From positions 2,914,001-2,978,000 of the forward strand of contig NZ_CP126739.1 in NCBI RefSeq assembly GCF_030246885.1: a stretch of 64,000 nucleotides of DNA. The letters run 5' to 3'. Shown piece after piece: positions 1 through 64,000 of this stretch. This stretch comes from Microbacterium sp. zg-B185. Lineage in GTDB: Bacteria; Actinomycetota; Actinomycetes; Actinomycetales; Microbacteriaceae. A program made the position numbers and the translations under genes. Positions within the stretch are counted from its first letter, which is position 1. Every line of letters starts with the position of its first letter. The notes beneath the pieces were generated by a model. That model saw only the letters and a program-made list of their open reading frames with translations, made no database searches and was not told the origin of the DNA.

Positions 1-1355
1 GCCAGAGCTTCACCCAGTCCCGTGTGACGACGTACGCGAACCTGGTCGCAACACCGATCGTGATGAACCCAGTGATTGCGCAGCTCGGCCTCGGGGTCAC
101 CGCGGGCCAGCTTGCAAGGAACGTGACCGCGTCGAGCCCGGTCAATACGACGCTCATCACCATTACGGTTACCGACGATGACCCAGTCGCCGCCGCAGAC
201 ATCGCCAACTCCCTTGGCGCGAGCCTCACCAGCGCGGTCGAGTCGATCGAGACGCCGAACGGAACGGAGACCAGTCCCGTGCGGCTGACGCGCGTGAAGG
301 ACGCGCTTCCGGCGCTCGCACCGTCGAGCCCGAACGTCCCGCTCAATTTGGCTGTGGGCGCATTGGTGGGACTGGCTCTCGGCGTCGGAGTGGCGGTCCT
401 TCGATCCATGCTCGACACGCGCATCCGCACCCCGCGCGACGTGGAAGCGGTAACCGACCGGCCCCTGATCGGCGCGATCGCATTTGATCCCAAGGCCAAA
501 GAACGTCCGCTCATCGTGCACGTCGACCCGCTGAGCCCTCGGGCCGAGTCGTTCCGCGCCCTACGCACGAACCTCCAGTTCCTCGATATGGGTGGCCGCT
601 CAAGCTTCGTGATCACCTCGAGCGTTCCGAGCGAGGGCAAGTCGACTACCACCATCAACCTTGCCATCGCCCTTGCTGACGCCGGCAAGCGTGTCGCGCT
701 GCTCGACACTGACTTGCGCAAACCGAAGGTCGCCGAGTACCTGGGGATCGAGGGCGGCGTCGGACTGACGGACGTGCTCATTGGTCGCGCCCGCATTGGA
801 GACGTCATGCTGCCCTGGGGTGGGCGCACGCTTTACGTGCTACCTGCAGGCAAAATCCCTCCCAATCCGAGCGAACTGCTTGGATCGAAGCAGATGCATA
901 CCCTGCTGGAAGTACTCGAACGCGACTTCGACGTCGTTCTGTGCGACGCGCCACCGCTTCTGCCCGTGACCGATGGCGCGATCCTTGGGAAAGCGACTAG
1001 CGGCGCGATTGTTGTAGTGTCAGCCGGCCGCACGAGCAAGCACCAGTTGTCGGGCGCAGTCGATGCACTCGAAACGGTTGGCGCGAAGATTGCCGGCGTG
1101 GTGCTGTCGATGGTCCCCACCCGAGGCCCAGACGCCTACTACACATACGGGGCGGGCTACGGGTACGGGTACACCGCCGGTCGGGAGAACGGCCCGCGCG
1201 GTCCAAAAAAACGTCGCGCTAACCGTCGTCCAGGGGAGCGCCGGAGCGGCCCCGAACCGTTTGCCGGTCCTTCTAACTTGCTCCCACCCCAGAACGACCC
1301 ACGGGCGGCGACGCGTCCGGAGTCACTCCCCCACGGTTCAGCCCCTCCGGCGTAG
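1..1355 (+). CDS. Wzz/BY-kinase fusion: polysaccharide chain-length and tyrosine autokinase protein (5' partial)
   Basis: This is an inner-membrane co-polymerase that controls Wzy-dependent polysaccharide length through tyrosine autophosphorylation. The frame is open from base 3, with family-like residues before the first GTG at 24, so the gene begins outside the window. Counting from that GTG, the visible part has the end of the periplasmic-type Wzz loop, a second membrane segment (about 105-125), and a cytoplasmic P-loop kinase. The kinase has Walker A SSVPSEGKST (199-208), Walker A' ALLDTDLRKP (225-234), Walker B VVLCDAPP (304-311) and a tyrosine cluster AYYTYGAGYGYGY (371-383), the autophosphorylation tail. 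The stop codon lies inside the ribosome-binding site of the next gene, so the two are co-transcribed. Family assignment is firm; the sugar it acts on is unknown. Confidence 0.93.
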   Translation, partial: QSFTQSRVTTYANLVATPIVMNPVIAQLGLGVTAGQLARNVTASSPVNTTLITITVTDDDPVAAADIANSLGASLTSAVESIETPNGTETSPVRLTRVKDALPALAPSSPNVPLNLAVGALVGLALGVGVAVLRSMLDTRIRTPRDVEAVTDRPLIGAIAFDPKAKERPLIVHVDPLSPRAESFRALRTNLQFLDMGGRSSFVITSSVPSEGKSTTTINLAIALADAGKRVALLDTDLRKPKVAEYLGIEGGVGLTDVLIGRARIGDVMLPWGGRTLYVLPAGKIPPNPSELLGSKQMHTLLEVLERDFDVVLCDAPPLLPVTDGAILGKATSGAIVVVSAGRTSKHQLSGAVDALETVGAKIAGVVLSMVPTRGPDAYYTYGAGYGYGYTAGRENGPRGPKKRRANRRPGERRSGPEPFAGPSNLLPPQNDPRAATRPESLPHGSAPPA

Positions 1356-1365
1356 GAGCCCACTA

Positions 1366-2265
1366 ATGACCAATCCGCCCGCCCCAAGGCGCGGATCGCG
1401 GCTGGTAAGTGTCGCCTCGCTGTCAGCGCTCGCCTCTGGGGTTTGCGTCCTCGCGGTCATGGCCCTGCTCCACGCGAACCCCTCCGTGCCGCAGGGTCCG
1501 CCCGCGACTACCCCCACTTTTGCCCTCGGGGTGCAAAGGCCGACTCCGACGCCAACTCCCACGCCGACACTCGCCGCCGAGAGGGACCAGGAGCGCTACC
1601 TTTCTAGCGTTTCTGGGAGTCTTTGGCGAGCAACTGCCGGGGCATGCGGCGGTGCGAGTCCGCATGTGGAGCGCTCGAGCGACGGCGGAGAAAACTGGGT
1701 AAACGTGACCCCTTTGTATACCGGGATCTCTCAAATTGCTTCCCTAGAGGGGATTACGGTTGACGCGGTAGCCGCCGTCGCGGCGGTTGGGCCGCTATGT
1801 GAAACGCAGGCCATGCGGAGCTTTACGAACGGTCAGTTCTGGGAGGCCTACCCGGATGCGTTGGGAGGATCGCATTACATCGATCCAGTTGACCCCGCTC
1901 TTATCCACATCGGGTCTTCGGACCTTGAAGCCCCATGCGCCGAACCGTACGGTTTGCGTGCAATTGGCGAAGTCGTGGGTCTCATCTGCACTAACGAGGC
2001 GCAGCTTTGGGTCGATGGGATATGGACGCGACTACCAAGTCCCGGAGCCGTGAGTCTTGCGGTCGCAGGTGGAGATGTGCTGGTAGCTCACATCGACGGC
2101 AACTGCCTCGGGATCGCTGTTACCCGGTTCATCGCCGCCGACCCCCGCCAGCCCGTTTCAGCTGGTTGTGCCCCCGAGGCCGACCCGGCCCAGCCTGTTG
2201 CGATTGCATCTGATCCGCGCGGCACGTTGATATGGTCGCGAGATCGTCTCTTCGCAGTGAAATGA
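1366..2265 (+). CDS. Membrane-anchored extracytoplasmic protein with an Asp-box (BNR-like) motif
   Basis: Product of 299 residues: a short basic N-terminus, one hydrophobic segment (about 12-35), a Pro/Thr linker (PTPTPTPTPT, about 59-68), then an extracellular domain. The motif SSDGGENW (104-111) fits the Asp-box pattern SxDxGxxW found in sialidase and beta-propeller folds. Several Cys residues could form disulfides. The start ATG follows GTAGGAG at 1352-1358, which also contains the stop of the kinase gene. No catalytic set is recognisable. The position between the kinase and the initiating sugar transferase suggests a role in export or surface retention of the polysaccharide. That role is inference. 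Codon use is AT-richer than in the second half of the window. Confidence 0.75.
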   Translation: MTNPPAPRRGSRLVSVASLSALASGVCVLAVMALLHANPSVPQGPPATTPTFALGVQRPTPTPTPTPTLAAERDQERYLSSVSGSLWRATAGACGGASPHVERSSDGGENWVNVTPLYTGISQIASLEGITVDAVAAVAAVGPLCETQAMRSFTNGQFWEAYPDALGGSHYIDPVDPALIHIGSSDLEAPCAEPYGLRAIGEVVGLICTNEAQLWVDGIWTRLPSPGAVSLAVAGGDVLVAHIDGNCLGIAVTRFIAADPRQPVSAGCAPEADPAQPVAIASDPRGTLIWSRDRLFAVK

Positions 2266-2447
2266 GACTCGCCGCAAACGACTGGCACGCGAGCCCATCC
2301 GATGTCCACCTCAGCGCATAATGCGTCTCAAAGACGACACCCCGGCCGACGGCACAAGCGCGACACAACTGTCTGCCTGACGAAACATGGTCGTTACGCG
2401 CGGCTGTTAGTCTCGTCGGTGGGAGACTTAACTACGGGAGCATACCT

Positions 2448-4013
2448 TTGACGTCGAGTCTGCACATCGACGCGACAACGTCGCCGCCGGAACCCGACCA
2501 ACAGGTCGCCGGCGTTCCCTCCGTGGGGTCGCGCCTCAGAATACCCAGTGGCTTCCTTCAACGTCGGAAACACCACCCACGTTGGCGGGAACGCTACGCG
2601 GGGCGACTGCGAGTCAGCGATCTGCTCGTGCTGGTGTGGGCGGTGTATGGAACCCAGCTGGTGTGGTTCGGGGCCGGCAGCGCCCAGGTTGCGATTCGCG
2701 CGGACAGCCGCCTGAGCGAGGTCTCATATTGGCTGTTTTCAGCTGTTCTTGTCCTGGCGTGGATGTGGTCTCTGAGCCTAATTGATTCGCGCAGTTACCG
2801 CGTCATCGGGACTGGTGCGACCGAGTACATCCGAGTCATTCATGCGAGCGTTGCGCTTTTTGGATTAATTGCGATTCTCGCTTTCCTTGCCAGAGTCGAT
2901 GTTGCGCGCGGCTACTTGCTAATCGCCCTGCCCCTCGGGATATTTGTCCTTGTGCTCGAGCGCTGGCTCTGGCGCCAGTGGCTCAACGCCAAGCGATCAG
3001 CAGGCGAATACTCCGCAAGAGTGCTTTTGGTCGGCTCGCGGGAGTCAGTTGCACAAATCGCTCGCGAGTTGCAACGCTCGTCCAGCGCCGGGTACCGCGT
3101 AGTCGGCGCGTGCGTTCCGTCGGGCAAGGTCGCCGAGACGATCGCTGGCACCGACGTGCCGATCATGGGTAACGTCAACGCGATCGAACGCGCGATCGCT
3201 GCCACAGGCGCAGATACCGTGGCAGTTACAAGCACCGACGATCTGCCGCCGAATAAGGTCAAGCAGATCTCATGGAGCCTGGAAGCCGGTCGACAGCATC
3301 TCGTGTTGGCTCCGAGCATCACCGATATTGCCGGGCCGCGCATCCACACAAGACCTGTATCCGGGTTACCGCTGATCCACGTGGAGACGCCACGCTTCTC
3401 AAACGGCCAGCGGTTCGTGAAACGCACCGTCGATTTGGCTGCCGCCACGCTGGGCGTTGTCGTCATTAGTCCCGTACTTGCGTTCCTAGCGATCAGCGTC
3501 CGTCTTTCTGGACCGGGCCCGATCCTTTTCCGACAGACTCGCGTGGGGCTGGGCGGACATGAATTTCGAATGCTCAAATTCAGATCAATGGTGCCGAACG
3601 CCGAGCAACTCCTGGAGCAATTGATTCCACAAAACCGCGATTCCGGGAACGAGGTGTTATTCAAGATGAAGAATGACCCTCGCGTCACCCGCATAGGACA
3701 GTTCATGCGGAGGTACAGTCTCGACGAACTGCCTCAGTTGTTTAACGTTATAGGAGGTACGATGTCCCTGGTGGGGCCGCGGCCCTCACTGCCTACCGAA
3801 GTCGCTCAGTATGCGGACCACGTTCACCGTCGCTTCCTTGCGAAGCCTGGCATCACAGGCCTTTGGCAGGTCAGCGGTCGCTCGAGCCTGTCCTGGGAAG
3901 AGTCGGTTAGACTCGACCTTTCATACGTCGAGAATTGGTCACTGCTCGGCGACATCGTGATTCTCCTGAAGACGGGAAAAGCGGCCCTGCTACCTGGAGA
4001 CACGGCACATTGA
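2448..4013 (+). CDS. Exopolysaccharide polyprenyl-phosphate glycosylphosphotransferase (WcaJ/CpsE type)
   Basis: Product of 521 residues that starts repeat-unit assembly by moving a sugar-1-phosphate from a nucleotide sugar to undecaprenyl phosphate. The N-terminal part has four to five membrane segments (about 50-185) and a Rossmann-like region (VLLVGSRESV, about 190). The C-terminal bacterial sugar-transferase domain (about 325-521) begins KRTVDLAAATLG and carries GPGPILFRQTRVG, KFRSM, LDELPQLFNV and SLVGPRP, all hallmarks of the family. The start is TTG with GGGAG at 2436-2440. A TAGTCT hexamer at 2408-2413 may be a -10 element. It is the first catalytic step of the first operon. The sugar could be Glc-1-P or Gal-1-P; the sequence does not decide. 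Confidence 0.93.
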   Translation: MTSSLHIDATTSPPEPDQQVAGVPSVGSRLRIPSGFLQRRKHHPRWRERYAGRLRVSDLLVLVWAVYGTQLVWFGAGSAQVAIRADSRLSEVSYWLFSAVLVLAWMWSLSLIDSRSYRVIGTGATEYIRVIHASVALFGLIAILAFLARVDVARGYLLIALPLGIFVLVLERWLWRQWLNAKRSAGEYSARVLLVGSRESVAQIARELQRSSSAGYRVVGACVPSGKVAETIAGTDVPIMGNVNAIERAIAATGADTVAVTSTDDLPPNKVKQISWSLEAGRQHLVLAPSITDIAGPRIHTRPVSGLPLIHVETPRFSNGQRFVKRTVDLAAATLGVVVISPVLAFLAISVRLSGPGPILFRQTRVGLGGHEFRMLKFRSMVPNAEQLLEQLIPQNRDSGNEVLFKMKNDPRVTRIGQFMRRYSLDELPQLFNVIGGTMSLVGPRPSLPTEVAQYADHVHRRFLAKPGITGLWQVSGRSSLSWEESVRLDLSYVENWSLLGDIVILLKTGKAALLPGDTAH

Positions 4014-4176
4014 CGGGTCATGCGGATGAGCGTCGAAGATTGAGCGAACCATACTTCCCGGCGGCAGTCTTCACCGCGCACCCAGCGCGCGATTCGCCGC
4101 CTCTTTGCCGCGGTCTCGCGCACGTGCTCGCCTGCCACTGAAGCAAAGCGTTCAACTCGTACCGAAAGAGGATTTC

Positions 4177-5025
4177 TTGCGTTCCGTCACAGCCATGCTT
4201 ACGGTCTTCAACCGTCGGGAGGGAACTCTCCTCTGCCTACGTTCGCTGGCGCTCCAAAATGGCATGGGTGATCTTTTCGATCTTCGCGTGGTGCTCTTTG
4301 ACGATGGGAGTTCTGACGGCACGGCCGCCGCGGTGAGAGCCGAGTTCGCGGATTTCGTGCACGTGATCGAAGGTAGCGGCGACCAGTTCTGGGCGCGTGG
4401 AATGGCCCTCGCGCACGTTACCGCGACGCAGGATGCACCGGACGCGGTGCTCTGGCTCAACGACGATGTGGAGCTTGATAGAGACTCTGTGAGCCGGGCT
4501 GTCGCCGCGATGACGGAGACTTCGGACGGCGCGATTATTGTCGGCGCTACGACGGCGCGGGGGGGCGGGGCGATCACATATTCGGGAGCGAGGCTCCGCA
4601 CATCAAGACCGGGCAGCTTGGCCCCCGTCTTGCCGACCGACGGGCTAGTGAGGATCGACGCCTTCAACGGCAATTTCGTGTGTATTCCCCGCGCCGTTTA
4701 CGAAGCGCTCGGTCCTGTGGAATCCAGGTACGAACACGCCTATGGGGATATCGATTATGGGCTTCGGGCTAGGGCACGTGGCATCCCTTGCTACCTACTC
4801 CCGGGCACTATTGGAAGTTGTGAACGCAACGGTGCGGAAGGGACTTGGCGCGACCGAACGGTAAGCAGGGCGGCGCGCTTTTCTATGTTGCTTGGGCGGA
4901 AAGGCTACCCGCCACGGTCTCATTGGTTGTTCAACCGGCGACATGGAGGCGTCATGGCGCCGATCTACTTCGTGGCGACCTACGCGCGGGCAGTCGGGGC
5001 AATCCTCCTCCGAAGGGCCGCGTGA
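4177..5025 (+). CDS. Glycosyltransferase family 2
   Basis: Product of about 282 residues, GT-A fold, probably adding a sugar to the lipid-linked repeat unit in the cytoplasm. It shows the GT2 entry strand TAMLTVFNR, the nucleotide-binding LFDDGSSDGT and the DxD-like WLNDDVELD. It resembles rhamnosyl- or galactosyltransferase-like members. I place the start at TTG 4177, which has AAAGAGGA just upstream and leaves a normal N-terminal beta strand; an ATG at 4195 would cut into that strand, and an in-frame TTG at 4105 has no Shine-Dalgarno sequence. The stop overlaps the next start by one base, so translation is coupled. Acceptor and donor cannot be told from sequence. Confidence 0.85.
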   Translation: MRSVTAMLTVFNRREGTLLCLRSLALQNGMGDLFDLRVVLFDDGSSDGTAAAVRAEFADFVHVIEGSGDQFWARGMALAHVTATQDAPDAVLWLNDDVELDRDSVSRAVAAMTETSDGAIIVGATTARGGGAITYSGARLRTSRPGSLAPVLPTDGLVRIDAFNGNFVCIPRAVYEALGPVESRYEHAYGDIDYGLRARARGIPCYLLPGTIGSCERNGAEGTWRDRTVSRAARFSMLLGRKGYPPRSHWLFNRRHGGVMAPIYFVATYARAVGAILLRRAA

Positions 5026-5645
5026 TGCTAAGACTTGGGCGGCGGGCGCTTTACCGCATCACGGAAGCTTTCACGCTCCGCAACCTGCGCCGACGGGGGG
5101 TCACTCTGGGCCGCAACGTCCGATTGCATGGTGCGCCGATCTGTACGCTCGTCGGTGAAACGAACATCTCCCTGGGCGACAATGTGGTGCTTGCGTCTCG
5201 CGCTTCTTCAACCGCGCTCGGAGTCTCCCAACCTGTAATCCTGCGCACGCTGGTTGAGGGTGCGGCAATCACTATCGGGGAGAACACCGGGCTTAGCGGC
5301 GCTGTAATCTGCGCCGCTTCTCGGGTGTCAATCGGCGCACGGGTGCTCATCGGCTCGGGAGTAATGATTGTTGACACGGACTTTCATCCGCTGGATATGT
5401 TGCCTCGTCGATCTGCTCCGGCGCCGGTCCCCACCATCGCCGATTCTGTGATTGTCGAAGACGATGTATTCATCGGCGCACGGTCCATCATCCTGAAGGG
5501 CTCACACATCGGCCGTGGGTCAGTCATCGGTGCGGGAAGCATCGTATCGGGGATAATACCCGAGGGTGTAGTCGCTGCGGGCAATCCCGCGAAGATCATA
5601 CGACCACTGAGGACCGGGGATTCAGTTGATGCGCGATCGAACTAA
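5025..5645 (+). CDS. Left-handed beta-helix (hexapeptide-repeat) acyltransferase
   Basis: Product of 206 residues, an O- or N-acetyltransferase that would decorate the repeat unit using acetyl-CoA. Hexapeptide turns are plain: ISLGDNVVL, ITIGENTGL, VSIGARVLIGSG and IGRGSVIGAGSIV. The loop VDTDFHPLD holds the usual catalytic His, and the tail VVAAGNPAKIIR is typical of the maltose/galactoside acetyltransferase-like group. ATG overlaps the previous TGA by one base. A second beta-helix acyltransferase follows with a 17-base overlap, so two acylations of the same glycan are possible. Acetyl is the most likely acyl group; the position modified is unknown. Confidence 0.85.
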   Translation: MLRLGRRALYRITEAFTLRNLRRRGVTLGRNVRLHGAPICTLVGETNISLGDNVVLASRASSTALGVSQPVILRTLVEGAAITIGENTGLSGAVICAASRVSIGARVLIGSGVMIVDTDFHPLDMLPRRSAPAPVPTIADSVIVEDDVFIGARSIILKGSHIGRGSVIGAGSIVSGIIPEGVVAAGNPAKIIRPLRTGDSVDARSN

Positions 5646-6225
5646 CGCGATCCTCCGCCGAGCGCGCTTAGTCTACTCCGCGCTCAATGCGAGGCGTCGT
5701 CGCGGTGAACGCATTGGACACGGTGTTGCTTTCGGCGAACGTCTGACGATCGGCAACGGTTCATGGCTGTGGGCACCCAGGCGTTTGAGCATTGGCAACG
5801 ACGTCTCCGTGGGCAGCGGAGTTCGGATCGAAGTCGATGGCACGATTGGCGATCATGTCCTCATCGCGAATGGTGCCGCCATTGTCGGCCGGCGGGACCA
5901 TGATATGTCGGAGATAGGGACATCTATCCGATATGCCCGCCGAGTGCATGAGCACCCGGAAGACCTTAGTCTCGCGACTCACATTGGCTCCGATGTGTGG
6001 GTCGGGTACGGGGCCATCATTCTCAGCGGCGTCATGGTGGGTGACAGCTCAATTGTGGGGGCGGGAGCGATTGTCATCTCGGACGTGCCGCCCAACAGCA
6101 TCGTCGTGGGGAGTCCGGCCAGAGTGGTCGGCCAGCGGTACAGTGCGCAAGACTTCGTGGAGCATTGGAGGCAGCTTTCCGCGAACGGTGTACGCCCAAG
6201 CCGGGCATTGCGCGGCGAAGAATGA
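5629..6225 (+). CDS. Left-handed beta-helix acyltransferase
   Basis: Product of 198 residues with hexapeptide repeats (LTIGNGSWL, LSIGNDVSVGSG, IGDHVLIANG, HIGSDVWVGYG, VGDSSIVGAGAIV) and the C-terminal signature IVVGSPARVVGQRY. The loop GRRDHDMS around residue 90 supplies a candidate catalytic His. It differs clearly in sequence from the preceding acyltransferase, so this is not a recent duplication. ATG at 5629 has GGGGA at 5616-5620 and is preferred to the in-frame TTG three bases earlier. It probably acetylates a sugar of the repeat unit. The family is certain; the substrate is not. Confidence 0.85.
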   Translation: MRDRTNAILRRARLVYSALNARRRRGERIGHGVAFGERLTIGNGSWLWAPRRLSIGNDVSVGSGVRIEVDGTIGDHVLIANGAAIVGRRDHDMSEIGTSIRYARRVHEHPEDLSLATHIGSDVWVGYGAIILSGVMVGDSSIVGAGAIVISDVPPNSIVVGSPARVVGQRYSAQDFVEHWRQLSANGVRPSRALRGEE

Positions 6226-6232
6226 CCTGCGC

Positions 6233-7552
6233 ATGCCGCGGAAGCGGTGGTTGGAAGCCAGGTCGCCGGCTGTGAGGGACTTTGCTCGCAGCGGCGGCTC
6301 GAGGGTCTTGACCCTATTGCTCTCGTTAGTCCTGGTGACTTACAGCACCCGTCTCATTATCAGCTATCTCGGTACCGAGTCCTACGGCTATATAGCCCTC
6401 GTCGCGTCGCTCGCAGCGCTACTAGCCTTCTCCGATCTCGGAATAGGCACGGCGGTTACCACGGAAATTGCCCGATTGGGATTCGAGTCTGCGCGTGTTC
6501 AGGGCTTAATCGCCAGAGTCGTGCGAGCCCTAACTGGCGTGTCGATAGTGATCGTCATCCTCGCAGTCGTCACCTGGATCTTCGACCTTTGGCCGATAAT
6601 ATTCGCTGACCCGCAGCTACCTACATATATCACGACAGCCGCTTCGGTTTCACTGGTGTTTTTTGCGGTTTCGGTGCGCGCGGGTATCGGCTACCGGGTG
6701 TTGATAGGCATAAATCGCTCACATCTGGCGATCTACTGCCAACTGCTGGGCCCGATTATCGCGACCATGGTCTGCTTTTCCGCAGTCGCCCTCGACGGCC
6801 CAGCCTTCTATCTAGCGATAGCGGTGCCGCTCGGTAGCATGGTAGCAGCGGTCGCGACGCTGATCGTGGCGATGCGTACGACAGGCCTGAACCTACTCGC
6901 TCCCCGCTACAAAGGTTATATAGCCCAAGAAGACCGGCTAAGCATCGCGAAGTACTCGGTGCCGGCCTTCGCGGTATTGGTCGCGTCGCCGCTCATCTTT
7001 CAGTCCGACCGTCTCCTACTCGCGTGGTTCAGCACCCCGGCCGCGCTGGCTCAGTATTCAGTCTTAGCGCAACTCTACGGACCCGCAGTCAGCGTGGCCA
7101 ACGCCATAGCGCTGCCACTCTGGTCCAAGTACTCAGCCAGCGAGGGGGCCGCCGACTTGAGTAGTCGGTTCCCGCGGCACGTCCTCCTACTGGGTGGGGT
7201 GGGCGTCGTCCTGGGCGTTTCACTCGTTGCTGTCGCCCCGCTGTACGCGGTGGTGGTATCCGCCGGCGCGCTCGGCGACCTGACTCTGCTCGCTTCTTCG
7301 TTCGCTTTGCTGATTGTCGCGCAGTCACTGCAACTCCCGGCCGGCATGTATTTAACCAGCCCGAAGGGGTTTCGAGCGTTGTCACTTCTATTCGCGATCG
7401 CAGTGCTCTTAAAGTTGGCGCTCAGCGTACTCTTCGTGCCCGCACTGTCCGCAGCCGGTCCCGTGCTAGCTAGCGTTGCTGCGGTCCTGTTCGCGATTAC
7501 CGTTCCCTCGCTTCTCATAGCGGGTCGGTGGATGAAACGGGGAGCCGTATAA
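6233..7552 (+). CDS. Polysaccharide flippase (Wzx, MATE/MOP superfamily)
   Basis: Product of 439 residues with 12-14 predicted hydrophobic segments spread over the whole length and few charged loops. The entry RVLTLLLSLVLVTYSTRLIISYLG and the following segment with LAALLAFSDLGIGTA match Wzx-type O-unit flippases, where an FSDLG or L-DLG motif in helix 2 is common. It would move the undecaprenyl-linked unit across the membrane for the polymerase encoded next. No good Shine-Dalgarno sequence precedes ATG 6233; translation is probably coupled to the acyltransferase that ends eight bases before. The gene has many ATA, TTA and CTA codons compared with genes after 13.4 kb, consistent with acquired serotype-specific DNA. 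Confidence 0.88.
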   Translation: MPRKRWLEARSPAVRDFARSGGSRVLTLLLSLVLVTYSTRLIISYLGTESYGYIALVASLAALLAFSDLGIGTAVTTEIARLGFESARVQGLIARVVRALTGVSIVIVILAVVTWIFDLWPIIFADPQLPTYITTAASVSLVFFAVSVRAGIGYRVLIGINRSHLAIYCQLLGPIIATMVCFSAVALDGPAFYLAIAVPLGSMVAAVATLIVAMRTTGLNLLAPRYKGYIAQEDRLSIAKYSVPAFAVLVASPLIFQSDRLLLAWFSTPAALAQYSVLAQLYGPAVSVANAIALPLWSKYSASEGAADLSSRFPRHVLLLGGVGVVLGVSLVAVAPLYAVVVSAGALGDLTLLASSFALLIVAQSLQLPAGMYLTSPKGFRALSLLFAIAVLLKLALSVLFVPALSAAGPVLASVAAVLFAITVPSLLIAGRWMKRGAV

Positions 7553-7555
7553 GCG

Positions 7556-8923
7556 ATGAAAGGAATCAAAGCGCAGGACGCGGCACGCGTCCGCACCAGG
7601 CGGTCTGACCAGTTAGGTATGGTGTCCACCACGTCAGGCCTCGACGCAGCCTCGATGCCCCGGTTCTCAGCTGTAGTCGTTGCCATCGTCGTCTATACAG
7701 GTCTCGTCTCGAACGAGGGTGCGACATCCGCGTTGGCGGCTGGCCAATCCCTGAGTACGCTTTCATCCGCAGCAGGGTTGGCAACGTATTGGCAGTTCAT
7801 TCGCGAGGCACTCACCATCATTCTTATAATGACGCTTTGGGTGCGTTCCGCTAGTTTCCGACGCCGTCGCGGGCTACCTGTGCGCATTCCGTCATGGCTT
7901 GCGCTCGTGTGGGTGTACACAGGGCTACAGATTGGCCGAGTTCTCCTCGACCCTAGTCTCCCTGACTCGTACGCGCTCTTAGGGATCCGATTTATATATA
8001 TAGCCTCTCTTGTTCCGCTTATAGCCTGGATGGGGCGACCTCAGCGAAGCGTATTCACGAGGTGGCTCATCGCACTGCTCGTGCCCTTTCTTCTCATCCA
8101 GATCGGAATCGCTCTGAGCCAGGCACTTTTTGGGCCCGCTACCCTCGGCACGACCTGGCTCGGTTCGCGCCCCTGGGGCACATACAGTTCGGCGAATAAT
8201 CTTGGAATGGCCGCGCTCGGGATACTTCTAGTCGTCGCTGTGTCACGCTCACGCCTCCGGCCCCTGTGGATGGTGGCAGCCCTCTTCCTCTGTGTCGTAT
8301 CCGGATCACGCAACGCCATTCTGGGAGCTTTCCTCGCCCTCACCGGCCTTCTGATTGCGAGGTGGCGGTTTAGAGCCCTTGCAGTCCCCGCCATCGCAGC
8401 CGCCGCAGCAGTAGTCCTCAGTTTCGCCTCATCAAGTTCTATAAGCGGGCGGGAGATCGAGGGCGAGGGACGATTCGCTGCGTGGACGCAGTCGCTATCG
8501 CGGCTAAACGACCCCTTCCTGTGGCTATTCGGTAAAGGCCCGGGGACCGGAACCAACGCCGCTGTTGTCCTCGCTGGCAAGGACTCCGTTGGCGGAAACG
8601 CGGTGTCGGACTCTGGCGTCGTTATGGTCACGCTTGGGTTCGGAGTCTTGGGTGTCGTGATGCTCGTTGCTTGTCTGTTTACGGCGGTGAAGCGACTGCA
8701 TCCGGAGATCACGCTGACGCTAATCCCGCCGATTGTGGTCTGCACAATTGTGTTCAATTCGCCGGAGGTGTCACCCTTCAACATCCTTGCAGCGGCTGCG
8801 CTCGGGATTAGTTGGGCTCACCCGCTGCAACGAACTGATCCAGCGGACTACCTACGGTTGTCGGATAGTGCGCCGGAAGTCCCAGTTAAGAGGCATGTGA
8901 CATCGAAGGGTGTGCGAATATGA
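7556..8923 (+). CDS. O-antigen/exopolysaccharide polymerase or ligase-like membrane protein (Wzy)
   Basis: Product of 455 residues with about 10-12 membrane segments. The large loop between hydrophobic blocks holds SRPWGTYSSANNLGM, and WLFGKGPGTGTNAA follows later. Both are characteristic of the Wzy/WaaL (O-antigen ligase) superfamily, in which such loop residues act on polyprenyl-linked sugars. Its place straight after the flippase makes polymerisation the likely role. ATG 7556 lies three bases after the flippase stop; an in-frame ATG at 7619 is an alternative because the first 21 residues are very polar. AT-rich stretches and ATA codons occur near 7995. The stop overlaps the next start as ATGA. 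Confidence 0.85.
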   Translation: MKGIKAQDAARVRTRRSDQLGMVSTTSGLDAASMPRFSAVVVAIVVYTGLVSNEGATSALAAGQSLSTLSSAAGLATYWQFIREALTIILIMTLWVRSASFRRRRGLPVRIPSWLALVWVYTGLQIGRVLLDPSLPDSYALLGIRFIYIASLVPLIAWMGRPQRSVFTRWLIALLVPFLLIQIGIALSQALFGPATLGTTWLGSRPWGTYSSANNLGMAALGILLVVAVSRSRLRPLWMVAALFLCVVSGSRNAILGAFLALTGLLIARWRFRALAVPAIAAAAAVVLSFASSSSISGREIEGEGRFAAWTQSLSRLNDPFLWLFGKGPGTGTNAAVVLAGKDSVGGNAVSDSGVVMVTLGFGVLGVVMLVACLFTAVKRLHPEITLTLIPPIVVCTIVFNSPEVSPFNILAAAALGISWAHPLQRTDPADYLRLSDSAPEVPVKRHVTSKGVRI

Positions 8924-9420
8924 AATCCGCAGTTCGAGCGGCGCGCGTTGTCATACGTCGGATGGACCGTGTGCGCCACGCATTCGCGCGGTGGAAACTC
9001 ATCGCCCAAGGTGCGGATGTCGGCCGCCGCGCACGTGTTTCACCGAGCGCCGTCGTTCGTGGCCCGCAAGGTCTCGTTGTCGGAGACGATGTCGCGATCG
9101 GTGATTTCGTTCATATTTGGGCCGGTGGTGGTATCGCCATCGGCGCCGACTCGTTGATTGCGGCACATTGCTCACTCGCGTCGCAGTCGCACGCTGTGGA
9201 TGCTGTGCGGTCGGGCCTGCTATTCCGCAACTCCGAGGTCACAGCACCAATCACCATTGGAAGAAATGTCTGGATCGCTTCTAGCGTAACCATTAGCGCT
9301 GGCGTCACAATTGGCGACAATTGTATCGTCGGTGCCGGGTCCGTTGTCCTCAGTGATATCCCGCCGAACTGCCTCGCCGTTGGGGCGCCCGCTCGTGTCA
9401 TTCGTAAACTGACGGCCTAG
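8920..9420 (+). CDS. Left-handed beta-helix acyltransferase (WcaB/serine-acetyltransferase-like)
   Basis: Product of 166 residues built mostly of hexapeptide repeats (LVVGDDVAIGDFV, IAIGADSLIAAHC, ITIGRNVWIASSV, VTIGDNCIVGAGSVV) and ending CLAVGAPARVIRKL. The segment SLASQSHAVD carries the probable catalytic His. It is the third acyltransferase of this operon, translationally coupled to the polymerase through ATGA. It is the last plus-strand gene before two minus-strand glycosyltransferases that meet it tail to tail across a 106-base gap. The stop codon sits in a perfect 14-base palindrome (9412-9425) that is too short to call a terminator with confidence. Confidence 0.85.
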   Translation: MKSAVRAARVVIRRMDRVRHAFARWKLIAQGADVGRRARVSPSAVVRGPQGLVVGDDVAIGDFVHIWAGGGIAIGADSLIAAHCSLASQSHAVDAVRSGLLFRNSEVTAPITIGRNVWIASSVTISAGVTIGDNCIVGAGSVVLSDIPPNCLAVGAPARVIRKLTA

Positions 9421-9526
9421 GCCGTGAACTCCGCAGGTCAACTTGACACCGCGACTCGCCCCGCGGAAATTCGGGCCCAGCCGTGGTTCTAATGCAACGC
9501 GATTCGGACCGGCTGTAAATCGAGGA

Positions 9527-10651
9527 CTACGCCGCGGACCCAGACGCATCGACGCTCATTACGCGCGCCCATCGAGCAGCGACCGATCGCCACGAAAACT
9601 GTTGACTGGCGTACTCCACGGCGCTCGTACGGGCGGCCACGTAGTCTTGCACGACGTCCAATATCTCGTCCGCGACATGCTCCGGCGCTACGTCGGTCAG
9701 ACGACGCCCCGCGGATGCTGGCATCGACACTACCGACGCAACTGCGTCCGTAGTGATGACCGGTAGACCACGCGCCAGAGCCTCAGCGACGCCAATCCCG
9801 AAGTTCTCGTCTTCGCTCAACAATAGGAATACATCGTTATCCCTGAACAGCGCTTCCTTTCTGGCACCCTCGACTTGACCCACGAAGCGCACCGCATGCT
9901 CCGCCTGCAAGCTCTTGCTCAACATGCGTAGCTCATCCGTTGCAGCGTCCGTGCCGACGCCGGCAATGGACAGCTGAGCCTCCACACCGCGAGCCAGAAG
10001 TTCGGCAAGCGCACGTATTGACAAGTCAATCCGCTTCTTGGGTGCGATCCGAGAGACCGAAAGGAGGCGAAGCGGTAGGTGAGGCCCCCTCGATGCGGGT
10101 GCCTCTGGGGGTTCTCCCGCGCCCGCTCCCACCACGAAGAGTCGATCCGTCCGTGCAAGCGCTGAGAGTTCCTGCGCCTCTTGGCCGGTTGCGACGACAA
10201 AATCAACGGAGCGATTAAGCCACCAACCAACCACGACCCCGAAGGCAAGTTTCTTGAGCCTGTGTCGCTGACGATCGTACTTGGTAAGAGCTCCGTGCGG
10301 CATAATCAAGATCTGTTTCCCTGATAGCAGACCAAGCACCGCAACCAGGGGCACCCACCCGAGGAAGTATCCGTGAATAATCCAGGACCTCGCCTGAAAT
10401 GCGTCACGGATAGCGCGGTAGGTGTGTGCACGCGCCCGCCGTCCCCGCAGAGTGAGCGTCCGGGGATCGAGAGCAGGGTAGTCAACACGAGACACGTAGT
10501 GTTCCAGAAGGCTGTGCTCGGATCCATGAATAGTGATGAGTCGCGTCGGGACACCGATGGCATTCAGTGCGAAATTCACCTCAAGGGCATGCCGAGCCGG
10601 GCCCCCGTCAAGAGCCGAAAGAGTGTTGTTGAACTGGACGACGGCTGTCAT
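9527..10651 (-). CDS. Glycosyltransferase family 4
   Basis: Product of about 374 residues with GT-B fold. The N-terminal domain opens with MTAVVQFNNTLSALDGGPAR, the GG loop that binds substrate. The C-terminal domain has LRLLSVSRIAPKKRIDLSI and the sugar-nucleotide site SEDENFGIGVAEALARGLPV, a retaining-GT EX7E pattern. The start at 10651 overlaps the stop of the upstream glycosyltransferase as ATGA, so it is the third gene of a three-gene minus-strand group (beta-helix acyltransferase, GT2, this gene). It probably adds a sugar to the same repeat unit. An in-frame ATG 39 bases earlier lies inside the neighbouring gene and is not needed. Confidence 0.88.
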   Translation of the reverse strand: MTAVVQFNNTLSALDGGPARHALEVNFALNAIGVPTRLITIHGSEHSLLEHYVSRVDYPALDPRTLTLRGRRARAHTYRAIRDAFQARSWIIHGYFLGWVPLVAVLGLLSGKQILIMPHGALTKYDRQRHRLKKLAFGVVVGWWLNRSVDFVVATGQEAQELSALARTDRLFVVGAGAGEPPEAPASRGPHLPLRLLSVSRIAPKKRIDLSIRALAELLARGVEAQLSIAGVGTDAATDELRMLSKSLQAEHAVRFVGQVEGARKEALFRDNDVFLLLSEDENFGIGVAEALARGLPVITTDAVASVVSMPASAGRRLTDVAPEHVADEILDVVQDYVAARTSAVEYASQQFSWRSVAARWARVMSVDASGSAA

Positions 10652-11478
10652 GCGCGCAACCGCTCGCGAGTCTTCACACCGATTTGCCAATAGTACGCGG
10701 CGAGGGCGACCGCATAGTCGAATCCCGCACGACCGTCCAGAAAGCCGGCGCGAAGAATGTACGCGTATGCGAAAAATAGCAGTGGCTTAAAAGGTAACAC
10801 GTCGAACAGTCGGCCCTTCGAGGTGCGCTTGCTGGCGACGTGCTCGCGAAGTGTGGAGTTGGTACGCAGATGAGCCTCCCAATCGGAATACCGATTGTGA
10901 CGAGCAAACCAACTCGAAACTGGGTCCCGATCGTCATGGACGATCCGGCTTCGCAGCCTGCCAATCGACCATGACGTCTCCGGCTGATAGTGCCCTTCTA
11001 CTTCGCGGATGCCGGGAGCGCTTAGATCATCAACAACGGGGAAGTGCGCCCGATCAACGTGGAGAAGCGAACGCTTTGTTACGACGTGGCCGAAGCGCAG
11101 ATACCTGCCGGCGAACCGGTACAGCAAATTGATGTCATAGGCGCCGTGGTTGCTCTCGGCAAGATGGTCGTCCAGGATAGCTAGCTCGCGCACGAGCGAA
11201 AGCGAGGGGAATTCGTCCGCGTCGAGCAGTAGAACCCATTCGTTTACGGCCCCCGCGTTCTGGAGGCTCCATTGCTTCTTCTTGGGGTACTTCCCATCCC
11301 ACGCGAAGTCAACTGTGCGCGCGCCGTGGCGCTCAGCGATCTCCACCGTATTGTCTTCGCTTTGCGAATCAACGACAATGACGTCTTCGAAGGCAGAGAG
11401 TTGTCCGAGCGTATTACCCAGTCCGGCCTCCTCGTTCTTGGCGAGGATGATCACCGAAATATTCCTGATGCGGATCAA
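10648..11478 (-). CDS. Glycosyltransferase family 2 (WaaE/KdtX-like)
   Basis: Product of about 276 residues. The motifs NISVIILAKNEE, VIVVDSQSEDNTVEIA and the DxD-like LLLDADEFPS, followed by the YRFAGRYLRFGH region, match the lipopolysaccharide-core beta-glucosyltransferase-like GT2 group. I start it at TTG 11478: this codon overlaps the TGA of the preceding acyltransferase (TTGA), and the frame upstream of it lies wholly inside that gene. A hydrophobic patch LLFFAYAYILRAGF near the C-terminus may contact the membrane. In a Gram-positive context it most likely extends the exopolysaccharide unit, since no lipopolysaccharide is expected. Confidence 0.85.
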   Translation of the reverse strand: MIRIRNISVIILAKNEEAGLGNTLGQLSAFEDVIVVDSQSEDNTVEIAERHGARTVDFAWDGKYPKKKQWSLQNAGAVNEWVLLLDADEFPSLSLVRELAILDDHLAESNHGAYDINLLYRFAGRYLRFGHVVTKRSLLHVDRAHFPVVDDLSAPGIREVEGHYQPETSWSIGRLRSRIVHDDRDPVSSWFARHNRYSDWEAHLRTNSTLREHVASKRTSKGRLFDVLPFKPLLFFAYAYILRAGFLDGRAGFDYAVALAAYYWQIGVKTRERLRA

Positions 11479-12047
11479 GGAGTTCTCGCCTTCGTAAATC
11501 TCATAGAAACGAACATAATGGGATTTCCTCCCCAAATTTCGCCTTCGGGGATCTCGTTGCCTTCGAGCAGACTCAGTGGTTTTATAAGAGCGGCTCGTCC
11601 GACTCGGGTGCCCCCCAGCACCACGCACCGGGACGTAATCCACGCACCGTCGTCGACATAGACCGGGGAGGTAATCAGCGCCATGTCTTTGCGGTGGGCG
11701 TGGCTCCCGGTGGTCAAGAACGTCTCCTGCGAGATGACGACGTCGTTGGCGACGTAAATGTGGTCCTGATTATGGAACCACACGCCCTCGCCGATCCACG
11801 ATCGCGCGCCGATGTGCAGTTTCCAAGGGAACTTGACGCGAGTACGCGGTCGGAATACGACTCCCTCGCCGATTTCTGCGCCGAACGCGCGCAGCACCCT
11901 GATGCGGAGCGACGAACTGATCTGCCATGCGTTCGTCACGAACAGCAACTCGCAAACTGCCCAGAGGTACACAACCCAGATCGGCCGATCCCAGCTCGCT
12001 CGCTCGCCAGGGGCCTTCGAGAGGTCGATCACCGGAATTGCGGTCAT
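11475..12047 (-). CDS. WcaF-like exopolysaccharide acetyltransferase
   Basis: Product of 190 residues. The N-terminus, ending in a conserved hydrophobic stretch (WDRPIWVVYLWAVCELLF) and the segment LRIRVLRAFGAEIGEGVVF, is the pattern of colanic-acid acetyltransferase WcaF-like proteins. Hexapeptide turns follow (LHIGARSWIGEGVWFHN), then TTGSHAHRKDM with the candidate catalytic His, and a closing GNEIPEGEIWGGNPIMF. A clear AAAGGGAAA site precedes the ATG. It is transcribed away from the WcaI-like glycosyltransferase with only 55 bases between the start codons, so promoters for both directions must be packed there. Acetylation of fucose or a nearby sugar is plausible, given gmd and fcl downstream. 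Confidence 0.87.
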   Translation of the reverse strand: MTAIPVIDLSKAPGERASWDRPIWVVYLWAVCELLFVTNAWQISSSLRIRVLRAFGAEIGEGVVFRPRTRVKFPWKLHIGARSWIGEGVWFHNQDHIYVANDVVISQETFLTTGSHAHRKDMALITSPVYVDDGAWITSRCVVLGGTRVGRAALIKPLSLLEGNEIPEGEIWGGNPIMFVSMRFTKARTP

Positions 12048-12090
12048 TTGCTTTCCCTTTCCAGTAACACGAGCGAAATCGCGACTCGAC

Positions 12091-12096
12091 TATCCT
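12091..12096 (+). promoter_or_regulatory. Putative -10 element (TATCCT) for a leaderless transcript
   Basis: TATCCT lies six bases before the ATG at 12103, and no Shine-Dalgarno sequence separates them. The same arrangement recurs at several other genes in this window (47047, 53924, minus strand at 61399). No -35 hexamer is obvious. Prediction from spacing only. Confidence 0.35.
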
Positions 12097-12102
12097 TGAA
12101 GC

Positions 12103-13389
12103 ATGGCGTCGCCCCCACGTGTTCTGGTCCTCGGGCTGAACTATCCCCCTGAGAGGACTGGCATCGCTCCGTACACCGGGTCGATGGCTCGCGGACTAGC
12201 TCGCCGAGGTTTCGATACCCGTGTTTTGACGACTCACCCCCATTATCCCGCGTGGAAGGTCATGCCAGGTTACGGGGATTGGTCACGGAGCGAACAAATC
12301 GATGGGGTCGCCGTTACGCGGCTGAGGCACTACGTTCCCGCTCTTCCGAAGGGTCTGCGGCGCGTTCTCTCCGAAATCAGCTTCGGAGCACGAGCGTCCC
12401 TGCGTCGATGGGGTCACGCCGATGCACTTGTCGTCGTCTCGCCCGGGCTGATCTCCTCCTTGATCTGCACCGTGCACGTACGGCTTACCCACCGCACAAA
12501 ACCGCTCATCGTGTGGGTGCAGGATCTTTACACGCTGGGCATGACGGAGACGGGCGAGACGAACGGCTTCGCCGTGCGCGTCATGAGAGCGATGGAAGGC
12601 CGACTTCTTCGAAGCGCTGACCGGATCGTGGTGATCCACGACCGCTTCGCCACAAGGGTTGCCGATGACTTCGGCGTCCGCCCGGAGCGGATCGAGGTGA
12701 TTCGTAACTGGACACACCTACCACCCAGCCCGGAGGTGGATGTGGCGGCCTCAAGAAGGAAGTTCGGCTGGGCTCCGGATGAGACCATCGTGCTCCATGC
12801 CGGAAATATGGGTGTCAAGCAGGGCCTGGAGAACGTCGTTCGGGCCGCCCGCATCGCCTCCGAACGCGGTTTGCCCGTCCGGTTCGTCCTGCTCGGCCAT
12901 GGTGCGCAACTCGACCACCTGAAGACGCTGGGATCCGGCCTCAAGACCCTGGAATTCACAGCCCCACTGAATGACGCTGATTTCGCAGCCGCACTAGCGA
13001 GCGCTGACAGCCTGCTCGTCAATGAGTTGCCCGGCATCTCTGAGATGGCCGTCCCCAGCAAACTCACGTCTTACTTCTCCGCCGGCCGACCAGTTGTTGC
13101 AGCCACAGACCTGGCGGGGATCACCGCCGAAGAGATTCACAACGCAGGCGCCGGGGTCGTCGTCCGTGCCGGGGACCCCGAGTCCCTACTCAATGCGGTG
13201 CTGGCGCTCGCGGCCGATCCGAGCCGTGCAGCCACTCTCGGGCAGAATGGACGACAGTACAGAAAGACCGTGCTCGATGAAGAGTCGGCGATCGACCGCT
13301 TCACGGAAATGTTGGCTCAGCTCGTCTCCCCGGATGACGGCGTCACGAACAGTGTCCCCCCCACACTGGATACAACTAGCACCATATGA
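12103..13389 (+). CDS. WcaI/WbuB-like glycosyltransferase family 4
   Basis: Product of 428 residues, GT-B fold. The opening [20 protein letters not shown] and [17 protein letters not shown] is the signature of the colanic-acid WcaI / WbuB L-fucosamine-transferase-like group. The C-terminal domain has [17 protein letters not shown] and the donor site [20 protein letters not shown]. It is followed without a gap by gmd and fcl, so fucose or a related 6-deoxysugar is the probable donor, which agrees with the family. That substrate guess is inference. The start ATG appears leaderless. The gene sits at the transition from AT-richer to GC-richer codon use. Confidence 0.88.
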
Positions 13390-13400
13390 AGGAGCAGGCC

Positions 13401-14438
13401 TTGGCCAAGCGCGCACTCATCACCGGCATCACTGGGCAAGACGGGTCTTACCTTGCAGAACTTCTGTTGTCGAAGGGATACGAGGTGCACGGGCTCATCC
13501 GTCGTGCGTCGACCTTCAATACCTCTCGCATCGACCACCTGTACGTAGACCCGCATGATCCGAACGCCAAGCTATTCCTTCACTACGGCGATCTGAGTGA
13601 TGGCGCGCGTCTCGTGACCCTCCTCGCCGAGATCAATCCCGACGAGGTCTACAACCTCGCCGCGCAGTCGCACGTGCGTGTCTCGTTCGACGAGCCAGAA
13701 CACACGGCGGACACCACGGGCACCGGGACCATTCGGCTTCTCGAGGCCGTGCGTATGTCGGGTGTTCAGCCCCGCTTCTACCAGGCGTCATCGTCCGAGC
13801 TGTACGGCGCCACCCCGCCGCCGCAGAGCGAGACGACACCCTTCTACCCCCGCTCGCCTTACGCTGCCGCGAAGCTCTACAGCTACTGGATCACCAAGAA
13901 CTACCGCGAGGCATACGACATGTTCGCGGTGAACGGCATCCTGTTCAACCATGAGTCGCCCCGACGCGGCGAGACGTTTGTGACGCGCAAGATCACGCGC
14001 GCTGTCGCTGCGATCAAGGCGGGCACGCAGGACTACGTGTACATGGGAAACCTCGACTCGGTTCGCGATTGGGGCTACGCGGCCGAATACGTCGAAGGCA
14101 TGTGGCGGATGCTGCAGGTCGACACCCCGGACGACTACGTGCTCGCCACTGGCGTCGGCATCACGGTGCGGGAGTTCCTCGAGATTTCCTTCAGCCACGC
14201 TGGGCTCGACTGGGAGAAGCACGTCCGATTCGACGAGCGCTACCTGCGACCGACCGAGGTTGATGCCCTGATCGGCGACCCCAGCAAGGCGCATGAAGAA
14301 CTCGGCTGGAAGGCGACCGTCGACGGCCGTCAGCTGGCGAAGCTCATGGTGGACGCGGACCTGGAGGCCATCGGCCACGCCGGCACGCCGTGGATCGATG
14401 CCGTCAACCTGGACTCGTGGAAGATGGCGACGGCATGA
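13401..14438 (+). CDS. gmd: GDP-mannose 4,6-dehydratase
   Basis: This enzyme converts GDP-D-mannose to GDP-4-keto-6-deoxy-D-mannose, the first step to GDP-L-fucose. It is an NADP-dependent extended [15 protein letters not shown] (glycine-rich loop), the characteristic [15 protein letters not shown], the active-site region SSSELYG and the catalytic YAAAK, and [18 protein letters not shown] choose TTG 13401 because AAGGAG (13389-13394) sits six bases before it and the protein then starts [11 protein letters not shown] as the family does. An ATG at 13386 overlaps the preceding stop but has no Shine-Dalgarno sequence. The next gene, fcl, starts within its last codons. Length (345) is normal. Confidence 0.96.
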
Positions 14439-15415
14439 CAGCCGTCGATGGTGTCGAGTACACGCCGAGCGAACTGGATCGTGGCGCGACGTTCTACGTC
14501 GCCGGGCACCGAGGCCTCGTCGGATCCGCGATCGTCCGCAAGCTCGAGGCATCCGGGTTCGAGAAGATCGTTGGCAAGTCGTCGGCCGAGCTCGACCTCA
14601 AGGACCGCGATGCGGTCTTCGCGTACATGTCCGAGATCAAGCCGAAATACGTGGTTCTCGCTGCAGCGAAGGTGGGTGGCATACTCGCGAACTCGACGTA
14701 TCCGGTGGACTTCCTCAGCGACAATATGCGCATCCAGGTGAACGTGCTGGACGCGGCCCTCGCCAACGATGTTGAGCGGGTCGCGTTTCTCGGGTCGTCG
14801 TGCATCTATCCGAAGTTCGCTGAGCAGCCCATTCGCGAAGACTCGTTGCTCACCGGGCACCTGGAGCCCACCAACGATGCCTACGCGATCGCGAAGATCG
14901 CCGGCATCCTGCAGACGCAGGCTGTGCGGCGGCAGTACGGACTCCCCTGGATCTCGGCAATGCCGACGAACCTCTACGGCCCGAACGACAACTTCTCGCC
15001 GCAGGGGTCGCATGTCCTTCCTGCCCTGATCCGCCGCTATGACGAAGCAGCCTCCGCCGGCGCTGAGGTTGTGACGAACTGGGGCACGGGCACGCCTCGC
15101 CGTGAGTTCTTGCACTCCGATGACATGGCCGACGCGGTCCTGCACCTGCTGGAGCACTACGACGGACCTGAGCAGGTCAACGTCGGTACCGGTTCGGACG
15201 TCACGATTCGAGAGATCGCCGAGACCATCGCCGGCGTCGTCGGGTTCTCCGGTGAGACGGAATGGGACACCTCCAAGCCGGACGGGACGCCGCAGAAGCT
15301 GCTCGACGTGTCGAAGCTGGCGGAAGCGGGCTGGCGGTCGAAGATCGGTCTGCAAGAGGGACTCGAACGCACCGTCGGCTGGTATCGAGATCACGTCGGA
15401 GCCTTGCGCGAGTAA
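14435..15415 (+). CDS. fcl: GDP-L-fucose synthase (GDP-4-keto-6-deoxymannose epimerase/reductase)
   Basis: Epimerises and reduces the Gmd product to GDP-L-fucose using NADPH. Product of 326 residues, with cofactor loop [14 protein letters not shown], catalytic region [10 protein letters not shown] and the YxxxK motif in [11 protein letters not shown], and [11 protein letters not shown], which is highly conserved in the family. ATG at 14435 overlaps the gmd stop as ATGA, so the pair is translationally coupled. The N-terminus has about 20 extra polar residues before the first beta strand compared with the Escherichia coli enzyme. Together the two genes supply GDP-L-fucose to the fucosyltransferase-like proteins upstream. 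A strong hairpin follows 34 bases after the stop. Confidence 0.95.
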
Positions 15416-15448
15416 CGGCCGAGGCTGACACACCCTCGACTTTCCCCA

Positions 15449-15488
15449 CACCAGTTCTTGTCCCCCTTTCGGGGGACAAGAACTGGTG
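15449..15488. terminator. Perfect 18-bp inverted repeat with TTTC loop (probable end of the fcl operon)
   Basis: CACCAGTTCTTGTCCCCC (15449-15466) is matched without error by its reverse complement (15471-15488) around the loop TTTC. It stands between fcl and the small gene at 15547. There is no U-tract, so it is not a textbook intrinsic terminator, but hairpin-only terminators are common in actinobacteria. Its strength would allow it to act from either strand, or to protect the transcript end. Confidence 0.6.
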
Positions 15489-15546
15489 ATAACGTACATC
15501 CCATGCGGCAGCGTGCAGAGGCACGGCCGCCTTGCTGGGGAGCATC

Positions 15547-15816
15547 ATGGGGAACCGAATTTTACAGTTTGTCGACCGTGTTTTCTGGGGGAAAGCGGTC
15601 GTCCAGTGCGAAGAATGCGCGCGAGAATTGCCCGCGCATCTAGCCTTCTGGCGGGGTCTGCACACCTTCTGCTCGATTGAGCACGAGGCCGCAGAAGCCC
15701 AGGCTCTGGGGGCTATGGGAGTCGCTGCCCCTCAATCGATGATTGTTGCGACGCCAGTGGCCGTGACTCACGTCACGCGGGATCGTCGGCGTTCCCTCAC
15801 TACTGTCCTGCACTGA
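15547..15816 (+). CDS. Small Cys/His-containing hypothetical protein
   Basis: Product of 89 residues, not recognised by name. CEECARELP (about 23-31) and FCSIEHE (about 44-50) provide a C-x2-C ... C-x3-H arrangement that could bind zinc; FCSxEH recalls zinc-ribbon or TRASH-like knuckles. The N-terminus MGNRILQFVDRVFWGK is amphipathic. ATG 15547 has GGGGAG at 15537-15542. The last 17 bases overlap the 3' end of the opposite NUDIX gene. A stand-alone small zinc-knuckle protein is a guess; a spurious frame remains possible, though start signal and composition look genuine. Confidence 0.55.
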   Translation: MGNRILQFVDRVFWGKAVVQCEECARELPAHLAFWRGLHTFCSIEHEAAEAQALGAMGVAAPQSMIVATPVAVTHVTRDRRRSLTTVLH

Positions 15817-16297
15817 ACAGGCGCCTGAGCAGGCGACCGCAGCCCGGCCACAGAGGCTCGGGAGGGTCGTCCAGCGGGAAGTAGGCGAAGTCCAGCGCCT
15901 CGCCCTGAGGTGTGGCCGCTCCCTCGTGCTCGACGATGAATGACAGTCCGATCGCATGCTTGCGGGCATCGTCACCATACGGTGTGCCGTCAGCGGGCGC
16001 GATGTCGGCCGGAAACCACTGGAACACGTCGACGGGCTGCGGCTCGAGCGGCAGAACGATGTCGATCTGCAGGGTTTCTCGAGCGTGGCGCCTCAGCGCG
16101 TCGGCAAGGGTCTCGCCGCGCTGGATGCGACCCCCGAGGTGACACCACACCTCGCCGTACGGTGAATGCCGCAGGATCAGCCCCACCTGCTGTTCTGCAC
16201 CTGCTTTACGTGTTGGTGGGACGAGAACGAAGTCGACGCAGGCGATCGGCATCGAATGCTCGATCTCGGTGTACAAAGCCTCTGGCAGGAACGTCAT
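15800..16297 (-). CDS. NUDIX-fold protein, DUF4916 / GDP-mannose hydrolase-like
   Basis: Product of about 165 residues (start at MTFLPEALY; an in-frame ATG at 16327 would add ten residues). A NUDIX helix region is present as GGRIQRGETLADALRRHARE, but the canonical REUxEE part reads RHARETLQI. That departs from the metal-binding consensus and is closer to the altered box of GDP-mannose mannosyl hydrolases. The N-terminal segment with MPIACVDFVLV and WCHLGGR fits the actinobacterial DUF4916 group. Lying between the GDP-fucose genes and ugd, it may clean up or tune nucleotide-sugar pools. That role is inference; hydrolase activity cannot be taken for granted. Confidence 0.7.
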   Translation of the reverse strand: MTFLPEALYTEIEHSMPIACVDFVLVPPTRKAGAEQQVGLILRHSPYGEVWCHLGGRIQRGETLADALRRHARETLQIDIVLPLEPQPVDVFQWFPADIAPADGTPYGDDARKHAIGLSFIVEHEGAATPQGEALDFAYFPLDDPPEPLWPGCGRLLRRLFSAGQ

Positions 16298-16462
16298 TCC
16301 CCCATTGTGGCCACGCGCCCGGGGCATGACGGGATCGGCAGAAAGACTGAGAGGATGGGAATTCCGGCCAGGACGCTTTCGGAAACATCCGCCTGGTAAG
16401 AAGAGATCGAATCATCGCCGCCAATGGTCGCCGGCATCCCCCCAGCACATCGAGGAGTTTCC

Positions 16463-17791
16463 ATGCGCCTGTCCGTTATCGGATGCGGTTACCTCGGCGC
16501 GGTTCACGCCGCTGCCATGGCATCGATCGGTCACGAGGTCGTCGGCATCGACGTCGACGAGCAGAAGGTCGCCACCCTGTCCCGCGGTGAGGCTCCCTTC
16601 TTCGAACCCGGTCTGGCGGAGATCCTCACCGAAGGCATCGCGTCCGGCCGCCTGCGGTTCACGACCGACATGGCCGAAGCGCACGGCGCCGACGTGCACT
16701 TCGTCGGCGTCGGCACACCTCAGCAGAAGGACAGCCACGCGGCCGACCTCTCGTATGTGAACCGCGCCTTCGATGCGCTGATCCCCTACCTGCGGCCCGG
16801 TGACATCGTCGCGGGCAAGTCGACCGTGCCGGTCGGCACGGCCGCCGACCTGGCCGAACGCGTGCACCCGACCGGTGCGACCCTGGTGTGGAACCCGGAG
16901 TTCCTCCGCGAGGGCTGGGCCGTGCAGGACACCATCGACCCCGACCGGCTGGTGGCGGGTGTCCCCAGCACGAGCTCCGGCGTGCCCACCGAAGACGGTG
17001 ACCGGGCAGCCGGCATCCTGCGCGAGGTGTACCACCCCGCGATCGCCAAGCAGACGCCTTTCATCGTCACCGACTACGCCACCGCAGAGCTCGTGAAGGT
17101 CGCCGCGAACGCGTTCCTGGCCACCAAAATCTCGTTCATCAACGCGATGGCCGAGATCGCCGAGGTCACCGGAGCCGACGTGACGCAGCTCGCCGACGCG
17201 ATCGGGCACGACGCCCGCATCGGCCGGCGCTTCCTCGGCGCCGGCATCGGCTTCGGCGGCGGCTGCCTGCCGAAGGACATCCGCGCCTTCGCGGCGCGCG
17301 CAGAGGAGCTTGGCCGCGGAGAATCGATCAGCTTCCTGCGCGAGATCGATGCGATCAACCTGCGCCGCCGCGATCGCGCCGTTCAGCTCGTCGTCGAAGC
17401 CCTGGGCGGGTCGGTGTTCGAGAAGAAGATCACCGTGCTCGGCGCGGCCTTCAAGCCGCACAGCGACGACATCCGCGACTCCCCCGCCCTCGACGTCGCC
17501 GTCCAGCTGCGGGGGCTCGGAGCATCGGTGACGGTCACCGACCCGGCCGCGATCCCCAACGCCCAGCGCGTGCACCCGCAGCTGTCGTACATCGAGGACC
17601 GCGACGAGGCCCTGCGCGGTGCGGATGCCGTCATCGTCGTCACCGAGTGGGACGAGTACCGCCGGCAGCTCGCCCCCGAGCACGCCGCGACGCTGGTCGA
17701 AGGTCGCATCATCGTCGACGGGCGCAACTGCCTGGACTCGGCAGCGTGGCGCGCCGCCGGCTGGACGTACTACGGGATGGGCCGACCCTAG
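16463..17791 (+). CDS. ugd: UDP-glucose 6-dehydrogenase
   Basis: Oxidises UDP-glucose to UDP-glucuronate with two NAD+, providing acidic sugar for surface glycans. Product of 442 residues with the three expected domains: Rossmann VIGCGYLGAVHAAAMA (5-20), the central domain with KSTVPVGTA and NPEFLREG, and the catalytic loop GFGGGCLPKD, in which Cys268 is the nucleophile, followed by the UDP-binding C-terminal domain (AAFKPHSDDIRDSP). ATG 16463 has GAGGAG at 16452-16457. It stands as a single gene, GC-rich and typical of the chromosome, and is likely to serve both glycan loci. Confidence 0.96.
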   Translation: MRLSVIGCGYLGAVHAAAMASIGHEVVGIDVDEQKVATLSRGEAPFFEPGLAEILTEGIASGRLRFTTDMAEAHGADVHFVGVGTPQQKDSHAADLSYVNRAFDALIPYLRPGDIVAGKSTVPVGTAADLAERVHPTGATLVWNPEFLREGWAVQDTIDPDRLVAGVPSTSSGVPTEDGDRAAGILREVYHPAIAKQTPFIVTDYATAELVKVAANAFLATKISFINAMAEIAEVTGADVTQLADAIGHDARIGRRFLGAGIGFGGGCLPKDIRAFAARAEELGRGESISFLREIDAINLRRRDRAVQLVVEALGGSVFEKKITVLGAAFKPHSDDIRDSPALDVAVQLRGLGASVTVTDPAAIPNAQRVHPQLSYIEDRDEALRGADAVIVVTEWDEYRRQLAPEHAATLVEGRIIVDGRNCLDSAAWRAAGWTYYGMGRP

Positions 17792-18201
17792 CCACTGCTC
17801 CGCCCTCGACGGGGTTCCCGCCGGTTCGCGGTCATGTTTCGCGATTGTGTCGGACGCGGGCCCAGTGTTACGAGTGTGCGAACAACGCCCGGTGAGTACG
17901 GTCGCGTCGGGCGCGGACTTCTACGCTGGAATCAAGCCCGCCCCTCGCCGCAGCAGCGCCCCCGCACTTCGAGCAGCACGGACCGGCGGACCCAGGCTCC
18001 CCGACCCCTCGACCGTGCTCCCCCCAGGGCGCGGTTCGGGGAGCCGCTTTTCGCCAGGCGCCGCTCGAGTCACCGGCCGCTGCTGATCGCCGTCGTCGGG
18101 TTCGAGCCGTCGCGTTCGGCTCTGCGCCTGCCGCAGCGGTCCGCTACGTTGACAACGAGTCACACCTCCTGCCAACGCTGTCCTTCCCCCCGGAGCCCCC
18201 C
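17792..18201. other. 410-base intergenic region with a weak hairpin and a TTGACA hexamer
   Basis: No convincing gene was found on either strand; open frames here are Arg/Pro-rich and lack start signals. GCTCCCC (18017-18023) can pair with GGGGAGC (18038-18044), followed by CGCTTTT, a weak terminator candidate for ugd. TTGACA at 18149-18154 could be a -35 element for the secreted protein starting at 18202, but the matching -10 position (CCAACG) is poor. Confidence 0.4.
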
Positions 18202-19404
18202 ATGACCCAACCCATCGATCGACGGTCCGTGCTCGCCGGTTCCGTCGCCCTCGCCTCGATCGGCCTCGCGTCGCTCGTGACCACTCCGGCCGCGTACGCG
18301 GTGACGACGACCGCGAGCCCGCGCGTCGGCGCGGCGCGACCAAGCAGCATCACCTCGTACGGGCCGAACGGCACCCACTACCCCACCGACCTGCCGTGGG
18401 TGGGCGAAACCGCAGCGCACGAACTGGTCGTCAACTGCGACTGGACCTCCATCGCGAACGCGATCAAGAGCCTCACCCCCGCACGCGTGGCGCAGGGCGT
18501 CGCGATCCGCGTGCGCCCCGGCATCCTGCCCGGCAACGGCTCTGGCTCGTCCGCCAAGGCCGTGCTGTCCGGCGTCGGTTCGATGTCGTGGACGCGCAAC
18601 GTGCTGATCTGCCCGCTCGAGGGATTCGGCAGCGTCACCGTCGCCGACAAGGGCATCCGCATCGACCAGTGCGCGCGCCTGTCGTTCTTCGGGCTGCAGA
18701 GCCAGGGACAGATCTGCATGACGCTCTGCGGCGACATGCAGATGGGCTGGAGCCGCTGGTCGGGCATGAACCTCACCCGCGGCGGGGCGAACATCGCACT
18801 CTACGAAGTGGTGCTCGGATTCCGCCGCAACCCCGAGGACACCTCGGGCGTGCGTCCCACCGAGACCTACCCGATGACGAACATCTCCCGCTACGGCTGC
18901 GTATTCGGGCCGTCGGTCAAGCCGGCCGGCAGCAGCGCGCACTGCGACACCATCCAGCTCGAAGGGACCGGCACCGGCACGTTCGGGTCCTTCACCAGCG
19001 TGGACTGCGTCGACTACGGGTCATCGAACGCGGTCGTGATGATGCACCAGCGGCTCAGCCTCGCCGAGTTCCGGCACTGCCTGATCCTGGGTGATGTGCT
19101 GCCCTGGCAGGTCTACCCGTTGCAGGCCGGCGACTACGCCGGACGGCCCAATGCCTTCTCGGGCTGGTGCGCCGACGTGCGCCTGTACGACAGCGTCGTG
19201 GCCGGCGCGGTGGGCTCCACCGACTTCACCCGGATCGAGCGCACGACGCTCAGCTACGCGCCGCAGGCCTCGCAGCAGCCCACGGTGTCGGGCACCTGGA
19301 CGGTGGACACCGGCATCGCCGGCTGGAACGCGGCGGCGATCATGGCGCAGCAGCACGTCCCCGACTACGAGGACGCGACCCTGGCCGGGATCTGGAGCTG
19401 GTGA
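18202..19404 (+). CDS. Secreted Cys-rich, probably beta-helical protein, paralog A
   Basis: Product of 400 residues with a twin-arginine-like signal (DRRSVLAGSVALASIGLASL) and a probable AYA cleavage site near residue 33. The mature domain starts at SYGPNGTHYP and contains many regularly spaced beta-type stretches with conserved Cys: NCDW, LICPLEGFGSV, DQCARLSFFG, RYGCVFGPSV, AHCDTIQLEGTGTG, VDCVDYGSSN. A right-handed parallel beta-helix, as in polysaccharide lyases and depolymerases, is my reading of the pattern. I know of no assigned function. It is closely related along its whole length to the lipoprotein encoded at 26767. The glycan setting suggests binding, trimming or modification of the polysaccharide outside the cell. 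Confidence 0.75.
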   Translation: MTQPIDRRSVLAGSVALASIGLASLVTTPAAYAVTTTASPRVGAARPSSITSYGPNGTHYPTDLPWVGETAAHELVVNCDWTSIANAIKSLTPARVAQGVAIRVRPGILPGNGSGSSAKAVLSGVGSMSWTRNVLICPLEGFGSVTVADKGIRIDQCARLSFFGLQSQGQICMTLCGDMQMGWSRWSGMNLTRGGANIALYEVVLGFRRNPEDTSGVRPTETYPMTNISRYGCVFGPSVKPAGSSAHCDTIQLEGTGTGTFGSFTSVDCVDYGSSNAVVMMHQRLSLAEFRHCLILGDVLPWQVYPLQAGDYAGRPNAFSGWCADVRLYDSVVAGAVGSTDFTRIERTTLSYAPQASQQPTVSGTWTVDTGIAGWNAAAIMAQQHVPDYEDATLAGIWSW

Positions 19405-19413
19405 GCCCGGCGC

Positions 19414-20469
19414 TCAGCGCGCCGAGCCGATCACGGCGTCGAACGCGGCGATCGTGAGCTGAACCGACTCGTCGCGCCGCGGCTTCAGCGCGTGGTCGGC
19501 GCCCTCGAGGATGACGACCTCGGCCTCCCCGCCGGCCTCGCGCCACGCGGCGGCGGTGTCTTCGGACCACTGTGCGGGGGCGACGTCGTCGTCCTCGCCG
19601 TGGATCAGCAGCAGCGGCTCGGTGGCGCGGTCGAAGAACGTGCGCGCGGCGACGTCGGCCCAGTACTCGGGGTTCTCGGAGGGCATCCCGACGGACTCGG
19701 TGACCTCTTCGAGGATCTCGCTGTCCCGCTCGGCGTACTGCTCGATGACATCCCCGAACGACGTCGTGGCCGCCGACAGCGCCACGACCAGATCCGACGA
19801 ACCGGGTGCGATCACCGCGGCATCCACCGCCAGCAGCCCGCCGAGGCTGTGACCGAGCAGCCCGATCCGCTCCGGATCGACCTGGTCGAGCTGTCCCGAC
19901 CGCAGCACCGCGAGGGCGTTGACGACATCCAGCGCCATCCCCCAGTCCAGCACGGTGGGCCAGCCGAAGCCGTGGTCGAACGAGAGGCTGGCCGGGTCGG
20001 CCGGGTCGGACTCGGCGTACCCGCGCAGGTCGGTCGCCAGGACGACGTAGCCGCTCTCGATCAGCGCCCGCTGCTCGGCCTCCAGGTCGCTGCCGCTCTG
20101 GTACAGCTCCGGATCCACGCTGCCGTGCACCACGACCACGGCCGGGAACGGACCCTCACCGTCGGGGGTGCGCAGGATGCCGGAGATGGTCAGCCCGCCG
20201 CTGTCGTACGTCACCGCGTGCGAGGTGACCCCATCGGTCTCGTCGACGAGTTCGCCGACGACCAGAGCCGGCTGTTCGCGCGGCGAGTCGATGATCGTGC
20301 GCAGCGTGGACGTGTCGATCACGGGTGCCTCCGCGGTAGCCGACGGCGCCGGCGTCGAGGGCGGTGCCGGAGCACTCGCGCAGCCCCCGATCAGCACGGT
20401 CATGCTCGCCAGCCCGGCCAGCAGCAGATGACGGCGGGGACGACGCGGATGCTGTGAGATGACCGCCAT
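19414..20469 (-). CDS. Alpha/beta-hydrolase lipoprotein
   Basis: Product of about 351 residues. The start MAVISQHPRRPRRH gives a basic n-region, the hydrophobic LLLAGLASMTVLIG and a lipobox ending GGC, so it is an exported lipoprotein; ATG 20487 six codons earlier is the alternative. The catalytic triad is visible: nucleophile elbow GHSLGG, Asp in HGEDDDVAP, His in EGADHALKP. The order and VVVVHGSVDPE oxyanion region fit the dienelactone-hydrolase / prolyl-oligopeptidase-like group of esterases. It could deacetylate exported glycan, an inference based only on surroundings rich in acyltransferases. It diverges from the LPXTG gene, so promoters for both lie in 20470-20654. Confidence 0.82.
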   Translation of the reverse strand: MAVISQHPRRPRRHLLLAGLASMTVLIGGCASAPAPPSTPAPSATAEAPVIDTSTLRTIIDSPREQPALVVGELVDETDGVTSHAVTYDSGGLTISGILRTPDGEGPFPAVVVVHGSVDPELYQSGSDLEAEQRALIESGYVVLATDLRGYAESDPADPASLSFDHGFGWPTVLDWGMALDVVNALAVLRSGQLDQVDPERIGLLGHSLGGLLAVDAAVIAPGSSDLVVALSAATTSFGDVIEQYAERDSEILEEVTESVGMPSENPEYWADVAARTFFDRATEPLLLIHGEDDDVAPAQWSEDTAAAWREAGGEAEVVILEGADHALKPRRDESVQLTIAAFDAVIGSAR

Positions 20470-20654
20470 GGCCTCAAGCGTAGCCATCTTCAAAAGGACG
20501 ACGCGCCCACCGGATTCGCCGTTTTGTCCAATCGGATATCGACATGTCAGGATCGAAACGACTTTGGGGTAAGACAGTTTCCTTTGTGGATCCCTGGGAG
20601 TGAGAACCGGGGATGCGTGCATTCCCGGGCGACCGAATCAGGACGGGACAATAC

Positions 20655-22760
20655 ATGCGCAATCGGACCAACAAGACAGGCAATCGGGGAATGTGGGGGC
20701 GCGCCGCGGGGATAATCGGCGCATCCGTGCTGGCAGCGTCGGCGATCATCGCCGTGCCGAGCATGGCCACCGCCGACGTGACCGGTGACATCGAGCCTTT
20801 GGCCACGGCGACCACGACGGACATCGTGGTGGAGGCGCGCATCGCGTACCAGCGCGCGCCGATCGCCGACCTGGACAACACCGAGTACCTCGAAGGCGTC
20901 ACCTTCGAGCTGTACTCCCCCGCCGGCGACGCGCCCGGCGCGGCCACCGGCCTGACCTGTGTCGTTCCGGCGGGAGCCGGAAGCTGCACGATCACGGTGC
21001 CCGAGACCGGCCCGGGCGGAGCGAACGAAGGCGACCGGTTCTTCGTCGTCATGACCAGCGCGGGCGATTCGGCGAACCCGATCGACTCGTTCATGACCGG
21101 CACCTCGTCGGAGCCGAACCAGCTGCGCCACTACGCCGGCCTCACCCCGGCGATGACCGCCGACACCACCATCGCCTTCCCGACCCAGGGCGAGGGCCAG
21201 CTCCTGAACTCCGGAGTGGTCGCCGCGTCGCTGGTCAACCCGACCCTGGCGCCCAGCTGCACGAACGACGGTCTGTCGCTCGCGGTGCAGATGGACATCT
21301 CCGGCTCGGTGGACGCCACGCAGCGTGCCGCCTACCGGAACGCGTTCAACGAGCTCCTCGCAGAGCTGGCCGGCACGCCGGTCGAGCTGAGCCTGTCCAC
21401 GTTCGGCTCCTCCTCGCCGGTCGCCGGTCGCGCCAGCGGCCCGTACTCGCTGGATGACCCGGCGGATGTCGCGGCCGCGGTCGCGGATGTCGCGGCGTTC
21501 ACGCAGCCCGTAACCGGCCCGACCCAGCAGACCAACTGGGACCTCGCGCTGCGCACCATCGCGGACGCGCCGACCACCTACGACGCCCTGCTGGTCCTGA
21601 CCGACGGTGCGCCGAACTACGTCAGCAACGCCGCCGGCACCGGCGGCCAGGAAGTCTCCGGCTCCGCCGTCACGATCGCCGCGCTCGAGCAGGCCGTCTT
21701 CTCGGCCAACGCCGTCAAGGCCGAGGGAACGCGGATCCTGGTCATGGGCATCGGCAACGGCACCGCCGGAGAGGTCTACCGCAACCTCGCGGCGATCTCG
21801 GGTCCGAACGCCGGAAGCGACTACTTCCAGGGCGGGTGGGACACCCTCACCGAGGACCTGCGCAACGCCGTCAACCCGCTGGTCTGCCGCGTTGCGGTGA
21901 CCCTGGACAAGCTGGTCGTCGACGCCGCCGGGCAGAACCCGACACCGGCCGACGGCTGGAGCTTCTCCGCGGACGTCGCCGACGTCACGGCCGGCACCAC
22001 CACCCTCGAGGGCGACTCGCCGCAGGCGACCGGCTCGGGCCAGAACGCTCCGGGCGAGGCGAACTGGGTGGTCGTGTTCGATGACCGCACCGCCTCCGCC
22101 TCGCTCACCCTGACCGAGGCGCCGCAGGCCGGGTACTCGCTGGTGGACGCGACCTACACGGTCATCCACGCCGACAGCACCACGGACACCGGAACCGGCA
22201 CCTCCGCGGCGCTGACCATCCCGGCGATCACACCCACCGACCGCGTCGAGGTCGTCTTCACGAACGGTCAGGCTGCGGCCCCCGCCGCGGCGACGTTCCA
22301 GGCGCGCAAGGTGATCACCGGCACCGGCGCGGCACTCGTGCCCGCCGACACCGCCTTCCAGGTGGCGTACACGGTCAACGGCACACCCGCCGCTGAGCCG
22401 CTGGTGCTCCTGGCCGACGGCACCCCCGTCTCCAGCCCCGCGCTGGCCGTGGGCGATGAGATCACCCTGACCGAACTGACTCCGCCCGCAGTGGCCGGCG
22501 TCACGTGGGGTGCGGCGCCCGTCCTGGAGCCGATCGTGCTGACCGAGGCATCCGTCGTTCTGGAGATCGCCAACGTCGCCACGGCGGCCGTGACACCCGC
22601 GCCGACGCAGCCGCCGGCACCGAACCCGGCAGGGTCGCTGCCGGTGACCGGCCTGGACAGCAGCCTCGTGCCGCTGTGGCTCGGCGGCGGTGCCCTGATG
22701 ATCGCCCTGGGAGCCATGGCTCTGCAGGCTGCGCGTCGACGGGCAACGGGCACGAAGTAA
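20655..22760 (+). CDS. LPXTG-anchored surface protein with von Willebrand factor A domain
   Basis: Product of 701 residues. A signal peptide (about 1-40, ending ATADV) precedes an N-terminal pilin-like domain (about 55-195). The vWA domain (about 205-400) has a MIDAS made of DISGS (214-218), a Thr/Asn near 292-294 and LTDGAP with Asp317. Two SpaA/Cna-B-like beta domains follow, each with an anchor-type Lys region (TLDKLVV, ARKVITG). The C-terminus has LPVTG (662-666), a hydrophobic span and an Arg-rich tail for sortase attachment to the wall. It resembles tip adhesins of Gram-positive pili. No sortase gene is in the window. ATG 20655 has AGGACGG at 20641-20647. Confidence 0.85.
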   Translation: MRNRTNKTGNRGMWGRAAGIIGASVLAASAIIAVPSMATADVTGDIEPLATATTTDIVVEARIAYQRAPIADLDNTEYLEGVTFELYSPAGDAPGAATGLTCVVPAGAGSCTITVPETGPGGANEGDRFFVVMTSAGDSANPIDSFMTGTSSEPNQLRHYAGLTPAMTADTTIAFPTQGEGQLLNSGVVAASLVNPTLAPSCTNDGLSLAVQMDISGSVDATQRAAYRNAFNELLAELAGTPVELSLSTFGSSSPVAGRASGPYSLDDPADVAAAVADVAAFTQPVTGPTQQTNWDLALRTIADAPTTYDALLVLTDGAPNYVSNAAGTGGQEVSGSAVTIAALEQAVFSANAVKAEGTRILVMGIGNGTAGEVYRNLAAISGPNAGSDYFQGGWDTLTEDLRNAVNPLVCRVAVTLDKLVVDAAGQNPTPADGWSFSADVADVTAGTTTLEGDSPQATGSGQNAPGEANWVVVFDDRTASASLTLTEAPQAGYSLVDATYTVIHADSTTDTGTGTSAALTIPAITPTDRVEVVFTNGQAAAPAAATFQARKVITGTGAALVPADTAFQVAYTVNGTPAAEPLVLLADGTPVSSPALAVGDEITLTELTPPAVAGVTWGAAPVLEPIVLTEASVVLEIANVATAAVTPAPTQPPAPNPAGSLPVTGLDSSLVPLWLGGGALMIALGAMALQAARRRATGTK

Positions 22761-22767
22761 TCGAGTA

Positions 22768-22805
22768 GGTTGGTGCGGGCGCCTTGGGGGGTGCCCGCAC
22801 CGACC
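22768..22805. terminator. Hairpin after the LPXTG gene
   Basis: GGTTGGTGCGGGC (22768-22780) pairs with GCCCGCACCGACC (22793-22805) with one G-T pair, around a 12-base loop. It begins eight bases after the LPXTG stop codon and is followed by GAAAACTGA rather than a U-tract. It is the likely transcript end before the glycosyltransferase cassette. Confidence 0.6.
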
Positions 22806-22878
22806 GAAAACTGACCCTAACGGGCGAGACACACTCTCGACACATAGGGCTGTTAGCGTCGCAACCTGGGGGAAGCGC

Positions 22879-24015
22879 ATGGGCACCGATCAGCGTGTGG
22901 CTATCATCGTGCGATTCGGACTGAATCCGCAGCACTGGGCCGAAAGACATGCACGCGGTGACGTCGTGGACGAAACGCCCTATGCGTATCACCTCGCCGA
23001 GCAATGGTTCACCGTGGAATGGTCCGACGACCGACCGGAAAACCAAATTGCGCGATGGTGGCGGATGTCGGTGCGACACTTCCTGGGATTCGATTTCGTG
23101 CACGTGTGGCGGAACCGCCGCGTGATCCGGCGCGCCGATGCGGTGTGGACGCACACCGAGCGCGAGCACCTCGCCGTCGCGCTGCTGAAGACCCTGTCAC
23201 CGCGCCGCTACCGGGCCGTCAGCATCGCGCAGTCGGTGTGGCTGTGGGACCTGTGGCCGAACGTCTCGCGCGTGCGAGCGGCGTTCTTCCACCGACTGGT
23301 CAAGCGCCATGCGGTCGAGGTCGTGCTCAGCCGAGTGAACCGCGACGCCTCTCGCGAGGCGGTCCCCGGGCGCACCGTGGTCCGGGTGCCGTTCGGCACC
23401 CACTTCGCCTCGCCGAACCCCGGCGCCGCGCCCGCCGGCACGCCACGGATCCTCGTGGTCGGCAACGACCGGCACCGTGACTGGGACCTGCTCGCCGCGG
23501 TCACCGAACTGGTCCCCGAGGCCGAGTTCGATCTGATCTCGCTGTCCGAGGACGTGCACGCGCGCCAGTGGCCGGCGCACGTCCACGTCCGCTCCGCCAC
23601 GCAGCCCGAGGTCCTCGCCGCGTACGCGACCTCGACCGTGGTGGCTCTGCCGCTGCTGCCGAACAGCCACGCGTCCGGCTGCACGGTGGCCATCGAAGCC
23701 ATCTCGGCCGGCATCCCGATCGTCGTGAGCGACGCCGGCGGCATCGACGAGTACGTCACCGGCGCGGACGCGGACCTCGTCCCGGTCGGCGATGCCGCAG
23801 CCTTCGCCGCGGCGATCCGCCGGCGCCTGGCCGGCCCGGCCGGCGCCGCCGCCGGATCCACCGCCGCCGATCGCGGACTGAGCGAGCGGGACTACGTCGC
23901 CCGGCTGGCGCTGCTGACGCAGGCCGCACTGTCCGGCGCGGCGTTCGACCCGGCCGTCGAAGCCTTCCAGCGCGTCGCCGACGCCCCCCGCGTCCGGAGC
24001 GGGGTGACCGCGTGA
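22879..24015 (+). CDS. Glycosyltransferase (GT-B, GT1/GT4-like)
   Basis: Product of 378 residues with two Rossmann-like halves. The second half has PRILVVGNDRHRDWDLL and the donor-site region SHASGCTVAIEAISAGIPIVVSDAGG with GIDEYV, typical of family-4-like enzymes. The N-terminal half is divergent, with several Trp residues (AQSVWLWDLWPN). GGGGGAAG lies just before ATG 22879. It is the first gene of a tightly packed cassette (this gene, beta-helix acyltransferase, GT, PssD/E-like GT) in which each start overlaps or nearly touches the previous stop. The sugar is unknown. Confidence 0.8.
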   Translation: MGTDQRVAIIVRFGLNPQHWAERHARGDVVDETPYAYHLAEQWFTVEWSDDRPENQIARWWRMSVRHFLGFDFVHVWRNRRVIRRADAVWTHTEREHLAVALLKTLSPRRYRAVSIAQSVWLWDLWPNVSRVRAAFFHRLVKRHAVEVVLSRVNRDASREAVPGRTVVRVPFGTHFASPNPGAAPAGTPRILVVGNDRHRDWDLLAAVTELVPEAEFDLISLSEDVHARQWPAHVHVRSATQPEVLAAYATSTVVALPLLPNSHASGCTVAIEAISAGIPIVVSDAGGIDEYVTGADADLVPVGDAAAFAAAIRRRLAGPAGAAAGSTAADRGLSERDYVARLALLTQAALSGAAFDPAVEAFQRVADAPRVRSGVTA

Positions 24016-24569
24016 ACACCCTCGATCTGCTCCTGCTCGCGCAGCGGACGCGCGACCTGGCCTTCAGCAAGCTCGCCGCGCCCGGCTTCGCGGCGTTCGG
24101 CAAGAACTCGCGCATCCTGCTGCCCACCCGCCTCAGCGGCGCCGAGCACATCAGCGTCGGCGATCGGGTCCTGATCGGCGCGGGGTCGTGGCTGATCGTG
24201 CCCGCCCAGCACGCGCCGGGGCCCAACATCGTGCTGCACGACCGGGTGCGGATGAACACCACGTCCATCTCCGCCGTCTCGCGCGTGGAGATCGAGGAGG
24301 GGGTCGCCATCGCCCGGGGCTGCTACATCTCCGATCACTCGCACGGATTCGACGATCCGGACGCGCACATCCGCGACCAGCCGATCGACCGCGTGGCTCC
24401 GGTGCTGATCCGCCGCGGCGCGTGGCTGGGCCAGAACTGCGTCGTCCTGCCCGGCGTCACGATCGGCCGCGGCAGCGTGATCGGCGCGAACAGCGTCGTG
24501 CGCGAAGACGTCCCCGACCGCACCGTGGTCGCGGGTGTGCCCGCTCGAGTTCTCCGGGAGCTGCCATGA
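24012..24569 (+). CDS. Left-handed beta-helix acyltransferase
   Basis: Product of 185 residues. Hexapeptide turns include ISVGDRVLIGAGSW, VEIEEGVAIARGCYI, AWLGQNCVVLPGVTIGRGSVIG and the closing VVAGVPARVLRELP. SDHSHGFDDP holds the catalytic His expected in the galactoside/maltose acetyltransferase-like group. GTG at 24012 overlaps the previous stop as GTGA. It probably O-acetylates a residue of the glycan made by its two neighbouring glycosyltransferases. Confidence 0.87.
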   Translation: MNTLDLLLLAQRTRDLAFSKLAAPGFAAFGKNSRILLPTRLSGAEHISVGDRVLIGAGSWLIVPAQHAPGPNIVLHDRVRMNTTSISAVSRVEIEEGVAIARGCYISDHSHGFDDPDAHIRDQPIDRVAPVLIRRGAWLGQNCVVLPGVTIGRGSVIGANSVVREDVPDRTVVAGVPARVLRELP

Positions 24570-25756
24570 CCGCGACCGCCCCGAGCCCCGTGAGCTCCCC
24601 CGGATCGACGCCGCCGGGCCAGGACTTCGTCTTCACGTTCTCGTACGAGTCCTACGCCGACGCCCGCAAGCGCGGCATGATGCGGCCACCGGACCGGCTG
24701 GTGTCCACCCTCATCGACAGCCCCGAGGTGCGCCGGCTGCTGATCGCAGACCCGTACCGGTCGTGGCTGACCAACTGGGGTCGCTCGGTCATCGATTTCC
24801 GCCACCGGGCCCGCGAGACCGAGAAGGTGCGCCACGTCAGTCCGCTGCGGACGGCGCGCGCAGACCCGACCCAGATCGACGAGATCGCGGACGTGTACCT
24901 CGGCTACGAGCGCGCGGTCCTTCGTGCCGCGGCGGCAGCCGCCCTGGTGGAGCCGTCCTTCGTCACCGCCAATCCTCTGGTCGCCGGCTTCAGCCGGCTC
25001 GAGTGGACCGGCGGTGCGCTGTACTACGCCCGCGACGACTGGCTGAGCTCTCCGGGTCGTCGCCGGTACTGGCCGGCCTACCAGGAGGCCTACCGGCGCA
25101 TCGCCGAGAGCGGCCGCGCCGTCGCCGCCGTCTCGCAGGAGATCATCGACCGGATCGGCCCGCGCGGCCCGCACGCGGTGGTGCCCAACGGCATCGAACC
25201 GCGCGAGTGGTCCGGTCCGGTGCCGTCCGCGCCGGCGTGGTTCGCGCGCATCCCCGGCCCACGCGCGGTGTACGTCGGCACGCTCGACTCGCGACTGGAC
25301 ATCGCCGGGCTCACGCTGCTCGCGCGCGCACGCCCCGATCTGCACATCGTGCTGATCGGACCGGCGCCCAGCCCGAGCTACATCGCGAGCCTGAAAGGGC
25401 TGCCGAACGTGCACATCCGCGGGGAGGTCGGCCGCCGCGAGGTGATCGGGGTCCTGCGCAACAGCGAGCTGACACTTCTCGCGCACCGTCGCACACCGCT
25501 GACCGAGGCGATGAGCCCGCTCAAGGTGTACGAGTACCTCGCGGCCGGCAAGCCGGTCCTGGCGACCGATCTGCGCCCCGTGCGCGGCTTCGGCGAGCGG
25601 GTGCACCTGACCGATACGGTCTCAGATTTCATCGACGTGATCGACTCGGCACTGGCGCAGGGAACGCTGGCCGAGACGGAACGACGGGCATTCGTCACCG
25701 AGAATGCCTGGTCGTCGCGTCACAAGGAGATACTCACACTGCTGACCGGGGGGTAG
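24566..25756 (+). CDS. Glycosyltransferase family 4-like
   Basis: Product of 396 residues. The C-terminal GT-B half is clear: RAVYVGTLDSRLDIAGL, IVLIGPAPSPSYIASLKGLPNV, then VIGVLRNSELTLLAHR and the donor-binding AMSPLKVYEYLAAGKPVLATDL. The N-terminal half carries FTFSYESYADARKRGMM and AVVPNGIEP. Related proteins transfer sugars such as galactofuranose or mannose in surface-glycan clusters, but the exact specificity cannot be read here. ATG 24566 has GGGAG at 24556-24560 and overlaps the preceding stop as ATGA. Confidence 0.82.
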   Translation: MTATAPSPVSSPGSTPPGQDFVFTFSYESYADARKRGMMRPPDRLVSTLIDSPEVRRLLIADPYRSWLTNWGRSVIDFRHRARETEKVRHVSPLRTARADPTQIDEIADVYLGYERAVLRAAAAAALVEPSFVTANPLVAGFSRLEWTGGALYYARDDWLSSPGRRRYWPAYQEAYRRIAESGRAVAAVSQEIIDRIGPRGPHAVVPNGIEPREWSGPVPSAPAWFARIPGPRAVYVGTLDSRLDIAGLTLLARARPDLHIVLIGPAPSPSYIASLKGLPNVHIRGEVGRREVIGVLRNSELTLLAHRRTPLTEAMSPLKVYEYLAAGKPVLATDLRPVRGFGERVHLTDTVSDFIDVIDSALAQGTLAETERRAFVTENAWSSRHKEILTLLTGG

Positions 25757-25799
25757 CGGCCCGCACCGAGCGGGGCGCTGCATGAATATGGGGGATGGA

Positions 25800-26786
25800 A
25801 TGACGTCACAGGGGGACGTTCTACTGGTGTGCTCAGGTGGGGGACACCTGCGGCAACTGGCGAGCTTCGTGGAACGGATGGGGTACGCGCCGGAACGACA
25901 GGTCTGGGTCACGTTCCGCAACGGGCTCAGCGAGTCGCTGCTGAGCGGCCGTGAGGTGATCTACGCGCCGTTCACCGGACCGCGGGATCTGAAGAACTTC
26001 GCGAAGCTGGTCGTGCTCGCCCGTCGCGTGCTGAAGGAGAGGACCTTCACCGAGGCGATCAGCACGGGCTCCAGCCCGGCGGTCGCCTTCCTGCCGGGGG
26101 CCGCCGCACGCGGTGCCACGGCGCACTACATCGAAAGCGCCACCCGCGCGGACGGACCGTCGATGACCGGCAAGATCCTCGCCCGGTTCCCGAACGTGCA
26201 CACCTACACGCAGTACCCGGGGTGGGCCGATGAACGGTGGGAGTACCGCGGCTCGGTCTTCGACGACTTCGAGCCCGGGCCCGATCTGACCCGATCGGCC
26301 GCGCCCCGCAGCGCGGTCATCTCGGTCGGCACTCAGGAGGGTTACCCGTTCACCCGGATGCTGGATGCCGTCGTCCCGCTGCTCGGCAGCTTCGACGAGG
26401 TGCTGTACCAGACTGGTGATCTGGACCCGGCGGCGTGGTCCATCGAGGGGCGCACCAGCGTTCCGTACGAGGAGCTCAGCCGCGCCAGCGCGGACGCCGA
26501 AGTCGTGATCAGCCACGCGGGCGTCGGCTCGGCCCTGACCGCGCTGCGCGCGGGCAAGCACCCCATTCTGATCCCGCGCATGTCCGCCCATGGCGAGCAC
26601 GTCGATGACCATCAGGTGCAGCTGGCCCGCGAATTGGAGCGGCGCGGACTGGCGACCGTCCGAACGCCCGATACGCTCGGTTATGAGGACATTCTGAGCG
26701 CGAGCCGCCGCACCGTTCGGATCATCCCCTCTCCCCCGTTCTCGCTCAGGTCACCCACGGAGCTGCATGCCGCCCGACATAAATAG
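25800..26786 (+). CDS. Fused PssD/PssE-type (Alg14-Alg13-like) glycosyltransferase, GT28-related
   Basis: Product of 328 residues that joins what are usually two proteins. The first half has VLLVCSGGGHLRQL and STGSSPAVAFLPGAAARGA, as in PssD/Cps14F/Alg14. The second half has AVISVGTQEGYPFTRMLDAV, VISHAGVGSALTALRAGKHPILIPR and HVDDHQVQLA, as in PssE/Cps14G/Alg13 and the GT28 C-terminal domain. Such pairs add the second sugar (often glucuronate or galactose) to the lipid-linked first sugar, and ugd nearby would provide UDP-glucuronate. ATG 25800 follows GGGGGAT; an in-frame ATG at 25782 is less likely. It overlaps the next gene by 20 bases. Confidence 0.87.
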   Translation: MTSQGDVLLVCSGGGHLRQLASFVERMGYAPERQVWVTFRNGLSESLLSGREVIYAPFTGPRDLKNFAKLVVLARRVLKERTFTEAISTGSSPAVAFLPGAAARGATAHYIESATRADGPSMTGKILARFPNVHTYTQYPGWADERWEYRGSVFDDFEPGPDLTRSAAPRSAVISVGTQEGYPFTRMLDAVVPLLGSFDEVLYQTGDLDPAAWSIEGRTSVPYEELSRASADAEVVISHAGVGSALTALRAGKHPILIPRMSAHGEHVDDHQVQLARELERRGLATVRTPDTLGYEDILSASRRTVRIIPSPPFSLRSPTELHAARHK

Positions 26787-27990
26787 GCGCTCGCTGTTTC
26801 GTGGATCCCTGATCCTGGCGACGGCGGGTGTGCTGGCATCGTGCAGCGCGCTCCCGGCACCCAGGCCGACGCCCTCGCACACCGCCGCCCCCACACCGGC
26901 GCCGGTTCCCAGCGCATCGCGGCGACCGGCCACGACCCGGTCCTACGGCCCCAACGGCACCCACTACCCGGAGGATCTGCCGTGGCTGGGCGACACCGCG
27001 GCCCTCGAACTGGTCGCCGAGTGCGACTGGATCGACATCGCCCGCAAGGTCGAGGCGCTGGACGCGCCGACGGTCGCGGCGGGCGTGATCATCCGGGTCA
27101 AGCCGGGCACGCTTCCCGGTGGCGGGGCGGGCTCCTCCGCGCGCCCGGTGCTGGCCGGGGTGGGCAACGCCGGCTGGGCACGGAACGTGCTGATCTGCCC
27201 GCTCGAGGGCTTCGGCAGCGTCACCACAGCGGCGGGCGGCATCCGCTTCGACCAGTGCGCGCGGCTGTCGTTCTTCGGGTTCCAGAGCGCGGGGACCGTC
27301 ACGATGACCCGCTGCGTCGGTCTGCAGCTCGGCTGGAGCCGGTTCGACGGGATGAACATCACCCGCGGTGCCCGCGACATCGCTCTGTACGAGCTGGTCC
27401 TCGGATTCCGCCAGAGCGCCGATGACACCGCCGGCATCCGCCCCACCGAGGCGTTCGAGATGACGAACTTCACCCGTCATGGGTGCGTGTTCGGTCCGTC
27501 GGTCAAACCCGACGGCAGCGACGCGCACTGCGACACGATCCAGCTGGAGGGAACCGGGACCGGCCCGTTCGGCCCGTTCCTGAGCGTCGACTGCGTCGAC
27601 TACGGGTCATCCAACGCGGCGGAGCTGCTGCATACCCGACTCGTCCTGGCCGACTACCAGCACTGCATGATCCTCGGCGGTCAGCTGCCCTGGCGCGTGT
27701 TTCCCCTCCGCAGCGGCGACTACGAGGGCGACCCGAACGCGTTCGCCGGCGGCTGCCAGGACGTCCGGCTCACCGACTGCGTCGTGGTCGGCGCCATCGG
27801 CCGGATGGGCTTCACGCAGGTGCACAGCTCGACGCTGAGCTACAACCCGGTCTCCGAACAGCAGCCGCGCGACTCCGGCTCGTGGGACGTGGACGGCGAT
27901 TCGCGGGACTGGAACCGGGACGAGATCATGGCGCGCCAGTCGATCCCCGACTACGAGATCGACACGCTGCGGAGCATCTGGGCCTGGTAG
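26767..27990 (+). CDS. Tat-type lipoprotein, Cys-rich probably beta-helical protein, paralog B
   Basis: Product of 407 residues. The signal NRRSLFRGSLILATAG with lipobox LASC (lipidation at Cys26) marks an exported, possibly Tat-dependent, lipoprotein. After a Pro/Ala linker the mature domain starts at SYGPNGTHYP and follows paralog A (18202) nearly motif for motif: ECDW, LICPLEGFGSV, DQCARLSFFG, HGCVFGPSVK, AHCDTIQLEGTGTG, VDCVDYGSSN, HCMILG. Paralog A lacks the lipidation Cys, so one copy is membrane-tethered and the other is released or cleaved. The gene overlaps the PssD/E-like glycosyltransferase by 20 bases, tying it to glycan assembly. Function is unknown; a beta-helix carbohydrate-active or -binding role is inferred. 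Confidence 0.77.
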   Translation: MPPDINRRSLFRGSLILATAGVLASCSALPAPRPTPSHTAAPTPAPVPSASRRPATTRSYGPNGTHYPEDLPWLGDTAALELVAECDWIDIARKVEALDAPTVAAGVIIRVKPGTLPGGGAGSSARPVLAGVGNAGWARNVLICPLEGFGSVTTAAGGIRFDQCARLSFFGFQSAGTVTMTRCVGLQLGWSRFDGMNITRGARDIALYELVLGFRQSADDTAGIRPTEAFEMTNFTRHGCVFGPSVKPDGSDAHCDTIQLEGTGTGPFGPFLSVDCVDYGSSNAAELLHTRLVLADYQHCMILGGQLPWRVFPLRSGDYEGDPNAFAGGCQDVRLTDCVVVGAIGRMGFTQVHSSTLSYNPVSEQQPRDSGSWDVDGDSRDWNRDEIMARQSIPDYEIDTLRSIWAW

Positions 27991-28009
27991 GCCGCGTCGG
28001 CGATAGCGG

Positions 28010-29677
28010 TCAGCGCTGCGCGTTGCGCCGTTCGCGACGCGTCATCGGCACAGCCGGCGCCGTCGGCTCTGCGGCCGGCGCCGGTGCCTCCGCAACGGCG
28101 GCGTGCTCCTCGCGCACGAACCCCTCATCCATCGCCGCCTCCGCGAAGGTCTCCGGCTCCGGCGGTGCGGTCAGCGGCGTCCCGTCCGCGCCGTCGATGC
28201 CCGCTTCGGCGGCGGCGGCCTTGGGGCCGCGCATCCGCTTGACGAAGTCCATCAGCTGAGCGATGTCGCGGCGATATCCGCGGAACAGCAACAGCGGCGC
28301 GATCAGGCACAGGGCCGCCACGCCGCCGACCAGGATCTCCAGGATCGCCAGACCGGTCGGCACCAGGCGCGAGATGAAGTACGACCCGCTGAAGGCCAGG
28401 ATGGCCATCAGCGCGGGGCGCAGCAGCGGTCCGTAGATGTCGTGGCCCTTCACGAAGGTGCCGTGGATGGCCCACGCGAATCCGGGGACGAGCAGCAGCA
28501 GGGTCAGGGCGCCGTAGGTGATGACGAGACCGTTGATGCCGCCCCACCAGATGCCGAAGAAATAGCCGGCGATGATGATGGGCCGCGCCACCAGGTCGTA
28601 CGCGAACTGCCGGTGCGAACGGCCGAGCGAGATGTACAGCCACGTGCGCAGGCGACCGATCGCCTGACCGAACCCGGCGATGGCCAGCAGGCTGAACAGC
28701 GTGGCCGCGATCGACCAGTTCGGCCCCAGCAGCAGCAGCACCAGCGGCTGGGCGATTCCGGCGGCGACGGCGTAGGTGGGCAGCGTCAGGTAGCCCACCA
28801 CGAGCGCCGCGCTGCGGATGTAGCGGCGGTACCGCTCCCCCTGATCGCGGAGCGCACTGAGCACCGGCAGCGCGACCCGGCCCAGCGGTCCGTTCATCTG
28901 CTGCAGGGGCAGCAGGAACAGCGCGTACGCGCGGGAGTACTGGCCGAGGGCCGCCGGGCCCAGCTGGGCGCCGATGATCACGTTGTCGAGGTTCTTCTCC
29001 GCATAGCCGAGCAGCTCCGCGCCGAAGATGCTGCCGCCGGTGCCCACCAGAGACCAGGTCTCGCGCACGATCCGCGGCGGACCGAAGCGGGGTCGCACGA
29101 TCGACCAGAGCACGACCAGGCGCACCACGAACTGGGCGCCGGCCATCGCGACCAGCGACCAGTAGCCCCAGCCCAGGAGCGCCGTGACCACCCCGGCCAC
29201 GACGCCGAGGGCCATGGTGGACACATCCAGCGTGGCCAGGGTGCCGAAGCGCAGGTCCTTGGTCGCGCGTGCCTGCAGCGGCATCACCAGGCCGCTCAAG
29301 AACACGCCGGGCGCCATCAGCAGCGTCACGGCCACCAGCCGGGGTTCGTTGAACAGCAGGGCGATCAGCGGTGCGCACAGCGCCACGACGATCGAGAGCA
29401 GGATGCCGATGAACGCCGACAGCCACAGCAGGCTCTGCCACACCCGCTCGCTGAGGTCCTTGGCCTGGATGATGGCGCCGGTCATGCCGAAGTCGCGGAC
29501 CAGCTCGGCGATGCCCATCACCGCGCCCACCATGGCGATCAGGCCGAAGTCGGCGGGGGTGAGCAGCCGCGCCAGGATGATGGTGGAGCCCATCTGCAGC
29601 AGCGCGCGGCCCCACAGGCCGCCCATCGTCACCATGACGCCGCGCGCGGCCTTCTGCGCGAGGTTCGGGTGACTCAT
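28010..29677 (-). CDS. Polysaccharide flippase / exporter (WzxC/TuaB-like)
   Basis: Product of 555 residues, MOP superfamily, with 12-14 membrane segments and the family opening GLWGRALLQMGSTIILARLLTPADFGLIAMV. The segment AELLGYAEKNLDNVIIGAQLGPAALGQYSRAY is a strong WzxC/TuaB match. It adds a cytoplasmic tail of about 90 residues rich in Ala, Pro and Glu ending RRERRNAQR, which is unusual. ATG overlaps the stop of the GT2 gene upstream as ATGA. It is the last gene of the minus-strand operon Wzz-like, Wzy-like, GT2, Wzx-like. It would export the second glycan of the window. Confidence 0.9.
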   Translation of the reverse strand: MSHPNLAQKAARGVMVTMGGLWGRALLQMGSTIILARLLTPADFGLIAMVGAVMGIAELVRDFGMTGAIIQAKDLSERVWQSLLWLSAFIGILLSIVVALCAPLIALLFNEPRLVAVTLLMAPGVFLSGLVMPLQARATKDLRFGTLATLDVSTMALGVVAGVVTALLGWGYWSLVAMAGAQFVVRLVVLWSIVRPRFGPPRIVRETWSLVGTGGSIFGAELLGYAEKNLDNVIIGAQLGPAALGQYSRAYALFLLPLQQMNGPLGRVALPVLSALRDQGERYRRYIRSAALVVGYLTLPTYAVAAGIAQPLVLLLLGPNWSIAATLFSLLAIAGFGQAIGRLRTWLYISLGRSHRQFAYDLVARPIIIAGYFFGIWWGGINGLVITYGALTLLLLVPGFAWAIHGTFVKGHDIYGPLLRPALMAILAFSGSYFISRLVPTGLAILEILVGGVAALCLIAPLLLFRGYRRDIAQLMDFVKRMRGPKAAAAEAGIDGADGTPLTAPPEPETFAEAAMDEGFVREEHAAVAEAPAPAAEPTAPAVPMTRRERRNAQR

Positions 29678-30522
29678 GGCATCGCCTGCCGTGAGGTCTC
29701 GTCGCGATTCCAGGCGATCTCGCGCTCGGCGCGCAGCAGCCGCGCGGCGCGCCGGCGCGTGATGGTGTGCACCGCGGTGTATCCCGCGAAACCCAGCCAG
29801 AGCTGCGGGCGTCGCCAGACGCGACGGGCGAGCGTGCGCGCACCGACGCGGGCGACCGGCGGCGCCATCTCGGGATAATGCAGGGCGAGCTGCTTGTTGC
29901 CGGCGGCGATGCGCGTGTTGCGCTTGACCAGCGCCGAGAGCGAGCCGGGGCTCGCCACGGAGAAGAAGACGTCGTCGGGCGTGTACCGCTCCGGCGGGGT
30001 GAACAGGCGCTGCACGAACAGGTCGTCGGCGATCACCGGCGGAAAATCCGCGAACCGGGCGCGGCCGTCACTGCTGAGCATGTAGATGCCCGAGCCGATG
30101 TGTCCGGTGGCGCGGTAGTCGGTCAGCTCCCAGACCGCGTAGTGCTGCCGCACCCACCAGGAGGACGACGGCTGCACGGTCATCCGCGGAGCCGCCACCA
30201 GCGCGTTCTGCGCGTGCAGCCCGTCCGCCAGGGAAAGCAGATCCGAGCCGGTCACTGAGACGTCGGCGTCGACGTAGACGACCGGATAGACCCGGATCAG
30301 GTCGTGTGCGGCGTTGAGGGCGGCGATCTTGGACGCTTCGGGGATCTCCAGCACCCGGATCGGACCGCCGACCTCGCGGGCGCGCTGAGCGGTGCGATCC
30401 GTGCAGCCGTTGGCGACGACGATCACGTCGAGCGCGTCCGCGGCATCCAGCAGCCGACGCAGCGTTGCGGCGATCAGGGCCTCTTCGTTGTGTGCGGGAA
30501 TCACCACCGTCAGCTGGGTCAT
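29674..30522 (-). CDS. Glycosyltransferase family 2
   Basis: Product of 282 residues. It has TVVIPAHNEEALIAATL, VIVVANGCTDRT, the DxD-type YVDADVSVTG and a downstream VIADDLFVQRLF (acid/base region), the pattern of processive-like or polyprenyl-linked GT2 enzymes. The start at 30522 overlaps the polymerase stop as ATGA. An upstream in-frame ATG lies inside the polymerase gene and is rejected. A C-terminal hydrophobic patch LWLGFAGYTAVHTI suggests membrane contact. Substrate unknown. Confidence 0.87.
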   Translation of the reverse strand: MTQLTVVIPAHNEEALIAATLRRLLDAADALDVIVVANGCTDRTAQRAREVGGPIRVLEIPEASKIAALNAAHDLIRVYPVVYVDADVSVTGSDLLSLADGLHAQNALVAAPRMTVQPSSSWWVRQHYAVWELTDYRATGHIGSGIYMLSSDGRARFADFPPVIADDLFVQRLFTPPERYTPDDVFFSVASPGSLSALVKRNTRIAAGNKQLALHYPEMAPPVARVGARTLARRVWRRPQLWLGFAGYTAVHTITRRRAARLLRAEREIAWNRDETSRQAMP

Positions 30523-32099
30523 CGGGTTGCCACCGCCGCGGGTGCGTCGCGTTCTGCCGTCACCGGATCGGATTCCGGTTCCGGCCACCTGTCGGCGCCG
30601 TCGGTCATCGCCCACGCCCCGATGCCGAGCAGCACGCTGAGCATCAGGAGCGTCTGCATGAAGGCGAACGCGTCGTAGAAGAACATGGCCGTGGCGTACC
30701 CGACCGCGGAGGTGGCGATCGCCAGCGCCAGGTAGGCACGGGAGGCCGGCACGCCGCGGCGGAACGCGAAGCGGGTGAGCACGAAGATCGGCCACACCAG
30801 CAGCACGACCAGCCCGAGAACCCCCAGCACGCCGGATTCCAGCAGCGAACCCAGCCACTGGTTGTCCAGGATGTCGGCGTTGGCGTCATCGCCGACCACC
30901 ACGCGGCTGCCCAGGCCGGTGCCGGCCAGGGGCGAGTAGCTGAACTCGGCGAACGCCTGCGGCAGGTCCGCCAGCCGGCCCTGACCGGGCAGTCCCACCG
31001 CGGCCATCTGCGAGGCGATCAGCCCCTGTACGTCCAGCAGCGACAGCACCATCGATTCGAACAGCGCCGGCAGCACCATGGCGACCAGCACCACCATGGG
31101 CACCGCGATCAGGGCGAGCAGACCCGCCAACTTCGGACGCACCAGCAGGATGAACAGGTACATCGCGCCCAGGGTGACCACGCCCGTGCGCGACACCGCC
31201 GACAGCATCCCGAGGATCATGACGCCGATCGCGGCCGCGTAGAACAGCTTGCGCGTGAACGCGAACCGCGGCCACGGGCTGAACTTCATCAGGTAGATCG
31301 CCAGCGGGATGATCATGCAGAACAGCACCGCCAGGGCGATCGGATGCTGGGACGACGCATACGCGCGCGCCCCGCCGGCGCGCAGGGACTCGCCCTCGTC
31401 GCGCAGCAGGATCAGCGGCAGGAACGTGTTCAGCTCCAGGAAGATGTTGCGCCGGGTCAGCCGCTCGAAGAACGCGAAGAACCCGACGACCGCGCCGCCC
31501 AGGACGATCACATTGAGCAGGATCATCGTGATCTGCTCGGTGGAGAGCATCTGGCGCACCAGCACGATCGTGGACAGCAGGAACGCCAGCTGGAAGACGT
31601 TGGCGAAACCACCCCCGATCAACCCGGTCTCGGTCAGGGTCACCGCGTTGACCATCAGCGACGCGAACGCCGTCCACAACGCGATCGCGATCGGCCAGCC
31701 CCATACCACCGGCTTCCAGTCGCGGGTGCCGCGCAGGAACACGGTCACCGCGAGCGCGATCAGCAGTGCGGCGATCACCACGCGATACGGCTCCAGGGCG
31801 AATCCGACCTGGATCGGCAGCGCGTAGCGGCGGATCGGGACGAACAGGATGACCGCGGTCAGCACGAACAGCATGGTCGTCCAGTTGAAGACGACGCGGC
31901 GGAAGACGTACAGGCCTCCGGCCACCAGCAGCACGCCGCCGACGAGCAACGGCTCGAGGAACAGCACCGCCAGCAGCACCACGACCCCCGCGACCACGGC
32001 GATCACGATCGACAAGGGCGCGCGCGGCAGGCGGGACGCCCGCACGGTGCGGGTCGGCGCCGTGCCCCGAGGTGGCTCTGCGGTCTTCACATCGACCAT
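30519..32099 (-). CDS. O-antigen polymerase/ligase family membrane protein (Wzy-like)
   Basis: Product of 526 residues with about 12 membrane segments beginning after a basic N-terminus (PLSIVIAVVAGVVVLLAVLF). The family features are the segments RAYASSQHPIALAVLF and SPLAGTGLGSRVVVGDDANADILDNQWL, the loop region of the Wzy_C/O-antigen ligase group. It lies between a Wzz-like and a GT2 gene, so polymerisation of the second glycan is the likely role. Start MVDVK at 32099; the upstream gene ends only seven bases before. The C-terminal tail is acidic. This is the second Wzy-type protein in the window and is not close to the one at 7556. Confidence 0.87.
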   Translation of the reverse strand: MVDVKTAEPPRGTAPTRTVRASRLPRAPLSIVIAVVAGVVVLLAVLFLEPLLVGGVLLVAGGLYVFRRVVFNWTTMLFVLTAVILFVPIRRYALPIQVGFALEPYRVVIAALLIALAVTVFLRGTRDWKPVVWGWPIAIALWTAFASLMVNAVTLTETGLIGGGFANVFQLAFLLSTIVLVRQMLSTEQITMILLNVIVLGGAVVGFFAFFERLTRRNIFLELNTFLPLILLRDEGESLRAGGARAYASSQHPIALAVLFCMIIPLAIYLMKFSPWPRFAFTRKLFYAAAIGVMILGMLSAVSRTGVVTLGAMYLFILLVRPKLAGLLALIAVPMVVLVAMVLPALFESMVLSLLDVQGLIASQMAAVGLPGQGRLADLPQAFAEFSYSPLAGTGLGSRVVVGDDANADILDNQWLGSLLESGVLGVLGLVVLLVWPIFVLTRFAFRRGVPASRAYLALAIATSAVGYATAMFFYDAFAFMQTLLMLSVLLGIGAWAMTDGADRWPEPESDPVTAERDAPAAVATR

Positions 32100-32106
32100 G
32101 GGAGGC

Positions 32107-33129
32107 CTACGCGTGCGTGGGCTGGGGCGATCCGGAGTCGGTGCCGTGCTCGGGAGCGTTCGGGTCGGTGACGACGGCGATCCCCTCCGTCCGCATCCGG
32201 CGGCGCATGGGCTGGGGCGCATCCGACGCACCGGCCTCCGCTGTGGCCTCGTCTGTGCCGGCAGCGCCGGACATCACCGGCACGGCCTCGTCGTCGCGCG
32301 TCTGGGCATCGGCGGTGGACTCGTCCAGGTCGTCGGGGGCGTCGTCCTCGTCCTCGCCATCGGTTCGGTCGTCGCCGGCGACCTCGCGGCGGCGGCGGCG
32401 GTCGCGGACGGCCTCGACGATCAGCGCGAGGGCGATGAAGAAGATCATCACGCCGACGGCGACCACGATCACCGGGATGGCCGGGTTGCTGCCCTCGCCG
32501 GAGTCGGCGACCGGAGCGTTGAGCACGTCCAGCGTCAGGCGGATCTCCTCGGAGACGCCCCACTCGCGCTGCTGTGCGCGGATCAGATCGGCGAAGACCT
32601 CGGTGGCCTCGTTGGCGATGAGCTCCGCGCGGGCGGCCGAGGTGGAGGTGCCCACGATGTCGATCAGGGGCAGCGAGAGGCGTCCGCCGAATCGCTCATC
32701 GCCGGCCGGCTGGGTCGTGCGGCGCGCCGCGGTGATCCCATCGCCGTCCTCGAAATCGCCGACGCGGTCCGCCACCGCCTGGGCGACCTCGTCGGACGAG
32801 GCGATGTACGCCAGGATGATGGCCGAGTCGGCAAGGTCCAGCGGAGTGGCGTCCTCGACGATCAGCTCCTGCGTCGGAGTGGTCCCGTCCGCGTTCGGCT
32901 GCGGCAGCGCCTGCGCGGTCCCCGGGATCTCGACCTGGAAGAAGTTCGGCTGCGGCGAGGCCAGCAGCACGGTCGACGACGCGGTATAGGTCTTCTGCAC
33001 GCGCGTCGTGATGGCGCCGTCGTGAATCGTCAACCCCGCGAGGAGTCCGGCGATGATCGCCACCACGAACCCGACGATCAGCAGAACCTTCTGCCGCAGC
33101 AGGCGCTCCAAATACTTCGGCTTCTCCAT
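32107..33129 (-). CDS. Wzz-like chain-length determinant without kinase domain
   Basis: Product of 340 residues. Membrane segment 1 (about 15-35) is followed by an extracytoplasmic domain with YTASSTVLLASP near its start and a helical region (ARAELIANEATEVFADLIRAQQ); membrane segment 2 is at about 210-235. The order is that of polysaccharide co-polymerases. A cytoplasmic tail of about 100 residues is very acidic, with no Walker motifs and no tyrosine cluster, so any kinase would have to be separate. GGGGGAGAG precedes ATG 33129. It is first in its operon, divergent from the plus-strand operon starting at 33387, and probably sets chain length of the second glycan. Confidence 0.82.
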   Translation of the reverse strand: MEKPKYLERLLRQKVLLIVGFVVAIIAGLLAGLTIHDGAITTRVQKTYTASSTVLLASPQPNFFQVEIPGTAQALPQPNADGTTPTQELIVEDATPLDLADSAIILAYIASSDEVAQAVADRVGDFEDGDGITAARRTTQPAGDERFGGRLSLPLIDIVGTSTSAARAELIANEATEVFADLIRAQQREWGVSEEIRLTLDVLNAPVADSGEGSNPAIPVIVVAVGVMIFFIALALIVEAVRDRRRRREVAGDDRTDGEDEDDAPDDLDESTADAQTRDDEAVPVMSGAAGTDEATAEAGASDAPQPMRRRMRTEGIAVVTDPNAPEHGTDSGSPQPTHA

Positions 33130-33386
33130 ACAGCACTCTCCCCCAGCTATTTCTCGGGACAGAGCGCACCCCGCGCGCCGTCACCGGTGCGACGCAATGG
33201 CGGGCCGCCACCCAACACTTCCATTGACATGTTTCGTCCGTGTGAACGGACGTGAACAGCATGTCCCGGATCGTGCCCCAGACTTGCATGAGCGACGGCA
33301 ATTGGCAATTCTGGGGGAGCCGAGCACACCCGCCGCAGGGCGATCTACTGGGAGATCGCGATCTGCGGGGCAATGGGGAGGGGGAA
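33130..33386. promoter_or_regulatory. Divergent promoter region between the two arms of the second glycan locus
   Basis: These 257 bases separate start codons facing opposite ways, so promoters for both operons should lie here. CGTCCG (33235-33240) and CGGACG (33247-33252) form an operator-like inverted repeat with a six-base centre. TTGACA is at 33224-33229, but no good -10 hexamer lies 16-18 bases after it. No gene is seen. Confidence 0.45.
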
Positions 33387-34397
33387 GTGACGGTGACTGA
33401 CGCATGCCTGGAAACGGGCGCAGAAGCACGGGGCGACGTTTCGCATGCCCCGGCTGCACCGGCCACCGCGACCGTTGCGGTGTGCACGCGGGACCGGCCT
33501 GACCTGCTGACCGCCGCGCTGACGGCGCTTCAGGCGGCGCTGCCCACCGACACCCGCATCCTGGTGGTGGACTCCGGCTCCCGCTCCCCCGACACCTCGC
33601 GCGTGGCGCGCAGCGCGAACGTCGACTACGTCAGATCCGACGTCCCGGGGCTGTCGATCGCGCGCAACCTCGCCCTGGCCTCCAGCCTCAGCGACTGCGT
33701 CGTCTTCACCGACGATGACTGCATCGTCGAGCCGGGATTCCTCGCACCCCTGCTGGCGCCTTTCGCCTCGGCGGCGGTCGGCGCCACGACCGGCACCCTG
33801 CGCGATGCCACGGCCCGCGGGCGTGCGCCGGTGGGCGTGCCGCCGCAGACCCTGCGGCGCACGCGGGACGGATTGGACGCCGGACACGGCGCGCTGATGG
33901 CCTTCCGCCGCGAGACGCTGCAGGGCCTGGGCGGCTTCGATCCGCTCCTGGGCGCGGGGCGGCGGTTCGGCGGCGCCGAGGACATGGACGCGTTGTGCCG
34001 TGTGCTGCACGCCGGGTTCGAGGTCGTGCGCGTGCCGGACGCCGTCGTCACCCACGTCTACACCCGCTCAGACGAGGATTACCTGCGCCTGAACGACAGC
34101 TACGGTCTGGGCATCGGCGCCATGTGCGCCAAGTGGCTGCGCACGCACCGCACCGCCGGCGCGACGCTGACCGGGCTGGTGCTCCGCCGCGGCCTCAGCC
34201 GGTACGTGCGCCGCTTCGGCAGCGCGCGCACGCGCCGCGGGCAGAGCCGCTACCTCCGGGCCGTCGCGCGCGGACTGATCGAGGCACGCCGCATCCCGCT
34301 GCAGGGCCGGGTCTTCGCGGACCTCACCCCACCGCAGAGCGTGCCGGCGGCGCAGGACGCTTCCGACGGCGCCACGACGGAACGGGCCACCGGATGA
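33387..34397 (+). CDS. Glycosyltransferase family 2
   Basis: Product of 336 residues. [30 protein letters not shown], the DxD-type [14 protein letters not shown] and a later [16 protein letters not shown] give a complete GT2 pattern (galactosyl/rhamnosyltransferase-like). GTG 33387 has GGGAGG at 33376-33381 and is the best start; a second GTG lies at 33393. It is the first gene of the nine-gene plus-strand operon that carries the fatty-acyl module, with the next start overlapping its stop as ATGA. Acceptor unknown. Confidence 0.87.
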
Positions 34398-34942
34398 GCG
34401 GCAAGCTTCAGGGGATCGTGCGCTCACTCGTGGACCCCCGCACCTACGCGCAGGCGTTCCGGCTGCTGCACTTCGCCTCGTACTCGCACGTCCAGCCGGT
34501 CCGGCGGCTCACGCGGGGCGCGAACGTGAGCTTCGCCCCGAACGTGTCGTTCCGAAACGGCGAGCGCATCACGATCGGCGCCGGCACCCACATCGGCGAG
34601 CACAGCATCGTCTGGGCCGGCAATTCCACCGGCCGCATCACCTTCGGCGAGAAATGCCTGCTCGCCCCGCACGTCACGATCACCGCATCCAACTACGGCA
34701 CCGCGCCCGGCGAATTCATCATGGACCAGCCCAAGATCGAAGCGGACATCACCATCGGCCGCGACGTGTGGCTGGGCGCGAACACCGTCGTCCTGGCCGG
34801 CGTGACCATCGGCGACGGCGCGGTCGTCGCGGCCGGCGCCGTGGTCACCAAGGACGTGGAGGCCGGAGCGATCGTCGGCGGGGTCCCGGCCAGACGCATC
34901 GGCTGGCGCGGCGGCATCGCGCCCGAAACGGCGGGTGCCTGA
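34394..34942 (+). CDS. Left-handed beta-helix acyltransferase
   Basis: Product of 182 residues with hexapeptide turns [55 protein letters not shown] and the tail [14 protein letters not shown]. The segment [12 protein letters not shown] replaces the usual His-containing loop seen in the other acyltransferases here, so the catalytic base is not obvious. It is coupled to both neighbours by overlapping codons. It probably acetylates the second glycan; donor could also be another short acyl-CoA. Confidence 0.83.
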
Positions 34943-35948
34943 CGTGACCCACGCCTACGACCTCTCCACGGTCATCGTGAACTACAACACGCCCGCCGAC
35001 ACCGCCGAGTCCGTCCGCTCCCTGCTGGCCACGACCGAGGCGCGCGTGCAGGTCATCCTCGTGGACAACGGCTCTTCGGACGGCAGCGCCGAGACGCTGC
35101 GCGAGCAGTTCCCGGAGATCACCGTGATCGACGCCGGTGCGAACCTCGGCTTCGCCGCCGGGGTCAACCTCGGCGCCCGCAGTGCGCAGTCCCCCTGGGT
35201 GCTGCTGCTGAACCCCGACGTGGTCGTCCTGCCCGGCGCCATCGACGCGCTGCTCGCGTTCGCGACCGCGCATCCCGAGCACGGCCTCTACGGCGGCCGC
35301 ACGCTGCGGCCCGACGGGACGACCGATCCCAGCTCCTGCTGGGGAGCGATGTCGCTGTGGTCGCTGACCTGCTTCGCCACCGGCCTGAGCACGCTGCTGC
35401 GCCGCTCGGTGCTGTTCGATCCGGAATCGCTGGGACGCTGGGAGCGTGACACGGTCCGCGAGGTGCCCGTCATCACCGGGTGCCTGCTGCTGATCTCTCT
35501 GGCGAACTGGAAACGGCTCGGCGGCATGGACGAGCGCTTCTTCCTCTACGGCGAGGACGCCGATTTCTCGGCCCGCGCGCGCGCCGAGGGACTGCGCCCG
35601 GTCATCGTCCCGGACGCGGCGATCATCCACGCGGTCGGCGGGTCGACCGCCTCCAGCGGACGCAAGATGAGCATGGTGATGGCCGGCAAGGCCACCGTGC
35701 TGCGCACCACGTGGCACCCCGCCGCTGCCCGGGTCGGCATCGCGCTCCTGCAGGCGGGCACCGCCCTGCGAGCGCTGCCCGGACTGCTGCGCCGTCGCGA
35801 GGGCATGTGGACCGGGGTGTGGCGTTCGCGACGAGACTGGCGCGCCGGCTACCCCGCCGCCAAGACCACCCTGTTCGGCTTCGCTCCAGATCCGCACGAC
35901 CCGCACCCTGGCACCCACCATCTGCACGCCGAAGGAGCACACCGATGA
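34935..35948 (+). CDS. Glycosyltransferase family 2, rhamnosyltransferase-like (WbbL type)
   Basis: Product of 337 residues. [47 protein letters not shown] and [13 protein letters not shown] are the typical WbbL dTDP-rhamnosyltransferase motifs, followed by [23 protein letters not shown] with the catalytic-base region. Two GTG codons (34935 and 34944) are possible starts; both overlap or follow the preceding stop closely. AAGGAG near its 3' end serves the next gene, whose ATG overlaps this stop. A rhamnose or related deoxysugar donor is likely from family knowledge. Confidence 0.88.
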
Positions 35949-37678
35949 ACACCGTCCCCACCACCGCCGTCGACGGGCTGCGCATCAGCGCGCGCGACCT
36001 CGGCAACGAGCACGGCATCCTGTACTACAGCACGCCGGAAACGACCTCCTACCGCGGCTACGCCGACCTGGATGAGCGGGCGCGCCGCCTCGGGCACGCT
36101 CTGGTGCAGCGCGGGCACGGGATCGGCGACACCGTCGTCCTCGGCGTCAGCGACGCGCTCACCGTGGCGGACACCGCATTCGGCGCGATGTACGCCGGCC
36201 TCGCGTTCGTCCCGGCCCCCGTCTCCGGCCCTGCCGTCGCCGCCGGTCTGGTCCCCACCCTGGCGCGCATCTCGGCAGCGGCCGAAGCATCCCTGTTGCT
36301 GGTCGACGCGGCCGTTCGCGACCGTTTGGGTGATGACATCGCCCAGTTCGGGATGCCGGTGCTCGTGCTCGAGGAACTCCTCGGCGAGGGCGACCCGGAC
36401 GCCTGGACGCCGCCGCCGATCGACGGCGACACGATCGCCTACCTGCTGTTCACCTCGGGCTCGACCGGAGACCCCAAGGGGGTCATCACCACCCACCGCG
36501 GCGTCGTGGAGACCTCACGCGCGTGCGTGCCTCTGTTCGGGCTGGACCGGGACGCGACCTTGGTCGGCTGGGCGCCCATGCACCACATCATGGGGCTGGC
36601 CACGCAGGCGCTGTTCCCCGCGATCAACGGCGCGAAGGCCGTCGCCTGCGCGACGGAACTGTTCCAGCGCCGCCCGATCTTCTGGCTGCAGCTGATCAGC
36701 AAGCACCGCGGCACCAGCAGCGCCGCGGGCAACTTCGCCTTCGCCCTGTGCACGCAGCTGGCCACCGACGAGCAGATCGCCGAGCTGGACCTGCGCAGCC
36801 TGAGGACGCTGTTCACGGCGAGCGAGCCGGTGCGGCCCGAGACCGTCCGCGCCTTCGTGGAGCGCTTCGGCCCCACCGGGATCACCGAGGACGCGATCGC
36901 GCCGCTGATGGGCATGACCGAGGCGATGCTCATCTCCGGAAAGTCCGTCACCGACGCCCTCACCATCCGACGTTTCGACGCCGCCGCACTCGAATCCGGC
37001 CGACTGGTGCCCTCCGCGGGCGCAGGGTCCGTCGAGTGGGTCTCCTGCGGGCGCTGGACCGACCGCACCAGCGTCGTCATCGTCGATCCCGACACCCTGA
37101 TGCCTGTGGCAGAGGGCGTCGTAGGGGAGATCTGGGTGTCCTCGCCCATGGTCTCGCCCGGCTACTTCCGCCGCCCGGACGCGACCGCAGAGACCTTCGG
37201 ACGCACCCTGCCCGGCGATGACCGGTCCTACATGCGCACCGGCGACCTGGCCGCGATCGTCGACGGCGAGCTGTACGTCACCGGTCGCCTCAAGGAGATG
37301 CTCATCATCCGCGGCCGCAACCTGTATCCGCAGGACATCGAGGCCGCCGCACGGGCACTCTCGCCGGCGGTCGGCATCGGCGCCGTCTTCGAACTCGCCG
37401 GTCACCCCTCCGCGGTCGGGTTGGCGTTCGAGGCGTCCGCCGAAGCGCTCGCCGAGGCGGGAGAGACGGCGGACTCCCTGGCCGAACTGGTCCGACAGCG
37501 GCTCGTCCCCGGCGTCTCGCTCCCCTCACTGGCCGTGGCGGTGGTCGCCGAGGGCACCCTCCCCCGCACCCCCACCGGCAAAGTGCGCCGTCAGCCGACC
37601 CGCGCACAACTCGAATCGGGCGCCCTCGCGACATTGCATGCGAGCGGCTTCAAGCCGATCGCCACCCCCACGCTCTGA
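35945..37678 (+). CDS. Fatty-acyl-AMP ligase-like AMP-binding enzyme, copy 1
   Basis: Product of 577 residues. ANL superfamily: P-loop LLFTSGSTGDPKGV (about 160-173), APLMGMTEAM, adenylate-binding YMRTGDLAAI and hinge GRLKEMLIIRGRNLYPQDIE. The GRNxYPQDIE and C-terminal GKVRRQPTR signatures are those of FAALs, which make fatty-acyl-AMP and load it onto a carrier protein rather than CoA. The Lys of TPTGKVRR would be the adenylation lysine. It is followed by a second FAAL, an ACP and a PPTase in the same operon, so transfer to that ACP is the natural inference. Chain length is unknown. Translation is coupled to the glycosyltransferase before it. Confidence 0.88.
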   Translation: MNTVPTTAVDGLRISARDLGNEHGILYYSTPETTSYRGYADLDERARRLGHALVQRGHGIGDTVVLGVSDALTVADTAFGAMYAGLAFVPAPVSGPAVAAGLVPTLARISAAAEASLLLVDAAVRDRLGDDIAQFGMPVLVLEELLGEGDPDAWTPPPIDGDTIAYLLFTSGSTGDPKGVITTHRGVVETSRACVPLFGLDRDATLVGWAPMHHIMGLATQALFPAINGAKAVACATELFQRRPIFWLQLISKHRGTSSAAGNFAFALCTQLATDEQIAELDLRSLRTLFTASEPVRPETVRAFVERFGPTGITEDAIAPLMGMTEAMLISGKSVTDALTIRRFDAAALESGRLVPSAGAGSVEWVSCGRWTDRTSVVIVDPDTLMPVAEGVVGEIWVSSPMVSPGYFRRPDATAETFGRTLPGDDRSYMRTGDLAAIVDGELYVTGRLKEMLIIRGRNLYPQDIEAAARALSPAVGIGAVFELAGHPSAVGLAFEASAEALAEAGETADSLAELVRQRLVPGVSLPSLAVAVVAEGTLPRTPTGKVRRQPTRAQLESGALATLHASGFKPIATPTL

Positions 37679-37698
37679 GAGAGACGGATATCCTTCCC

Positions 37699-39408
37699 AT
37701 GCCCCAGCCCACCACCCTCGTCGAGAGCCTGCAGGCCACCGCCGACATGCACGGCAACGAACGCGGACTCCGCTTCTACGACGCGCCGGAGTCCTCCGCT
37801 GTGCGCGGCTGGGGCGACCTGGACGTACGGGCTCGCACCATCGCGGCGGCGCTGTCGGCCGAGGGTTTCGGAGCGGACGACACCGCCGTCATCGCCCTGG
37901 AACCGGGCCTGCTGTGGGCGGATGCCGCATACGGCGTCCTCTACGCCGGGCTCGGCTTCGCACCCATGCCGGTCGCCGGCCCCGCTCTGGCCGCCCGGAT
38001 CGCCGCCCTCGCGCAGGCGGCGGCCGCCACCGTGCTGGTCGCCGACCAGTCCGTGGTCGACCTGCTCGGCGAAGAAGTCCACACGCTCGGCATCCGGGTG
38101 CTCACGGTCGAGGAGCTCGTCGAAGCCGGCGACCCGCAGTCGTGGATCGCTCCGGCCGTCACCGCGGACTCGACCGCGATCCTGATGTTCACGTCCGGTT
38201 CCACCGGCGACCCCAAGGGCGTCATCGCCACGCACGGCAGCCTGCTGGCCACGGCGCGCGCGTGCGCGGAATCGCTGAGCATGGGCTCCGAGTCGACCGC
38301 GGTGGGCTGGTCTCCGCTGCACCACGCGATGGGCCTGCTGCTGCAGGTGATCACACCGGCCAGCACCGGCGGGCAGTCCGTGGTCACCGCGACCGCACAG
38401 TTCCAGAAGCGTCCGATGCTCTGGCTGCAGCTGATGAGCACGCACCGCGCGACGGTCAGCTTCGCCGGTAACTTCGCCTTCGCCCTGTGCACGCAGCTGG
38501 CCACCGACGAGCAGATCGCCCAGCTGGACCTCTCCAGCCTCGAGGTGCTGCTGTCCGGGAGCGAGCCGGTCCGCATCGACACGGTCAACGCGTTCCTGGA
38601 GCGCTTCGCCGCCACCGGGCTCTCCGCCACCACGGTCGCCCCCGCGATGGGGATGACCGAGGCGATGCTGATCTCGGTCAAGCCCGCGGGCGAACCCTTC
38701 GTCGCCCTCGAGGTCGACGCCGAGCAGTTCGAATCCGGCACCCTGGTGCCGGCCCTCGAGGGCCGCACCGTGCAGATCGTCTCCTGCGGCCGGGCGATCC
38801 CGAGCACCGATCTGGCCATCGTCGACCCGGAGACCCTCTGCGCGGCCCCGGAGGGGACGATCGGCGAGCTGTGGATCTCTTCTCCTTCGGTCTCGCCCGG
38901 ATACTTCCGCCGACCCGACGCGACGGCCGAGACCTTCGGGCATCGCCTCGCCGGCGACGAGCGGGACTACCTGCGCTCGGGCGACCTGGCCGCGGTTCTG
39001 GACGGCGAGCTGTTCGTCACCGGCCGGCTCAAAGAGGTCATCATCCTGCGCGGACGCAACATCTACCCCCAGGACATCGAAGCCGCCGTCGCCGCACTGT
39101 CGCCGTCGCTGGGGATCGCCGCGGCCTTCGAACTGGACGGCGCCCGCGCCGGGGTCGGCGTGGTGATCGAAGTGGACGAGGAGACGATGGCGGAGGCGGG
39201 CGAGACCCTGCAGGGCCTCGGCATCCTGGCCCATGAGAAGGTCACCTCGCACTTCTCGGTACCGGCGGTCTCGGTGACGCTCACCACCGTGGGCAGCCTG
39301 CCCCGCACCGCCACCGGCAAGGTGCGCCGCAAGCCCACGCGCACGCTCCTGGAAAGCGGCGGGCTCCCGATCCGTCACTGCGCCGGATCCCCCGTTCCCA
39401 CCCGCTGA
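37699..39408 (+). CDS. Fatty-acyl-AMP ligase-like AMP-binding enzyme, copy 2
   Basis: Product of 569 residues, a tandem paralog of the preceding gene with shared blocks such as GNFAFALCTQLATDEQIA, SPGYFRRPDATAETFG and GRNIYPQDIEAA. It has the full adenylation set: LMFTSGSTGDPKGV, APAMGMTEAML, YLRSGDLAAV, GRLKEVIIL and RTATGKVRRKPTR. The core-motif Lys residues are intact in both copies, so neither looks dead. Two active ligases could load two different acyl chains, or act on different carriers. Clear divergence outside the motifs shows the duplication is not recent. A 16-base tandem repeat follows before the ACP gene. Confidence 0.88.
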   Translation: MPQPTTLVESLQATADMHGNERGLRFYDAPESSAVRGWGDLDVRARTIAAALSAEGFGADDTAVIALEPGLLWADAAYGVLYAGLGFAPMPVAGPALAARIAALAQAAAATVLVADQSVVDLLGEEVHTLGIRVLTVEELVEAGDPQSWIAPAVTADSTAILMFTSGSTGDPKGVIATHGSLLATARACAESLSMGSESTAVGWSPLHHAMGLLLQVITPASTGGQSVVTATAQFQKRPMLWLQLMSTHRATVSFAGNFAFALCTQLATDEQIAQLDLSSLEVLLSGSEPVRIDTVNAFLERFAATGLSATTVAPAMGMTEAMLISVKPAGEPFVALEVDAEQFESGTLVPALEGRTVQIVSCGRAIPSTDLAIVDPETLCAAPEGTIGELWISSPSVSPGYFRRPDATAETFGHRLAGDERDYLRSGDLAAVLDGELFVTGRLKEVIILRGRNIYPQDIEAAVAALSPSLGIAAAFELDGARAGVGVVIEVDEETMAEAGETLQGLGILAHEKVTSHFSVPAVSVTLTTVGSLPRTATGKVRRKPTRTLLESGGLPIRHCAGSPVPTR

Positions 39409-39416
39409 CCCGAGAC

Positions 39417-39474
39417 CGACGCACACCGACATCGACGCACACCGATATCGACGCACACCGATACCGACGCACAC
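39417..39474. repeat. 16-bp tandem repeat, about 3.6 copies, upstream of the ACP gene
   Basis: Units CGACGCACACCGACAT (39417), CGACGCACACCGATAT (39433), CGACGCACACCGATAC (39449) and a partial unit CGACGCACAC (39465) run directly into AAGGAG at 39475-39480. They fill the gap between FAAL copy 2 and the ACP start, so copy number would change the untranslated spacer but no protein. Confidence 0.9.
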
Positions 39475-39491
39475 AAGGAGAGCCGACGCCC

Positions 39492-39773
39492 ATGTCAGAA
39501 CACCTCACTCCCGCCCAGACCGCCCAGGCACCGCAGTCGGATGTGGCCGCGTGGCTCATCGACCGCATCCGCTTCTACGACCAGGTGGATGCCGCGGAGG
39601 TCACCCTCGAGGCGCCCGTGGCCGAGCTCGGGCTGGACTCGATCTACGTGATGACCCTCTGCGGTGACATCGAGGACACGTACGACATCGCGATCGATCC
39701 GACCTTCTTCGCGGAGTTCGGCACGCTGGGCGAGGTCGCCGACGCGCTCACCGCTCGTGTCGCAGCAGCGTGA
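39492..39773 (+). CDS. Acyl carrier protein
   Basis: Product of 93 residues with one carrier domain. The phosphopantetheine attachment motif is GLDSIYVM with Ser50 as the modified residue; the helix-2 sequence DSIYVMTLCGDIEDTYDI and later DPTFFAEFGTLGEVADAL are typical of PKS/NRPS-type carriers rather than the FAS-II AcpP (which has an LGADSLD motif). AAGGAG lies 11 bases before the ATG. It stands between the two FAALs and a dedicated PPTase, so it most likely carries the activated fatty acid to the HHxxxDG transferase downstream. Confidence 0.9.
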   Translation: MSEHLTPAQTAQAPQSDVAAWLIDRIRFYDQVDAAEVTLEAPVAELGLDSIYVMTLCGDIEDTYDIAIDPTFFAEFGTLGEVADALTARVAAA

Positions 39774-39783
39774 GAAGACCCGC

Positions 39784-40389
39784 ATGAGCACCTTGACGCA
39801 CACCGGCACGCGCCTGCCGAACGTCTCCGGCACGACCCGGATCGGCGACACCGACGTGGTGTGGCGCCTGGGATCCGCCGGCCAGGTGCGGCGCGCCTCC
39901 GTCTCGGGCGTCGCCCATGCCTGGGCGGAGGAACTGGTCAGCGACCACGGACTGTTCCCCTGGCGCGGCCTGGCCCAGGCTCATCAGTGGGCCAAACCGC
40001 GACCGGTCGGCGCTCCGGCGGCGGACGTGAGCATCTCCCACAGCGGCGGCATGATCCTCGTGGCCGCGTGCCTGGGCGCGTGCGTGGGCGCCGACATCGA
40101 AGCGGCGCCCTTCAACGCGTTCACCTCCGCGAGCCTGCTCCGGCGCATGTGCACCCCCGCCGAGGCCGCGTACGCGGCCGGATTGCCCGATGACGAGCGG
40201 CGCAGCTACCTCGCACGGGTCTGGACCGCGAAAGAGGCCATCGTCAAAGCCGACGGCGCGGGCCTGGCGCTGGATTTCCGCACGCTGACCGTCCAGGTGG
40301 ATGCCGGCATCCCCCCTGCGCCCTTCGAAGCGCACATCGCCGTGCTGGCCGACCGCACGCCGCCCGCGATCGAACGACTGACCATCTAG
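39784..40389 (+). CDS. 4'-phosphopantetheinyl transferase (Sfp/AcpT type)
   Basis: Product of 201 residues. It transfers phosphopantetheine from CoA to the Ser of carrier proteins. Visible motifs are VGADIEAAPF (Mg-binding Asp104 and Glu106) and WTAKEAIVKADG (Trp147, Lys150, Glu151, Lys155), the standard pair for the Sfp superfamily; SISHSGG (about 83-89) matches the upstream CoA-contact motif. The N-terminal half is short and divergent. Its position ten bases after the ACP stop strongly indicates the ACP as its substrate, making the acyl module self-sufficient. Confidence 0.9.
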   Translation: MSTLTHTGTRLPNVSGTTRIGDTDVVWRLGSAGQVRRASVSGVAHAWAEELVSDHGLFPWRGLAQAHQWAKPRPVGAPAADVSISHSGGMILVAACLGACVGADIEAAPFNAFTSASLLRRMCTPAEAAYAAGLPDDERRSYLARVWTAKEAIVKADGAGLALDFRTLTVQVDAGIPPAPFEAHIAVLADRTPPAIERLTI

Positions 40390-40396
40390 GAACCCG

Positions 40397-41737
40397 ATGA
40401 CCGCGCTTCGCACGCCCACCGCCGCACCCGGCACCCCGCCGACGAGCACCCGGCGCCGCGCGGTGCACGCCGAGTTCATGCAGATCTGGGAGGAGGGCTA
40501 CGTCTCCAACCACATCTCCTTCGAGAACATGCACGTCCCGGGGCTGTTCATCATCGACGGCGCCCCGCTGCGGCGCGACGACGGCACGCTGGACCGCGCG
40601 AAGATCCTCGCCTACATCGACGCCACCATGGCCAGTCACGCCGACTTCCGCATCCGGCTGCAGCGCTCCGCGCTCGGGCTCACGCCGCCGGCCTGGGTTC
40701 CGGACGAGGACTTCGACCTGGCCCGCCACGTGCTCTTCACCGAGGACACCGCCGACGCGGCGACCGCCGACCTGCGCCGGCTGTCCGGCGCGTACGACGG
40801 GCTGATGTCGCTGAAGCACCCGCTCTGGCGCACGCGCGTCACCGAGCTCAGCGACGGCACTGTCGCCCTCGGCACCGTCATGCACCACGCCAGCCTGGAC
40901 GGGCTCTCGGGCATGAAGACCTTCTCGGCGATCTGCCAGAAGACCGCCGACCAGCCCCTGCCTGCCCCGGTCGACCCGTGGTCGGGAGTGCGTGCCGCGA
41001 CGGCGTGGGAGCTGCCGCTGCTGGCACTGCGGCAGTGGTGGCAGCGCCAGCCGTCGGCCGCCGCCGCCTGGCGGTCGTACCGGTCCAAGCCGTTCCTGCG
41101 GCGGGTGCGTCGCGTCGCGGCGCGCGTCCTGCTGCCGGTGCGCTTCGGCAGAGGCGGTGAGGCCGCGCGCACGCGCCTGCTCCCCCCGATCCACTCCGCC
41201 TATCGCCGGATGGATGCCGGTCTCGTCGGTCGCCGAGCCCGCGAGCTGGGCGGCAGCCTGAGCGACCTGCAGGTCGCCGCGATCATCGGCGCGTGGCGCG
41301 GTCCGCAGCGCATCGTCCGGCTCCGCTTCCCGGTCTCGTACCACTCCACGGATGCGCCGAACGTGCGCAATCACGTGCGCGACATGGAGGTCGCCGGCGA
41401 TGCGGATGCCCCGCTCACCGAGACGATCGTGCGGGTGAACGAGCAGGTCGCCGCGCGCGAGAGCGCGTTGGACGGAGCACTGGTGGAGGGCTATCCGATC
41501 GGATACAGCACCCTGCTGCCGTGGGTCTCGCGCCCGCGGTACTTCTGCGGCGGAGAGGTCCGCGCGCTGATCCCCTTCCCCGCCAGCCTCGGCACCGACC
41601 AGCTCGCCGCCGCCGGCATCATGTACAACGGCTCGCTGTTCATCGGCGCGAACATGCCGGCCGCGCACGACGTGGAGGCCACCGTGGGGCGGATGTTCGA
41701 GCTGATGACCGGCGCGCCCGACCCCGGTCGTCCGTGA
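40397..41737 (+). CDS. HHxxxDG acyltransferase (WS/DGAT, PapA or condensation-like)
   Basis: Product of 446 residues. The active-site motif MHHASLDGLSG (His164 as base, Asp168) marks the CoA-dependent acyltransferase/condensation superfamily. Sequence around FMQIWEEGYVSNHISFENMHVPGLFIIDG, LKHPLWRTRVTEL and RLRFPVSYHSTD agrees best with the wax-ester synthase/DGAT side of that group. In mycobacteria, superfamily members of the PapA type move acyl chains from carriers to sugars of surface glycolipids. By analogy this protein would transfer the ACP-bound acyl group to a sugar or polyprenyl-linked glycan. That is inference; triacylglycerol synthesis is the main alternative but would not explain the neighbours. 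Confidence 0.82.
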   Translation: MTALRTPTAAPGTPPTSTRRRAVHAEFMQIWEEGYVSNHISFENMHVPGLFIIDGAPLRRDDGTLDRAKILAYIDATMASHADFRIRLQRSALGLTPPAWVPDEDFDLARHVLFTEDTADAATADLRRLSGAYDGLMSLKHPLWRTRVTELSDGTVALGTVMHHASLDGLSGMKTFSAICQKTADQPLPAPVDPWSGVRAATAWELPLLALRQWWQRQPSAAAAWRSYRSKPFLRRVRRVAARVLLPVRFGRGGEAARTRLLPPIHSAYRRMDAGLVGRRARELGGSLSDLQVAAIIGAWRGPQRIVRLRFPVSYHSTDAPNVRNHVRDMEVAGDADAPLTETIVRVNEQVAARESALDGALVEGYPIGYSTLLPWVSRPRYFCGGEVRALIPFPASLGTDQLAAAGIMYNGSLFIGANMPAAHDVEATVGRMFELMTGAPDPGRP

Positions 41738-42720
41738 CCGCCCCGCCGGCGGCGCCCACGATCTCCGTCGTCATCCCCTCCTATCAGCGCCTGGAGCGGA
41801 TCCCCGCGCTGGTCAGCGCCTACCTCCAGCAGGGCGCCGACGAGGTCGTGGTCGTGCTGGACGGACCGCACCCGCGGTGGGTGGAGCACCTGTCCGCGAC
41901 CGCAGCAGACGAACGGGTCCTGGTCACGGAGCTGCCACAGAACGTCGGTCTCGCGCTGGCGCGGATCGCGGGCCTGCGGGTCGCCACCGGCGAGATCGTC
42001 CTGGCGGTCGATGACGATGTGGTGCCGCTCGAGGGCTTCGTCACCCGGCACCGGGAGTTCCACGGCTCCGGCGGCGACCGCGTGCTGATGGGCTACATGC
42101 CGGTCGCCGTGCCGCCGCGTCGCGGACGCGATGACGCGCCGACATTCGTCTACGCGCGCGACTACGAGAAGCAGGCCGCCGCGTGGCGCAGCGGAGACTC
42201 CGCCACGATCCTCGGCTCGCTGTGGGGCGGCACCCTGAGCATGCCACGTGGTCTCTACGCGCGTGCCGAGGAGCTGAAGCCGTCGGTGCGCATCGAATAC
42301 AACGAGGACCTCGATCTCGGCCTGCGCCTGCAGCGACTCGGGGCGACGGCATCCTTCGATCAGCATGCGCAGGCGGCGCACCATCATCAGCGCGGGTGGG
42401 AGTCCTACCTGCGCGAGTGCACACTGCGCGGCGCGGCGATCGCCGACCTGGAGGCACGCTGGGGAACCCGCCCGGCGCAGCTGACTCCGATGATCGTGAT
42501 CCCGCCCGGGTACAGCCGTCCGCTCGGCTGGGTGCAGCGGCGGATCGCCGGCCGCGACCGGGCCGGTCTGCTGGAGCACGCCCTCACCCTCGCCTACCGC
42601 GCCGCCGGCGCGGTCGGACGCTGGAGCATCCAGGACGGGATCACGCGGATGGTGCGCCGCGCGCTCGCGATGCGCGGCTACCGGCTCGCGAGTGAGCAGC
42701 GGGACGCCGAGGGTCGCTGA
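41734..42720 (+). CDS. Glycosyltransferase family 2
   Basis: Product of 328 residues. It has TISVVIPSYQRLERIPAL, EVVVVLDGPHPRWVEH, the DxD-type VLAVDDDVVPLEGF and a later IEYNEDLDLGLRLQRLG with a catalytic-base acidic pair. GTG 41734 overlaps the acyltransferase stop as GTGA. It is the last gene of the nine-gene operon; a 119-base gap with no strong terminator precedes the response regulator. His-rich AHHHQRGW follows the acidic pair. The acceptor is unknown, but coupling to the acyltransferase suggests the same glycan or glycolipid. Confidence 0.87.
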   Translation: MTAPPAAPTISVVIPSYQRLERIPALVSAYLQQGADEVVVVLDGPHPRWVEHLSATAADERVLVTELPQNVGLALARIAGLRVATGEIVLAVDDDVVPLEGFVTRHREFHGSGGDRVLMGYMPVAVPPRRGRDDAPTFVYARDYEKQAAAWRSGDSATILGSLWGGTLSMPRGLYARAEELKPSVRIEYNEDLDLGLRLQRLGATASFDQHAQAAHHHQRGWESYLRECTLRGAAIADLEARWGTRPAQLTPMIVIPPGYSRPLGWVQRRIAGRDRAGLLEHALTLAYRAAGAVGRWSIQDGITRMVRRALAMRGYRLASEQRDAEGR

Positions 42721-42791
42721 AGGACAGCGCCCGTGGGGTGCCGCATCATATCCGCGCGTCGGCAAAAGGGTCGGAACCGCTCATCGGGACG

Positions 42792-42797
42792 TAGGCT
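42792..42797 (+). promoter_or_regulatory. Putative -10 element (TAGGCT) for the response-regulator gene
   Basis: TAGGCT lies 42 bases before the ATG at 42840, which has its own GGAGGGG. It matches the TAnnCT hexamer seen before several genes here. No clear -35 partner. Confidence 0.35.
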
Positions 42798-42839
42798 GGC
42801 GCTGAGGAAAAGTCCATCCAGGTGCGGAGGGGTACGGCC

Positions 42840-43655
42840 ATGAGCGCTTCGCCCGCCGCGTCGAGCCCGCACGGCGATGACGCCGCGGGCATGCTGCACT
42901 CGCGGACCGCGAAGACGGCCGTCGTCATCGAGGACGATCCCATCGTCCGGGAGCTCCTGCTCGAGGTGTTCGAGTCCGCGGGTTTCGCCGCCATCGGCAC
43001 CGACAACGGGGGCGACGGCGTTGCACTCGTGGCGGAGCACCGTCCCCAGGTCACCACCGTCGATGTCAGCATGCCCGGAATCGACGGGTTCGAGACGGTC
43101 CGACGGGTACGGGCTCTCAGCGACACGTTCATCCTGCTCGTCACGGCGAGCACCGACGAGTCCGACGTCGTCCTCGGCCTGAGCATCGGCGCGGACGACT
43201 ACGTCACCAAGCCCTTCCGGCCGCGGGAATTCCGCGCGCGGGTGGAGGCGATGCTGCGCCGGCCTCGCCTGGTGGATCGCGGCGAGCAGACCGCGTCGTC
43301 TGTCAGCGCGGCAGAACTGCTCGCGCACGTCCTGAACCACCGCGATCTGTCCCTGGACACCAGCACGCGCGTGGTCTGCCGCGGAGACCGCGAACTCCTG
43401 CTGACGCGCACCGAGTTCGATCTGCTGCAGACGCTGCTGGAATCCGAGCGCCGGCCGCGCTCGAAGGAGGATCTCGCGCGCGTCGCCCGAGGCGACCACC
43501 TCGGCGCGGAGTACGTCACCGACCTCGACAAGCGCGCCATCGAGGTGCACATCACGAACCTGCGTCGCAAGCTGGGCGACTCGGTCACGCAGCCCAACTA
43601 CATCGAGACCGTGCGCGGGATCGGCTACCGCCTCACCGAGCCCGCGCAGGTGTGA
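42840..43655 (+). CDS. OmpR/PhoB-family response regulator
   Basis: Product of 271 residues. Receiver domain (about 25-140): acidic pocket EDD (31-33), phospho-acceptor Asp75 in TTVDVSMPG, switch Thr in TAST and Lys125 in TKPF. The winged-helix output domain (about 165-268) has LTRTEFDLLQTLLE, KRAIEVHITNLRRKLGD and YIETVRGIGYRL, the classic OmpR recognition and wing parts. ATG 42840 has GGAGGGG eight to thirteen bases upstream. It begins a signalling group (this gene, a receiver-only protein, a kinase and a membrane protein) right after the acyl-glycan operon, which it may control. It is a close paralog of the regulator at 48971. Confidence 0.93.
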   Translation: MSASPAASSPHGDDAAGMLHSRTAKTAVVIEDDPIVRELLLEVFESAGFAAIGTDNGGDGVALVAEHRPQVTTVDVSMPGIDGFETVRRVRALSDTFILLVTASTDESDVVLGLSIGADDYVTKPFRPREFRARVEAMLRRPRLVDRGEQTASSVSAAELLAHVLNHRDLSLDTSTRVVCRGDRELLLTRTEFDLLQTLLESERRPRSKEDLARVARGDHLGAEYVTDLDKRAIEVHITNLRRKLGDSVTQPNYIETVRGIGYRLTEPAQV

Positions 43656-43807
43656 CGCCTCGGACCGGTCGCGTCGCCGTCGGGGCGCGCTGACTTCGGC
43701 TCCTCCCTCGGTTGTATGCCATGATGCTGAACAAGCCGATCTCCGGGTCATCCGGTCTGCAGCATGTGGACCGGGGCGCGGCAGTGAACACTTGGCGGAG
43801 GACGCTT

Positions 43808-44266
43808 GTGGTTGACCAGATCGCGACACCCGCCACCGCGGTCGTCATCGAAGACGACCCGCAGGTGCAGACGCTGCTCGTCGAAGTATTCGAGTCGGCC
43901 GGATTCACCGTCGTGGCCGTCGACAACGGCGAAGACGGCGTGCTCGCCGTGCGCACGCATCACCCCATGATCACGACGGTCGATGTCAATCTCCCGGGGA
44001 TCGACGGCTTCGAGACCGTGCGGCGCATCCGCGATCACAGCGACACCTTCGTGATGATCGCCTCGGCGCTCGCCGACGAAGCGGATGCGGTGCTGGGACT
44101 GTCCGCCGGCGCGGACGACTACATCACCAAGCCCTTCCGGGTGCGCGAGCTGCGCGCCCGGATCGAAGCGGTCATGCGTCGGGCGCGCAGCACTCAGGCC
44201 GGCTCCGGCGGTCTGGCCGGTGTCGGCAACCGGACCACGGCCGAGTCCCCGCAGCAGGCGAGCTGA
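43808..44266 (+). CDS. Receiver-only response regulator
   Basis: Product of 152 residues. The receiver is complete: EDD (15-17), phospho-acceptor Asp59 in TTVDVNLPG, Lys in ITKPF. Instead of a DNA-binding domain it ends in about 30 polar residues rich in Gly, Ser and Ala. Such proteins often act as phosphate sinks, phospho-relays or protein-protein regulators. GTG 43808 has GGAGG at 43797-43801, an ideal six-base spacing, so the upstream in-frame ATGs are not needed. It lies two bases before the histidine kinase gene, its likely partner. Confidence 0.88.
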   Translation: MVDQIATPATAVVIEDDPQVQTLLVEVFESAGFTVVAVDNGEDGVLAVRTHHPMITTVDVNLPGIDGFETVRRIRDHSDTFVMIASALADEADAVLGLSAGADDYITKPFRVRELRARIEAVMRRARSTQAGSGGLAGVGNRTTAESPQQAS

Positions 44267-44268
44267 GC

Positions 44269-45894
44269 GTGCGGGCGCCCGGCCTCCCGCGCTCCGACGC
44301 CCGCACGAGATCGATCTGGCTGTGGCAGGTCGCCCTCGCCGCCAGCGTCGTCCTGGTCACCATCGTCGTCGTGGCGGTGCCGTCGATCATGTTCGCCGAC
44401 GCCGCCTACTGGGCGGGGGTGCTGCTGATCGTCGCCACCACGATCGCCGCGCTCTTCACGCCGTGGACCCGGATCGGCACGCGATGGGTCGTGCTGGTCC
44501 CGTTCATGGACATCGTCGGCATCGGCCTGTTGGCGCTGAACTCCGAGCTGCGCCTGGGCTACCTCTGGGTGTTCCCGATCGCGTGGATCGCGACCTTCTA
44601 CCGGCTGAAATGGCTGATCGGCGCACTGGCGGCAGTGACCGCGCTGCTGATCCTGGACAGCGTGGCCACCGCCGGAGGTCCGCTCAACACTCTGCGCCTG
44701 GTCATCGTGCTGCTGTGCCTGTCGTTCATCGGGATGACCTTCCACGTCGCCGCGCAGCAGACCGGGGCCTTCCGCCGCCTGCTGAGTCGACAGGCATCCC
44801 GTCTGGGACTTGCGCTGGAGCGGGTGGAGATGCAGCGGCAACGCGCCACCGAGACCCTCGACGGGCTGGACATCGCGGTCGCCCGGATCAGCGACCAGGG
44901 CGAGATGGTCGCCGCGAACCGCGCCTACGCCGAGTTGTACGGCCTCGACCCCGACGACCTCACTCGGCCGGGCAGAGCGGTCGAATACGCCACGCTGCGG
45001 GGCGAGCCGCTCGACGCCGAGTCGCGACCGCTCGCGCGTGCGGCGCGCGGGGAGGGGATCGACGAGGAACGGGTGTGGCTGTTCGACGTGGAGGGACGCT
45101 GGCGTGCGCTGGATGTCAGCACGCGCGCCCTCTCCGGCGCGAACGACGAGGGCCCCAGCACCCTGCTCGTGCTGCGCGACATGACCGCGCTGCTCGAAGC
45201 CAAGCGAGAGCGGGAGAGTCTCGCCTTGACCGTCTCGCACGAGCTGCGCAATCCGATCACCGCGGTGCTCGGCCACACCGACCTGCTGCTGGAGCGCACC
45301 GACCTTCCGGCCGACGCCAGACGCAACCTCGCCGAGATCGAAGCGGCGAGCGAGCGGGTCCTGCGACTGGCCTCGACGGTGCTGCAGAAGCGGCCCGGCG
45401 CCCAGGAACGCGCAGATGCGCATGCGGAGTTCGACGCGGCGGCGGTGGTCGAAGCCTCCGTGACCTCGTTCCGGCCCACAGCGACCGCGCGCGGGGTCGA
45501 GCTGAGCGCACCGGACACGAACCCCCTGCCGCTTGTCGGCGACGCGTTCCGCCTGCGGCAGGCGATCGACAATGTCGTCGGCAATGCCGTCAAATACACG
45601 CCGGCATCCGGAACCGTACTGGTGCGCACCTCCCGCAGCGCGGACGCGGTCCGCATCGAAGTCGCCGACACCGGCGTCGGCATGTCCCGGGAGGATGTGG
45701 ACACCATGTTCGAGCCCTACCACCGGTCGGCGACCGCCCGGGCCAGCAGCGTCCCCGGCACCGGCCTCGGCATGGGCATCGCCCGGCAGATCGTGGAAGC
45801 GCACAGCGGCACGATCTCCGTGCAGAGCGGCCTGGGCCGAGGGACGACGGTGGCGATCAGCATCCCGCTGCCGGGCAGGGCGGCGGAGCTGTGA
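44269..45894 (+). CDS. Membrane PAS-histidine kinase, paralog 1
   Basis: Product of 541 residues. The N-terminal part has five to six membrane segments (about 18-165) joined by short loops, probably the sensor. A PAS-like domain follows (about 195-305; ARISDQGEMVAANRAYAELYGLD), then HisKA with the H-box TVSHELRNP (His324) and a HATPase domain with NAVKYTP (N-box), ADTGVGMSR (G1) and GTGLGMGIARQ (G2). The start GTG is two bases after the receiver-only gene, so they form a pair. The protein aligns along its length with the kinase at 53937. It overlaps the next gene as GTGA. Confidence 0.92.
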   Translation: MRAPGLPRSDARTRSIWLWQVALAASVVLVTIVVVAVPSIMFADAAYWAGVLLIVATTIAALFTPWTRIGTRWVVLVPFMDIVGIGLLALNSELRLGYLWVFPIAWIATFYRLKWLIGALAAVTALLILDSVATAGGPLNTLRLVIVLLCLSFIGMTFHVAAQQTGAFRRLLSRQASRLGLALERVEMQRQRATETLDGLDIAVARISDQGEMVAANRAYAELYGLDPDDLTRPGRAVEYATLRGEPLDAESRPLARAARGEGIDEERVWLFDVEGRWRALDVSTRALSGANDEGPSTLLVLRDMTALLEAKRERESLALTVSHELRNPITAVLGHTDLLLERTDLPADARRNLAEIEAASERVLRLASTVLQKRPGAQERADAHAEFDAAAVVEASVTSFRPTATARGVELSAPDTNPLPLVGDAFRLRQAIDNVVGNAVKYTPASGTVLVRTSRSADAVRIEVADTGVGMSREDVDTMFEPYHRSATARASSVPGTGLGMGIARQIVEAHSGTISVQSGLGRGTTVAISIPLPGRAAEL

Positions 45895-47015
45895 TCGGCA
45901 TCACGCACGTCGCGCTGACGACCCTGTGCACACTGCTGATGGTCGGACTGGGCTTCCTGGCGCGCCCGGGCAAAGCCACGGCGCTGTGGTCGACCGCCTT
46001 CATCGCGGCGATGCTCACCGCCTACGGCACCGTCATCGCCGCCGAGCTGGGCTCGGAAATGCTCGGGCTCGCCGCGTTCGGGATGATGCTGTCGGCACCC
46101 GCGTTCATCTGGGCGGGGCTGCGCGCCGATCGCGGCGTCGGCTCCCGGTGGTGGACCGGCGTTCTGGTCGCCGTCTGCTCCACGCTCGCGCTCGGCATCA
46201 GCGCCGGGCAGCCGAGCTACCCGGCCGTGTTCTGCATCGCCTACGCGGCGGCTGCCGTGTTCGCCGCCCTGACGATCACCGAGCTCCTGCGTCGACCCGA
46301 GAAGGGGCGCGGGGTGACCGTGCCACTCCTGGTCATGTCGGTGGTCTACCTCGTGGTCGCCGCCCTGCGTCTGGCATCGATCACCGTGGCCCCCGGACTC
46401 GGCGACCTTGCGATCCTGCGCGAGGCCAACCTGCTCGGCATGCTCGTCTACCTCGTCTGCGCCATCGTCACACTCCTCTTCCTGGCGCGCGAGGACAGCA
46501 TCCATTCCCAGACCGGCGTCTGGTTCACTTCCGCGGGATTCTCCGACATCGCATCGCAGCGACTCGAGCGCGCCGAACGCGCCCGGGAGGGCGAGTGGGT
46601 GCTCGTGGAAGCACGTCTGGACGATGCGGAAGACCTGCGTACCGCTGCCGGGACCACGACCTTCCGCGAGTTCGCGCGGTGGTTCGAAGAGCGGGTGCGC
46701 TCATCCTTCCCGGCCGACGCGGACGTGGCGGCCCTCGCCGACGATCGGGTGGTGGTCCTGATCGCACGCCCGACCGAGACCGTGCGACAGCTCATCCGGC
46801 GACTGCTCGAGGCGCGGGATGCCGCGGACATCGCGCAGGACCTCGCCGTGAACCTGTCCGCGAGCGTCGGGTGGGCGACGGTGAGCGACTTCGGCTACGA
46901 CCTCGAGGTCTTGCAGCACGCCGCGAGCACTGCCGCCCAGCGCGCCGTCGCCACGGGAGGCGATCGCGCCGAGCGAGCCGTCCCGGCAGCCGCCGCCCTC
47001 GACGCTCCGGGCTAG
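45891..47015 (+). CDS. Membrane protein with degenerate GGDEF-like C-terminal domain, paralog 1
   Basis: Product of 374 residues. Seven hydrophobic segments (about 5-205) resemble a sensor region; the opening THVALTTLCTLLMVGLGFLARPGKATALW recurs in the paralog at 55586. The cytoplasmic part (about 215-374) ends NLSASVGWATVSDFGYDLEVLQHAASTAA, which matches the last third of GGDEF domains (SxGxA ... D-LL--A). The GGDEF active loop itself is absent, so diguanylate cyclase activity is not expected. It could bind nucleotide or act as a partner of the kinase, with which it shares a GTGA overlap and a duplication history. The GGDEF relation is inference from the C-terminal pattern. Confidence 0.7.
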   Translation: MIGITHVALTTLCTLLMVGLGFLARPGKATALWSTAFIAAMLTAYGTVIAAELGSEMLGLAAFGMMLSAPAFIWAGLRADRGVGSRWWTGVLVAVCSTLALGISAGQPSYPAVFCIAYAAAAVFAALTITELLRRPEKGRGVTVPLLVMSVVYLVVAALRLASITVAPGLGDLAILREANLLGMLVYLVCAIVTLLFLAREDSIHSQTGVWFTSAGFSDIASQRLERAERAREGEWVLVEARLDDAEDLRTAAGTTTFREFARWFEERVRSSFPADADVAALADDRVVVLIARPTETVRQLIRRLLEARDAADIAQDLAVNLSASVGWATVSDFGYDLEVLQHAASTAAQRAVATGGDRAERAVPAAAALDAPG

Positions 47016-47046
47016 CGACCGTCGCGGGCGCGCCGCGAGGGCCGCC

Positions 47047-47052
47047 TAGGCT
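47047..47052 (+). promoter_or_regulatory. Putative -10 element (TAGGCT), leaderless start of the DUF4012 gene
   Basis: TAGGCT lies seven bases before GTG 47060, and no Shine-Dalgarno sequence is present between or before them. This spacing would place the transcription start at or beside the start codon. Confidence 0.45.
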
Positions 47053-47059
47053 GTATCGG

Positions 47060-48853
47060 GTGACCGCCTCCCCCACACCCCGCCTCCCGCGCGCCGCTCG
47101 CCTGGCGGTGCCGATCGCGCTCGGCGTGCTGCTGGTGGCAGCGGTGATCATGATGGGCTGGGTCGGCGTGCGGGGCGCACTGGCATACGGCCACCTCACC
47201 GACGCGCAGGGCACCGCCCGCGCGATCACCGCGCAGGCCGGTGACCCCACCGCCGCCGCCGCGCAGATCCCGGTGCTGGCCGAGGACACCGCGGCCGCGC
47301 ATGCGCTCACCTCCGACCCGGTGTGGCGGGTCGCCGAAGGGCTGCCGTGGCTCGGACCGCAGCTGCGCGCGGTCTCGACTGTTGCGGCATCCGTCGACGA
47401 CGTCGCCCAGAACGCCCTGACCCCCCTCACCGAGGTCGCCGGCACGTTCTCGGTCGACGCGCTCCGCCCCGCCGGCGGCGCCGTGGACCTGTCCAGTTTC
47501 GTGGCGATCCAGGATGCCGCGCAGACGGCGAACGACGGGCTCACGCGCGCCGCGGCATCCGTCGAGGAGATCGACCGCACACCGCTCGTCGCACCGCTGC
47601 GCGAGGCCGTCGACGAGGTCGCGGATCTGTTCGCCCGGACCCGTGTCGCCACCGACGCGGTCACCCGCGCTGCGACCCTCCTGCCGCCGATGCTGGGCGC
47701 GGACGGACCGCGCGACTACCTCGTGGTGTTCCAGAACAACGCGGAATGGCGCTCGCTCGGCGGAATCGTCGGGGCGATGGCGATGGTGCACACCGACGGC
47801 GGTGCCATGAGCCTGGCCGCGCAAGGCTCATCCGGCGACTTCCCCCGCTACCCCGAAACCGTCCTGCCCCTGGGTGATGAGGTGACCGCGATCTACGGCG
47901 CGCTGCCCGGACGGTTCATCCAGAACGTCACCCAGGTGCCGGAGTTCTCGATCACCGCGCAGCTTGCGCGCGAGATGTGGGCGCGCGAGTTCGGCACTCA
48001 GGTCGACGGGGTGATCTCGCTCGACCCGGTCGCGCTGTCCTACCTGCTGACCGCCACCGGGCCGGTGACACTGCCCACCGGCGATGTGCTCACCGCGGAC
48101 AACGCGGTGCCGCTGCTGCTGAACGAGGTCTACCAGCGCTACCCGCGCCCCGCCGACCAGGACGCGTTCTTCGCGGCCGCCGCGGCGAGCGTCTTCGACG
48201 CGCTCGCCCACGGCAGTGCCGACCCGGCGGCGCTCGTCGGTGCGCTGGCGCAGGCCGGCGACGAGCGGCGGCTGCTGCTGTGGAGCGCGCACGAGGAGGA
48301 GCAGCGACTGATCGGCGACACCACCCTCGCCGGCGGCCTGCCCACCAGCGACCGTGAGGCCAGCCGCTTCGGCATGTTCCTCAACGACGGCACCGGCTCG
48401 AAGATGGACTACTACGTCACGGCCGACACGCAGCTGGCGTGGGACTCGTGCACCATCGCCGGCGGTGATCTCGCCACCGGCGAGGCCACCCTGGCTGTCA
48501 CCGTCACCAACAACGCGCCCGCGGATGCCGCCACCTCCCTGCCCGCGTACATCACCGGTGGGGGTGGGTTCGGGGTCCCCCCCGGCATCGCCCGGACCAT
48601 CGGCTACCTGTACCTGCCTACCGGTTTCGACCTGATCGAGTCGACCATCACCGGCGACGGCGGGTTCGGCGGCGGGTTCCACGACGGCCGCCGGGTGCTG
48701 AGGTTCGCCGTCGACCTGGCTCCGGGACAGACCGCGACCGCCACCGCGACGGTGCGCTCGGCCGAGCCGGGGGCGCCGGTCCTCGAGCTGATCTCCACGC
48801 CGCGTGTGCAGGCGCAGGGCGCAGACGTTGCCGCCCGGTGCGGGGATGCCTAG
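47060..48853 (+). CDS. DUF4012-family membrane-anchored extracytoplasmic protein
   Basis: Product of 597 residues. One N-terminal membrane segment (about 12-38) is followed by a long Ala-rich helical region (about 40-205) and a large exported domain. LVVFQNNAEWRSLGGIVGAM, DGVISLDPVALSYLLTATGP and EVYQRYPRPADQDAFF are the recognisable core of DUF4012, a family often found in actinobacterial and other Gram-positive exopolysaccharide loci and of unknown function. GGGFGVPPG and GGFGGGFHDGRR occur in the C-terminal beta-rich part. It lies between two signalling groups and may be one of their targets. A hairpin with five T residues follows. Confidence 0.85.
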   Translation: MTASPTPRLPRAARLAVPIALGVLLVAAVIMMGWVGVRGALAYGHLTDAQGTARAITAQAGDPTAAAAQIPVLAEDTAAAHALTSDPVWRVAEGLPWLGPQLRAVSTVAASVDDVAQNALTPLTEVAGTFSVDALRPAGGAVDLSSFVAIQDAAQTANDGLTRAAASVEEIDRTPLVAPLREAVDEVADLFARTRVATDAVTRAATLLPPMLGADGPRDYLVVFQNNAEWRSLGGIVGAMAMVHTDGGAMSLAAQGSSGDFPRYPETVLPLGDEVTAIYGALPGRFIQNVTQVPEFSITAQLAREMWAREFGTQVDGVISLDPVALSYLLTATGPVTLPTGDVLTADNAVPLLLNEVYQRYPRPADQDAFFAAAAASVFDALAHGSADPAALVGALAQAGDERRLLLWSAHEEEQRLIGDTTLAGGLPTSDREASRFGMFLNDGTGSKMDYYVTADTQLAWDSCTIAGGDLATGEATLAVTVTNNAPADAATSLPAYITGGGGFGVPPGIARTIGYLYLPTGFDLIESTITGDGGFGGGFHDGRRVLRFAVDLAPGQTATATATVRSAEPGAPVLELISTPRVQAQGADVAARCGDA

Positions 48854-48864
48854 ACTACCGAGAA

Positions 48865-48907
48865 GGGCATCGTCGCTGCGTCTCGCGAGCTGCGGGTGCC
48901 CCTTTTT
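48865..48907 (+). terminator. Probable intrinsic terminator after the DUF4012 gene
   Basis: GGGCA (48865-48869) pairs with TGCCC (48897-48901) around a GC-rich interior with further imperfect pairing, followed by TTTTT at 48903-48907. It lies 11 bases after the stop. TAGACT at 48851-48856, inside the gap, could be a -10 element for the next regulator. Confidence 0.5.
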
Positions 48908-48970
48908 CAGGTTGCCTGCGCCGCTCGCCGACCCCGCCCACCTCACTGACCCGTTCGAAGCGAGAACACT

Positions 48971-49786
48971 GTGACTGAAGAGCGCCAACAGACCGCGGTC
49001 ATCATCGAGGATGATCCCGAGATCCGCGAGCTGGTCGTCGAGGTCTTCGAATCAGCCGGACTGCGCACCATCGCCGTGGACAACGGCATCGACGGCGTCG
49101 AGGCGGTGCGAACGCATGACCCCTCGGTGACGACGCTCGATATCAACATGAACGGAATCGACGGACTGGAGACGGCGCGCCGCATCCGCAGCATCAGCAC
49201 CACCTTCATCATCATGCTCTCCGGCCTGGGCGAAGAGACCGACATCGTCCTGGGCCTGGGCGCCGGCGCCGACGAGTACGTCGTGAAGCCGTTCCGGCCG
49301 CGCGAACTGCGCGCGCGGATCGAGGCCGCCCTGCGCCGGCCCCGGATCGAGAGCGCCGCGCTGCGCCCACCGGCACCCGACGCGCACCTGAACCCGCCGC
49401 AGTCGGTCACGCCCGAGCCGTTGTCGCAGTCCCCTGCCACGAGCTCGTTCCCGGGCGAGGCCGACCTCTGGGTCGCCCACCGCGACCTCCGACTGAACGC
49501 CGCCACCCGCACCGCGCTCATCGCCGACGCCGAGGTCGAGCTGACCCGCACCGAGTTCGATCTGCTCGTCACCCTGATCGAATCGAAGCGGCGGGTGCGC
49601 AGCAAGTCCGATCTGACCCTCGTGCTGCGCGGCGAAGAGGCTGCCACGTCCTACTACGTCGGAGAAGCGGACAAGCGGGCGGTCGAAGCGCACATGGCCA
49701 ATCTCCGCCGCAAGCTCGGCGACAACGCCGCCGACCCTCGCTACATCGAGACGGTGCGCGGCGTCGGGTACCGGCTGACGCCGTAA
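48971..49786 (+). CDS. OmpR/PhoB-family response regulator, paralog
   Basis: Product of 271 residues. The receiver has EDD (13-15), Asp57 in TTLDINMNG, Ser in MLSG and Lys106 in VKPF. A Pro-rich linker of about 45 residues (LRPPAPDAHLNPPQSVTPEP) is longer than usual. The winged helix has LTRTEFDLLVTLIE, KRAVEAHMANLRRKLGD and YIETVRGVGYRL. It is close to the regulator at 42840. The cognate kinase is probably the one at 53937, from which it is separated by two genes on the other strand. Start GTG 48971 has a weak GAAGCGAG upstream. Confidence 0.92.
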   Translation: MTEERQQTAVIIEDDPEIRELVVEVFESAGLRTIAVDNGIDGVEAVRTHDPSVTTLDINMNGIDGLETARRIRSISTTFIIMLSGLGEETDIVLGLGAGADEYVVKPFRPRELRARIEAALRRPRIESAALRPPAPDAHLNPPQSVTPEPLSQSPATSSFPGEADLWVAHRDLRLNAATRTALIADAEVELTRTEFDLLVTLIESKRRVRSKSDLTLVLRGEEAATSYYVGEADKRAVEAHMANLRRKLGDNAADPRYIETVRGVGYRLTP

Positions 49787-49805
49787 TCGGACCTCCCCGG
49801 CCCGG

Positions 49806-51365
49806 TCACGGAATCACCTCGGTCTCGGCCTCGGCCTCGACCAGCTCCCAGGGGGAGCGGTCGTGGTCGGTGATCCCCAGCGACGGATCCTCGCCCTGCG
49901 TCCACCACTTCGCGACGAACGCCGTGCCCTTGTAGAGCACGCGGTCCCCGGCGACGTAGATCCCCGTCGCGGACCACTCCGGGTACGTGCCCGGGGCGGC
50001 GGTGGGCAGCGAGAACGGCTCGTCGTCGCGCAGCACCGGGCCCACCAGCGTCCACGCGGTCGCAGTGCCGTCCAAGGTGGGATCATCCGGTTCGGCACCG
50101 CCCCTGGTCCACCACTTCGCGGCGTAGACGTTGCCGTGCCACACGACGCGCACGGCGGTGGAGTAGGCGAGGTTCTTGGACCAGACCGGGTACGGGCTGG
50201 TGTCCGGATCGTCCTTGACGACCGGGGCCGGCCGCTGCGTCTGAGTCGGGGTGGATGTCGGGCGCCCGTCGAACCCGGCCGACAGCAGCGCGGCGAAGGT
50301 GCGGTCGTCTTGATCCACACCGCTGCAGGAGTCCGAGACGATCTCGGTGTTCGGGTAGTTCGCGCCACAGGTGCGGTCGCGGTTCACCGACCACATCGAC
50401 ATGCGGTCGAGGGAGTTCTCGGCGGCGAAGTCGTTCAGCTCCTCCGCGTCGTCGAGCGTGAAGACCTCCCCCGCGACATCGTTCTGTCCGATCATGGGCG
50501 TGGCCCCCAGCACCGACCACGCACCCGCGCGGGGCAGGCTGATCTCATGCCGGCGATAGAGCGCGCTGAGCTGCGTGTGGGTGGCCTTCAGAGCCGAGAT
50601 CGCGGCATCCGCCATCGAGGCTCCCTCCAGATCGATGCCGTAGTCCATGGTCATGACGTTGACCCCGCCGAGCTCGACACCCGCCGTGAGCATCTGGTCC
50701 ACCGATGCCAGCCCGGCGTCGGTGAGGCCGTGCGTGGCGACGGGCAGCGTGAGCCAGACGATGAGATCCTCGCCCTTCTTGCGGCGCTTCTCCTGCAGTT
50801 GGGCGACGGCCTCGGCACGCCGGACGCCGGCCACCGTGTCGGCCAGGTTCTCGCCCTCCACGTCCAGATCGATCATCTCGATGTCGTAGCGGTCGATGAC
50901 CGCCTCGTAGGCGTCGGCCAGGGCGTCGACCGTGCGGCATGCGCCGGCGAGCTCGGTGTTCAATGCGCCCCCGAAGGACACCGCCACCTCGGCGTCCTTC
51001 TGGCGCATGCGCGCGACGCGGCGGTCCAGGTCCAGGGCCGTGGCGGCCTCCTCCAGCCCGTAGTAGGTGCCCCACGACGGCACGCACGAGTCCTCGGCCT
51101 CGGCCACGATGAAGGCGAGCACCACGTTCGAGGGCGCACCGTCTGCCGAGGTGGGCATCTCGGAGACCGGTGCCGCCGTCACGTCGAAGTAGCCGCCGAA
51201 CCAGCGCGGCGCGGCCTTCACCGTCGATTCCGCGCTGGCCTGTCCGTTGGCGAACATCGGGACGGCGATGCCGGCGCCCACGACGGCCAGCACCGCGACC
51301 ACCGCTGCGCTGACGCGCCACGGCGACAGTCTCTGACCCGCGTGACGACCTGTTGACCGCGTCAT
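49806..51365 (-). CDS. Exported GH18-like protein with two CBM5/12 chitin-binding modules
   Basis: Product of 519 residues. N-terminal signal/anchor (about 15-40), then a TIM-barrel-type GH18 domain (about 52-360): WFGGYFDVTAAP, VAVSFGGALN and the catalytic strand EMIDLDVEGEN, where the DxxDxDxE pattern reads Glu163-Asp166-Asp168-Glu170. The general acid Glu170 is present; the first Asp is Glu, as in some chitinase- or lectin-like members. Two C-terminal repeats with YPVWSKNLAY...AKWWTRG and YPEWSATGIY...AKWWTQG are CBM5/12 modules. Its start overlaps the stop of the membrane GT2 synthase (ATGA), so hydrolase and synthase are translated together. Beta-1,4-linked HexNAc glycan is the expected ligand. 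Confidence 0.87.
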   Translation of the reverse strand: MTRSTGRHAGQRLSPWRVSAAVVAVLAVVGAGIAVPMFANGQASAESTVKAAPRWFGGYFDVTAAPVSEMPTSADGAPSNVVLAFIVAEAEDSCVPSWGTYYGLEEAATALDLDRRVARMRQKDAEVAVSFGGALNTELAGACRTVDALADAYEAVIDRYDIEMIDLDVEGENLADTVAGVRRAEAVAQLQEKRRKKGEDLIVWLTLPVATHGLTDAGLASVDQMLTAGVELGGVNVMTMDYGIDLEGASMADAAISALKATHTQLSALYRRHEISLPRAGAWSVLGATPMIGQNDVAGEVFTLDDAEELNDFAAENSLDRMSMWSVNRDRTCGANYPNTEIVSDSCSGVDQDDRTFAALLSAGFDGRPTSTPTQTQRPAPVVKDDPDTSPYPVWSKNLAYSTAVRVVWHGNVYAAKWWTRGGAEPDDPTLDGTATAWTLVGPVLRDDEPFSLPTAAPGTYPEWSATGIYVAGDRVLYKGTAFVAKWWTQGEDPSLGITDHDRSPWELVEAEAETEVIP

Positions 51366-53665
51366 ACCCGTACCTTCGTCTTCTTCGGCGTGGCTGATTG
51401 GCGACCGGGCGGCGTCGCGCCCGGCGCCGCATGTCCTTCGTGCAGTGCGGTGCGCCAGTCCAGCACCGCGTCGTCGTCGCCGGAGGCGTCCGCGCGACTG
51501 CGGTCGGCGTCGATCCACATCCAATCGGTGATCCCGATCCAGACGTCCACGATCGAGTTGCGGATGCCGATGTACGCCAGGATCGCCCAGGAGGCCAGCA
51601 CCGCGTTGATCGTCGAGAACGCCAGCGTCCCCCACGCGCCGTCGAGGAAGCTGCGCCACGCGACCAGGACCGAGAAGCCGACGATCACGTAGGGGGCGAC
51701 GACGTACAGCAGCTGCGTCGCGGTGCGCTCCTTCACCTTCGGCGTGCGCGCGAACGGGATCTTCATACCCGTCAGGCCCTGCTGGATCGACTTGAAGACG
51801 CCGGCCAGGTTGACCGGCAGCATGATCAGGTTGAACCCGTAGATGCGCAGCACGTCGGTGCGCTTGTAACCGGTGTAGTGCAGGTCGCTGGCCATCGCGA
51901 GGAAGTACGGCAGCGCACCCACCAGCACCAGTGGGCTCACGAGCCGGCTGTCGTACGGATAGGCGAGCAGGAAGAGCAGCCCGAAGCTGGCCCAGGCGAT
52001 AGAGGCCATGTAGTTGACGCGCAGCATGACCTCGCCCAGCGCCAGCGGCTTGAGCATCTGGCGGCGCTCGCGCATCTGCTTCCACAGCTTGGGGAGGATG
52101 AGCAGGCCGCCGTTCGCCCACCGGCGCCGCTGCACGACGAGCGAGCCGAAGTCGGGGGGCGTGGCGCTGTAGCTGAGCCGCTCGGGGTAGTTGATCAGAG
52201 TCCAGCCGTGCTCACCGAGATCGACACTGGACTCGGTGTCCTCGATGACGGTGCGGTCCTGCACGTATCGGCGGACCTCGAACCCGTCGACCATGTCGAT
52301 CTCGAGGATGTCATCGAGCGCTTCCATGCGGATGACCGCGTTCGCGCCGACCCAGAAGGTCGCGTTGTGCGCGGTCATGCCCTGATGCAGGATGTGCTGC
52401 ACGTCGGTGGTGGCGCCCGCGAGCCGCTCGATGCGCGTCGGCGCCTCGCGGAACGACGAGTACGGGGTCTGCGTCACGGCCACGCGGGCGTTCTGCGGCT
52501 GCTCGAGGAAGTGCACGAGGCGCAGGCAGTAGTCGCGCAGCAGCACCGAGTCGGCATCCAGGGTCAGGACGAACTCCGAGTACGGCACGTCCAGATCCGC
52601 CGGCTGGGCACCGGTGACGGGGCGCAGCAGCAGCCCGTCCGGCGTCTGCTCCTCGTGGAAGCGCCCGCCGAGCAAGCCGATGTAGGAGTTCAGGTTCATC
52701 GCCTTGTTCGCCTCGTGCGACAGCGACACGTATCGCTTGCGCTCGAACCAGGCGACCTCGACGGTGAAGATCCAGACCAACCGGCGGAACAGCTCGTGCA
52801 CGCGGGCGGGCGGGATCATCTCGGAGGCGTCGATCGCCGCGCCCACCGCGGTCGCGGTCGTCTCCAGGTCATCGGCCAGGCCGAGCAGCACCTGCTCGAC
52901 GAAGAAGTCGTCGACGTGGTCTTCGCGCGGCTGCGCGGCGGCCATCTCGCGAAGCCACTCCACCGCCCACAGGTACTCCTCGAACAGGCGCACCATCGAG
53001 TGCTCGGTCAGACCCTCGGCGAGCAGCGACTCGTGTTCGCAGGCGATCAGGGCGAGGCTGAATCGCTCCGCCGGCGCGTCCATCGCCGCCATGATCTCCG
53101 CTGCGATCCCGCGGGTCTCGTTCAGCCGGTCGAGGTCGGCGGGGTCGCTCGGGTTGGGGTTGTCGTCGACCAGCAGCACGACACGCAGCGAGGGGTACTC
53201 CTGCAGGGCCGCGGACCAGAGCGTCTTGCGGACGATCGCGGGCTCTTCGGCATAGGACGGCACCAGTACGGTCAGGGTCTCGTGCGGGCTGGAGAAATGC
53301 CGGTCCAGCTCGGCGCGCGGCGCGCGCCGGTGCTCGCGGAACCGCTGGTAGGCGCCCTGGCGGGCGACCAGATACATCAGCGCCGAGAAGGTCAGGAACG
53401 TGACGACCAGAAGATACGACACCGCCTCGATGACGCGCCACGCCGTGTCGAACGCCCCGGCCATCAGGAGCGTGACGACGACGGTGAGGACGTAGAGCGC
53501 CCAGACGGCGATCGTCACCCAGATCGCGACACGGCCCCAGATCAGCTTCGCGTTGGACGGGCGGTCGTGGACGGCCGGCAGGGACGCCTGGGAACGCTCG
53601 GTTCCCCATTGCCTCTTGCGCCGCATGGACGGAGCCTCGCGCTCGGCTGCCTGCACCTCGATCAT
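51362..53665 (-). CDS. Processive membrane glycosyltransferase family 2 (cellulose/chitin/hyaluronan synthase-like)
   Basis: Product of 767 residues. Two membrane segments (about 45-110) precede the cytoplasmic GT-A domain: TLTVLVPSYAEEPAIV, VVLLVDDNPNPSDP, the donor DxD in LTLDADSVLLRDY, TQTPYSSF, the base TVIEDTESS and the product-binding QRRRWANGG. Five or more membrane segments follow (ASIAWASFGLLFLLAY onward). It has an unusually large insertion of about 200 residues between the first motif pair and the DxD. ATG 53665 is chosen; an in-frame GTG at 53680 directly abuts GGGGGAA and is possible. Coupled to GH18-CBM, it likely makes and extrudes a beta-linked homopolymer such as chitin-like glycan; the product is inference. 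Confidence 0.88.
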   Translation of the reverse strand: MIEVQAAEREAPSMRRKRQWGTERSQASLPAVHDRPSNAKLIWGRVAIWVTIAVWALYVLTVVVTLLMAGAFDTAWRVIEAVSYLLVVTFLTFSALMYLVARQGAYQRFREHRRAPRAELDRHFSSPHETLTVLVPSYAEEPAIVRKTLWSAALQEYPSLRVVLLVDDNPNPSDPADLDRLNETRGIAAEIMAAMDAPAERFSLALIACEHESLLAEGLTEHSMVRLFEEYLWAVEWLREMAAAQPREDHVDDFFVEQVLLGLADDLETTATAVGAAIDASEMIPPARVHELFRRLVWIFTVEVAWFERKRYVSLSHEANKAMNLNSYIGLLGGRFHEEQTPDGLLLRPVTGAQPADLDVPYSEFVLTLDADSVLLRDYCLRLVHFLEQPQNARVAVTQTPYSSFREAPTRIERLAGATTDVQHILHQGMTAHNATFWVGANAVIRMEALDDILEIDMVDGFEVRRYVQDRTVIEDTESSVDLGEHGWTLINYPERLSYSATPPDFGSLVVQRRRWANGGLLILPKLWKQMRERRQMLKPLALGEVMLRVNYMASIAWASFGLLFLLAYPYDSRLVSPLVLVGALPYFLAMASDLHYTGYKRTDVLRIYGFNLIMLPVNLAGVFKSIQQGLTGMKIPFARTPKVKERTATQLLYVVAPYVIVGFSVLVAWRSFLDGAWGTLAFSTINAVLASWAILAYIGIRNSIVDVWIGITDWMWIDADRSRADASGDDDAVLDWRTALHEGHAAPGATPPGRQSATPKKTKVRV

Positions 53666-53923
53666 GGCGATCGGACTCACTTCCCCCGCTGAAACTGACC
53701 CGGCAGACCGTCTCGGCCGCTCGTTACCGACACTAGGGCGCCGCGGTCCCGCATCCGTATCGGCAGGGCGGATCTTCATGCGTTCGCGGAAATATTGAGG
53801 TGGGATGCCGAGATCTTCAGCCAACCTTGCGCCCGCCCGCCCGCGCGCGCGTTCGCCGACGTCGTGATGCGGTATCACGTGCGACTCCGCGATGCCAGCC
53901 ACCACTCCCGGGACCGCCCCGGA

Positions 53924-53929
53924 TAGACT
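53924..53929 (+). promoter_or_regulatory. Putative -10 element (TAGACT), leaderless start of kinase gene
   Basis: TAGACT lies seven bases before GTG 53937 with no Shine-Dalgarno sequence, the same geometry as at 47047. Located in the 271-base gap that separates this kinase from the divergent GT2 synthase. Confidence 0.45.
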
Positions 53930-53936
53930 CGCGAAT

Positions 53937-55589
53937 GTGACCACCGGGGGTAGACGTCGGGCGCTCCCGATGGGGGCGCCCGACGTCCGCACGCGCTCGA
54001 TCTGGATGACGCAGTTGGTCCTGGCCGCCAGTGTCGTCGTGATCGGTCTGCTCGTCCTCGCCGTGCAGCCGCAGCTGTTCGCGGTGTGGACGTTCACCGC
54101 CGGCCTCACCGCGATCATCCTGTTCACGCTGGCCACGTTGATCGTGCCCTGGTCGCGCCTGCCGAAGGTCGCTGTGCTGACCGTCCCCTTCTTGGACGCG
54201 CTCGCGATCGGATTCATCGGCATCACCACCGAACAGGCATTCAGCTTTCTGTGGGTGTTCCCGGTGATGTGGGTGTCGATGAACTTCCGCGCCGAGACGA
54301 TCGGGGCGATGCTCGGCGTGATCGGCGCCATCCTGCTGATCGACGCGACGGCGCCATGGGGAACCGGACCGACGCTGACGATCTTCATCGTCATGCTGTC
54401 GCTGACCTTCATCGGCATCACCACCCACCTGGCGATCCGCCGGACGCGCTCACTGCGGCGGCTGCTGATCCGCCAGGCCGGGCGCCTGAACGCGACGGCC
54501 GACCGCCGCAAGGACCAGGAGCGCAGCGCCCGCGAGATCCTGAACGGCGTCGACACCGGGATCGCACGGATCTCCAAGGCCGGTGCCGTGCTCGCCGTGA
54601 ACGACTCCTACACCCGGCTGTACGCGCTCGATCCGCTGGACCCCAGTCTTCCGGCGCGGTCGGTCGAGTACACCGGCCTTCGCGAGATGCCCATCCCCGC
54701 GATGGACCGTCCGTTCGCGCGGGCCGCGCGCGGTGAGACCTTCTCCGACGTCCGCGTCTGGCTGTTCACCCCGAAGGGCGAATGGCACGCGCTGTCGGTC
54801 AGCACCAAGCGAGTGCAGGCTTCCGCGCGCGAGGAGCCCAGCCACCTCCTCGTCGTCAACGACATCACGGACATCACCCATGCCGAACGCGAGCGCGCGA
54901 GGCTGGCGGCGATCGCGTCGCACGAGCTCAAGCATCCGCTGACCGTCCTGATCGGAAACGCCGAACTCGCCCTCGAGAGCGATGACCTGACCCCCAAGAC
55001 GCGACAGCGCATCGAAACCATGCTGGGGGCGAGCAATCGGATGGTGGAGATGACGGCGAGCATGCTCACCTCTTCGCGGACCACAGGAAATTACACCCAC
55101 GACGAGATCGACCTGTCCGAGATCGTCGCCGACTCCGTCGCCTCGTTCAGCCCGACCGCACGCGCACACAACGTCACGATCGACACTCCGGTCGCCAACC
55201 CGCTGCTCATCGTCGGCGATGCCTTCCGGCTTCGGCAGGTGATCGACAACCTGCTCAGCAACGCGATCAAGTACACGCCCTCGGGCGGACGCATCCAGAT
55301 CCGGACCCGGCGCGACGGGACGACCGCGGAGTTCGTCGTGGCCGACACCGGCATCGGGGTGTCCGCGGAGGAGCTGCCGAAGCTGTTCGACCCGTACTAC
55401 CGGGCGCCGGCCGCGAAGGAGACGGCGACCGGAACCGGCCTGGGGCTGGGCATCACGCACGAGATCGTCACCTCGCACAACGGGACGCTCTCGATCGAGA
55501 GCGAGACCGGCGTCGGCACGACCGTGACGGTGCGGCTGCCCACCTCCGCGGCGATCGCGTCCCGAGCCGGCGCAGGGGAGACAGCGTGA
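53937..55589 (+). CDS. Membrane PAS-histidine kinase, paralog 2
   Basis: Product of 550 residues with the same layout as the kinase at 44269: membrane sensor region (about 22-165), PAS-like domain (about 205-310; ARISKAGAVLAVNDSYTRLYALD), H-box AIASHELKHP (His329), N-box NLLSNAIKYTPSGG, G1 VADTGIGVS and G2 GTGLGLGITHE. Shared phrases in the membrane part (PDVRTRSIWMTQLVLAASVV against SDARTRSIWLWQVALAASVV) show duplication of the whole gene. GTG 53937 appears leaderless. It overlaps the following membrane protein as GTGA, as in the first copy. The likely partner is the regulator at 48971. Confidence 0.92.
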   Translation: MTTGGRRRALPMGAPDVRTRSIWMTQLVLAASVVVIGLLVLAVQPQLFAVWTFTAGLTAIILFTLATLIVPWSRLPKVAVLTVPFLDALAIGFIGITTEQAFSFLWVFPVMWVSMNFRAETIGAMLGVIGAILLIDATAPWGTGPTLTIFIVMLSLTFIGITTHLAIRRTRSLRRLLIRQAGRLNATADRRKDQERSAREILNGVDTGIARISKAGAVLAVNDSYTRLYALDPLDPSLPARSVEYTGLREMPIPAMDRPFARAARGETFSDVRVWLFTPKGEWHALSVSTKRVQASAREEPSHLLVVNDITDITHAERERARLAAIASHELKHPLTVLIGNAELALESDDLTPKTRQRIETMLGASNRMVEMTASMLTSSRTTGNYTHDEIDLSEIVADSVASFSPTARAHNVTIDTPVANPLLIVGDAFRLRQVIDNLLSNAIKYTPSGGRIQIRTRRDGTTAEFVVADTGIGVSAEELPKLFDPYYRAPAAKETATGTGLGLGITHEIVTSHNGTLSIESETGVGTTVTVRLPTSAAIASRAGAGETA

Positions 55590-56755
55590 TCGACATCGAC
55601 GCCGCATCGGGGTGGTCCTTCCAGCTCGCGCACGCCGCGCTCGCCACACTGGCGACGCTGCTCACCGTCGGCGTCGCGTTCCTGAGCAGACCGGGCAAGG
55701 CGACGCTGTACTGGTCGTGCGCCTTCACTCTCGCCATGGTCGCCACCTTCGGTGTGGCCGCAAGCGAGGCCAACGGCTCCGAGCTCATCCGGCGCATCTG
55801 CCTGGGCGCGCTGATGGGGGGCTCGGCACTGCTGTGGTCGGGCTTCCGCGCCTATTGGGCGGTGCGCCCGTTCGTCTGGGTGGGACCCGTCGTCGGCGTG
55901 CTGTCGGCGATCGCACTCGTCGCCACCGGCGACGGCGGGGGATTCAGCGTCGCCTACCGCGTGGTGTTCCTGGTCGCGTCGGCCTTCGCGATCCTGCTGT
56001 TCGTGGATTGGCTGCGCTTCGGCGATCGCGGCAACCGCCTGCTGCAGCCCCTCATGGTGATCTCGGTCGCGTTCGGTGTGGTGGGGATCGGGAACGCGGT
56101 CGCCGGCCTGATCTATCCGCCGACCACCGGGGACGATCTCATCGTCGTGCGCTCGATCTCATCGATCGGCCTGCTCCTGTACGTGGCATCCGCGCTCGTG
56201 GCCATCCTCGGCCTGTCATGGCGAGAGAGAAGCCTGCGCAGCCCGGCCGCCGCACCGTGTGACTGGGAGGCGTTCGAGCTCGGGGCGAGCGATCGCCTCG
56301 CCAGCGCGCAGCGCACCGCCGAACAGTGCTCGATCGTGTACCTGCGGATGGACGACGCCGCTGAAATCCGCCAGGCGGCGGGCACCGTGGCGCAGCTGGA
56401 GAGTGCGAAAAGCCTCACCCGGCTGATCCGGTCCGCATTTCCGCCCGACTGCAGCGTGTGCCCGGACGCGACCGGCACCTTCGTGCTGATCCCCCACCCG
56501 GACGCCACCGTGCGCGCACTCCTGAGTTCGTGCCTCGAGCAGGTCGGTCAGCTCGAAGTACCCGGCCAGCTGCCCGTTCACCCCTCGGCGAGTGCGGGAT
56601 GGGCGGCGACCTCGACGCTCGGGTACGACCTGAATACGCTGATCCTGATGAGCCGCGAGGCGGCGATCCTGGCCAGCCAGAACGGCGGCGACCGCTGGGA
56701 GCGGATGAGCGCGGCCGTGGTCCGGCGGCTGCTCATGGGCGAGGGCGTCGGGTAG
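55586..56755 (+). CDS. Membrane protein with degenerate GGDEF-like C-terminal domain, paralog 2
   Basis: Product of 389 residues. The membrane region (about 10-215, seven segments) carries ATLLTVGVAFLSRPGKATLYW, matching the paralog at 45891. The cytoplasmic domain (about 220-385) ends HPSASAGWAATSTLGYDLNTLI and NGGDRWERM, again like the end of a GGDEF domain, with no GGDEF loop, so cyclase activity is unlikely. The overlap GTGA with the kinase is preserved between copies, which argues that kinase and membrane protein work as a unit. The output is unknown. Confidence 0.7.
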   Translation: MIDIDAASGWSFQLAHAALATLATLLTVGVAFLSRPGKATLYWSCAFTLAMVATFGVAASEANGSELIRRICLGALMGGSALLWSGFRAYWAVRPFVWVGPVVGVLSAIALVATGDGGGFSVAYRVVFLVASAFAILLFVDWLRFGDRGNRLLQPLMVISVAFGVVGIGNAVAGLIYPPTTGDDLIVVRSISSIGLLLYVASALVAILGLSWRERSLRSPAAAPCDWEAFELGASDRLASAQRTAEQCSIVYLRMDDAAEIRQAAGTVAQLESAKSLTRLIRSAFPPDCSVCPDATGTFVLIPHPDATVRALLSSCLEQVGQLEVPGQLPVHPSASAGWAATSTLGYDLNTLILMSREAAILASQNGGDRWERMSAAVVRRLLMGEGVG

Positions 56756-56938
56756 CTTCGGCGCTCTGCGCTGGTCCGGCCGCCGGATCGACGCGCGATC
56801 AGCGACCACGATGCTTGCCGATACCTGCGGCGGCCCGTAGTCTGGAGAGACTGGCACCGCAGCTTCTGCTGGCGGTGCCTCCGTCTTGATGCCGACCCTC
56901 CGCACTCGATGCCGCCCCCCGCACCGCGAGAGAGATCC

Positions 56939-57490
56939 ATGAAGCACCCCGTTCGCACACTTCTGACGGCCTCGGCCTTCGCCGCCTTGGTTGCCCTGGC
57001 ACTGCCCTCCGCGGCATCCGCCAATGCGATCTACCCTCCGTCGGGGTCGTGCACCGTCTCGCCCGCCACGGCTTCTGCCGGTGAGACGCTGCGGTTCCAG
57101 TGCGCGGCCGAGACATTCTCGCCGGACGAGCCGGTCACGATCACGGTGACGGGTGAGAACGGCTCGGGAGCCTCGATCGGCATGATCAAGTTCGCGATCA
57201 GCACCGCCAGCGGTACCGCGCGGTCCACGGAGATCGGCTCGCTTCCCGCGGTGCCGATCACGCTGCCCTCGAACGCGAGCGGCACGTACATCATCGCCGC
57301 CGTCTCGCCGACCTCCGCCGGCAGCACGGCCGCCGCGACAGTCAGCAACGCCAGCGGCGGACTGCCCACCACCGGCATGGACAGCGCGTCGCTGACCGGT
57401 CTGTGGATCGGCGGAGGCGCGCTCGTGCTCGCCGGCGCCGCCCTCGGTGTGACGGCGATGGTACGCCGCTCACGCAACAACGCGGACTGA
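56939..57490 (+). CDS. Small LPXTG-anchored wall protein
   Basis: Product of 183 residues: signal peptide (about 1-29, cleavage near ASANA), one beta-rich domain with two Cys (GSCTVSPATASAGETLRFQC) that recalls an Ig-like fold, a Ser/Gly/Ala linker, LPTTG at 142-146, a membrane span and RRSRNNAD tail. Sortase would anchor it to the wall. GAGAGAG lies just before ATG 56939, and TAGTCT at 56838-56843 may be a -10 element. Its single-domain plan suggests a spacer or minor surface protein. No sortase is in the window. Two kinds of LPXTG protein in one glycan locus is consistent with a wall-associated glycan layer. Confidence 0.83.
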   Translation: MKHPVRTLLTASAFAALVALALPSAASANAIYPPSGSCTVSPATASAGETLRFQCAAETFSPDEPVTITVTGENGSGASIGMIKFAISTASGTARSTEIGSLPAVPITLPSNASGTYIIAAVSPTSAGSTAAATVSNASGGLPTTGMDSASLTGLWIGGGALVLAGAALGVTAMVRRSRNNAD

Positions 57491-57534
57491 GCGACCTCGC
57501 GTCGGGCGGCGACCGGTTCGGTCGCTGCGCCGCG

Positions 57535-57603
57535 GTCCGGGTCAGGCGGCGTTCGCCGTCCGGGTCAGGCGGCGTTCGCGGTCCGGGTCAGGCGGCGTTC
57601 GCC
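57535..57603. repeat. 23-bp tandem repeat, three copies
   Basis: Units GTCCGGGTCAGGCGGCGTTC + GCC/GCG/GCC start at 57535, 57558 and 57581 and are identical except for the last base. The third unit runs into the 3' end of the minus-strand EEP gene (stop at 57588), so it encodes that protein's last residues (AANAA). No gene lies between 57491 and 57587. Confidence 0.92.
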
Positions 57604-58280
57604 GCGGACTGGCTGGTGATGTGCGCGGTCACCAGGATCGGCAGGTGGTCGCTGAGGCCCTGCGGCAGTGTCCGGACGCGGTCGATCGTGAACCCGACGG
57701 AGGTTGCGAAGTCATAGTGTCCGCGGAAGAACCGGTAGCGCGTGTATGTGCGCGCGTCGCTGAGGTTCAGCTCGTACCCGTGCTCGCGGATCTTCTGCCC
57801 CAGGTTCTCCTTGAACACCGGATAGTTGTAGTCTCCCACCATCAGCACCGGAATGCCTTCGCCCAACTGCTGCAGTTCGGTCAGCGCGGTGCGGATCTGG
57901 TGGCGACGGAGTGAGTTCAGCGCGGTGAGCGGCGCGGCGTGGAAGGATCCGACGATCACGTCGCGGTTCTGGTCGATGTCGTGCAGCCGGACGCCCAGCA
58001 TCCGCTCTTCAGCGGGCTTGAGCACGCGGTCGTGCATGGACTTCTTCAGAGCCATGGAGCGGACATCCACGAGGCGGAACGTGTTCTCGCGATAGTAGAC
58101 GGCCAGGCCGAGGCGGTTGCGCGAGGTGGCGTTGGCCAGGCGGAGCCCGCCGATCGTGTCGGGCATGCTCGTGGTGTCGCACTCCTGGAGGCAGAGCACG
58201 TCCGCGCTGTGACGGGAGACGAGTGCCGCGAGCTCGCCCGCGGCGCGATGCTTGCGCAAGTTGTAGGAGATCACCTTCAT
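57588..58280 (-). CDS. Endonuclease/exonuclease/phosphatase (EEP) family protein
   Basis: Product of 230 residues, Mg-dependent phosphoesterase fold of the DNase I type. The motifs are in order: MKVISYNLRKH, LCLQECD (Mg-binding Glu), GSFHAAPL, VGDYNYP (catalytic Asp-Asn pair in the usual GDxN) and SDHLPILV (the closing SDH). No signal peptide, so it acts in the cytoplasm. Substrate could be nucleic acid, phospholipid head group or inositol phosphate; the family does not say. AGCCTA at 58290-58295 (TAGGCT on the coding strand) lies nine bases before the start without a Shine-Dalgarno sequence, suggesting a very short leader. The last codons lie in a tandem repeat. Confidence 0.88.
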   Translation of the reverse strand: MKVISYNLRKHRAAGELAALVSRHSADVLCLQECDTTSMPDTIGGLRLANATSRNRLGLAVYYRENTFRLVDVRSMALKKSMHDRVLKPAEERMLGVRLHDIDQNRDVIVGSFHAAPLTALNSLRRHQIRTALTELQQLGEGIPVLMVGDYNYPVFKENLGQKIREHGYELNLSDARTYTRYRFFRGHYDFATSVGFTIDRVRTLPQGLSDHLPILVTAHITSQSAANAA

Positions 58281-58878
58281 AGCGATCCCAGCCTATGACG
58301 CCCCGCTTTCCGGGGCATGCACCCTTGACAATGACATGCCGATTTCCCAGCCCTCGCCCGGGTTCCCGGGCGCCGGCCCCGCCCCGCCGCCAGTGCGCGT
58401 CGCCGCCCGCGAGGTGCACGTTGCTGCCCGTGAGAGTGCACGTCACCACTGCCCACAGTGCGCGTTACTGCCCGCGAGAGTACACGTCACCACTGCCCAG
58501 AGTGCGCGTTGCTGCCCGCGAGAGTGCGTGTCCCCGGCGCTCGCGGTGCGGCTTTCGGCCCCCGAGAGTGCACGCCTGCAGCAGGTGCGCCTCCGTGTGC
58601 AACCCGGTCAGGCGCTCTGCGTCCCCCAACACGCACCCTCGGCAGCAGGGGGACGCACCCTCCGCAACGACGACATGCACTCGCGCGGGCGGCGAGATGC
58701 ACTCTCGGCAGCAGGGACGTGCACTCTCGGCAGCAGGGACGTGCACTCTCGACAGCAGGGACATGCACTCGCGCGGGCGGGGACATGCACCCCCGGCGGC
58801 GAGGATGGGCCCGCGATGTACGAAAACCTGCGCCCGGCCACTCCTGCACGGGGACAGGACCGAGGACAGGGACCCCGC
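58281..58878. other. 598-base intergenic region filled mostly by a 22-bp repeat array
   Basis: No gene is supported here. Long open frames on both strands exist only because the 22-base units keep several frames open; their products are low-complexity Arg/Ala/Cys repeats. The first 110 bases contain the start signals of the EEP gene; the last 70 (after about 58812) contain AGGACAGGG ahead of the ATG at 58879. Confidence 0.7.
58392..58812. repeat. Array of degenerate 22-bp repeats in two opposite orientations
   Basis: Plus-oriented units, for example AGTGCGCGTTGCTGCCCGCG+AG, start at 58392, 58414 (21 nt), 58435, 58457, 58479, 58501, 58523 and 58545, with decay after about 58567. From about 58628 to 58806 the units run in the opposite sense, such as GACGTGCACTCTCGGCAGCA+GG, again with a 22-base period. 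The shared core is GAGAGTGCACGT, or its complement, with a CTGCC block. The arms face each other, so a transcript could fold into large hairpins. Confidence 0.88.
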
Positions 58879-59364
58879 ATGACCACGAGAATGATGCACC
58901 CGAAGCGCGCCGCGCGCGTGCGCCCGCGGCGGCTCGATACCGCCAGCACCGCCAGCCCGGCATCCCCCGACGACTCCGGGGGCTCCCTCGCCGAGGCGGT
59001 CCGGATCGCCCGTCAGGCGCGGATCGCGGCCGAGCGCGCGCTGCGCCGAAGCGAGATCGAACGTGATCGCGCCGGACGCGCGCTCGAGCTGACCCTCCCG
59101 CCGCGGATCGATGAGACCGAACGTACCCGGCTGCGCGCCGTCCACTCGGATGCCGCCGCCGCCGTCCGCGAGGCACGAGCAGCGGTCGATCGGGCGCGCG
59201 CCGTCGAGGATGCCGCGACCGCGATCCGCGACAACGCCGACGACGACGGGAGCCGTCTGAGCCAGGACCTCGCACGGAGTCTGCTGCGGTTCCTCGAGTC
59301 CCGGCGCGCCGCAGGAGCCGGGGCCGACTCGACCTCCGCCCCGCTCAGCGCACGATCGACGTGA
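58879..59364 (+). CDS. Hypothetical helical (coiled-coil-like) protein
   Basis: Product of 161 residues, not recognised. It is Arg- and Ala-rich, with a basic N-terminus (HPKRAARVRPRR) and a long charged helical region (about 40-125; ARIAAERALRRSEIERDRAG and VREARAAVDRARAVEDAAT) of coiled-coil character. No membrane or signal segment. AGGACAGGG lies seven bases before ATG 58879. It converges on the universal stress gene and overlaps it by 20 bases at the 3' ends. Gene status is moderately supported by start signal and third-position GC; function is unknown. Confidence 0.55.
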   Translation: MTTRMMHPKRAARVRPRRLDTASTASPASPDDSGGSLAEAVRIARQARIAAERALRRSEIERDRAGRALELTLPPRIDETERTRLRAVHSDAAAAVREARAAVDRARAVEDAATAIRDNADDDGSRLSQDLARSLLRFLESRRAAGAGADSTSAPLSARST

Positions 59365-60184
59365 TCGTCGCCAGCCGAGCCAGCACCTCTTCGCTGATCG
59401 AACCGAGCAGGAGGCGCGCGACGGCGCCACGACCGTGCGAGCCCAGCACCGCGAGTCGCGCGGATCCGGCCATTCGGTTCAGGATCTCGGACGGGTACCC
59501 TTCCTCGACGTGCTTGACGATCTCCAGATCCGGATAGTCCTGCCGCAGTCCGGCAACCGACAGCGCGAGCGCCTCCTCGGCCAGCGACTGCATGTTGCGC
59601 AGATACTCCTCGGGATACACGCCCGGGTTGTGCGGAGTGACGACCGGCGTCCACACGGTGACGACGGTGAGCGGCTCGCGCATCCGGTCGGCCTCAGCCG
59701 CGGCGAAGGCGATCGCCCGCTCCGACACATCCGACCCGTCCGCGCCGACCAGCACACCCGACCGCCCGGACACGTCCAGATCCGGAACCACGACCACCGG
59801 GCAGCGCGCTCCGGACACGATCCGCACACCATGGGCACCGCGCGCGGGCCCGGAGTCCGGACCGCGGTAGTCGCTGCCGATCACCAGAAGGGCGGCATCC
59901 GCTGCGGCATCGATCAGACGCTTGACCGGGTTGCCCCGCTCGACCCGCACGGTCGCGACGACGCCGCGCTCCTCGATCCGCCGCACCTCGTCCTCGAGGC
60001 GCTGACGGCTCGTTTCCATGGCCTCCTCGATGACCGCGCGCTCTCCCACCGCGCCGACCGCTCCGCCGACCACGGAGATGAGTTCGACGGTCTGCCGCCG
60101 ATCGGCCGCCCGCTGCACGGCCCAGTCCAGGGCGCGGCGCGACACCGGCGCATCGGTGATTCCTACGACAATCCTGTTGGTCAC
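59345..60184 (-). CDS. Universal stress protein, tandem UspA domains
   Basis: Product of 279 residues with two UspA domains (about 3-135 and 143-279). The first has IVVGITDAP and LLVIGSDYRGPDSGPARGAH; the second has VLVGADGSDVSERAI and LAVLGSHGRGAVARLLLGSI, the latter close to the ATP-binding G-x2-G-x9-G-[ST] pattern. Tandem proteins of this type are common in actinobacteria and are often linked to dormancy or stress. GTG 60184 follows AGAGGGGGA. It is a single gene, GC-rich and unrelated in function to the glycan loci. Confidence 0.92.
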   Translation of the reverse strand: MTNRIVVGITDAPVSRRALDWAVQRAADRRQTVELISVVGGAVGAVGERAVIEEAMETSRQRLEDEVRRIEERGVVATVRVERGNPVKRLIDAAADAALLVIGSDYRGPDSGPARGAHGVRIVSGARCPVVVVPDLDVSGRSGVLVGADGSDVSERAIAFAAAEADRMREPLTVVTVWTPVVTPHNPGVYPEEYLRNMQSLAEEALALSVAGLRQDYPDLEIVKHVEEGYPSEILNRMAGSARLAVLGSHGRGAVARLLLGSISEEVLARLATITSIVR

Positions 60185-60360
60185 GTTGTCCCCCTCTTCC
60201 TCCAACCTACGCCGGAAGGGCGCGCCGGCGGGCGGGGGCGACCGGCTCGGCGCGCTTCGGAGGACGATCGGATGCCACGGCCGCACTCGCCGGCCACCTC
60301 CGTCCGCCGCACCGGATCCCGCTCACTGCCGCTGCGAAACAGGCGGGCAAACGCTCGCGT

Positions 60361-61392
60361 TCACTCGAGGTCGCGCCGGGCTCGAGTCTGCTCGGCACGC
60401 CGGGCGAGGAGTTCATCGGAGGGATAGCCGACCTCGGTGAGGGTCAGTCCGCGCGCGGCGATCACGGTGAAGTCGCTCGTGCGCAGGCCTTCGTCTCGGA
60501 TGTCCCGCACGTCATCGACATCCAGCCGGCCCTGACCCACCGCCACACACGCGCCGACGAGCGCGCGGACCATGCTGTGGCAGAACGCGTCCGCTTTCAC
60601 GTTCGCGACCAGGACGCCCTCGGCATCCCGTCGCCAGTCGAACTCGAGCAGGGTTCTGATGGTCGTGGCCATCTCGCGGGGTTTGCAGTACGCCGCGAAG
60701 TCGTGCAGGCCGATCAGCGATCGCGCCGCGGCATCCATCGCCTGCTCGTCCAGCGCCGCCCGCACGGTGGTGGTGCGGTGACGCTCGAGGGGGTCGTAGC
60801 CGGTGACGGTGTCGGAGATCCGATAGGAGTAGCGCCGCCACACCGCCGAGAAACGGGCGTCGAAGCCTTCGGGCGCGACGGATGAGTGATGCACCGCGAC
60901 GTCGGAGTACGACCCGACGACGCCGCGCACGCGCGCCGCGAGTCGGGCGGCCGCCGCGGCGAGGCCGGGATCGGGCGCGGAAGCGGGGACGGTCAGATCG
61001 GGCGGCGGGGTGGCAGCGGTCGGATCGGGCGCGGAAGCGGGGACCGTCCGGTCGGGCGGCAGGGTGGCAGCGGTCGGATCGGGCGCGGAAGCGGGGACGG
61101 TGGCATTGGGAGCTGCGGTGGGCGCCCCGGGATGGCGGTCGGCCGCCCCGGCGACGCCGACTCGGCTCCGCCGCAGCCGCGCCACCTGGTTCGCGGCGAG
61201 GTCGACGTGGGCGACCTGTCCCGTGGCGTGCACTCCGGCATCGGTCCGACCCGCGACGACGAGCGACGCGGTGCCGCCGAGGATGCGCTCCAGCGCGCCC
61301 TCGACCGTCCCCTGCACCGTGCGGAGGCCGGGCTGGCGCGCCCAGCCGCGAAAGTGCGTCCCGTCGTAGGCGATGTCGAGACGGATGCGCAC
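60361..61392 (-). CDS. truA: tRNA pseudouridine(38-40) synthase, with low-complexity insertion
   Basis: Makes pseudouridine at positions 38-40 of tRNA anticodon arms. Product of 343 residues, compared with about 250-290 for most TruA. RIRLDIAYDGTHFRGWARQP and the catalytic AGRTDAGVHA (Asp51) open the protein; YCKPREMATTIRTL and DAFCHSMVRALVGACVAVG are the expected later motifs. Between about 83 and 142 stands a Pro/Ala/Thr/Asp insertion made of near-identical 18-residue units (VPASAPDPTAATPPPD), encoded by 54-bp DNA repeats. The start GTG has TACACT (minus strand, 61404-61399) six bases upstream and no Shine-Dalgarno sequence, so it is probably leaderless. Confidence 0.95.
   Translation of the reverse strand: MRIRLDIAYDGTHFRGWARQPGLRTVQGTVEGALERILGGTASLVVAGRTDAGVHATGQVAHVDLAANQVARLRRSRVGVAGAADRHPGAPTAAPNATVPASAPDPTAATLPPDRTVPASAPDPTAATPPPDLTVPASAPDPGLAAAAARLAARVRGVVGSYSDVAVHHSSVAPEGFDARFSAVWRRYSYRISDTVTGYDPLERHRTTTVRAALDEQAMDAAARSLIGLHDFAAYCKPREMATTIRTLLEFDWRRDAEGVLVANVKADAFCHSMVRALVGACVAVGQGRLDVDDVRDIRDEGLRTSDFTVIAARGLTLTEVGYPSDELLARRAEQTRARRDLE
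60969..61098. repeat. 54-bp tandem repeat inside truA
   Basis: The block GATCGGGCGCGGAAGCGGGG + AC recurs at 60969, 61023 and 61077, exactly 54 bases apart, with the intervening sequence also conserved between the first two units. The period is a multiple of three, so copy-number change would keep the truA frame. Confidence 0.92.
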
Positions 61393-61398
61393 CCGCTC

Positions 61399-61404
61399 AG
61401 TGTA
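61399..61404 (-). promoter_or_regulatory. Putative -10 element (TACACT) for leaderless truA
   Basis: On the minus strand TACACT ends six bases before the GTG start of truA at 61392, with no Shine-Dalgarno sequence. It matches the TAnnCT pattern before other genes here. Confidence 0.4.
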
Positions 61405-61503
61405 GTTGCGGCCCGCGGTGGGTCCCCCCTGCGGCGCTGCCCGGGACGCATGACCTCCGCGGGGGCGCATGCCCTCTTTCCCGCGCCGATCCCCAGAGCC
61501 CGG

Positions 61504-61620
61504 CACCCGTGTCCCGATAAGGCAGAGCTCCCTCACCCGTGTCCCGAAAGGGGCCGGAGAGCTTCCTCACCCGTGTCCCGATAAGGCAGTGCCCCCTCAC
61601 CCGTGTCCCGAAAGTTGTTG
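61504..61620. repeat. Four copies of CACCCGTGTCCCG at 30-34 base spacing
   Basis: CACCCGTGTCCCG followed by ATAAGG or AAAG starts at 61504, 61534, 61568 and 61598. Alternate copies are more alike (first and third end ATAAGGCAG; second and fourth end AAAG), giving a higher-order period of about 64 bases. Confidence 0.88.
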
Positions 61621-61656
61621 CCCAGCGGCCTTCCAAGCAACAACCAGTGGGACACG
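61602..61656. terminator. Interrupted inverted repeat downstream of the VanZ-like gene
   Basis: CGTGTCCC (61602-61609) pairs with GGGACACG (61649-61656) and GTTGTTG (61614-61620) with CAACAAC (61638-61644), separated by a four-base internal loop and a 17-base apical loop. It lies 70 bases past the stop of the minus-strand VanZ-like gene, a plausible terminator for it. Confidence 0.45.
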
Positions 61657-61725
61657 AAACGGGAGGGTGGGCATGGGAGGGAGGGCCGGAGTCGGGGAGG
61701 AGAGCGCCCCGGAATCGACGACCGG

Positions 61726-62598
61726 CTATCGCGGGACGTCGCTGGGCAGCGGCGGCTTCGGCGGAATGCCCACGGACGGGATGCCGACCCCCGCCGACTC
61801 CGATGCAGCAGCGCTCGTGCCGACGTCCGACGCCGACGCCGAGGCACCAGCGCTCGGCCCGACACCCCTCGCCGACTCCGATGCACCAGCGCTCGGCCCG
61901 ACACCCCCCGCCGACTCCGACGCAGCAGCAGTCGCACCGACGCCCTCCCCCGACTCCAACGCCCCGGCCGCCGACGCACTAGCGGTCCCGACCGACCGGA
62001 TGCCGTCGCCCTGGCCCCGCTGCGATGCGGCGAGCGCCGCGCTCCCCGACGGCCGCGGAGGCCGCGGGGGCACGAGCGGCAGCGGCGGGACGTGCGGGGG
62101 GACGAAGCCCACGGTGGCCCAGGCATCCGTCGCGCTGTCGGGTTGCGGCATCCGAGCGGCCGGACGACGCGGGGGAAGCGCTCGGCGGTATTCCACGAAC
62201 GCCACGATCAGCATCCCGATGCACGCACCGGCGGTGTTGGCGATGATGTCGAGGGTGCTCGGCGTGCGCTTGTCCAGGAGCAGCCCCTGAGCGCACTCGA
62301 TCGCGACGGTGACGACGATCGCGATCGGGAGGATCAGGTAGCGGCGGCGCAGGATGAGCATGAGGAGCACGCCGAGCGGGACGAACAGCAGGATGTTCGC
62401 GGAGAACTCGATGCGCGCGTAGGTCAGAGCCGGGAACACCCGGGTGATCGTGCGCAGCAGCGGACCGGCGCCGCCGTCGACCGGGACCGGCCAGAGCGCG
62501 ATGAGCGCGAGGGTGACGGCGTACACCGCGAGCACGAGTCGCGCGCGGGCGCGGCGGGTGGCGGGCAGCTTCCGGGGGGATGATTCAGCGGTGGTCAT
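61726..62598 (-). CDS. VanZ-family membrane protein with repetitive C-terminal tail
   Basis: Product of 290 residues. The VanZ-like core (about 15-140) has four membrane segments with RIEFSANILLFVPLGVLLML, AIECAQGLLLDKRTPSTLDIIANTAGACIG, the conserved Glu/Gln and D-x2-N-T-x-G signature of the family. The cytoplasmic tail (about 140-290) is Ala/Ser/Gly/Pro-rich with four 13-residue repeats (SAGGVGPSAGASE and variants), encoded by 39-bp DNA repeats. VanZ relatives are linked to glycopeptide tolerance and wall processes, but most are uncharacterised. AAAGG lies ahead of the ATG. The tail is not part of the family domain and looks recently expanded. Confidence 0.87.
   Translation of the reverse strand: MTTAESSPRKLPATRRARARLVLAVYAVTLALIALWPVPVDGGAGPLLRTITRVFPALTYARIEFSANILLFVPLGVLLMLILRRRYLILPIAIVVTVAIECAQGLLLDKRTPSTLDIIANTAGACIGMLIVAFVEYRRALPPRRPAARMPQPDSATDAWATVGFVPPHVPPLPLVPPRPPRPSGSAALAASQRGQGDGIRSVGTASASAAGALESGEGVGATAAASESAGGVGPSAGASESARGVGPSAGASASASDVGTSAAASESAGVGIPSVGIPPKPPLPSDVPR
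61793..61948. repeat. 39-bp tandem repeat, four copies, inside the VanZ-like gene
   Basis: Units beginning GCCGAC(T/G)CCGA start at 61793, 61832, 61871 and 61910. The second and third differ at only a few bases; the outer two have diverged more. The period keeps the reading frame and encodes 13-residue repeats. Confidence 0.92.
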
Positions 62599-62954
62599 GC
62601 GGGCCTTTCAGTCGGACGCCGCAACGCTGATGCGTGGGCCAGAGCTTACCGGACCCGGCTGGGCGCAGTGGAGCGGAGCTGACCACCGGTGCCTCCGGCA
62701 TCGCCCGGCTGCCGAAGGCACCGGCATCGCCCGGCCTGCCGGAGGCACCGGCATCGCCCGGCTGCCGAAGGCACCGGCATCGCCCGGCTGCCGGAGGACA
62801 GCGCCTCCGCCGCAGGCCCCGGCCTGCCGAAGGCTCTGGCAACCCCCGGCCTGCCCGAGGACAGCAACTCCGCGGACGCGCCGACCGCAGCGCGCGGCGG
62901 CCCGGCGGTGTCGCACCCGCCTTTTAGACTGAGGGCTGCCATCCCTGGAAGTTG
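62599..62954. other. 356-base gap between divergent VanZ-like and acyltransferase genes
   Basis: No gene is supported. It contains the start signals of the two divergent genes at its ends, a 26-27 bp repeat array (62697-62800) with weaker copies to about 62865, and TAGACT at 62925-62930, a candidate -10 element for the acyltransferase 25 bases before its ATG. Confidence 0.6.
62697..62800. repeat. 26-27 bp tandem repeat, four copies
   Basis: Units GGCATCGCCCGGCTGCCGAA + GGCACC start at 62697, 62723, 62750 and 62776, with an extra C in the second unit. Partial relatives (CGGCCTGCCGAAGG, CGGCCTGCCCGAGG) follow. Each unit contains the imperfect palindrome CCGGCTGCCG. Confidence 0.9.
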
Positions 62955-64000
62955 ATGACCTCGCACACCCTCCCTCGCTCCCCCGCCCGATACGCAGGCC
63001 TCGACGGCATGCGCGCCATCGCGGTGACCCTCGTCGTCATCTACCATCTGTTCCCCGCGTCGGTGGTGCAGGGCGGCTTCATCGGCGTCGATGTGTTCTT
63101 CGTGATCAGCGGCTTCCTGATCACGACGCTCCTGCTGCGCGAGCAGACCGCCACCGGACGCATCGGATTGCGCGCGTTCTGGCAGCGCCGGGCGCGGCGC
63201 CTGATTCCGGCGCTGGCGGCCGTGGTCACGGTGTGCGCCACCGCGGCCTGGCTCGTCGGCGGCGATGTCCTGGTGCGCCTCGGCGAGCAGGTGCTGGGCG
63301 CGGCGACCTTCAGCTACAACTGGGTCTCCATCGCCGAGGGGACCGGATACTTCTCGGCCGCGACGCCCGAGCTGTTCCGCAACTTCTGGTCCCTCGCCGT
63401 CGAGGAGCAGTTCTACCTGCTGTGGCCGCTGCTGCTCCCGCTGTTCCTGCTGCTGCCCCGGGCGTGGGGGCGTGCGGCGGCCGTGCTGGCCCTGGCCGCG
63501 GCATCCGCTGTCTGGATGGGGGTCGTGGTGTCCTCGGGAACGGACGTGACCCGCGCGTACTTCGGCACCGACACACACGCGTTCGGCGTCCTGCTGGGCA
63601 TCGCGCTGGCGTTCCTGCTCCAGCGGATGCTGGCACGGGCGCGCCAGGCCGACTCGACCCCCGCTGCGACCGGCTCCCGCCGAGTGCGGGTCGCGACCGG
63701 ACTGACCGGCAGCGTAGCCCTGGCCGGACTCGTCGCCCTCGCGCTGCTGCCTCCGACGTTCACCGCCGTGACGTTTCCGGGCACGATCGCCGCTGCCAGC
63801 ATCCTGAGCGGGATCGCCATCGTCGCGGGGGTGTGGCCGGGCTCGACCTTCGGGCCCGTGATCGACGGGCAGCCGCTGCGCTGGATCGGCGACCGTTCGT
63901 ACGGCATCTACCTGTGGCACTGGCCGCTGCTCGTGCTGCTGGTCGCCGGCATCCAGCGCACCAGCCCGGACGCCGGCGTCCCGGAATGGATCGGCGGCGT
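62955..64000 (+). CDS. OafA/YrhL-type membrane acyltransferase (acyltransferase family 3), 3' partial
   Basis: An integral membrane O-acyltransferase that acetylates surface polysaccharide or peptidoglycan. The visible 348 codons give the family opening YAGLDGMRAIAVTLVVIYHL (with the catalytic His in YHLFPA), GGFIGVDVFFVISGFLIT and RLIPAL, then FRNFWSLAVEEQFYLLWPLL and GDRSYGIYLWHWPLL, all conserved family motifs, within about nine membrane segments. An SGNH-type extracytoplasmic domain may follow outside the window. ATG 62955 has GGAAG upstream. The frame is open to base 64000, so the gene is cut by the window end. Confidence 0.93.
   Translation, partial: MTSHTLPRSPARYAGLDGMRAIAVTLVVIYHLFPASVVQGGFIGVDVFFVISGFLITTLLLREQTATGRIGLRAFWQRRARRLIPALAAVVTVCATAAWLVGGDVLVRLGEQVLGAATFSYNWVSIAEGTGYFSAATPELFRNFWSLAVEEQFYLLWPLLLPLFLLLPRAWGRAAAVLALAAASAVWMGVVVSSGTDVTRAYFGTDTHAFGVLLGIALAFLLQRMLARARQADSTPAATGSRRVRVATGLTGSVALAGLVALALLPPTFTAVTFPGTIAAASILSGIAIVAGVWPGSTFGPVIDGQPLRWIGDRSYGIYLWHWPLLVLLVAGIQRTSPDAGVPEWIGG

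Follow-up and report, generated by a model that had tools for sequence, protein, structure and literature searches.

Genes of the operon and its divergent neighbours

The window analysed here (64,000 nucleotides of Microbacterium sp. zg-B185, contig NZ_CP126739.1) carries an operon of nine genes at 33387..42720, all on the plus strand and in the order given by an earlier reading of the sequence alone (Table 1). The motifs listed in that sequence-only reading were each found (GRN.YPQDIE in both ligases, Ser50 of the carrier within LGLDSI, and MHHASLDG in the transferase HHT). Its description of the gene junctions as mostly overlapping was a little strong: three of the eight overlap by 4 bp, one pair of genes lies 1 bp apart, and four junctions are gapped (20, 83, 10 and 7 bp). 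As it had stated, there was no ketosynthase match among the nine operon genes, nor was any NRPS, PKS or other product-forming gene seen among them. A promoter and terminator scan across 33000-43000 found nothing. The best NCBIfam matches of LbH were acetyltransferase models, each below its own cut-off, and GT2b could also start at 34935.

Wzx, Wzy and Wzz functions had been assigned to the divergent operon. The flippase assignment was borne out by a strong match, the polymerase barely exceeded the Wzy_C cut-off, and the Wzz-like protein, which had no match to the Wzz Pfam model, is named from its shape and position. A priming transferase gene, ~24 kb beyond wzx, could start this glycan or a second one; homologs occur in stretches around some relatives' HHT loci.

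Table 1. Predicted genes of the nine-gene operon, the divergent operon and the priming transferase (positions within the window).
Feature	Position	Strand	Evidence
Polyprenyl-phosphate sugar-1-phosphate (priming) transferase family protein	2448..4013	+	PF02397, 220 bits
Wzx-type flippase	28010..29677	-	PF13440, 234 bits
GT2m, GT2 glycosyltransferase	29674..30519	-	PF00535, 59 bits on longer frame 29677-30858; translation
Wzy-type polymerase (start uncertain)	30519..32090	-	PF04932 (Wzy_C), 32.2 bits, cut-off 31.7
Wzz-like membrane protein	32107..33129	-	hydrophobic stretches and position only
GT2a, GT2 glycosyltransferase	33387..34397	+	PF00535, 61 bits
LbH, left-handed beta-helix (hexapeptide) acetyltransferase-like	34394..34942	+	PF00132, 51 bits
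GT2b, GT2 glycosyltransferase	34944..35948	+	PF00535, 80 bits; GTG start
FAAL1, fatty acyl-AMP ligase	35945..37678	+	PF00501; insertion and catalytic motifs
FAAL2, fatty acyl-AMP ligase	37699..39408	+	PDB matches, insertion, motifs, tree
ACP, free-standing acyl carrier protein	39492..39773	+	PF00550, 45 bits; LGLDSI, Ser50
PPTase, 4'-phosphopantetheinyl transferase, Sfp-like by length and motifs	39784..40389	+	PF01648, 62 bits; GADIE, WTAKEAIVK
HHT, HHxxxDG acyltransferase, divergent WS/DGAT-like	40397..41737	+	WS_DGAT_cat, 63 bits; TIGR02946, 75 bits; tree; fold
GT2c, GT2 glycosyltransferase	41734..42720	+	PF00535, 62 bits

Ligases, carrier protein and the HHxxxDG transferase

Both ligases have intact catalytic motifs and carry 17-18 extra residues after GMTEA, followed by five more. 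This insertion, which we take to be the published FAAL insertion, also occurs in an orphan FAAL and in one FAAL from a cassette with ACAD genes, and is missing from four same-genome ligase-like proteins, presumably acyl-CoA ligases; the proposal that the pair is of FAAL rather than FACL type was thus upheld. FAAL2 matched 7r7e (a PKS loading part, 275 bits), 3kxw (253 bits), 8hd4 (FadD23, 211 bits) and 3pbk (198 bits) in the PDB, against at most 95 bits for CoA ligases. In NCBIfam, both proteins matched best the first 565 positions of an NRPS/PKS model, followed by PRK07768, which carries a CoA ligase name, and a number of FAAL models; none of these matches reached the cut-off of its model. 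The two proteins fall into separate paralogous clades, each with members in other genomes, and therefore probably select different acyl chains. They would form acyl-AMP and load the predicted ACP rather than CoA. The earlier assignment of a carrier and a PPTase stood as well: the carrier serine lies in a DSL/I-type motif and the GxDxE and KEAxxK motifs of the PPTase are present, the two genes being among three PF00550 and two PF01648 matches in the genome, respectively. The orphan FAAL (G000:C1, 1654.9 kb) was considered as a second module and rejected, as its 20-kb stretch held no ACP, PPTase or HHT homolog; a PP-binding match lies 15 kb from it, just beyond the stretch searched.

HHT was assigned to the HHxxxDG (CoA-dependent acyltransferase fold) superfamily by motif and predicted fold. 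WS_DGAT_cat was its sole significant Pfam family (62.9 bits, cut-off 23.6); Condensation reached 12 bits (E = 0.084, cut-off 30.6), and PapA_C was not among the matches at E ≤ 5. The closest solved relatives were the WS/DGATs 6chj (Marinobacter) and 7nxg (Acinetobacter), while an AF2 model of middling confidence (mean pLDDT 68.5, built from eight sequences) also matched condensation domains and PapA5 (1q9j). The PapA-type identity first suggested for HHT was abandoned on the Pfam result, the PDB matches and the tree. PapA3, too, presumably carries the HHxxxDG motif. Known members of the WS/DGAT family use acyl-CoA.

The HHT tree comprised 70 rows (one short canonical row dropped; L067, 262 aa, not included). 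A 100/100 branch separates the HHTs of glycan loci from 16 canonical WS/DGATs of the same bacterial family (motifs HHAMVDG, HHVLADG and HHAVADG), and the motif's second His and its Asp are kept in 53 of 54 glycan-group rows. HHT thus appears to be a WS/DGAT-fold protein that has diverged from the canonical enzymes and groups separately from them. Clustering with triacylglycerol synthases had been named as a point that would speak against glycan acylation; family membership does count against it, and the split from canonical enzymes is in its favor. Within the glycan group, HHTs of types II and IIb form one clade with four of five type III rows (100/99); a second clade (100/99) unites ten type I HHTs that lie ~14-18 kb from a FAAL-ACAD cassette. 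The HHT of locus L047, directly behind a FAAL-ACAD cassette, also falls outside the FAAL-linked clade. A basic patch was tried as a sign of ACP-using transferases and discarded: segment 225-260 has a mean net charge of +9.1 (type II), +10.6 (type III) or +10.2 (type I; range 0 to 12), compared with +2.4 for canonical WS/DGATs, so that glycan HHTs share the patch whether or not a FAAL is present and it is no mark of ACP use.

HHT could instead be a conventional storage-lipid enzyme (wax-ester or triacylglycerol synthase) that came to lie in the operon by chance. This would agree with its Pfam family, its best structural matches and its being the only match at E ≤ 1e-5 in the genome, where four of seven candidates were scored. 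However, its TIGR02946 (WS/DGAT) score of 75 bits lies far under the curated cut-off of 310, the tree sets it apart, and homologs of Wzx, Wzy, the Wzz-like protein, GT2 or LbH were found in none of the stretches fetched around 17 canonical WS/DGAT loci (G742, a weak canonical match, was left out). On context and tree, a storage role was judged very unlikely.

Distribution of the locus in Microbacteriaceae

To identify neighbors of HHT homologs, the window's proteins served as tblastn queries against stretches of up to 20 kb, some of which ended at contig or fetch limits. HHT proved to be part of a locus, probably of Wzx/Wzy type, that is conserved in Microbacteriaceae, an addition to the sequence-only reading. 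The gene order GT2a-HHT-LbH was present in 38/38 type I loci, none with a FAAL in that operon, and Wzy and Wzz-like genes were divergent in 37 of them. The type II-style operon, GT2a-LbH-GT2b-FAAL(1-3)-ACP-PPTase-HHT-GT2c, was present in nine genomes (eight plus the window), one of which has a further HHT ahead of the FAALs; Herbiconiux daphne carries a further operon of the same kind. Since eight other genomes and H. daphne share it, the arrangement is not due to chance. Homologs of GT2a and LbH were found at all 38 type I and all eight type II loci, GT2b homologs in 36/38 type I stretches (in 27 of them as the next gene behind LbH) and 8/8 type II loci, and Wzz-like homologs at 37/38 and 8/8, respectively. 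A divergent Wzy homolog lay beside the operon at 7/8 type II loci (L042 is cut inside its Wzz-like gene), and a Wzx homolog was found in 3/8 type II stretches, some of them ending at contig or fetch limits. The proposed survey of gene order in relatives thus showed close linkage, retained between genomes, with GT2 and Wzx/Wzy genes. GT2c homologs occurred at 8/8 type II and 0/38 type I loci, and also in Herbiconiux and a FAAL-less Demequina contig. In samples of the order and phylum (four candidates per genome scored, so that very divergent members could be missed), this one Demequina metagenome-assembled genome gave the only strong HHT-group match outside the family.

Of 47 genomes that have a glycan-locus HHT, 20 gave a FAAL match (FAAL2 query, E ≤ 1e-60) and 27 gave none; all FAAL candidates were scored in 21 genomes, and in six (G533, G556, G613, G697, G698 and G750) the search covered solely the stretch near the locus. 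A FAAL-ACAD-ACP cassette occurred in 11 of the 20. FAALs are rare family-wide: with three candidates per genome scored, they were found in 6/20 genomes with a glycan HHT (window genome counted) versus 3/378 others (Fisher P = 5.6e-7). Because 27 of 47 genomes have no detected FAAL, the label "self-contained" given to the module was too strong, and the HHT family does not seem to need acyl-ACP from a FAAL; HHT may draw on acyl-CoA or on acyl-ACP from fatty acid synthesis. The Demequina genome retains ACP-PPTase-HHT-GT2c without FAAL, which ties the ACP to HHT.

Gene sets without glycosyltransferases had also been put forward as a point against the model, and related sets do exist. In G331, locus L047 has FAAL-ACAD-ACAD-ACP-PPTase-HHT away from the glycan locus (no glycosyltransferase by eye, and no homolog of the window's glycosyltransferases, in 20 kb), and a lone FAAL-HHT pair in Herbiconiux (L165) is likewise away from its glycan locus; the exact set of the window was found only with glycosyltransferases. 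These cases would fit an acyl group destined for a peptide, protein, membrane lipid or small specialized metabolite, the glycan genes being mere neighbors, as would the fact that lipopeptide starters are typically FAAL-ACP cassettes (PMC9113097, as far as the part consulted describes). However, the nine genes hold no gene that would form such a product, and HHT is placed between GT2a and LbH at every type I locus, making this reading quite unlikely.

Proposed pathway and comparison with known systems

We suggest, with a probability of roughly 0.6, that the operon provides a Wzx/Wzy-type polysaccharide pathway with a supply of fatty-acyl groups, with HHT acylating the glycan. From the genes and intact motifs, the FAAL type, the distinct HHT clade and the conserved linkage shown above, we infer the chemistry of each step, the sequence of steps and the acceptor. 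FAAL1 and FAAL2 would convert free fatty acids to acyl-AMP and charge the free-standing ACP with them, once the neighboring PPTase has primed it. Next, HHT would pass the acyl group carried by the ACP to the hydroxyl of a sugar. The likeliest acceptor would be the repeat unit while it is undecaprenyl-linked and still in the cytosol, possibly at the sugar that GT2c adds; Wzx, Wzy and the Wzz-like protein would then flip and polymerize the acylated unit. In favor of the model, the HHTs of types II and IIb share a clade with four of five type III rows, while LbH has the same position whether or not a FAAL is present. The incomplete FAAL-linked HHT clade (ten type I HHTs and that of L047 fall elsewhere) counts against this model.

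Two other routes use the same genes differently. In the first, the product would be a low-molecular glycolipid or lipooligosaccharide, a short glycan being acylated and exported without Wzy polymerization. The closest characterized pairing of a FAAL and a sugar acyltransferase that was found (FadD21, Pks3/4 and PapA3) makes acyltrehaloses, according to the part of PMC4183827 consulted, and GT2c is particular to type II as against type I loci. However, Wzy (7/8) and Wzz-like (8/8) genes lie divergently beside type II operons, and FAAL-less genomes have the same transferase by the same genes; we consider this outcome unlikely. In the second, HHT would take acyl-CoA or acyl-ACP from fatty acid synthesis everywhere and the FAAL-ACP line would feed another transferase, e.g., LbH. 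LpxA/LpxD-type hexapeptide enzymes use acyl-ACP, LbH weakly matches LpxD (42 bits), and HHT without detected FAAL is common. Acetyltransferases nevertheless score best for LbH, whose place is the same with or without FAAL, the type II HHT lies behind FAAL-ACP-PPTase and in its own clade, and on the Demequina contig ACP, PPTase and HHT stay adjacent although FAAL is absent, which leaves this route very unlikely.

A broader extension of the acylated-polysaccharide model can be offered tentatively: a lipopeptide-style FAAL:ACP starter may have been plugged into an older glycan-acylation locus, placing chains on each repeat unit, with FAAL number (0-3) and ACADs (with or without desaturation) tuning the chains. 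The polymer might then be membrane-held or amphiphilic, one of a family of Gram-positive surface polysaccharides. If the acylated-polysaccharide model is true, a lipid starter cassette of NRPS type has found a second use on carbohydrate, and an enzyme with the WS/DGAT fold works on glycan instead of storage lipid. Among the matches listed in open-literature searches, there was no description of such a locus. It offers a concrete gene set in one operon, in which a candidate transferase accompanies glycan genes and an acyl donor line (FAAL, ACP and PPTase), and the 27 genomes without detected FAAL provide a natural comparison with the 20 that have it.

Lipopeptide starters such as FAAL-ACP-C(III) of daptomycin (DptE-DptF; PMC9113097) and FAAL-ACAD-ACAD-ACP of rotihibin (RthH-I-J-K; PMC8552735), as described in the parts consulted, resemble the proposed pathway in that an HHxxxDG-fold enzyme receives a fatty acid, without chain extension, from a FAAL and a free-standing ACP, and cassettes with and without ACADs both occur near Microbacteriaceae glycan loci. 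In contrast to these starters, what follows the ACP is not an NRPS domain but a separate WS/DGAT-like protein encoded among polysaccharide genes, and type II-style operons include a PPTase and 1-3 FAALs. The mycobacterial acyltrehalose pathway (FadD21-Pks3/4-PapA3; PMC4183827, in the part consulted) likewise combines a FAAL with a sugar-esterifying acyltransferase at the cytosolic face, whereas the operon has no polyketide synthase, its HHT is WS/DGAT-like rather than PapA-like, and its neighbors are of Wzx/Wzy type. HHT shares fold and HHxxxDG motif with the WS/DGAT family (6chj and 7nxg) and differs in its separate clade, its cationic segment 225-260 and its glycan-locus context. Acinetobacter emulsan (wee cluster) is a polysaccharide that bears fatty-acyl groups, and its genes include wzx and wzy; the part of PMC12375547 consulted describes no FAAL-ACP-WS/DGAT set, and its scheme marks some steps as gene not found or function unconfirmed. 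In actinobacteria, fatty-acid-bearing exopolysaccharides are known chemically: those of Rhodococcus (FR2, FACEPS/mucoidan) bear ester-linked stearic and palmitic acid, and the part of PMC12786566 consulted does not name the acylating genes.

Window operon and its two ligases

The source genome (G000; 3.57 Mb, single contig) carries the window at G000:C1:2914001-2978000, and the nine plus-strand genes claimed in the sequence-only reading were all found, with the order and motifs given there. Family scans of the nine products returned three GT2 glycosyltransferases (GT2a to GT2c), one hexapeptide acyltransferase (LbH; nearest to acetyltransferases), two AMP-binding ligases (FAAL1 and FAAL2), a PP-binding carrier (ACP), a PPTase and a WS_DGAT_cat protein, the HHxxxDG transferase (HHT). 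The operon PPTase is plausibly dedicated to its ACP, because a genome-wide count gave three PP-binding matches and two of the PPTase family. The Wzz-like membrane protein of the divergent operon had no Wzz match in the family scans, and the sugars of the second glycan gene set may be for either glycan. Three long ORFs, flanked by a response regulator and a histidine kinase, had no Pfam match at E ≤ 0.001.

Coordinates of features at the window operon and of two separate gene copies (window positions unless a contig or locus is named)
Feature	Position	Strand	Content
Divergent operon	28010-33129	-	Wzx, GT2, Wzy_C protein, Wzz-like membrane protein
Second glycan gene set	2448-8923 and 13386-17791		PF02397 priming transferase, GT2, Polysacc_synt flippase, weak Wzy_C protein, then GDP-mannose dehydratase, epimerase, UDP-glucose/GDP-mannose dehydrogenase family protein
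Tandem repeat	39417-39474		in the 83-bp FAAL2/ACP gap; 16-bp unit, 3.6 copies, 95% matches
Cationic segment of HHT	about 41069-41176		residues 225-260
Response regulator	42840-43655		
Long ORF 1	44085-47015		976 aa
Long ORF 2	49863-51356		497 aa
Long ORF 3	51398-53692		764 aa
Histidine kinase	53892-55589		
Lone third FAAL	G000:C1 1654.9-1656.6 kb (L009:14874-16634)		62% identity with FAAL1 in the matched part
HHT copy in G480	L116:9459-10721		no HHxxxDG; near an ACP

By sequence, FAAL1 and FAAL2 are both read as FAALs. Among PDB entries, FAAL2 best matched 7r7e (a PKS loading part) and FAALs including 3kxw, 8hd4 and 3pbk, at 275 to 198 bits; CoA ligases scored no more than 95 bits. For both ligases the highest NCBIfam scores, all under cut-off, went to an NRPS/PKS model (its first 565 positions), to PRK07768, which is named as a CoA ligase, and to several FAAL models. 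Aligned against four ligase-like proteins from G000, only the FAALs showed an insertion of 17 to 18 residues after GMTEA, plus 5 more; its absence from those four proteins upholds assignment to the FAAL rather than the FACL type. Both ligases keep an intact P-loop, A8 region and GKVRR lysine. A FAAL tree of 31 rows put FAAL1 and FAAL2 in separate, supported clades (13 rows, 98/98; 5 rows, 97/88); because each has members from other genomes, the pair predates this species. The 20 kb stretch around the lone third FAAL of G000 held no homolog of the window ACP, PPTase or HHT. This lone copy and another in G380 each clustered with an in-operon copy of G536, as if FAAL copies had moved.

A WS/DGAT-like transferase

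The transferase does not belong with PapA-type enzymes (Condensation 12 bits, cut-off 30.6; no PapA_C listed); WS_DGAT_cat was the only significant Pfam match (63 bits), and the nearest PDB sequences were the WS/DGATs 6chj and 7nxg. An AlphaFold2 model built with eight sequences (mean pLDDT 68.5, pTM 0.71) had 6chj as its top structural match (TM 0.56 by query, 0.63 by target), with condensation domains, plant hydroxycinnamoyl transferases and PapA5 among further matches.

A 70-row HHT tree comprised 38 rows from type I loci (GT2a-HHT-LbH), 9 from type II (the window kind), 2 second copies (IIb), 5 from type III (HHT beside a FAAL-ACAD-ACP cassette) and 16 canonical proteins, one short canonical row having been dropped. 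Glycan-group HHTs were separated from canonical proteins by a 100/100 branch. One clade (100/99) united types II and IIb with four of the five type III rows; another (100/99) held ten type I HHTs from genomes with a FAAL-ACAD cassette 14-18 kb away, and the HHT of L047 lay outside both. The ten-row clade and L047 count against a simple “FAAL-linked clade” of HHTs.

Of the 54 glycan-group rows, 53 retained the second His and the Asp in the HHxxxDG motif. The remaining row, L116, looks decayed; no FAAL was detected in its genome, and the locus is perhaps a decaying type III module. Residues 225-260 form a strongly cationic segment (SKPFLRRVRRVAAR), whose mean charge is +9 to +11 in glycan-locus HHT groups versus +2.4 in canonical WS/DGATs, with at least one type I row as low as 0; membrane or pyrophosphate contact is possible.

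Locus types and distribution of FAALs

HHT-query searches gave matches in 28 of 398 family genomes and 40 of 366 genus genomes. Glycan-group HHTs occurred in 47 distinct genomes, including the window's (3 common to both glycan lists); the remaining matches were of the canonical type. With 396 order and 396 phylum genomes searched, matches outside the family were all <82 bits, versus ≥205 bits inside. The type I order was present in 38 of 38 loci, with GT2b next in 27 and somewhere in the stretch in 36. Homologs of Wzy, the Wzz-like protein and GT2m (the GT2 of the divergent operon) lay divergently in 37 of 38; Wzx followed GT2m immediately in 28 and was somewhere in the stretch in 35. GT2c and ACP homologs were found in none of the 38 type I stretches, and a FAAL in two.

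The type II operon recurred at eight further loci, all reading GT2a-LbH-GT2b-FAAL(1-3)-ACP-PPTase-HHT-GT2c (8/8). Two type II loci carry a second HHT, after the first in G380 and before the FAALs in G536. In the five type III loci HHT adjoins the cassette, with FAAL and ACAD in four and ACP in all five; G400, G404 and G491 have both type II and type III loci. Named species with the locus include Microbacterium yannicii and M. allomyrinae, the latter carrying the type II operon; in Herbiconiux daphne a complete type II locus includes two FAALs, and a FAAL-HHT pair lies separately. An uncultured Demequina MAG (L166) has ACP-PPTase-HHT-GT2c adjoining GT2a-LbH-GT2b, with no FAAL on its 16.9 kb contig; its GT2b match is split into two pieces that overlap but lie in different frames, perhaps because of a frameshift.

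FAALs (E ≤ 1e-60) were called in 9 of 398 family genomes: 6 of the 20 with a glycan-group HHT (window's included) versus 3 of 378 others (Fisher P = 5.6e-7). Among genus genomes, 8 of 21 further ones had a FAAL, and 6 more had one in the stretch near the locus. The module had been described as self-contained, a view that gives way here: FAALs were detected in only 20 of the 47 glycan-group HHT genomes (none detected in 27), and the FAAL is an addition to a glycan locus, which in many genomes goes without one. Nine of the 20 are type II; eleven instead have FAAL-ACAD(-ACAD)-ACP-PPTase, about 14-18 kb from HHT in ten and directly before a second HHT (L047) in G331. Most cassettes of this kind at L146, L147, L152-L159 and L161 adjoin priming-transferase and LbH-like genes, perhaps supplying unsaturated acyl chains for a glycan. 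A FAAL-ACAD-ACAD-ACP-PPTase cassette also occurs at L148, in a genome (G221) lacking an HHT match in the family search.

Proposed acyl transfer and comparison with known systems

The glycan-acylation interpretation stands in its direction; the transferase family and self-containment do not, and the FAAL becomes an add-on. We infer the acceptor, order and place: the acyl chain would most likely be transferred to the lipid-linked repeat unit before flipping, because acyl-ACP is cytosolic. In genomes without a FAAL the donor is presumably acyl-CoA or the ACP that serves fatty-acid synthesis.

The search, which covered the open-access literature, found no description of such a locus, and the combination seen here is absent from the consulted passages of the papers cited in this paragraph. 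The HHxxxDG motif is reported in WS/DGATs of triacylglycerol-storing bacteria (PMC2667194). In mycobacterial DAT, trehalose esterification requires a FAAL, a PKS and PapA3 (PMC4183827). A cyanobacterial cluster that combines a FAAL and PKS parts with a glycosyltransferase makes nostochlorosides, for some of which the acyltransferase lies outside the cluster (PMC10849952). Among acylated polysaccharides, emulsan has wzx and wzy genes (PMC12375547), and Rhodococcus makes exopolysaccharides with fatty-acid esters (PMC12786566). Rotihibin RthH-I-J-K offers an ACAD-type lipopeptide starter parallel (PMC8552735), and both cassette flavours, with and without ACADs, are present in Microbacteriaceae loci. 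In these loci a stand-alone WS/DGAT-like HHT stands where lipopeptide starters have a C(III) condensation domain, and, in our own reading, a glycan would replace the peptide as acyl acceptor.
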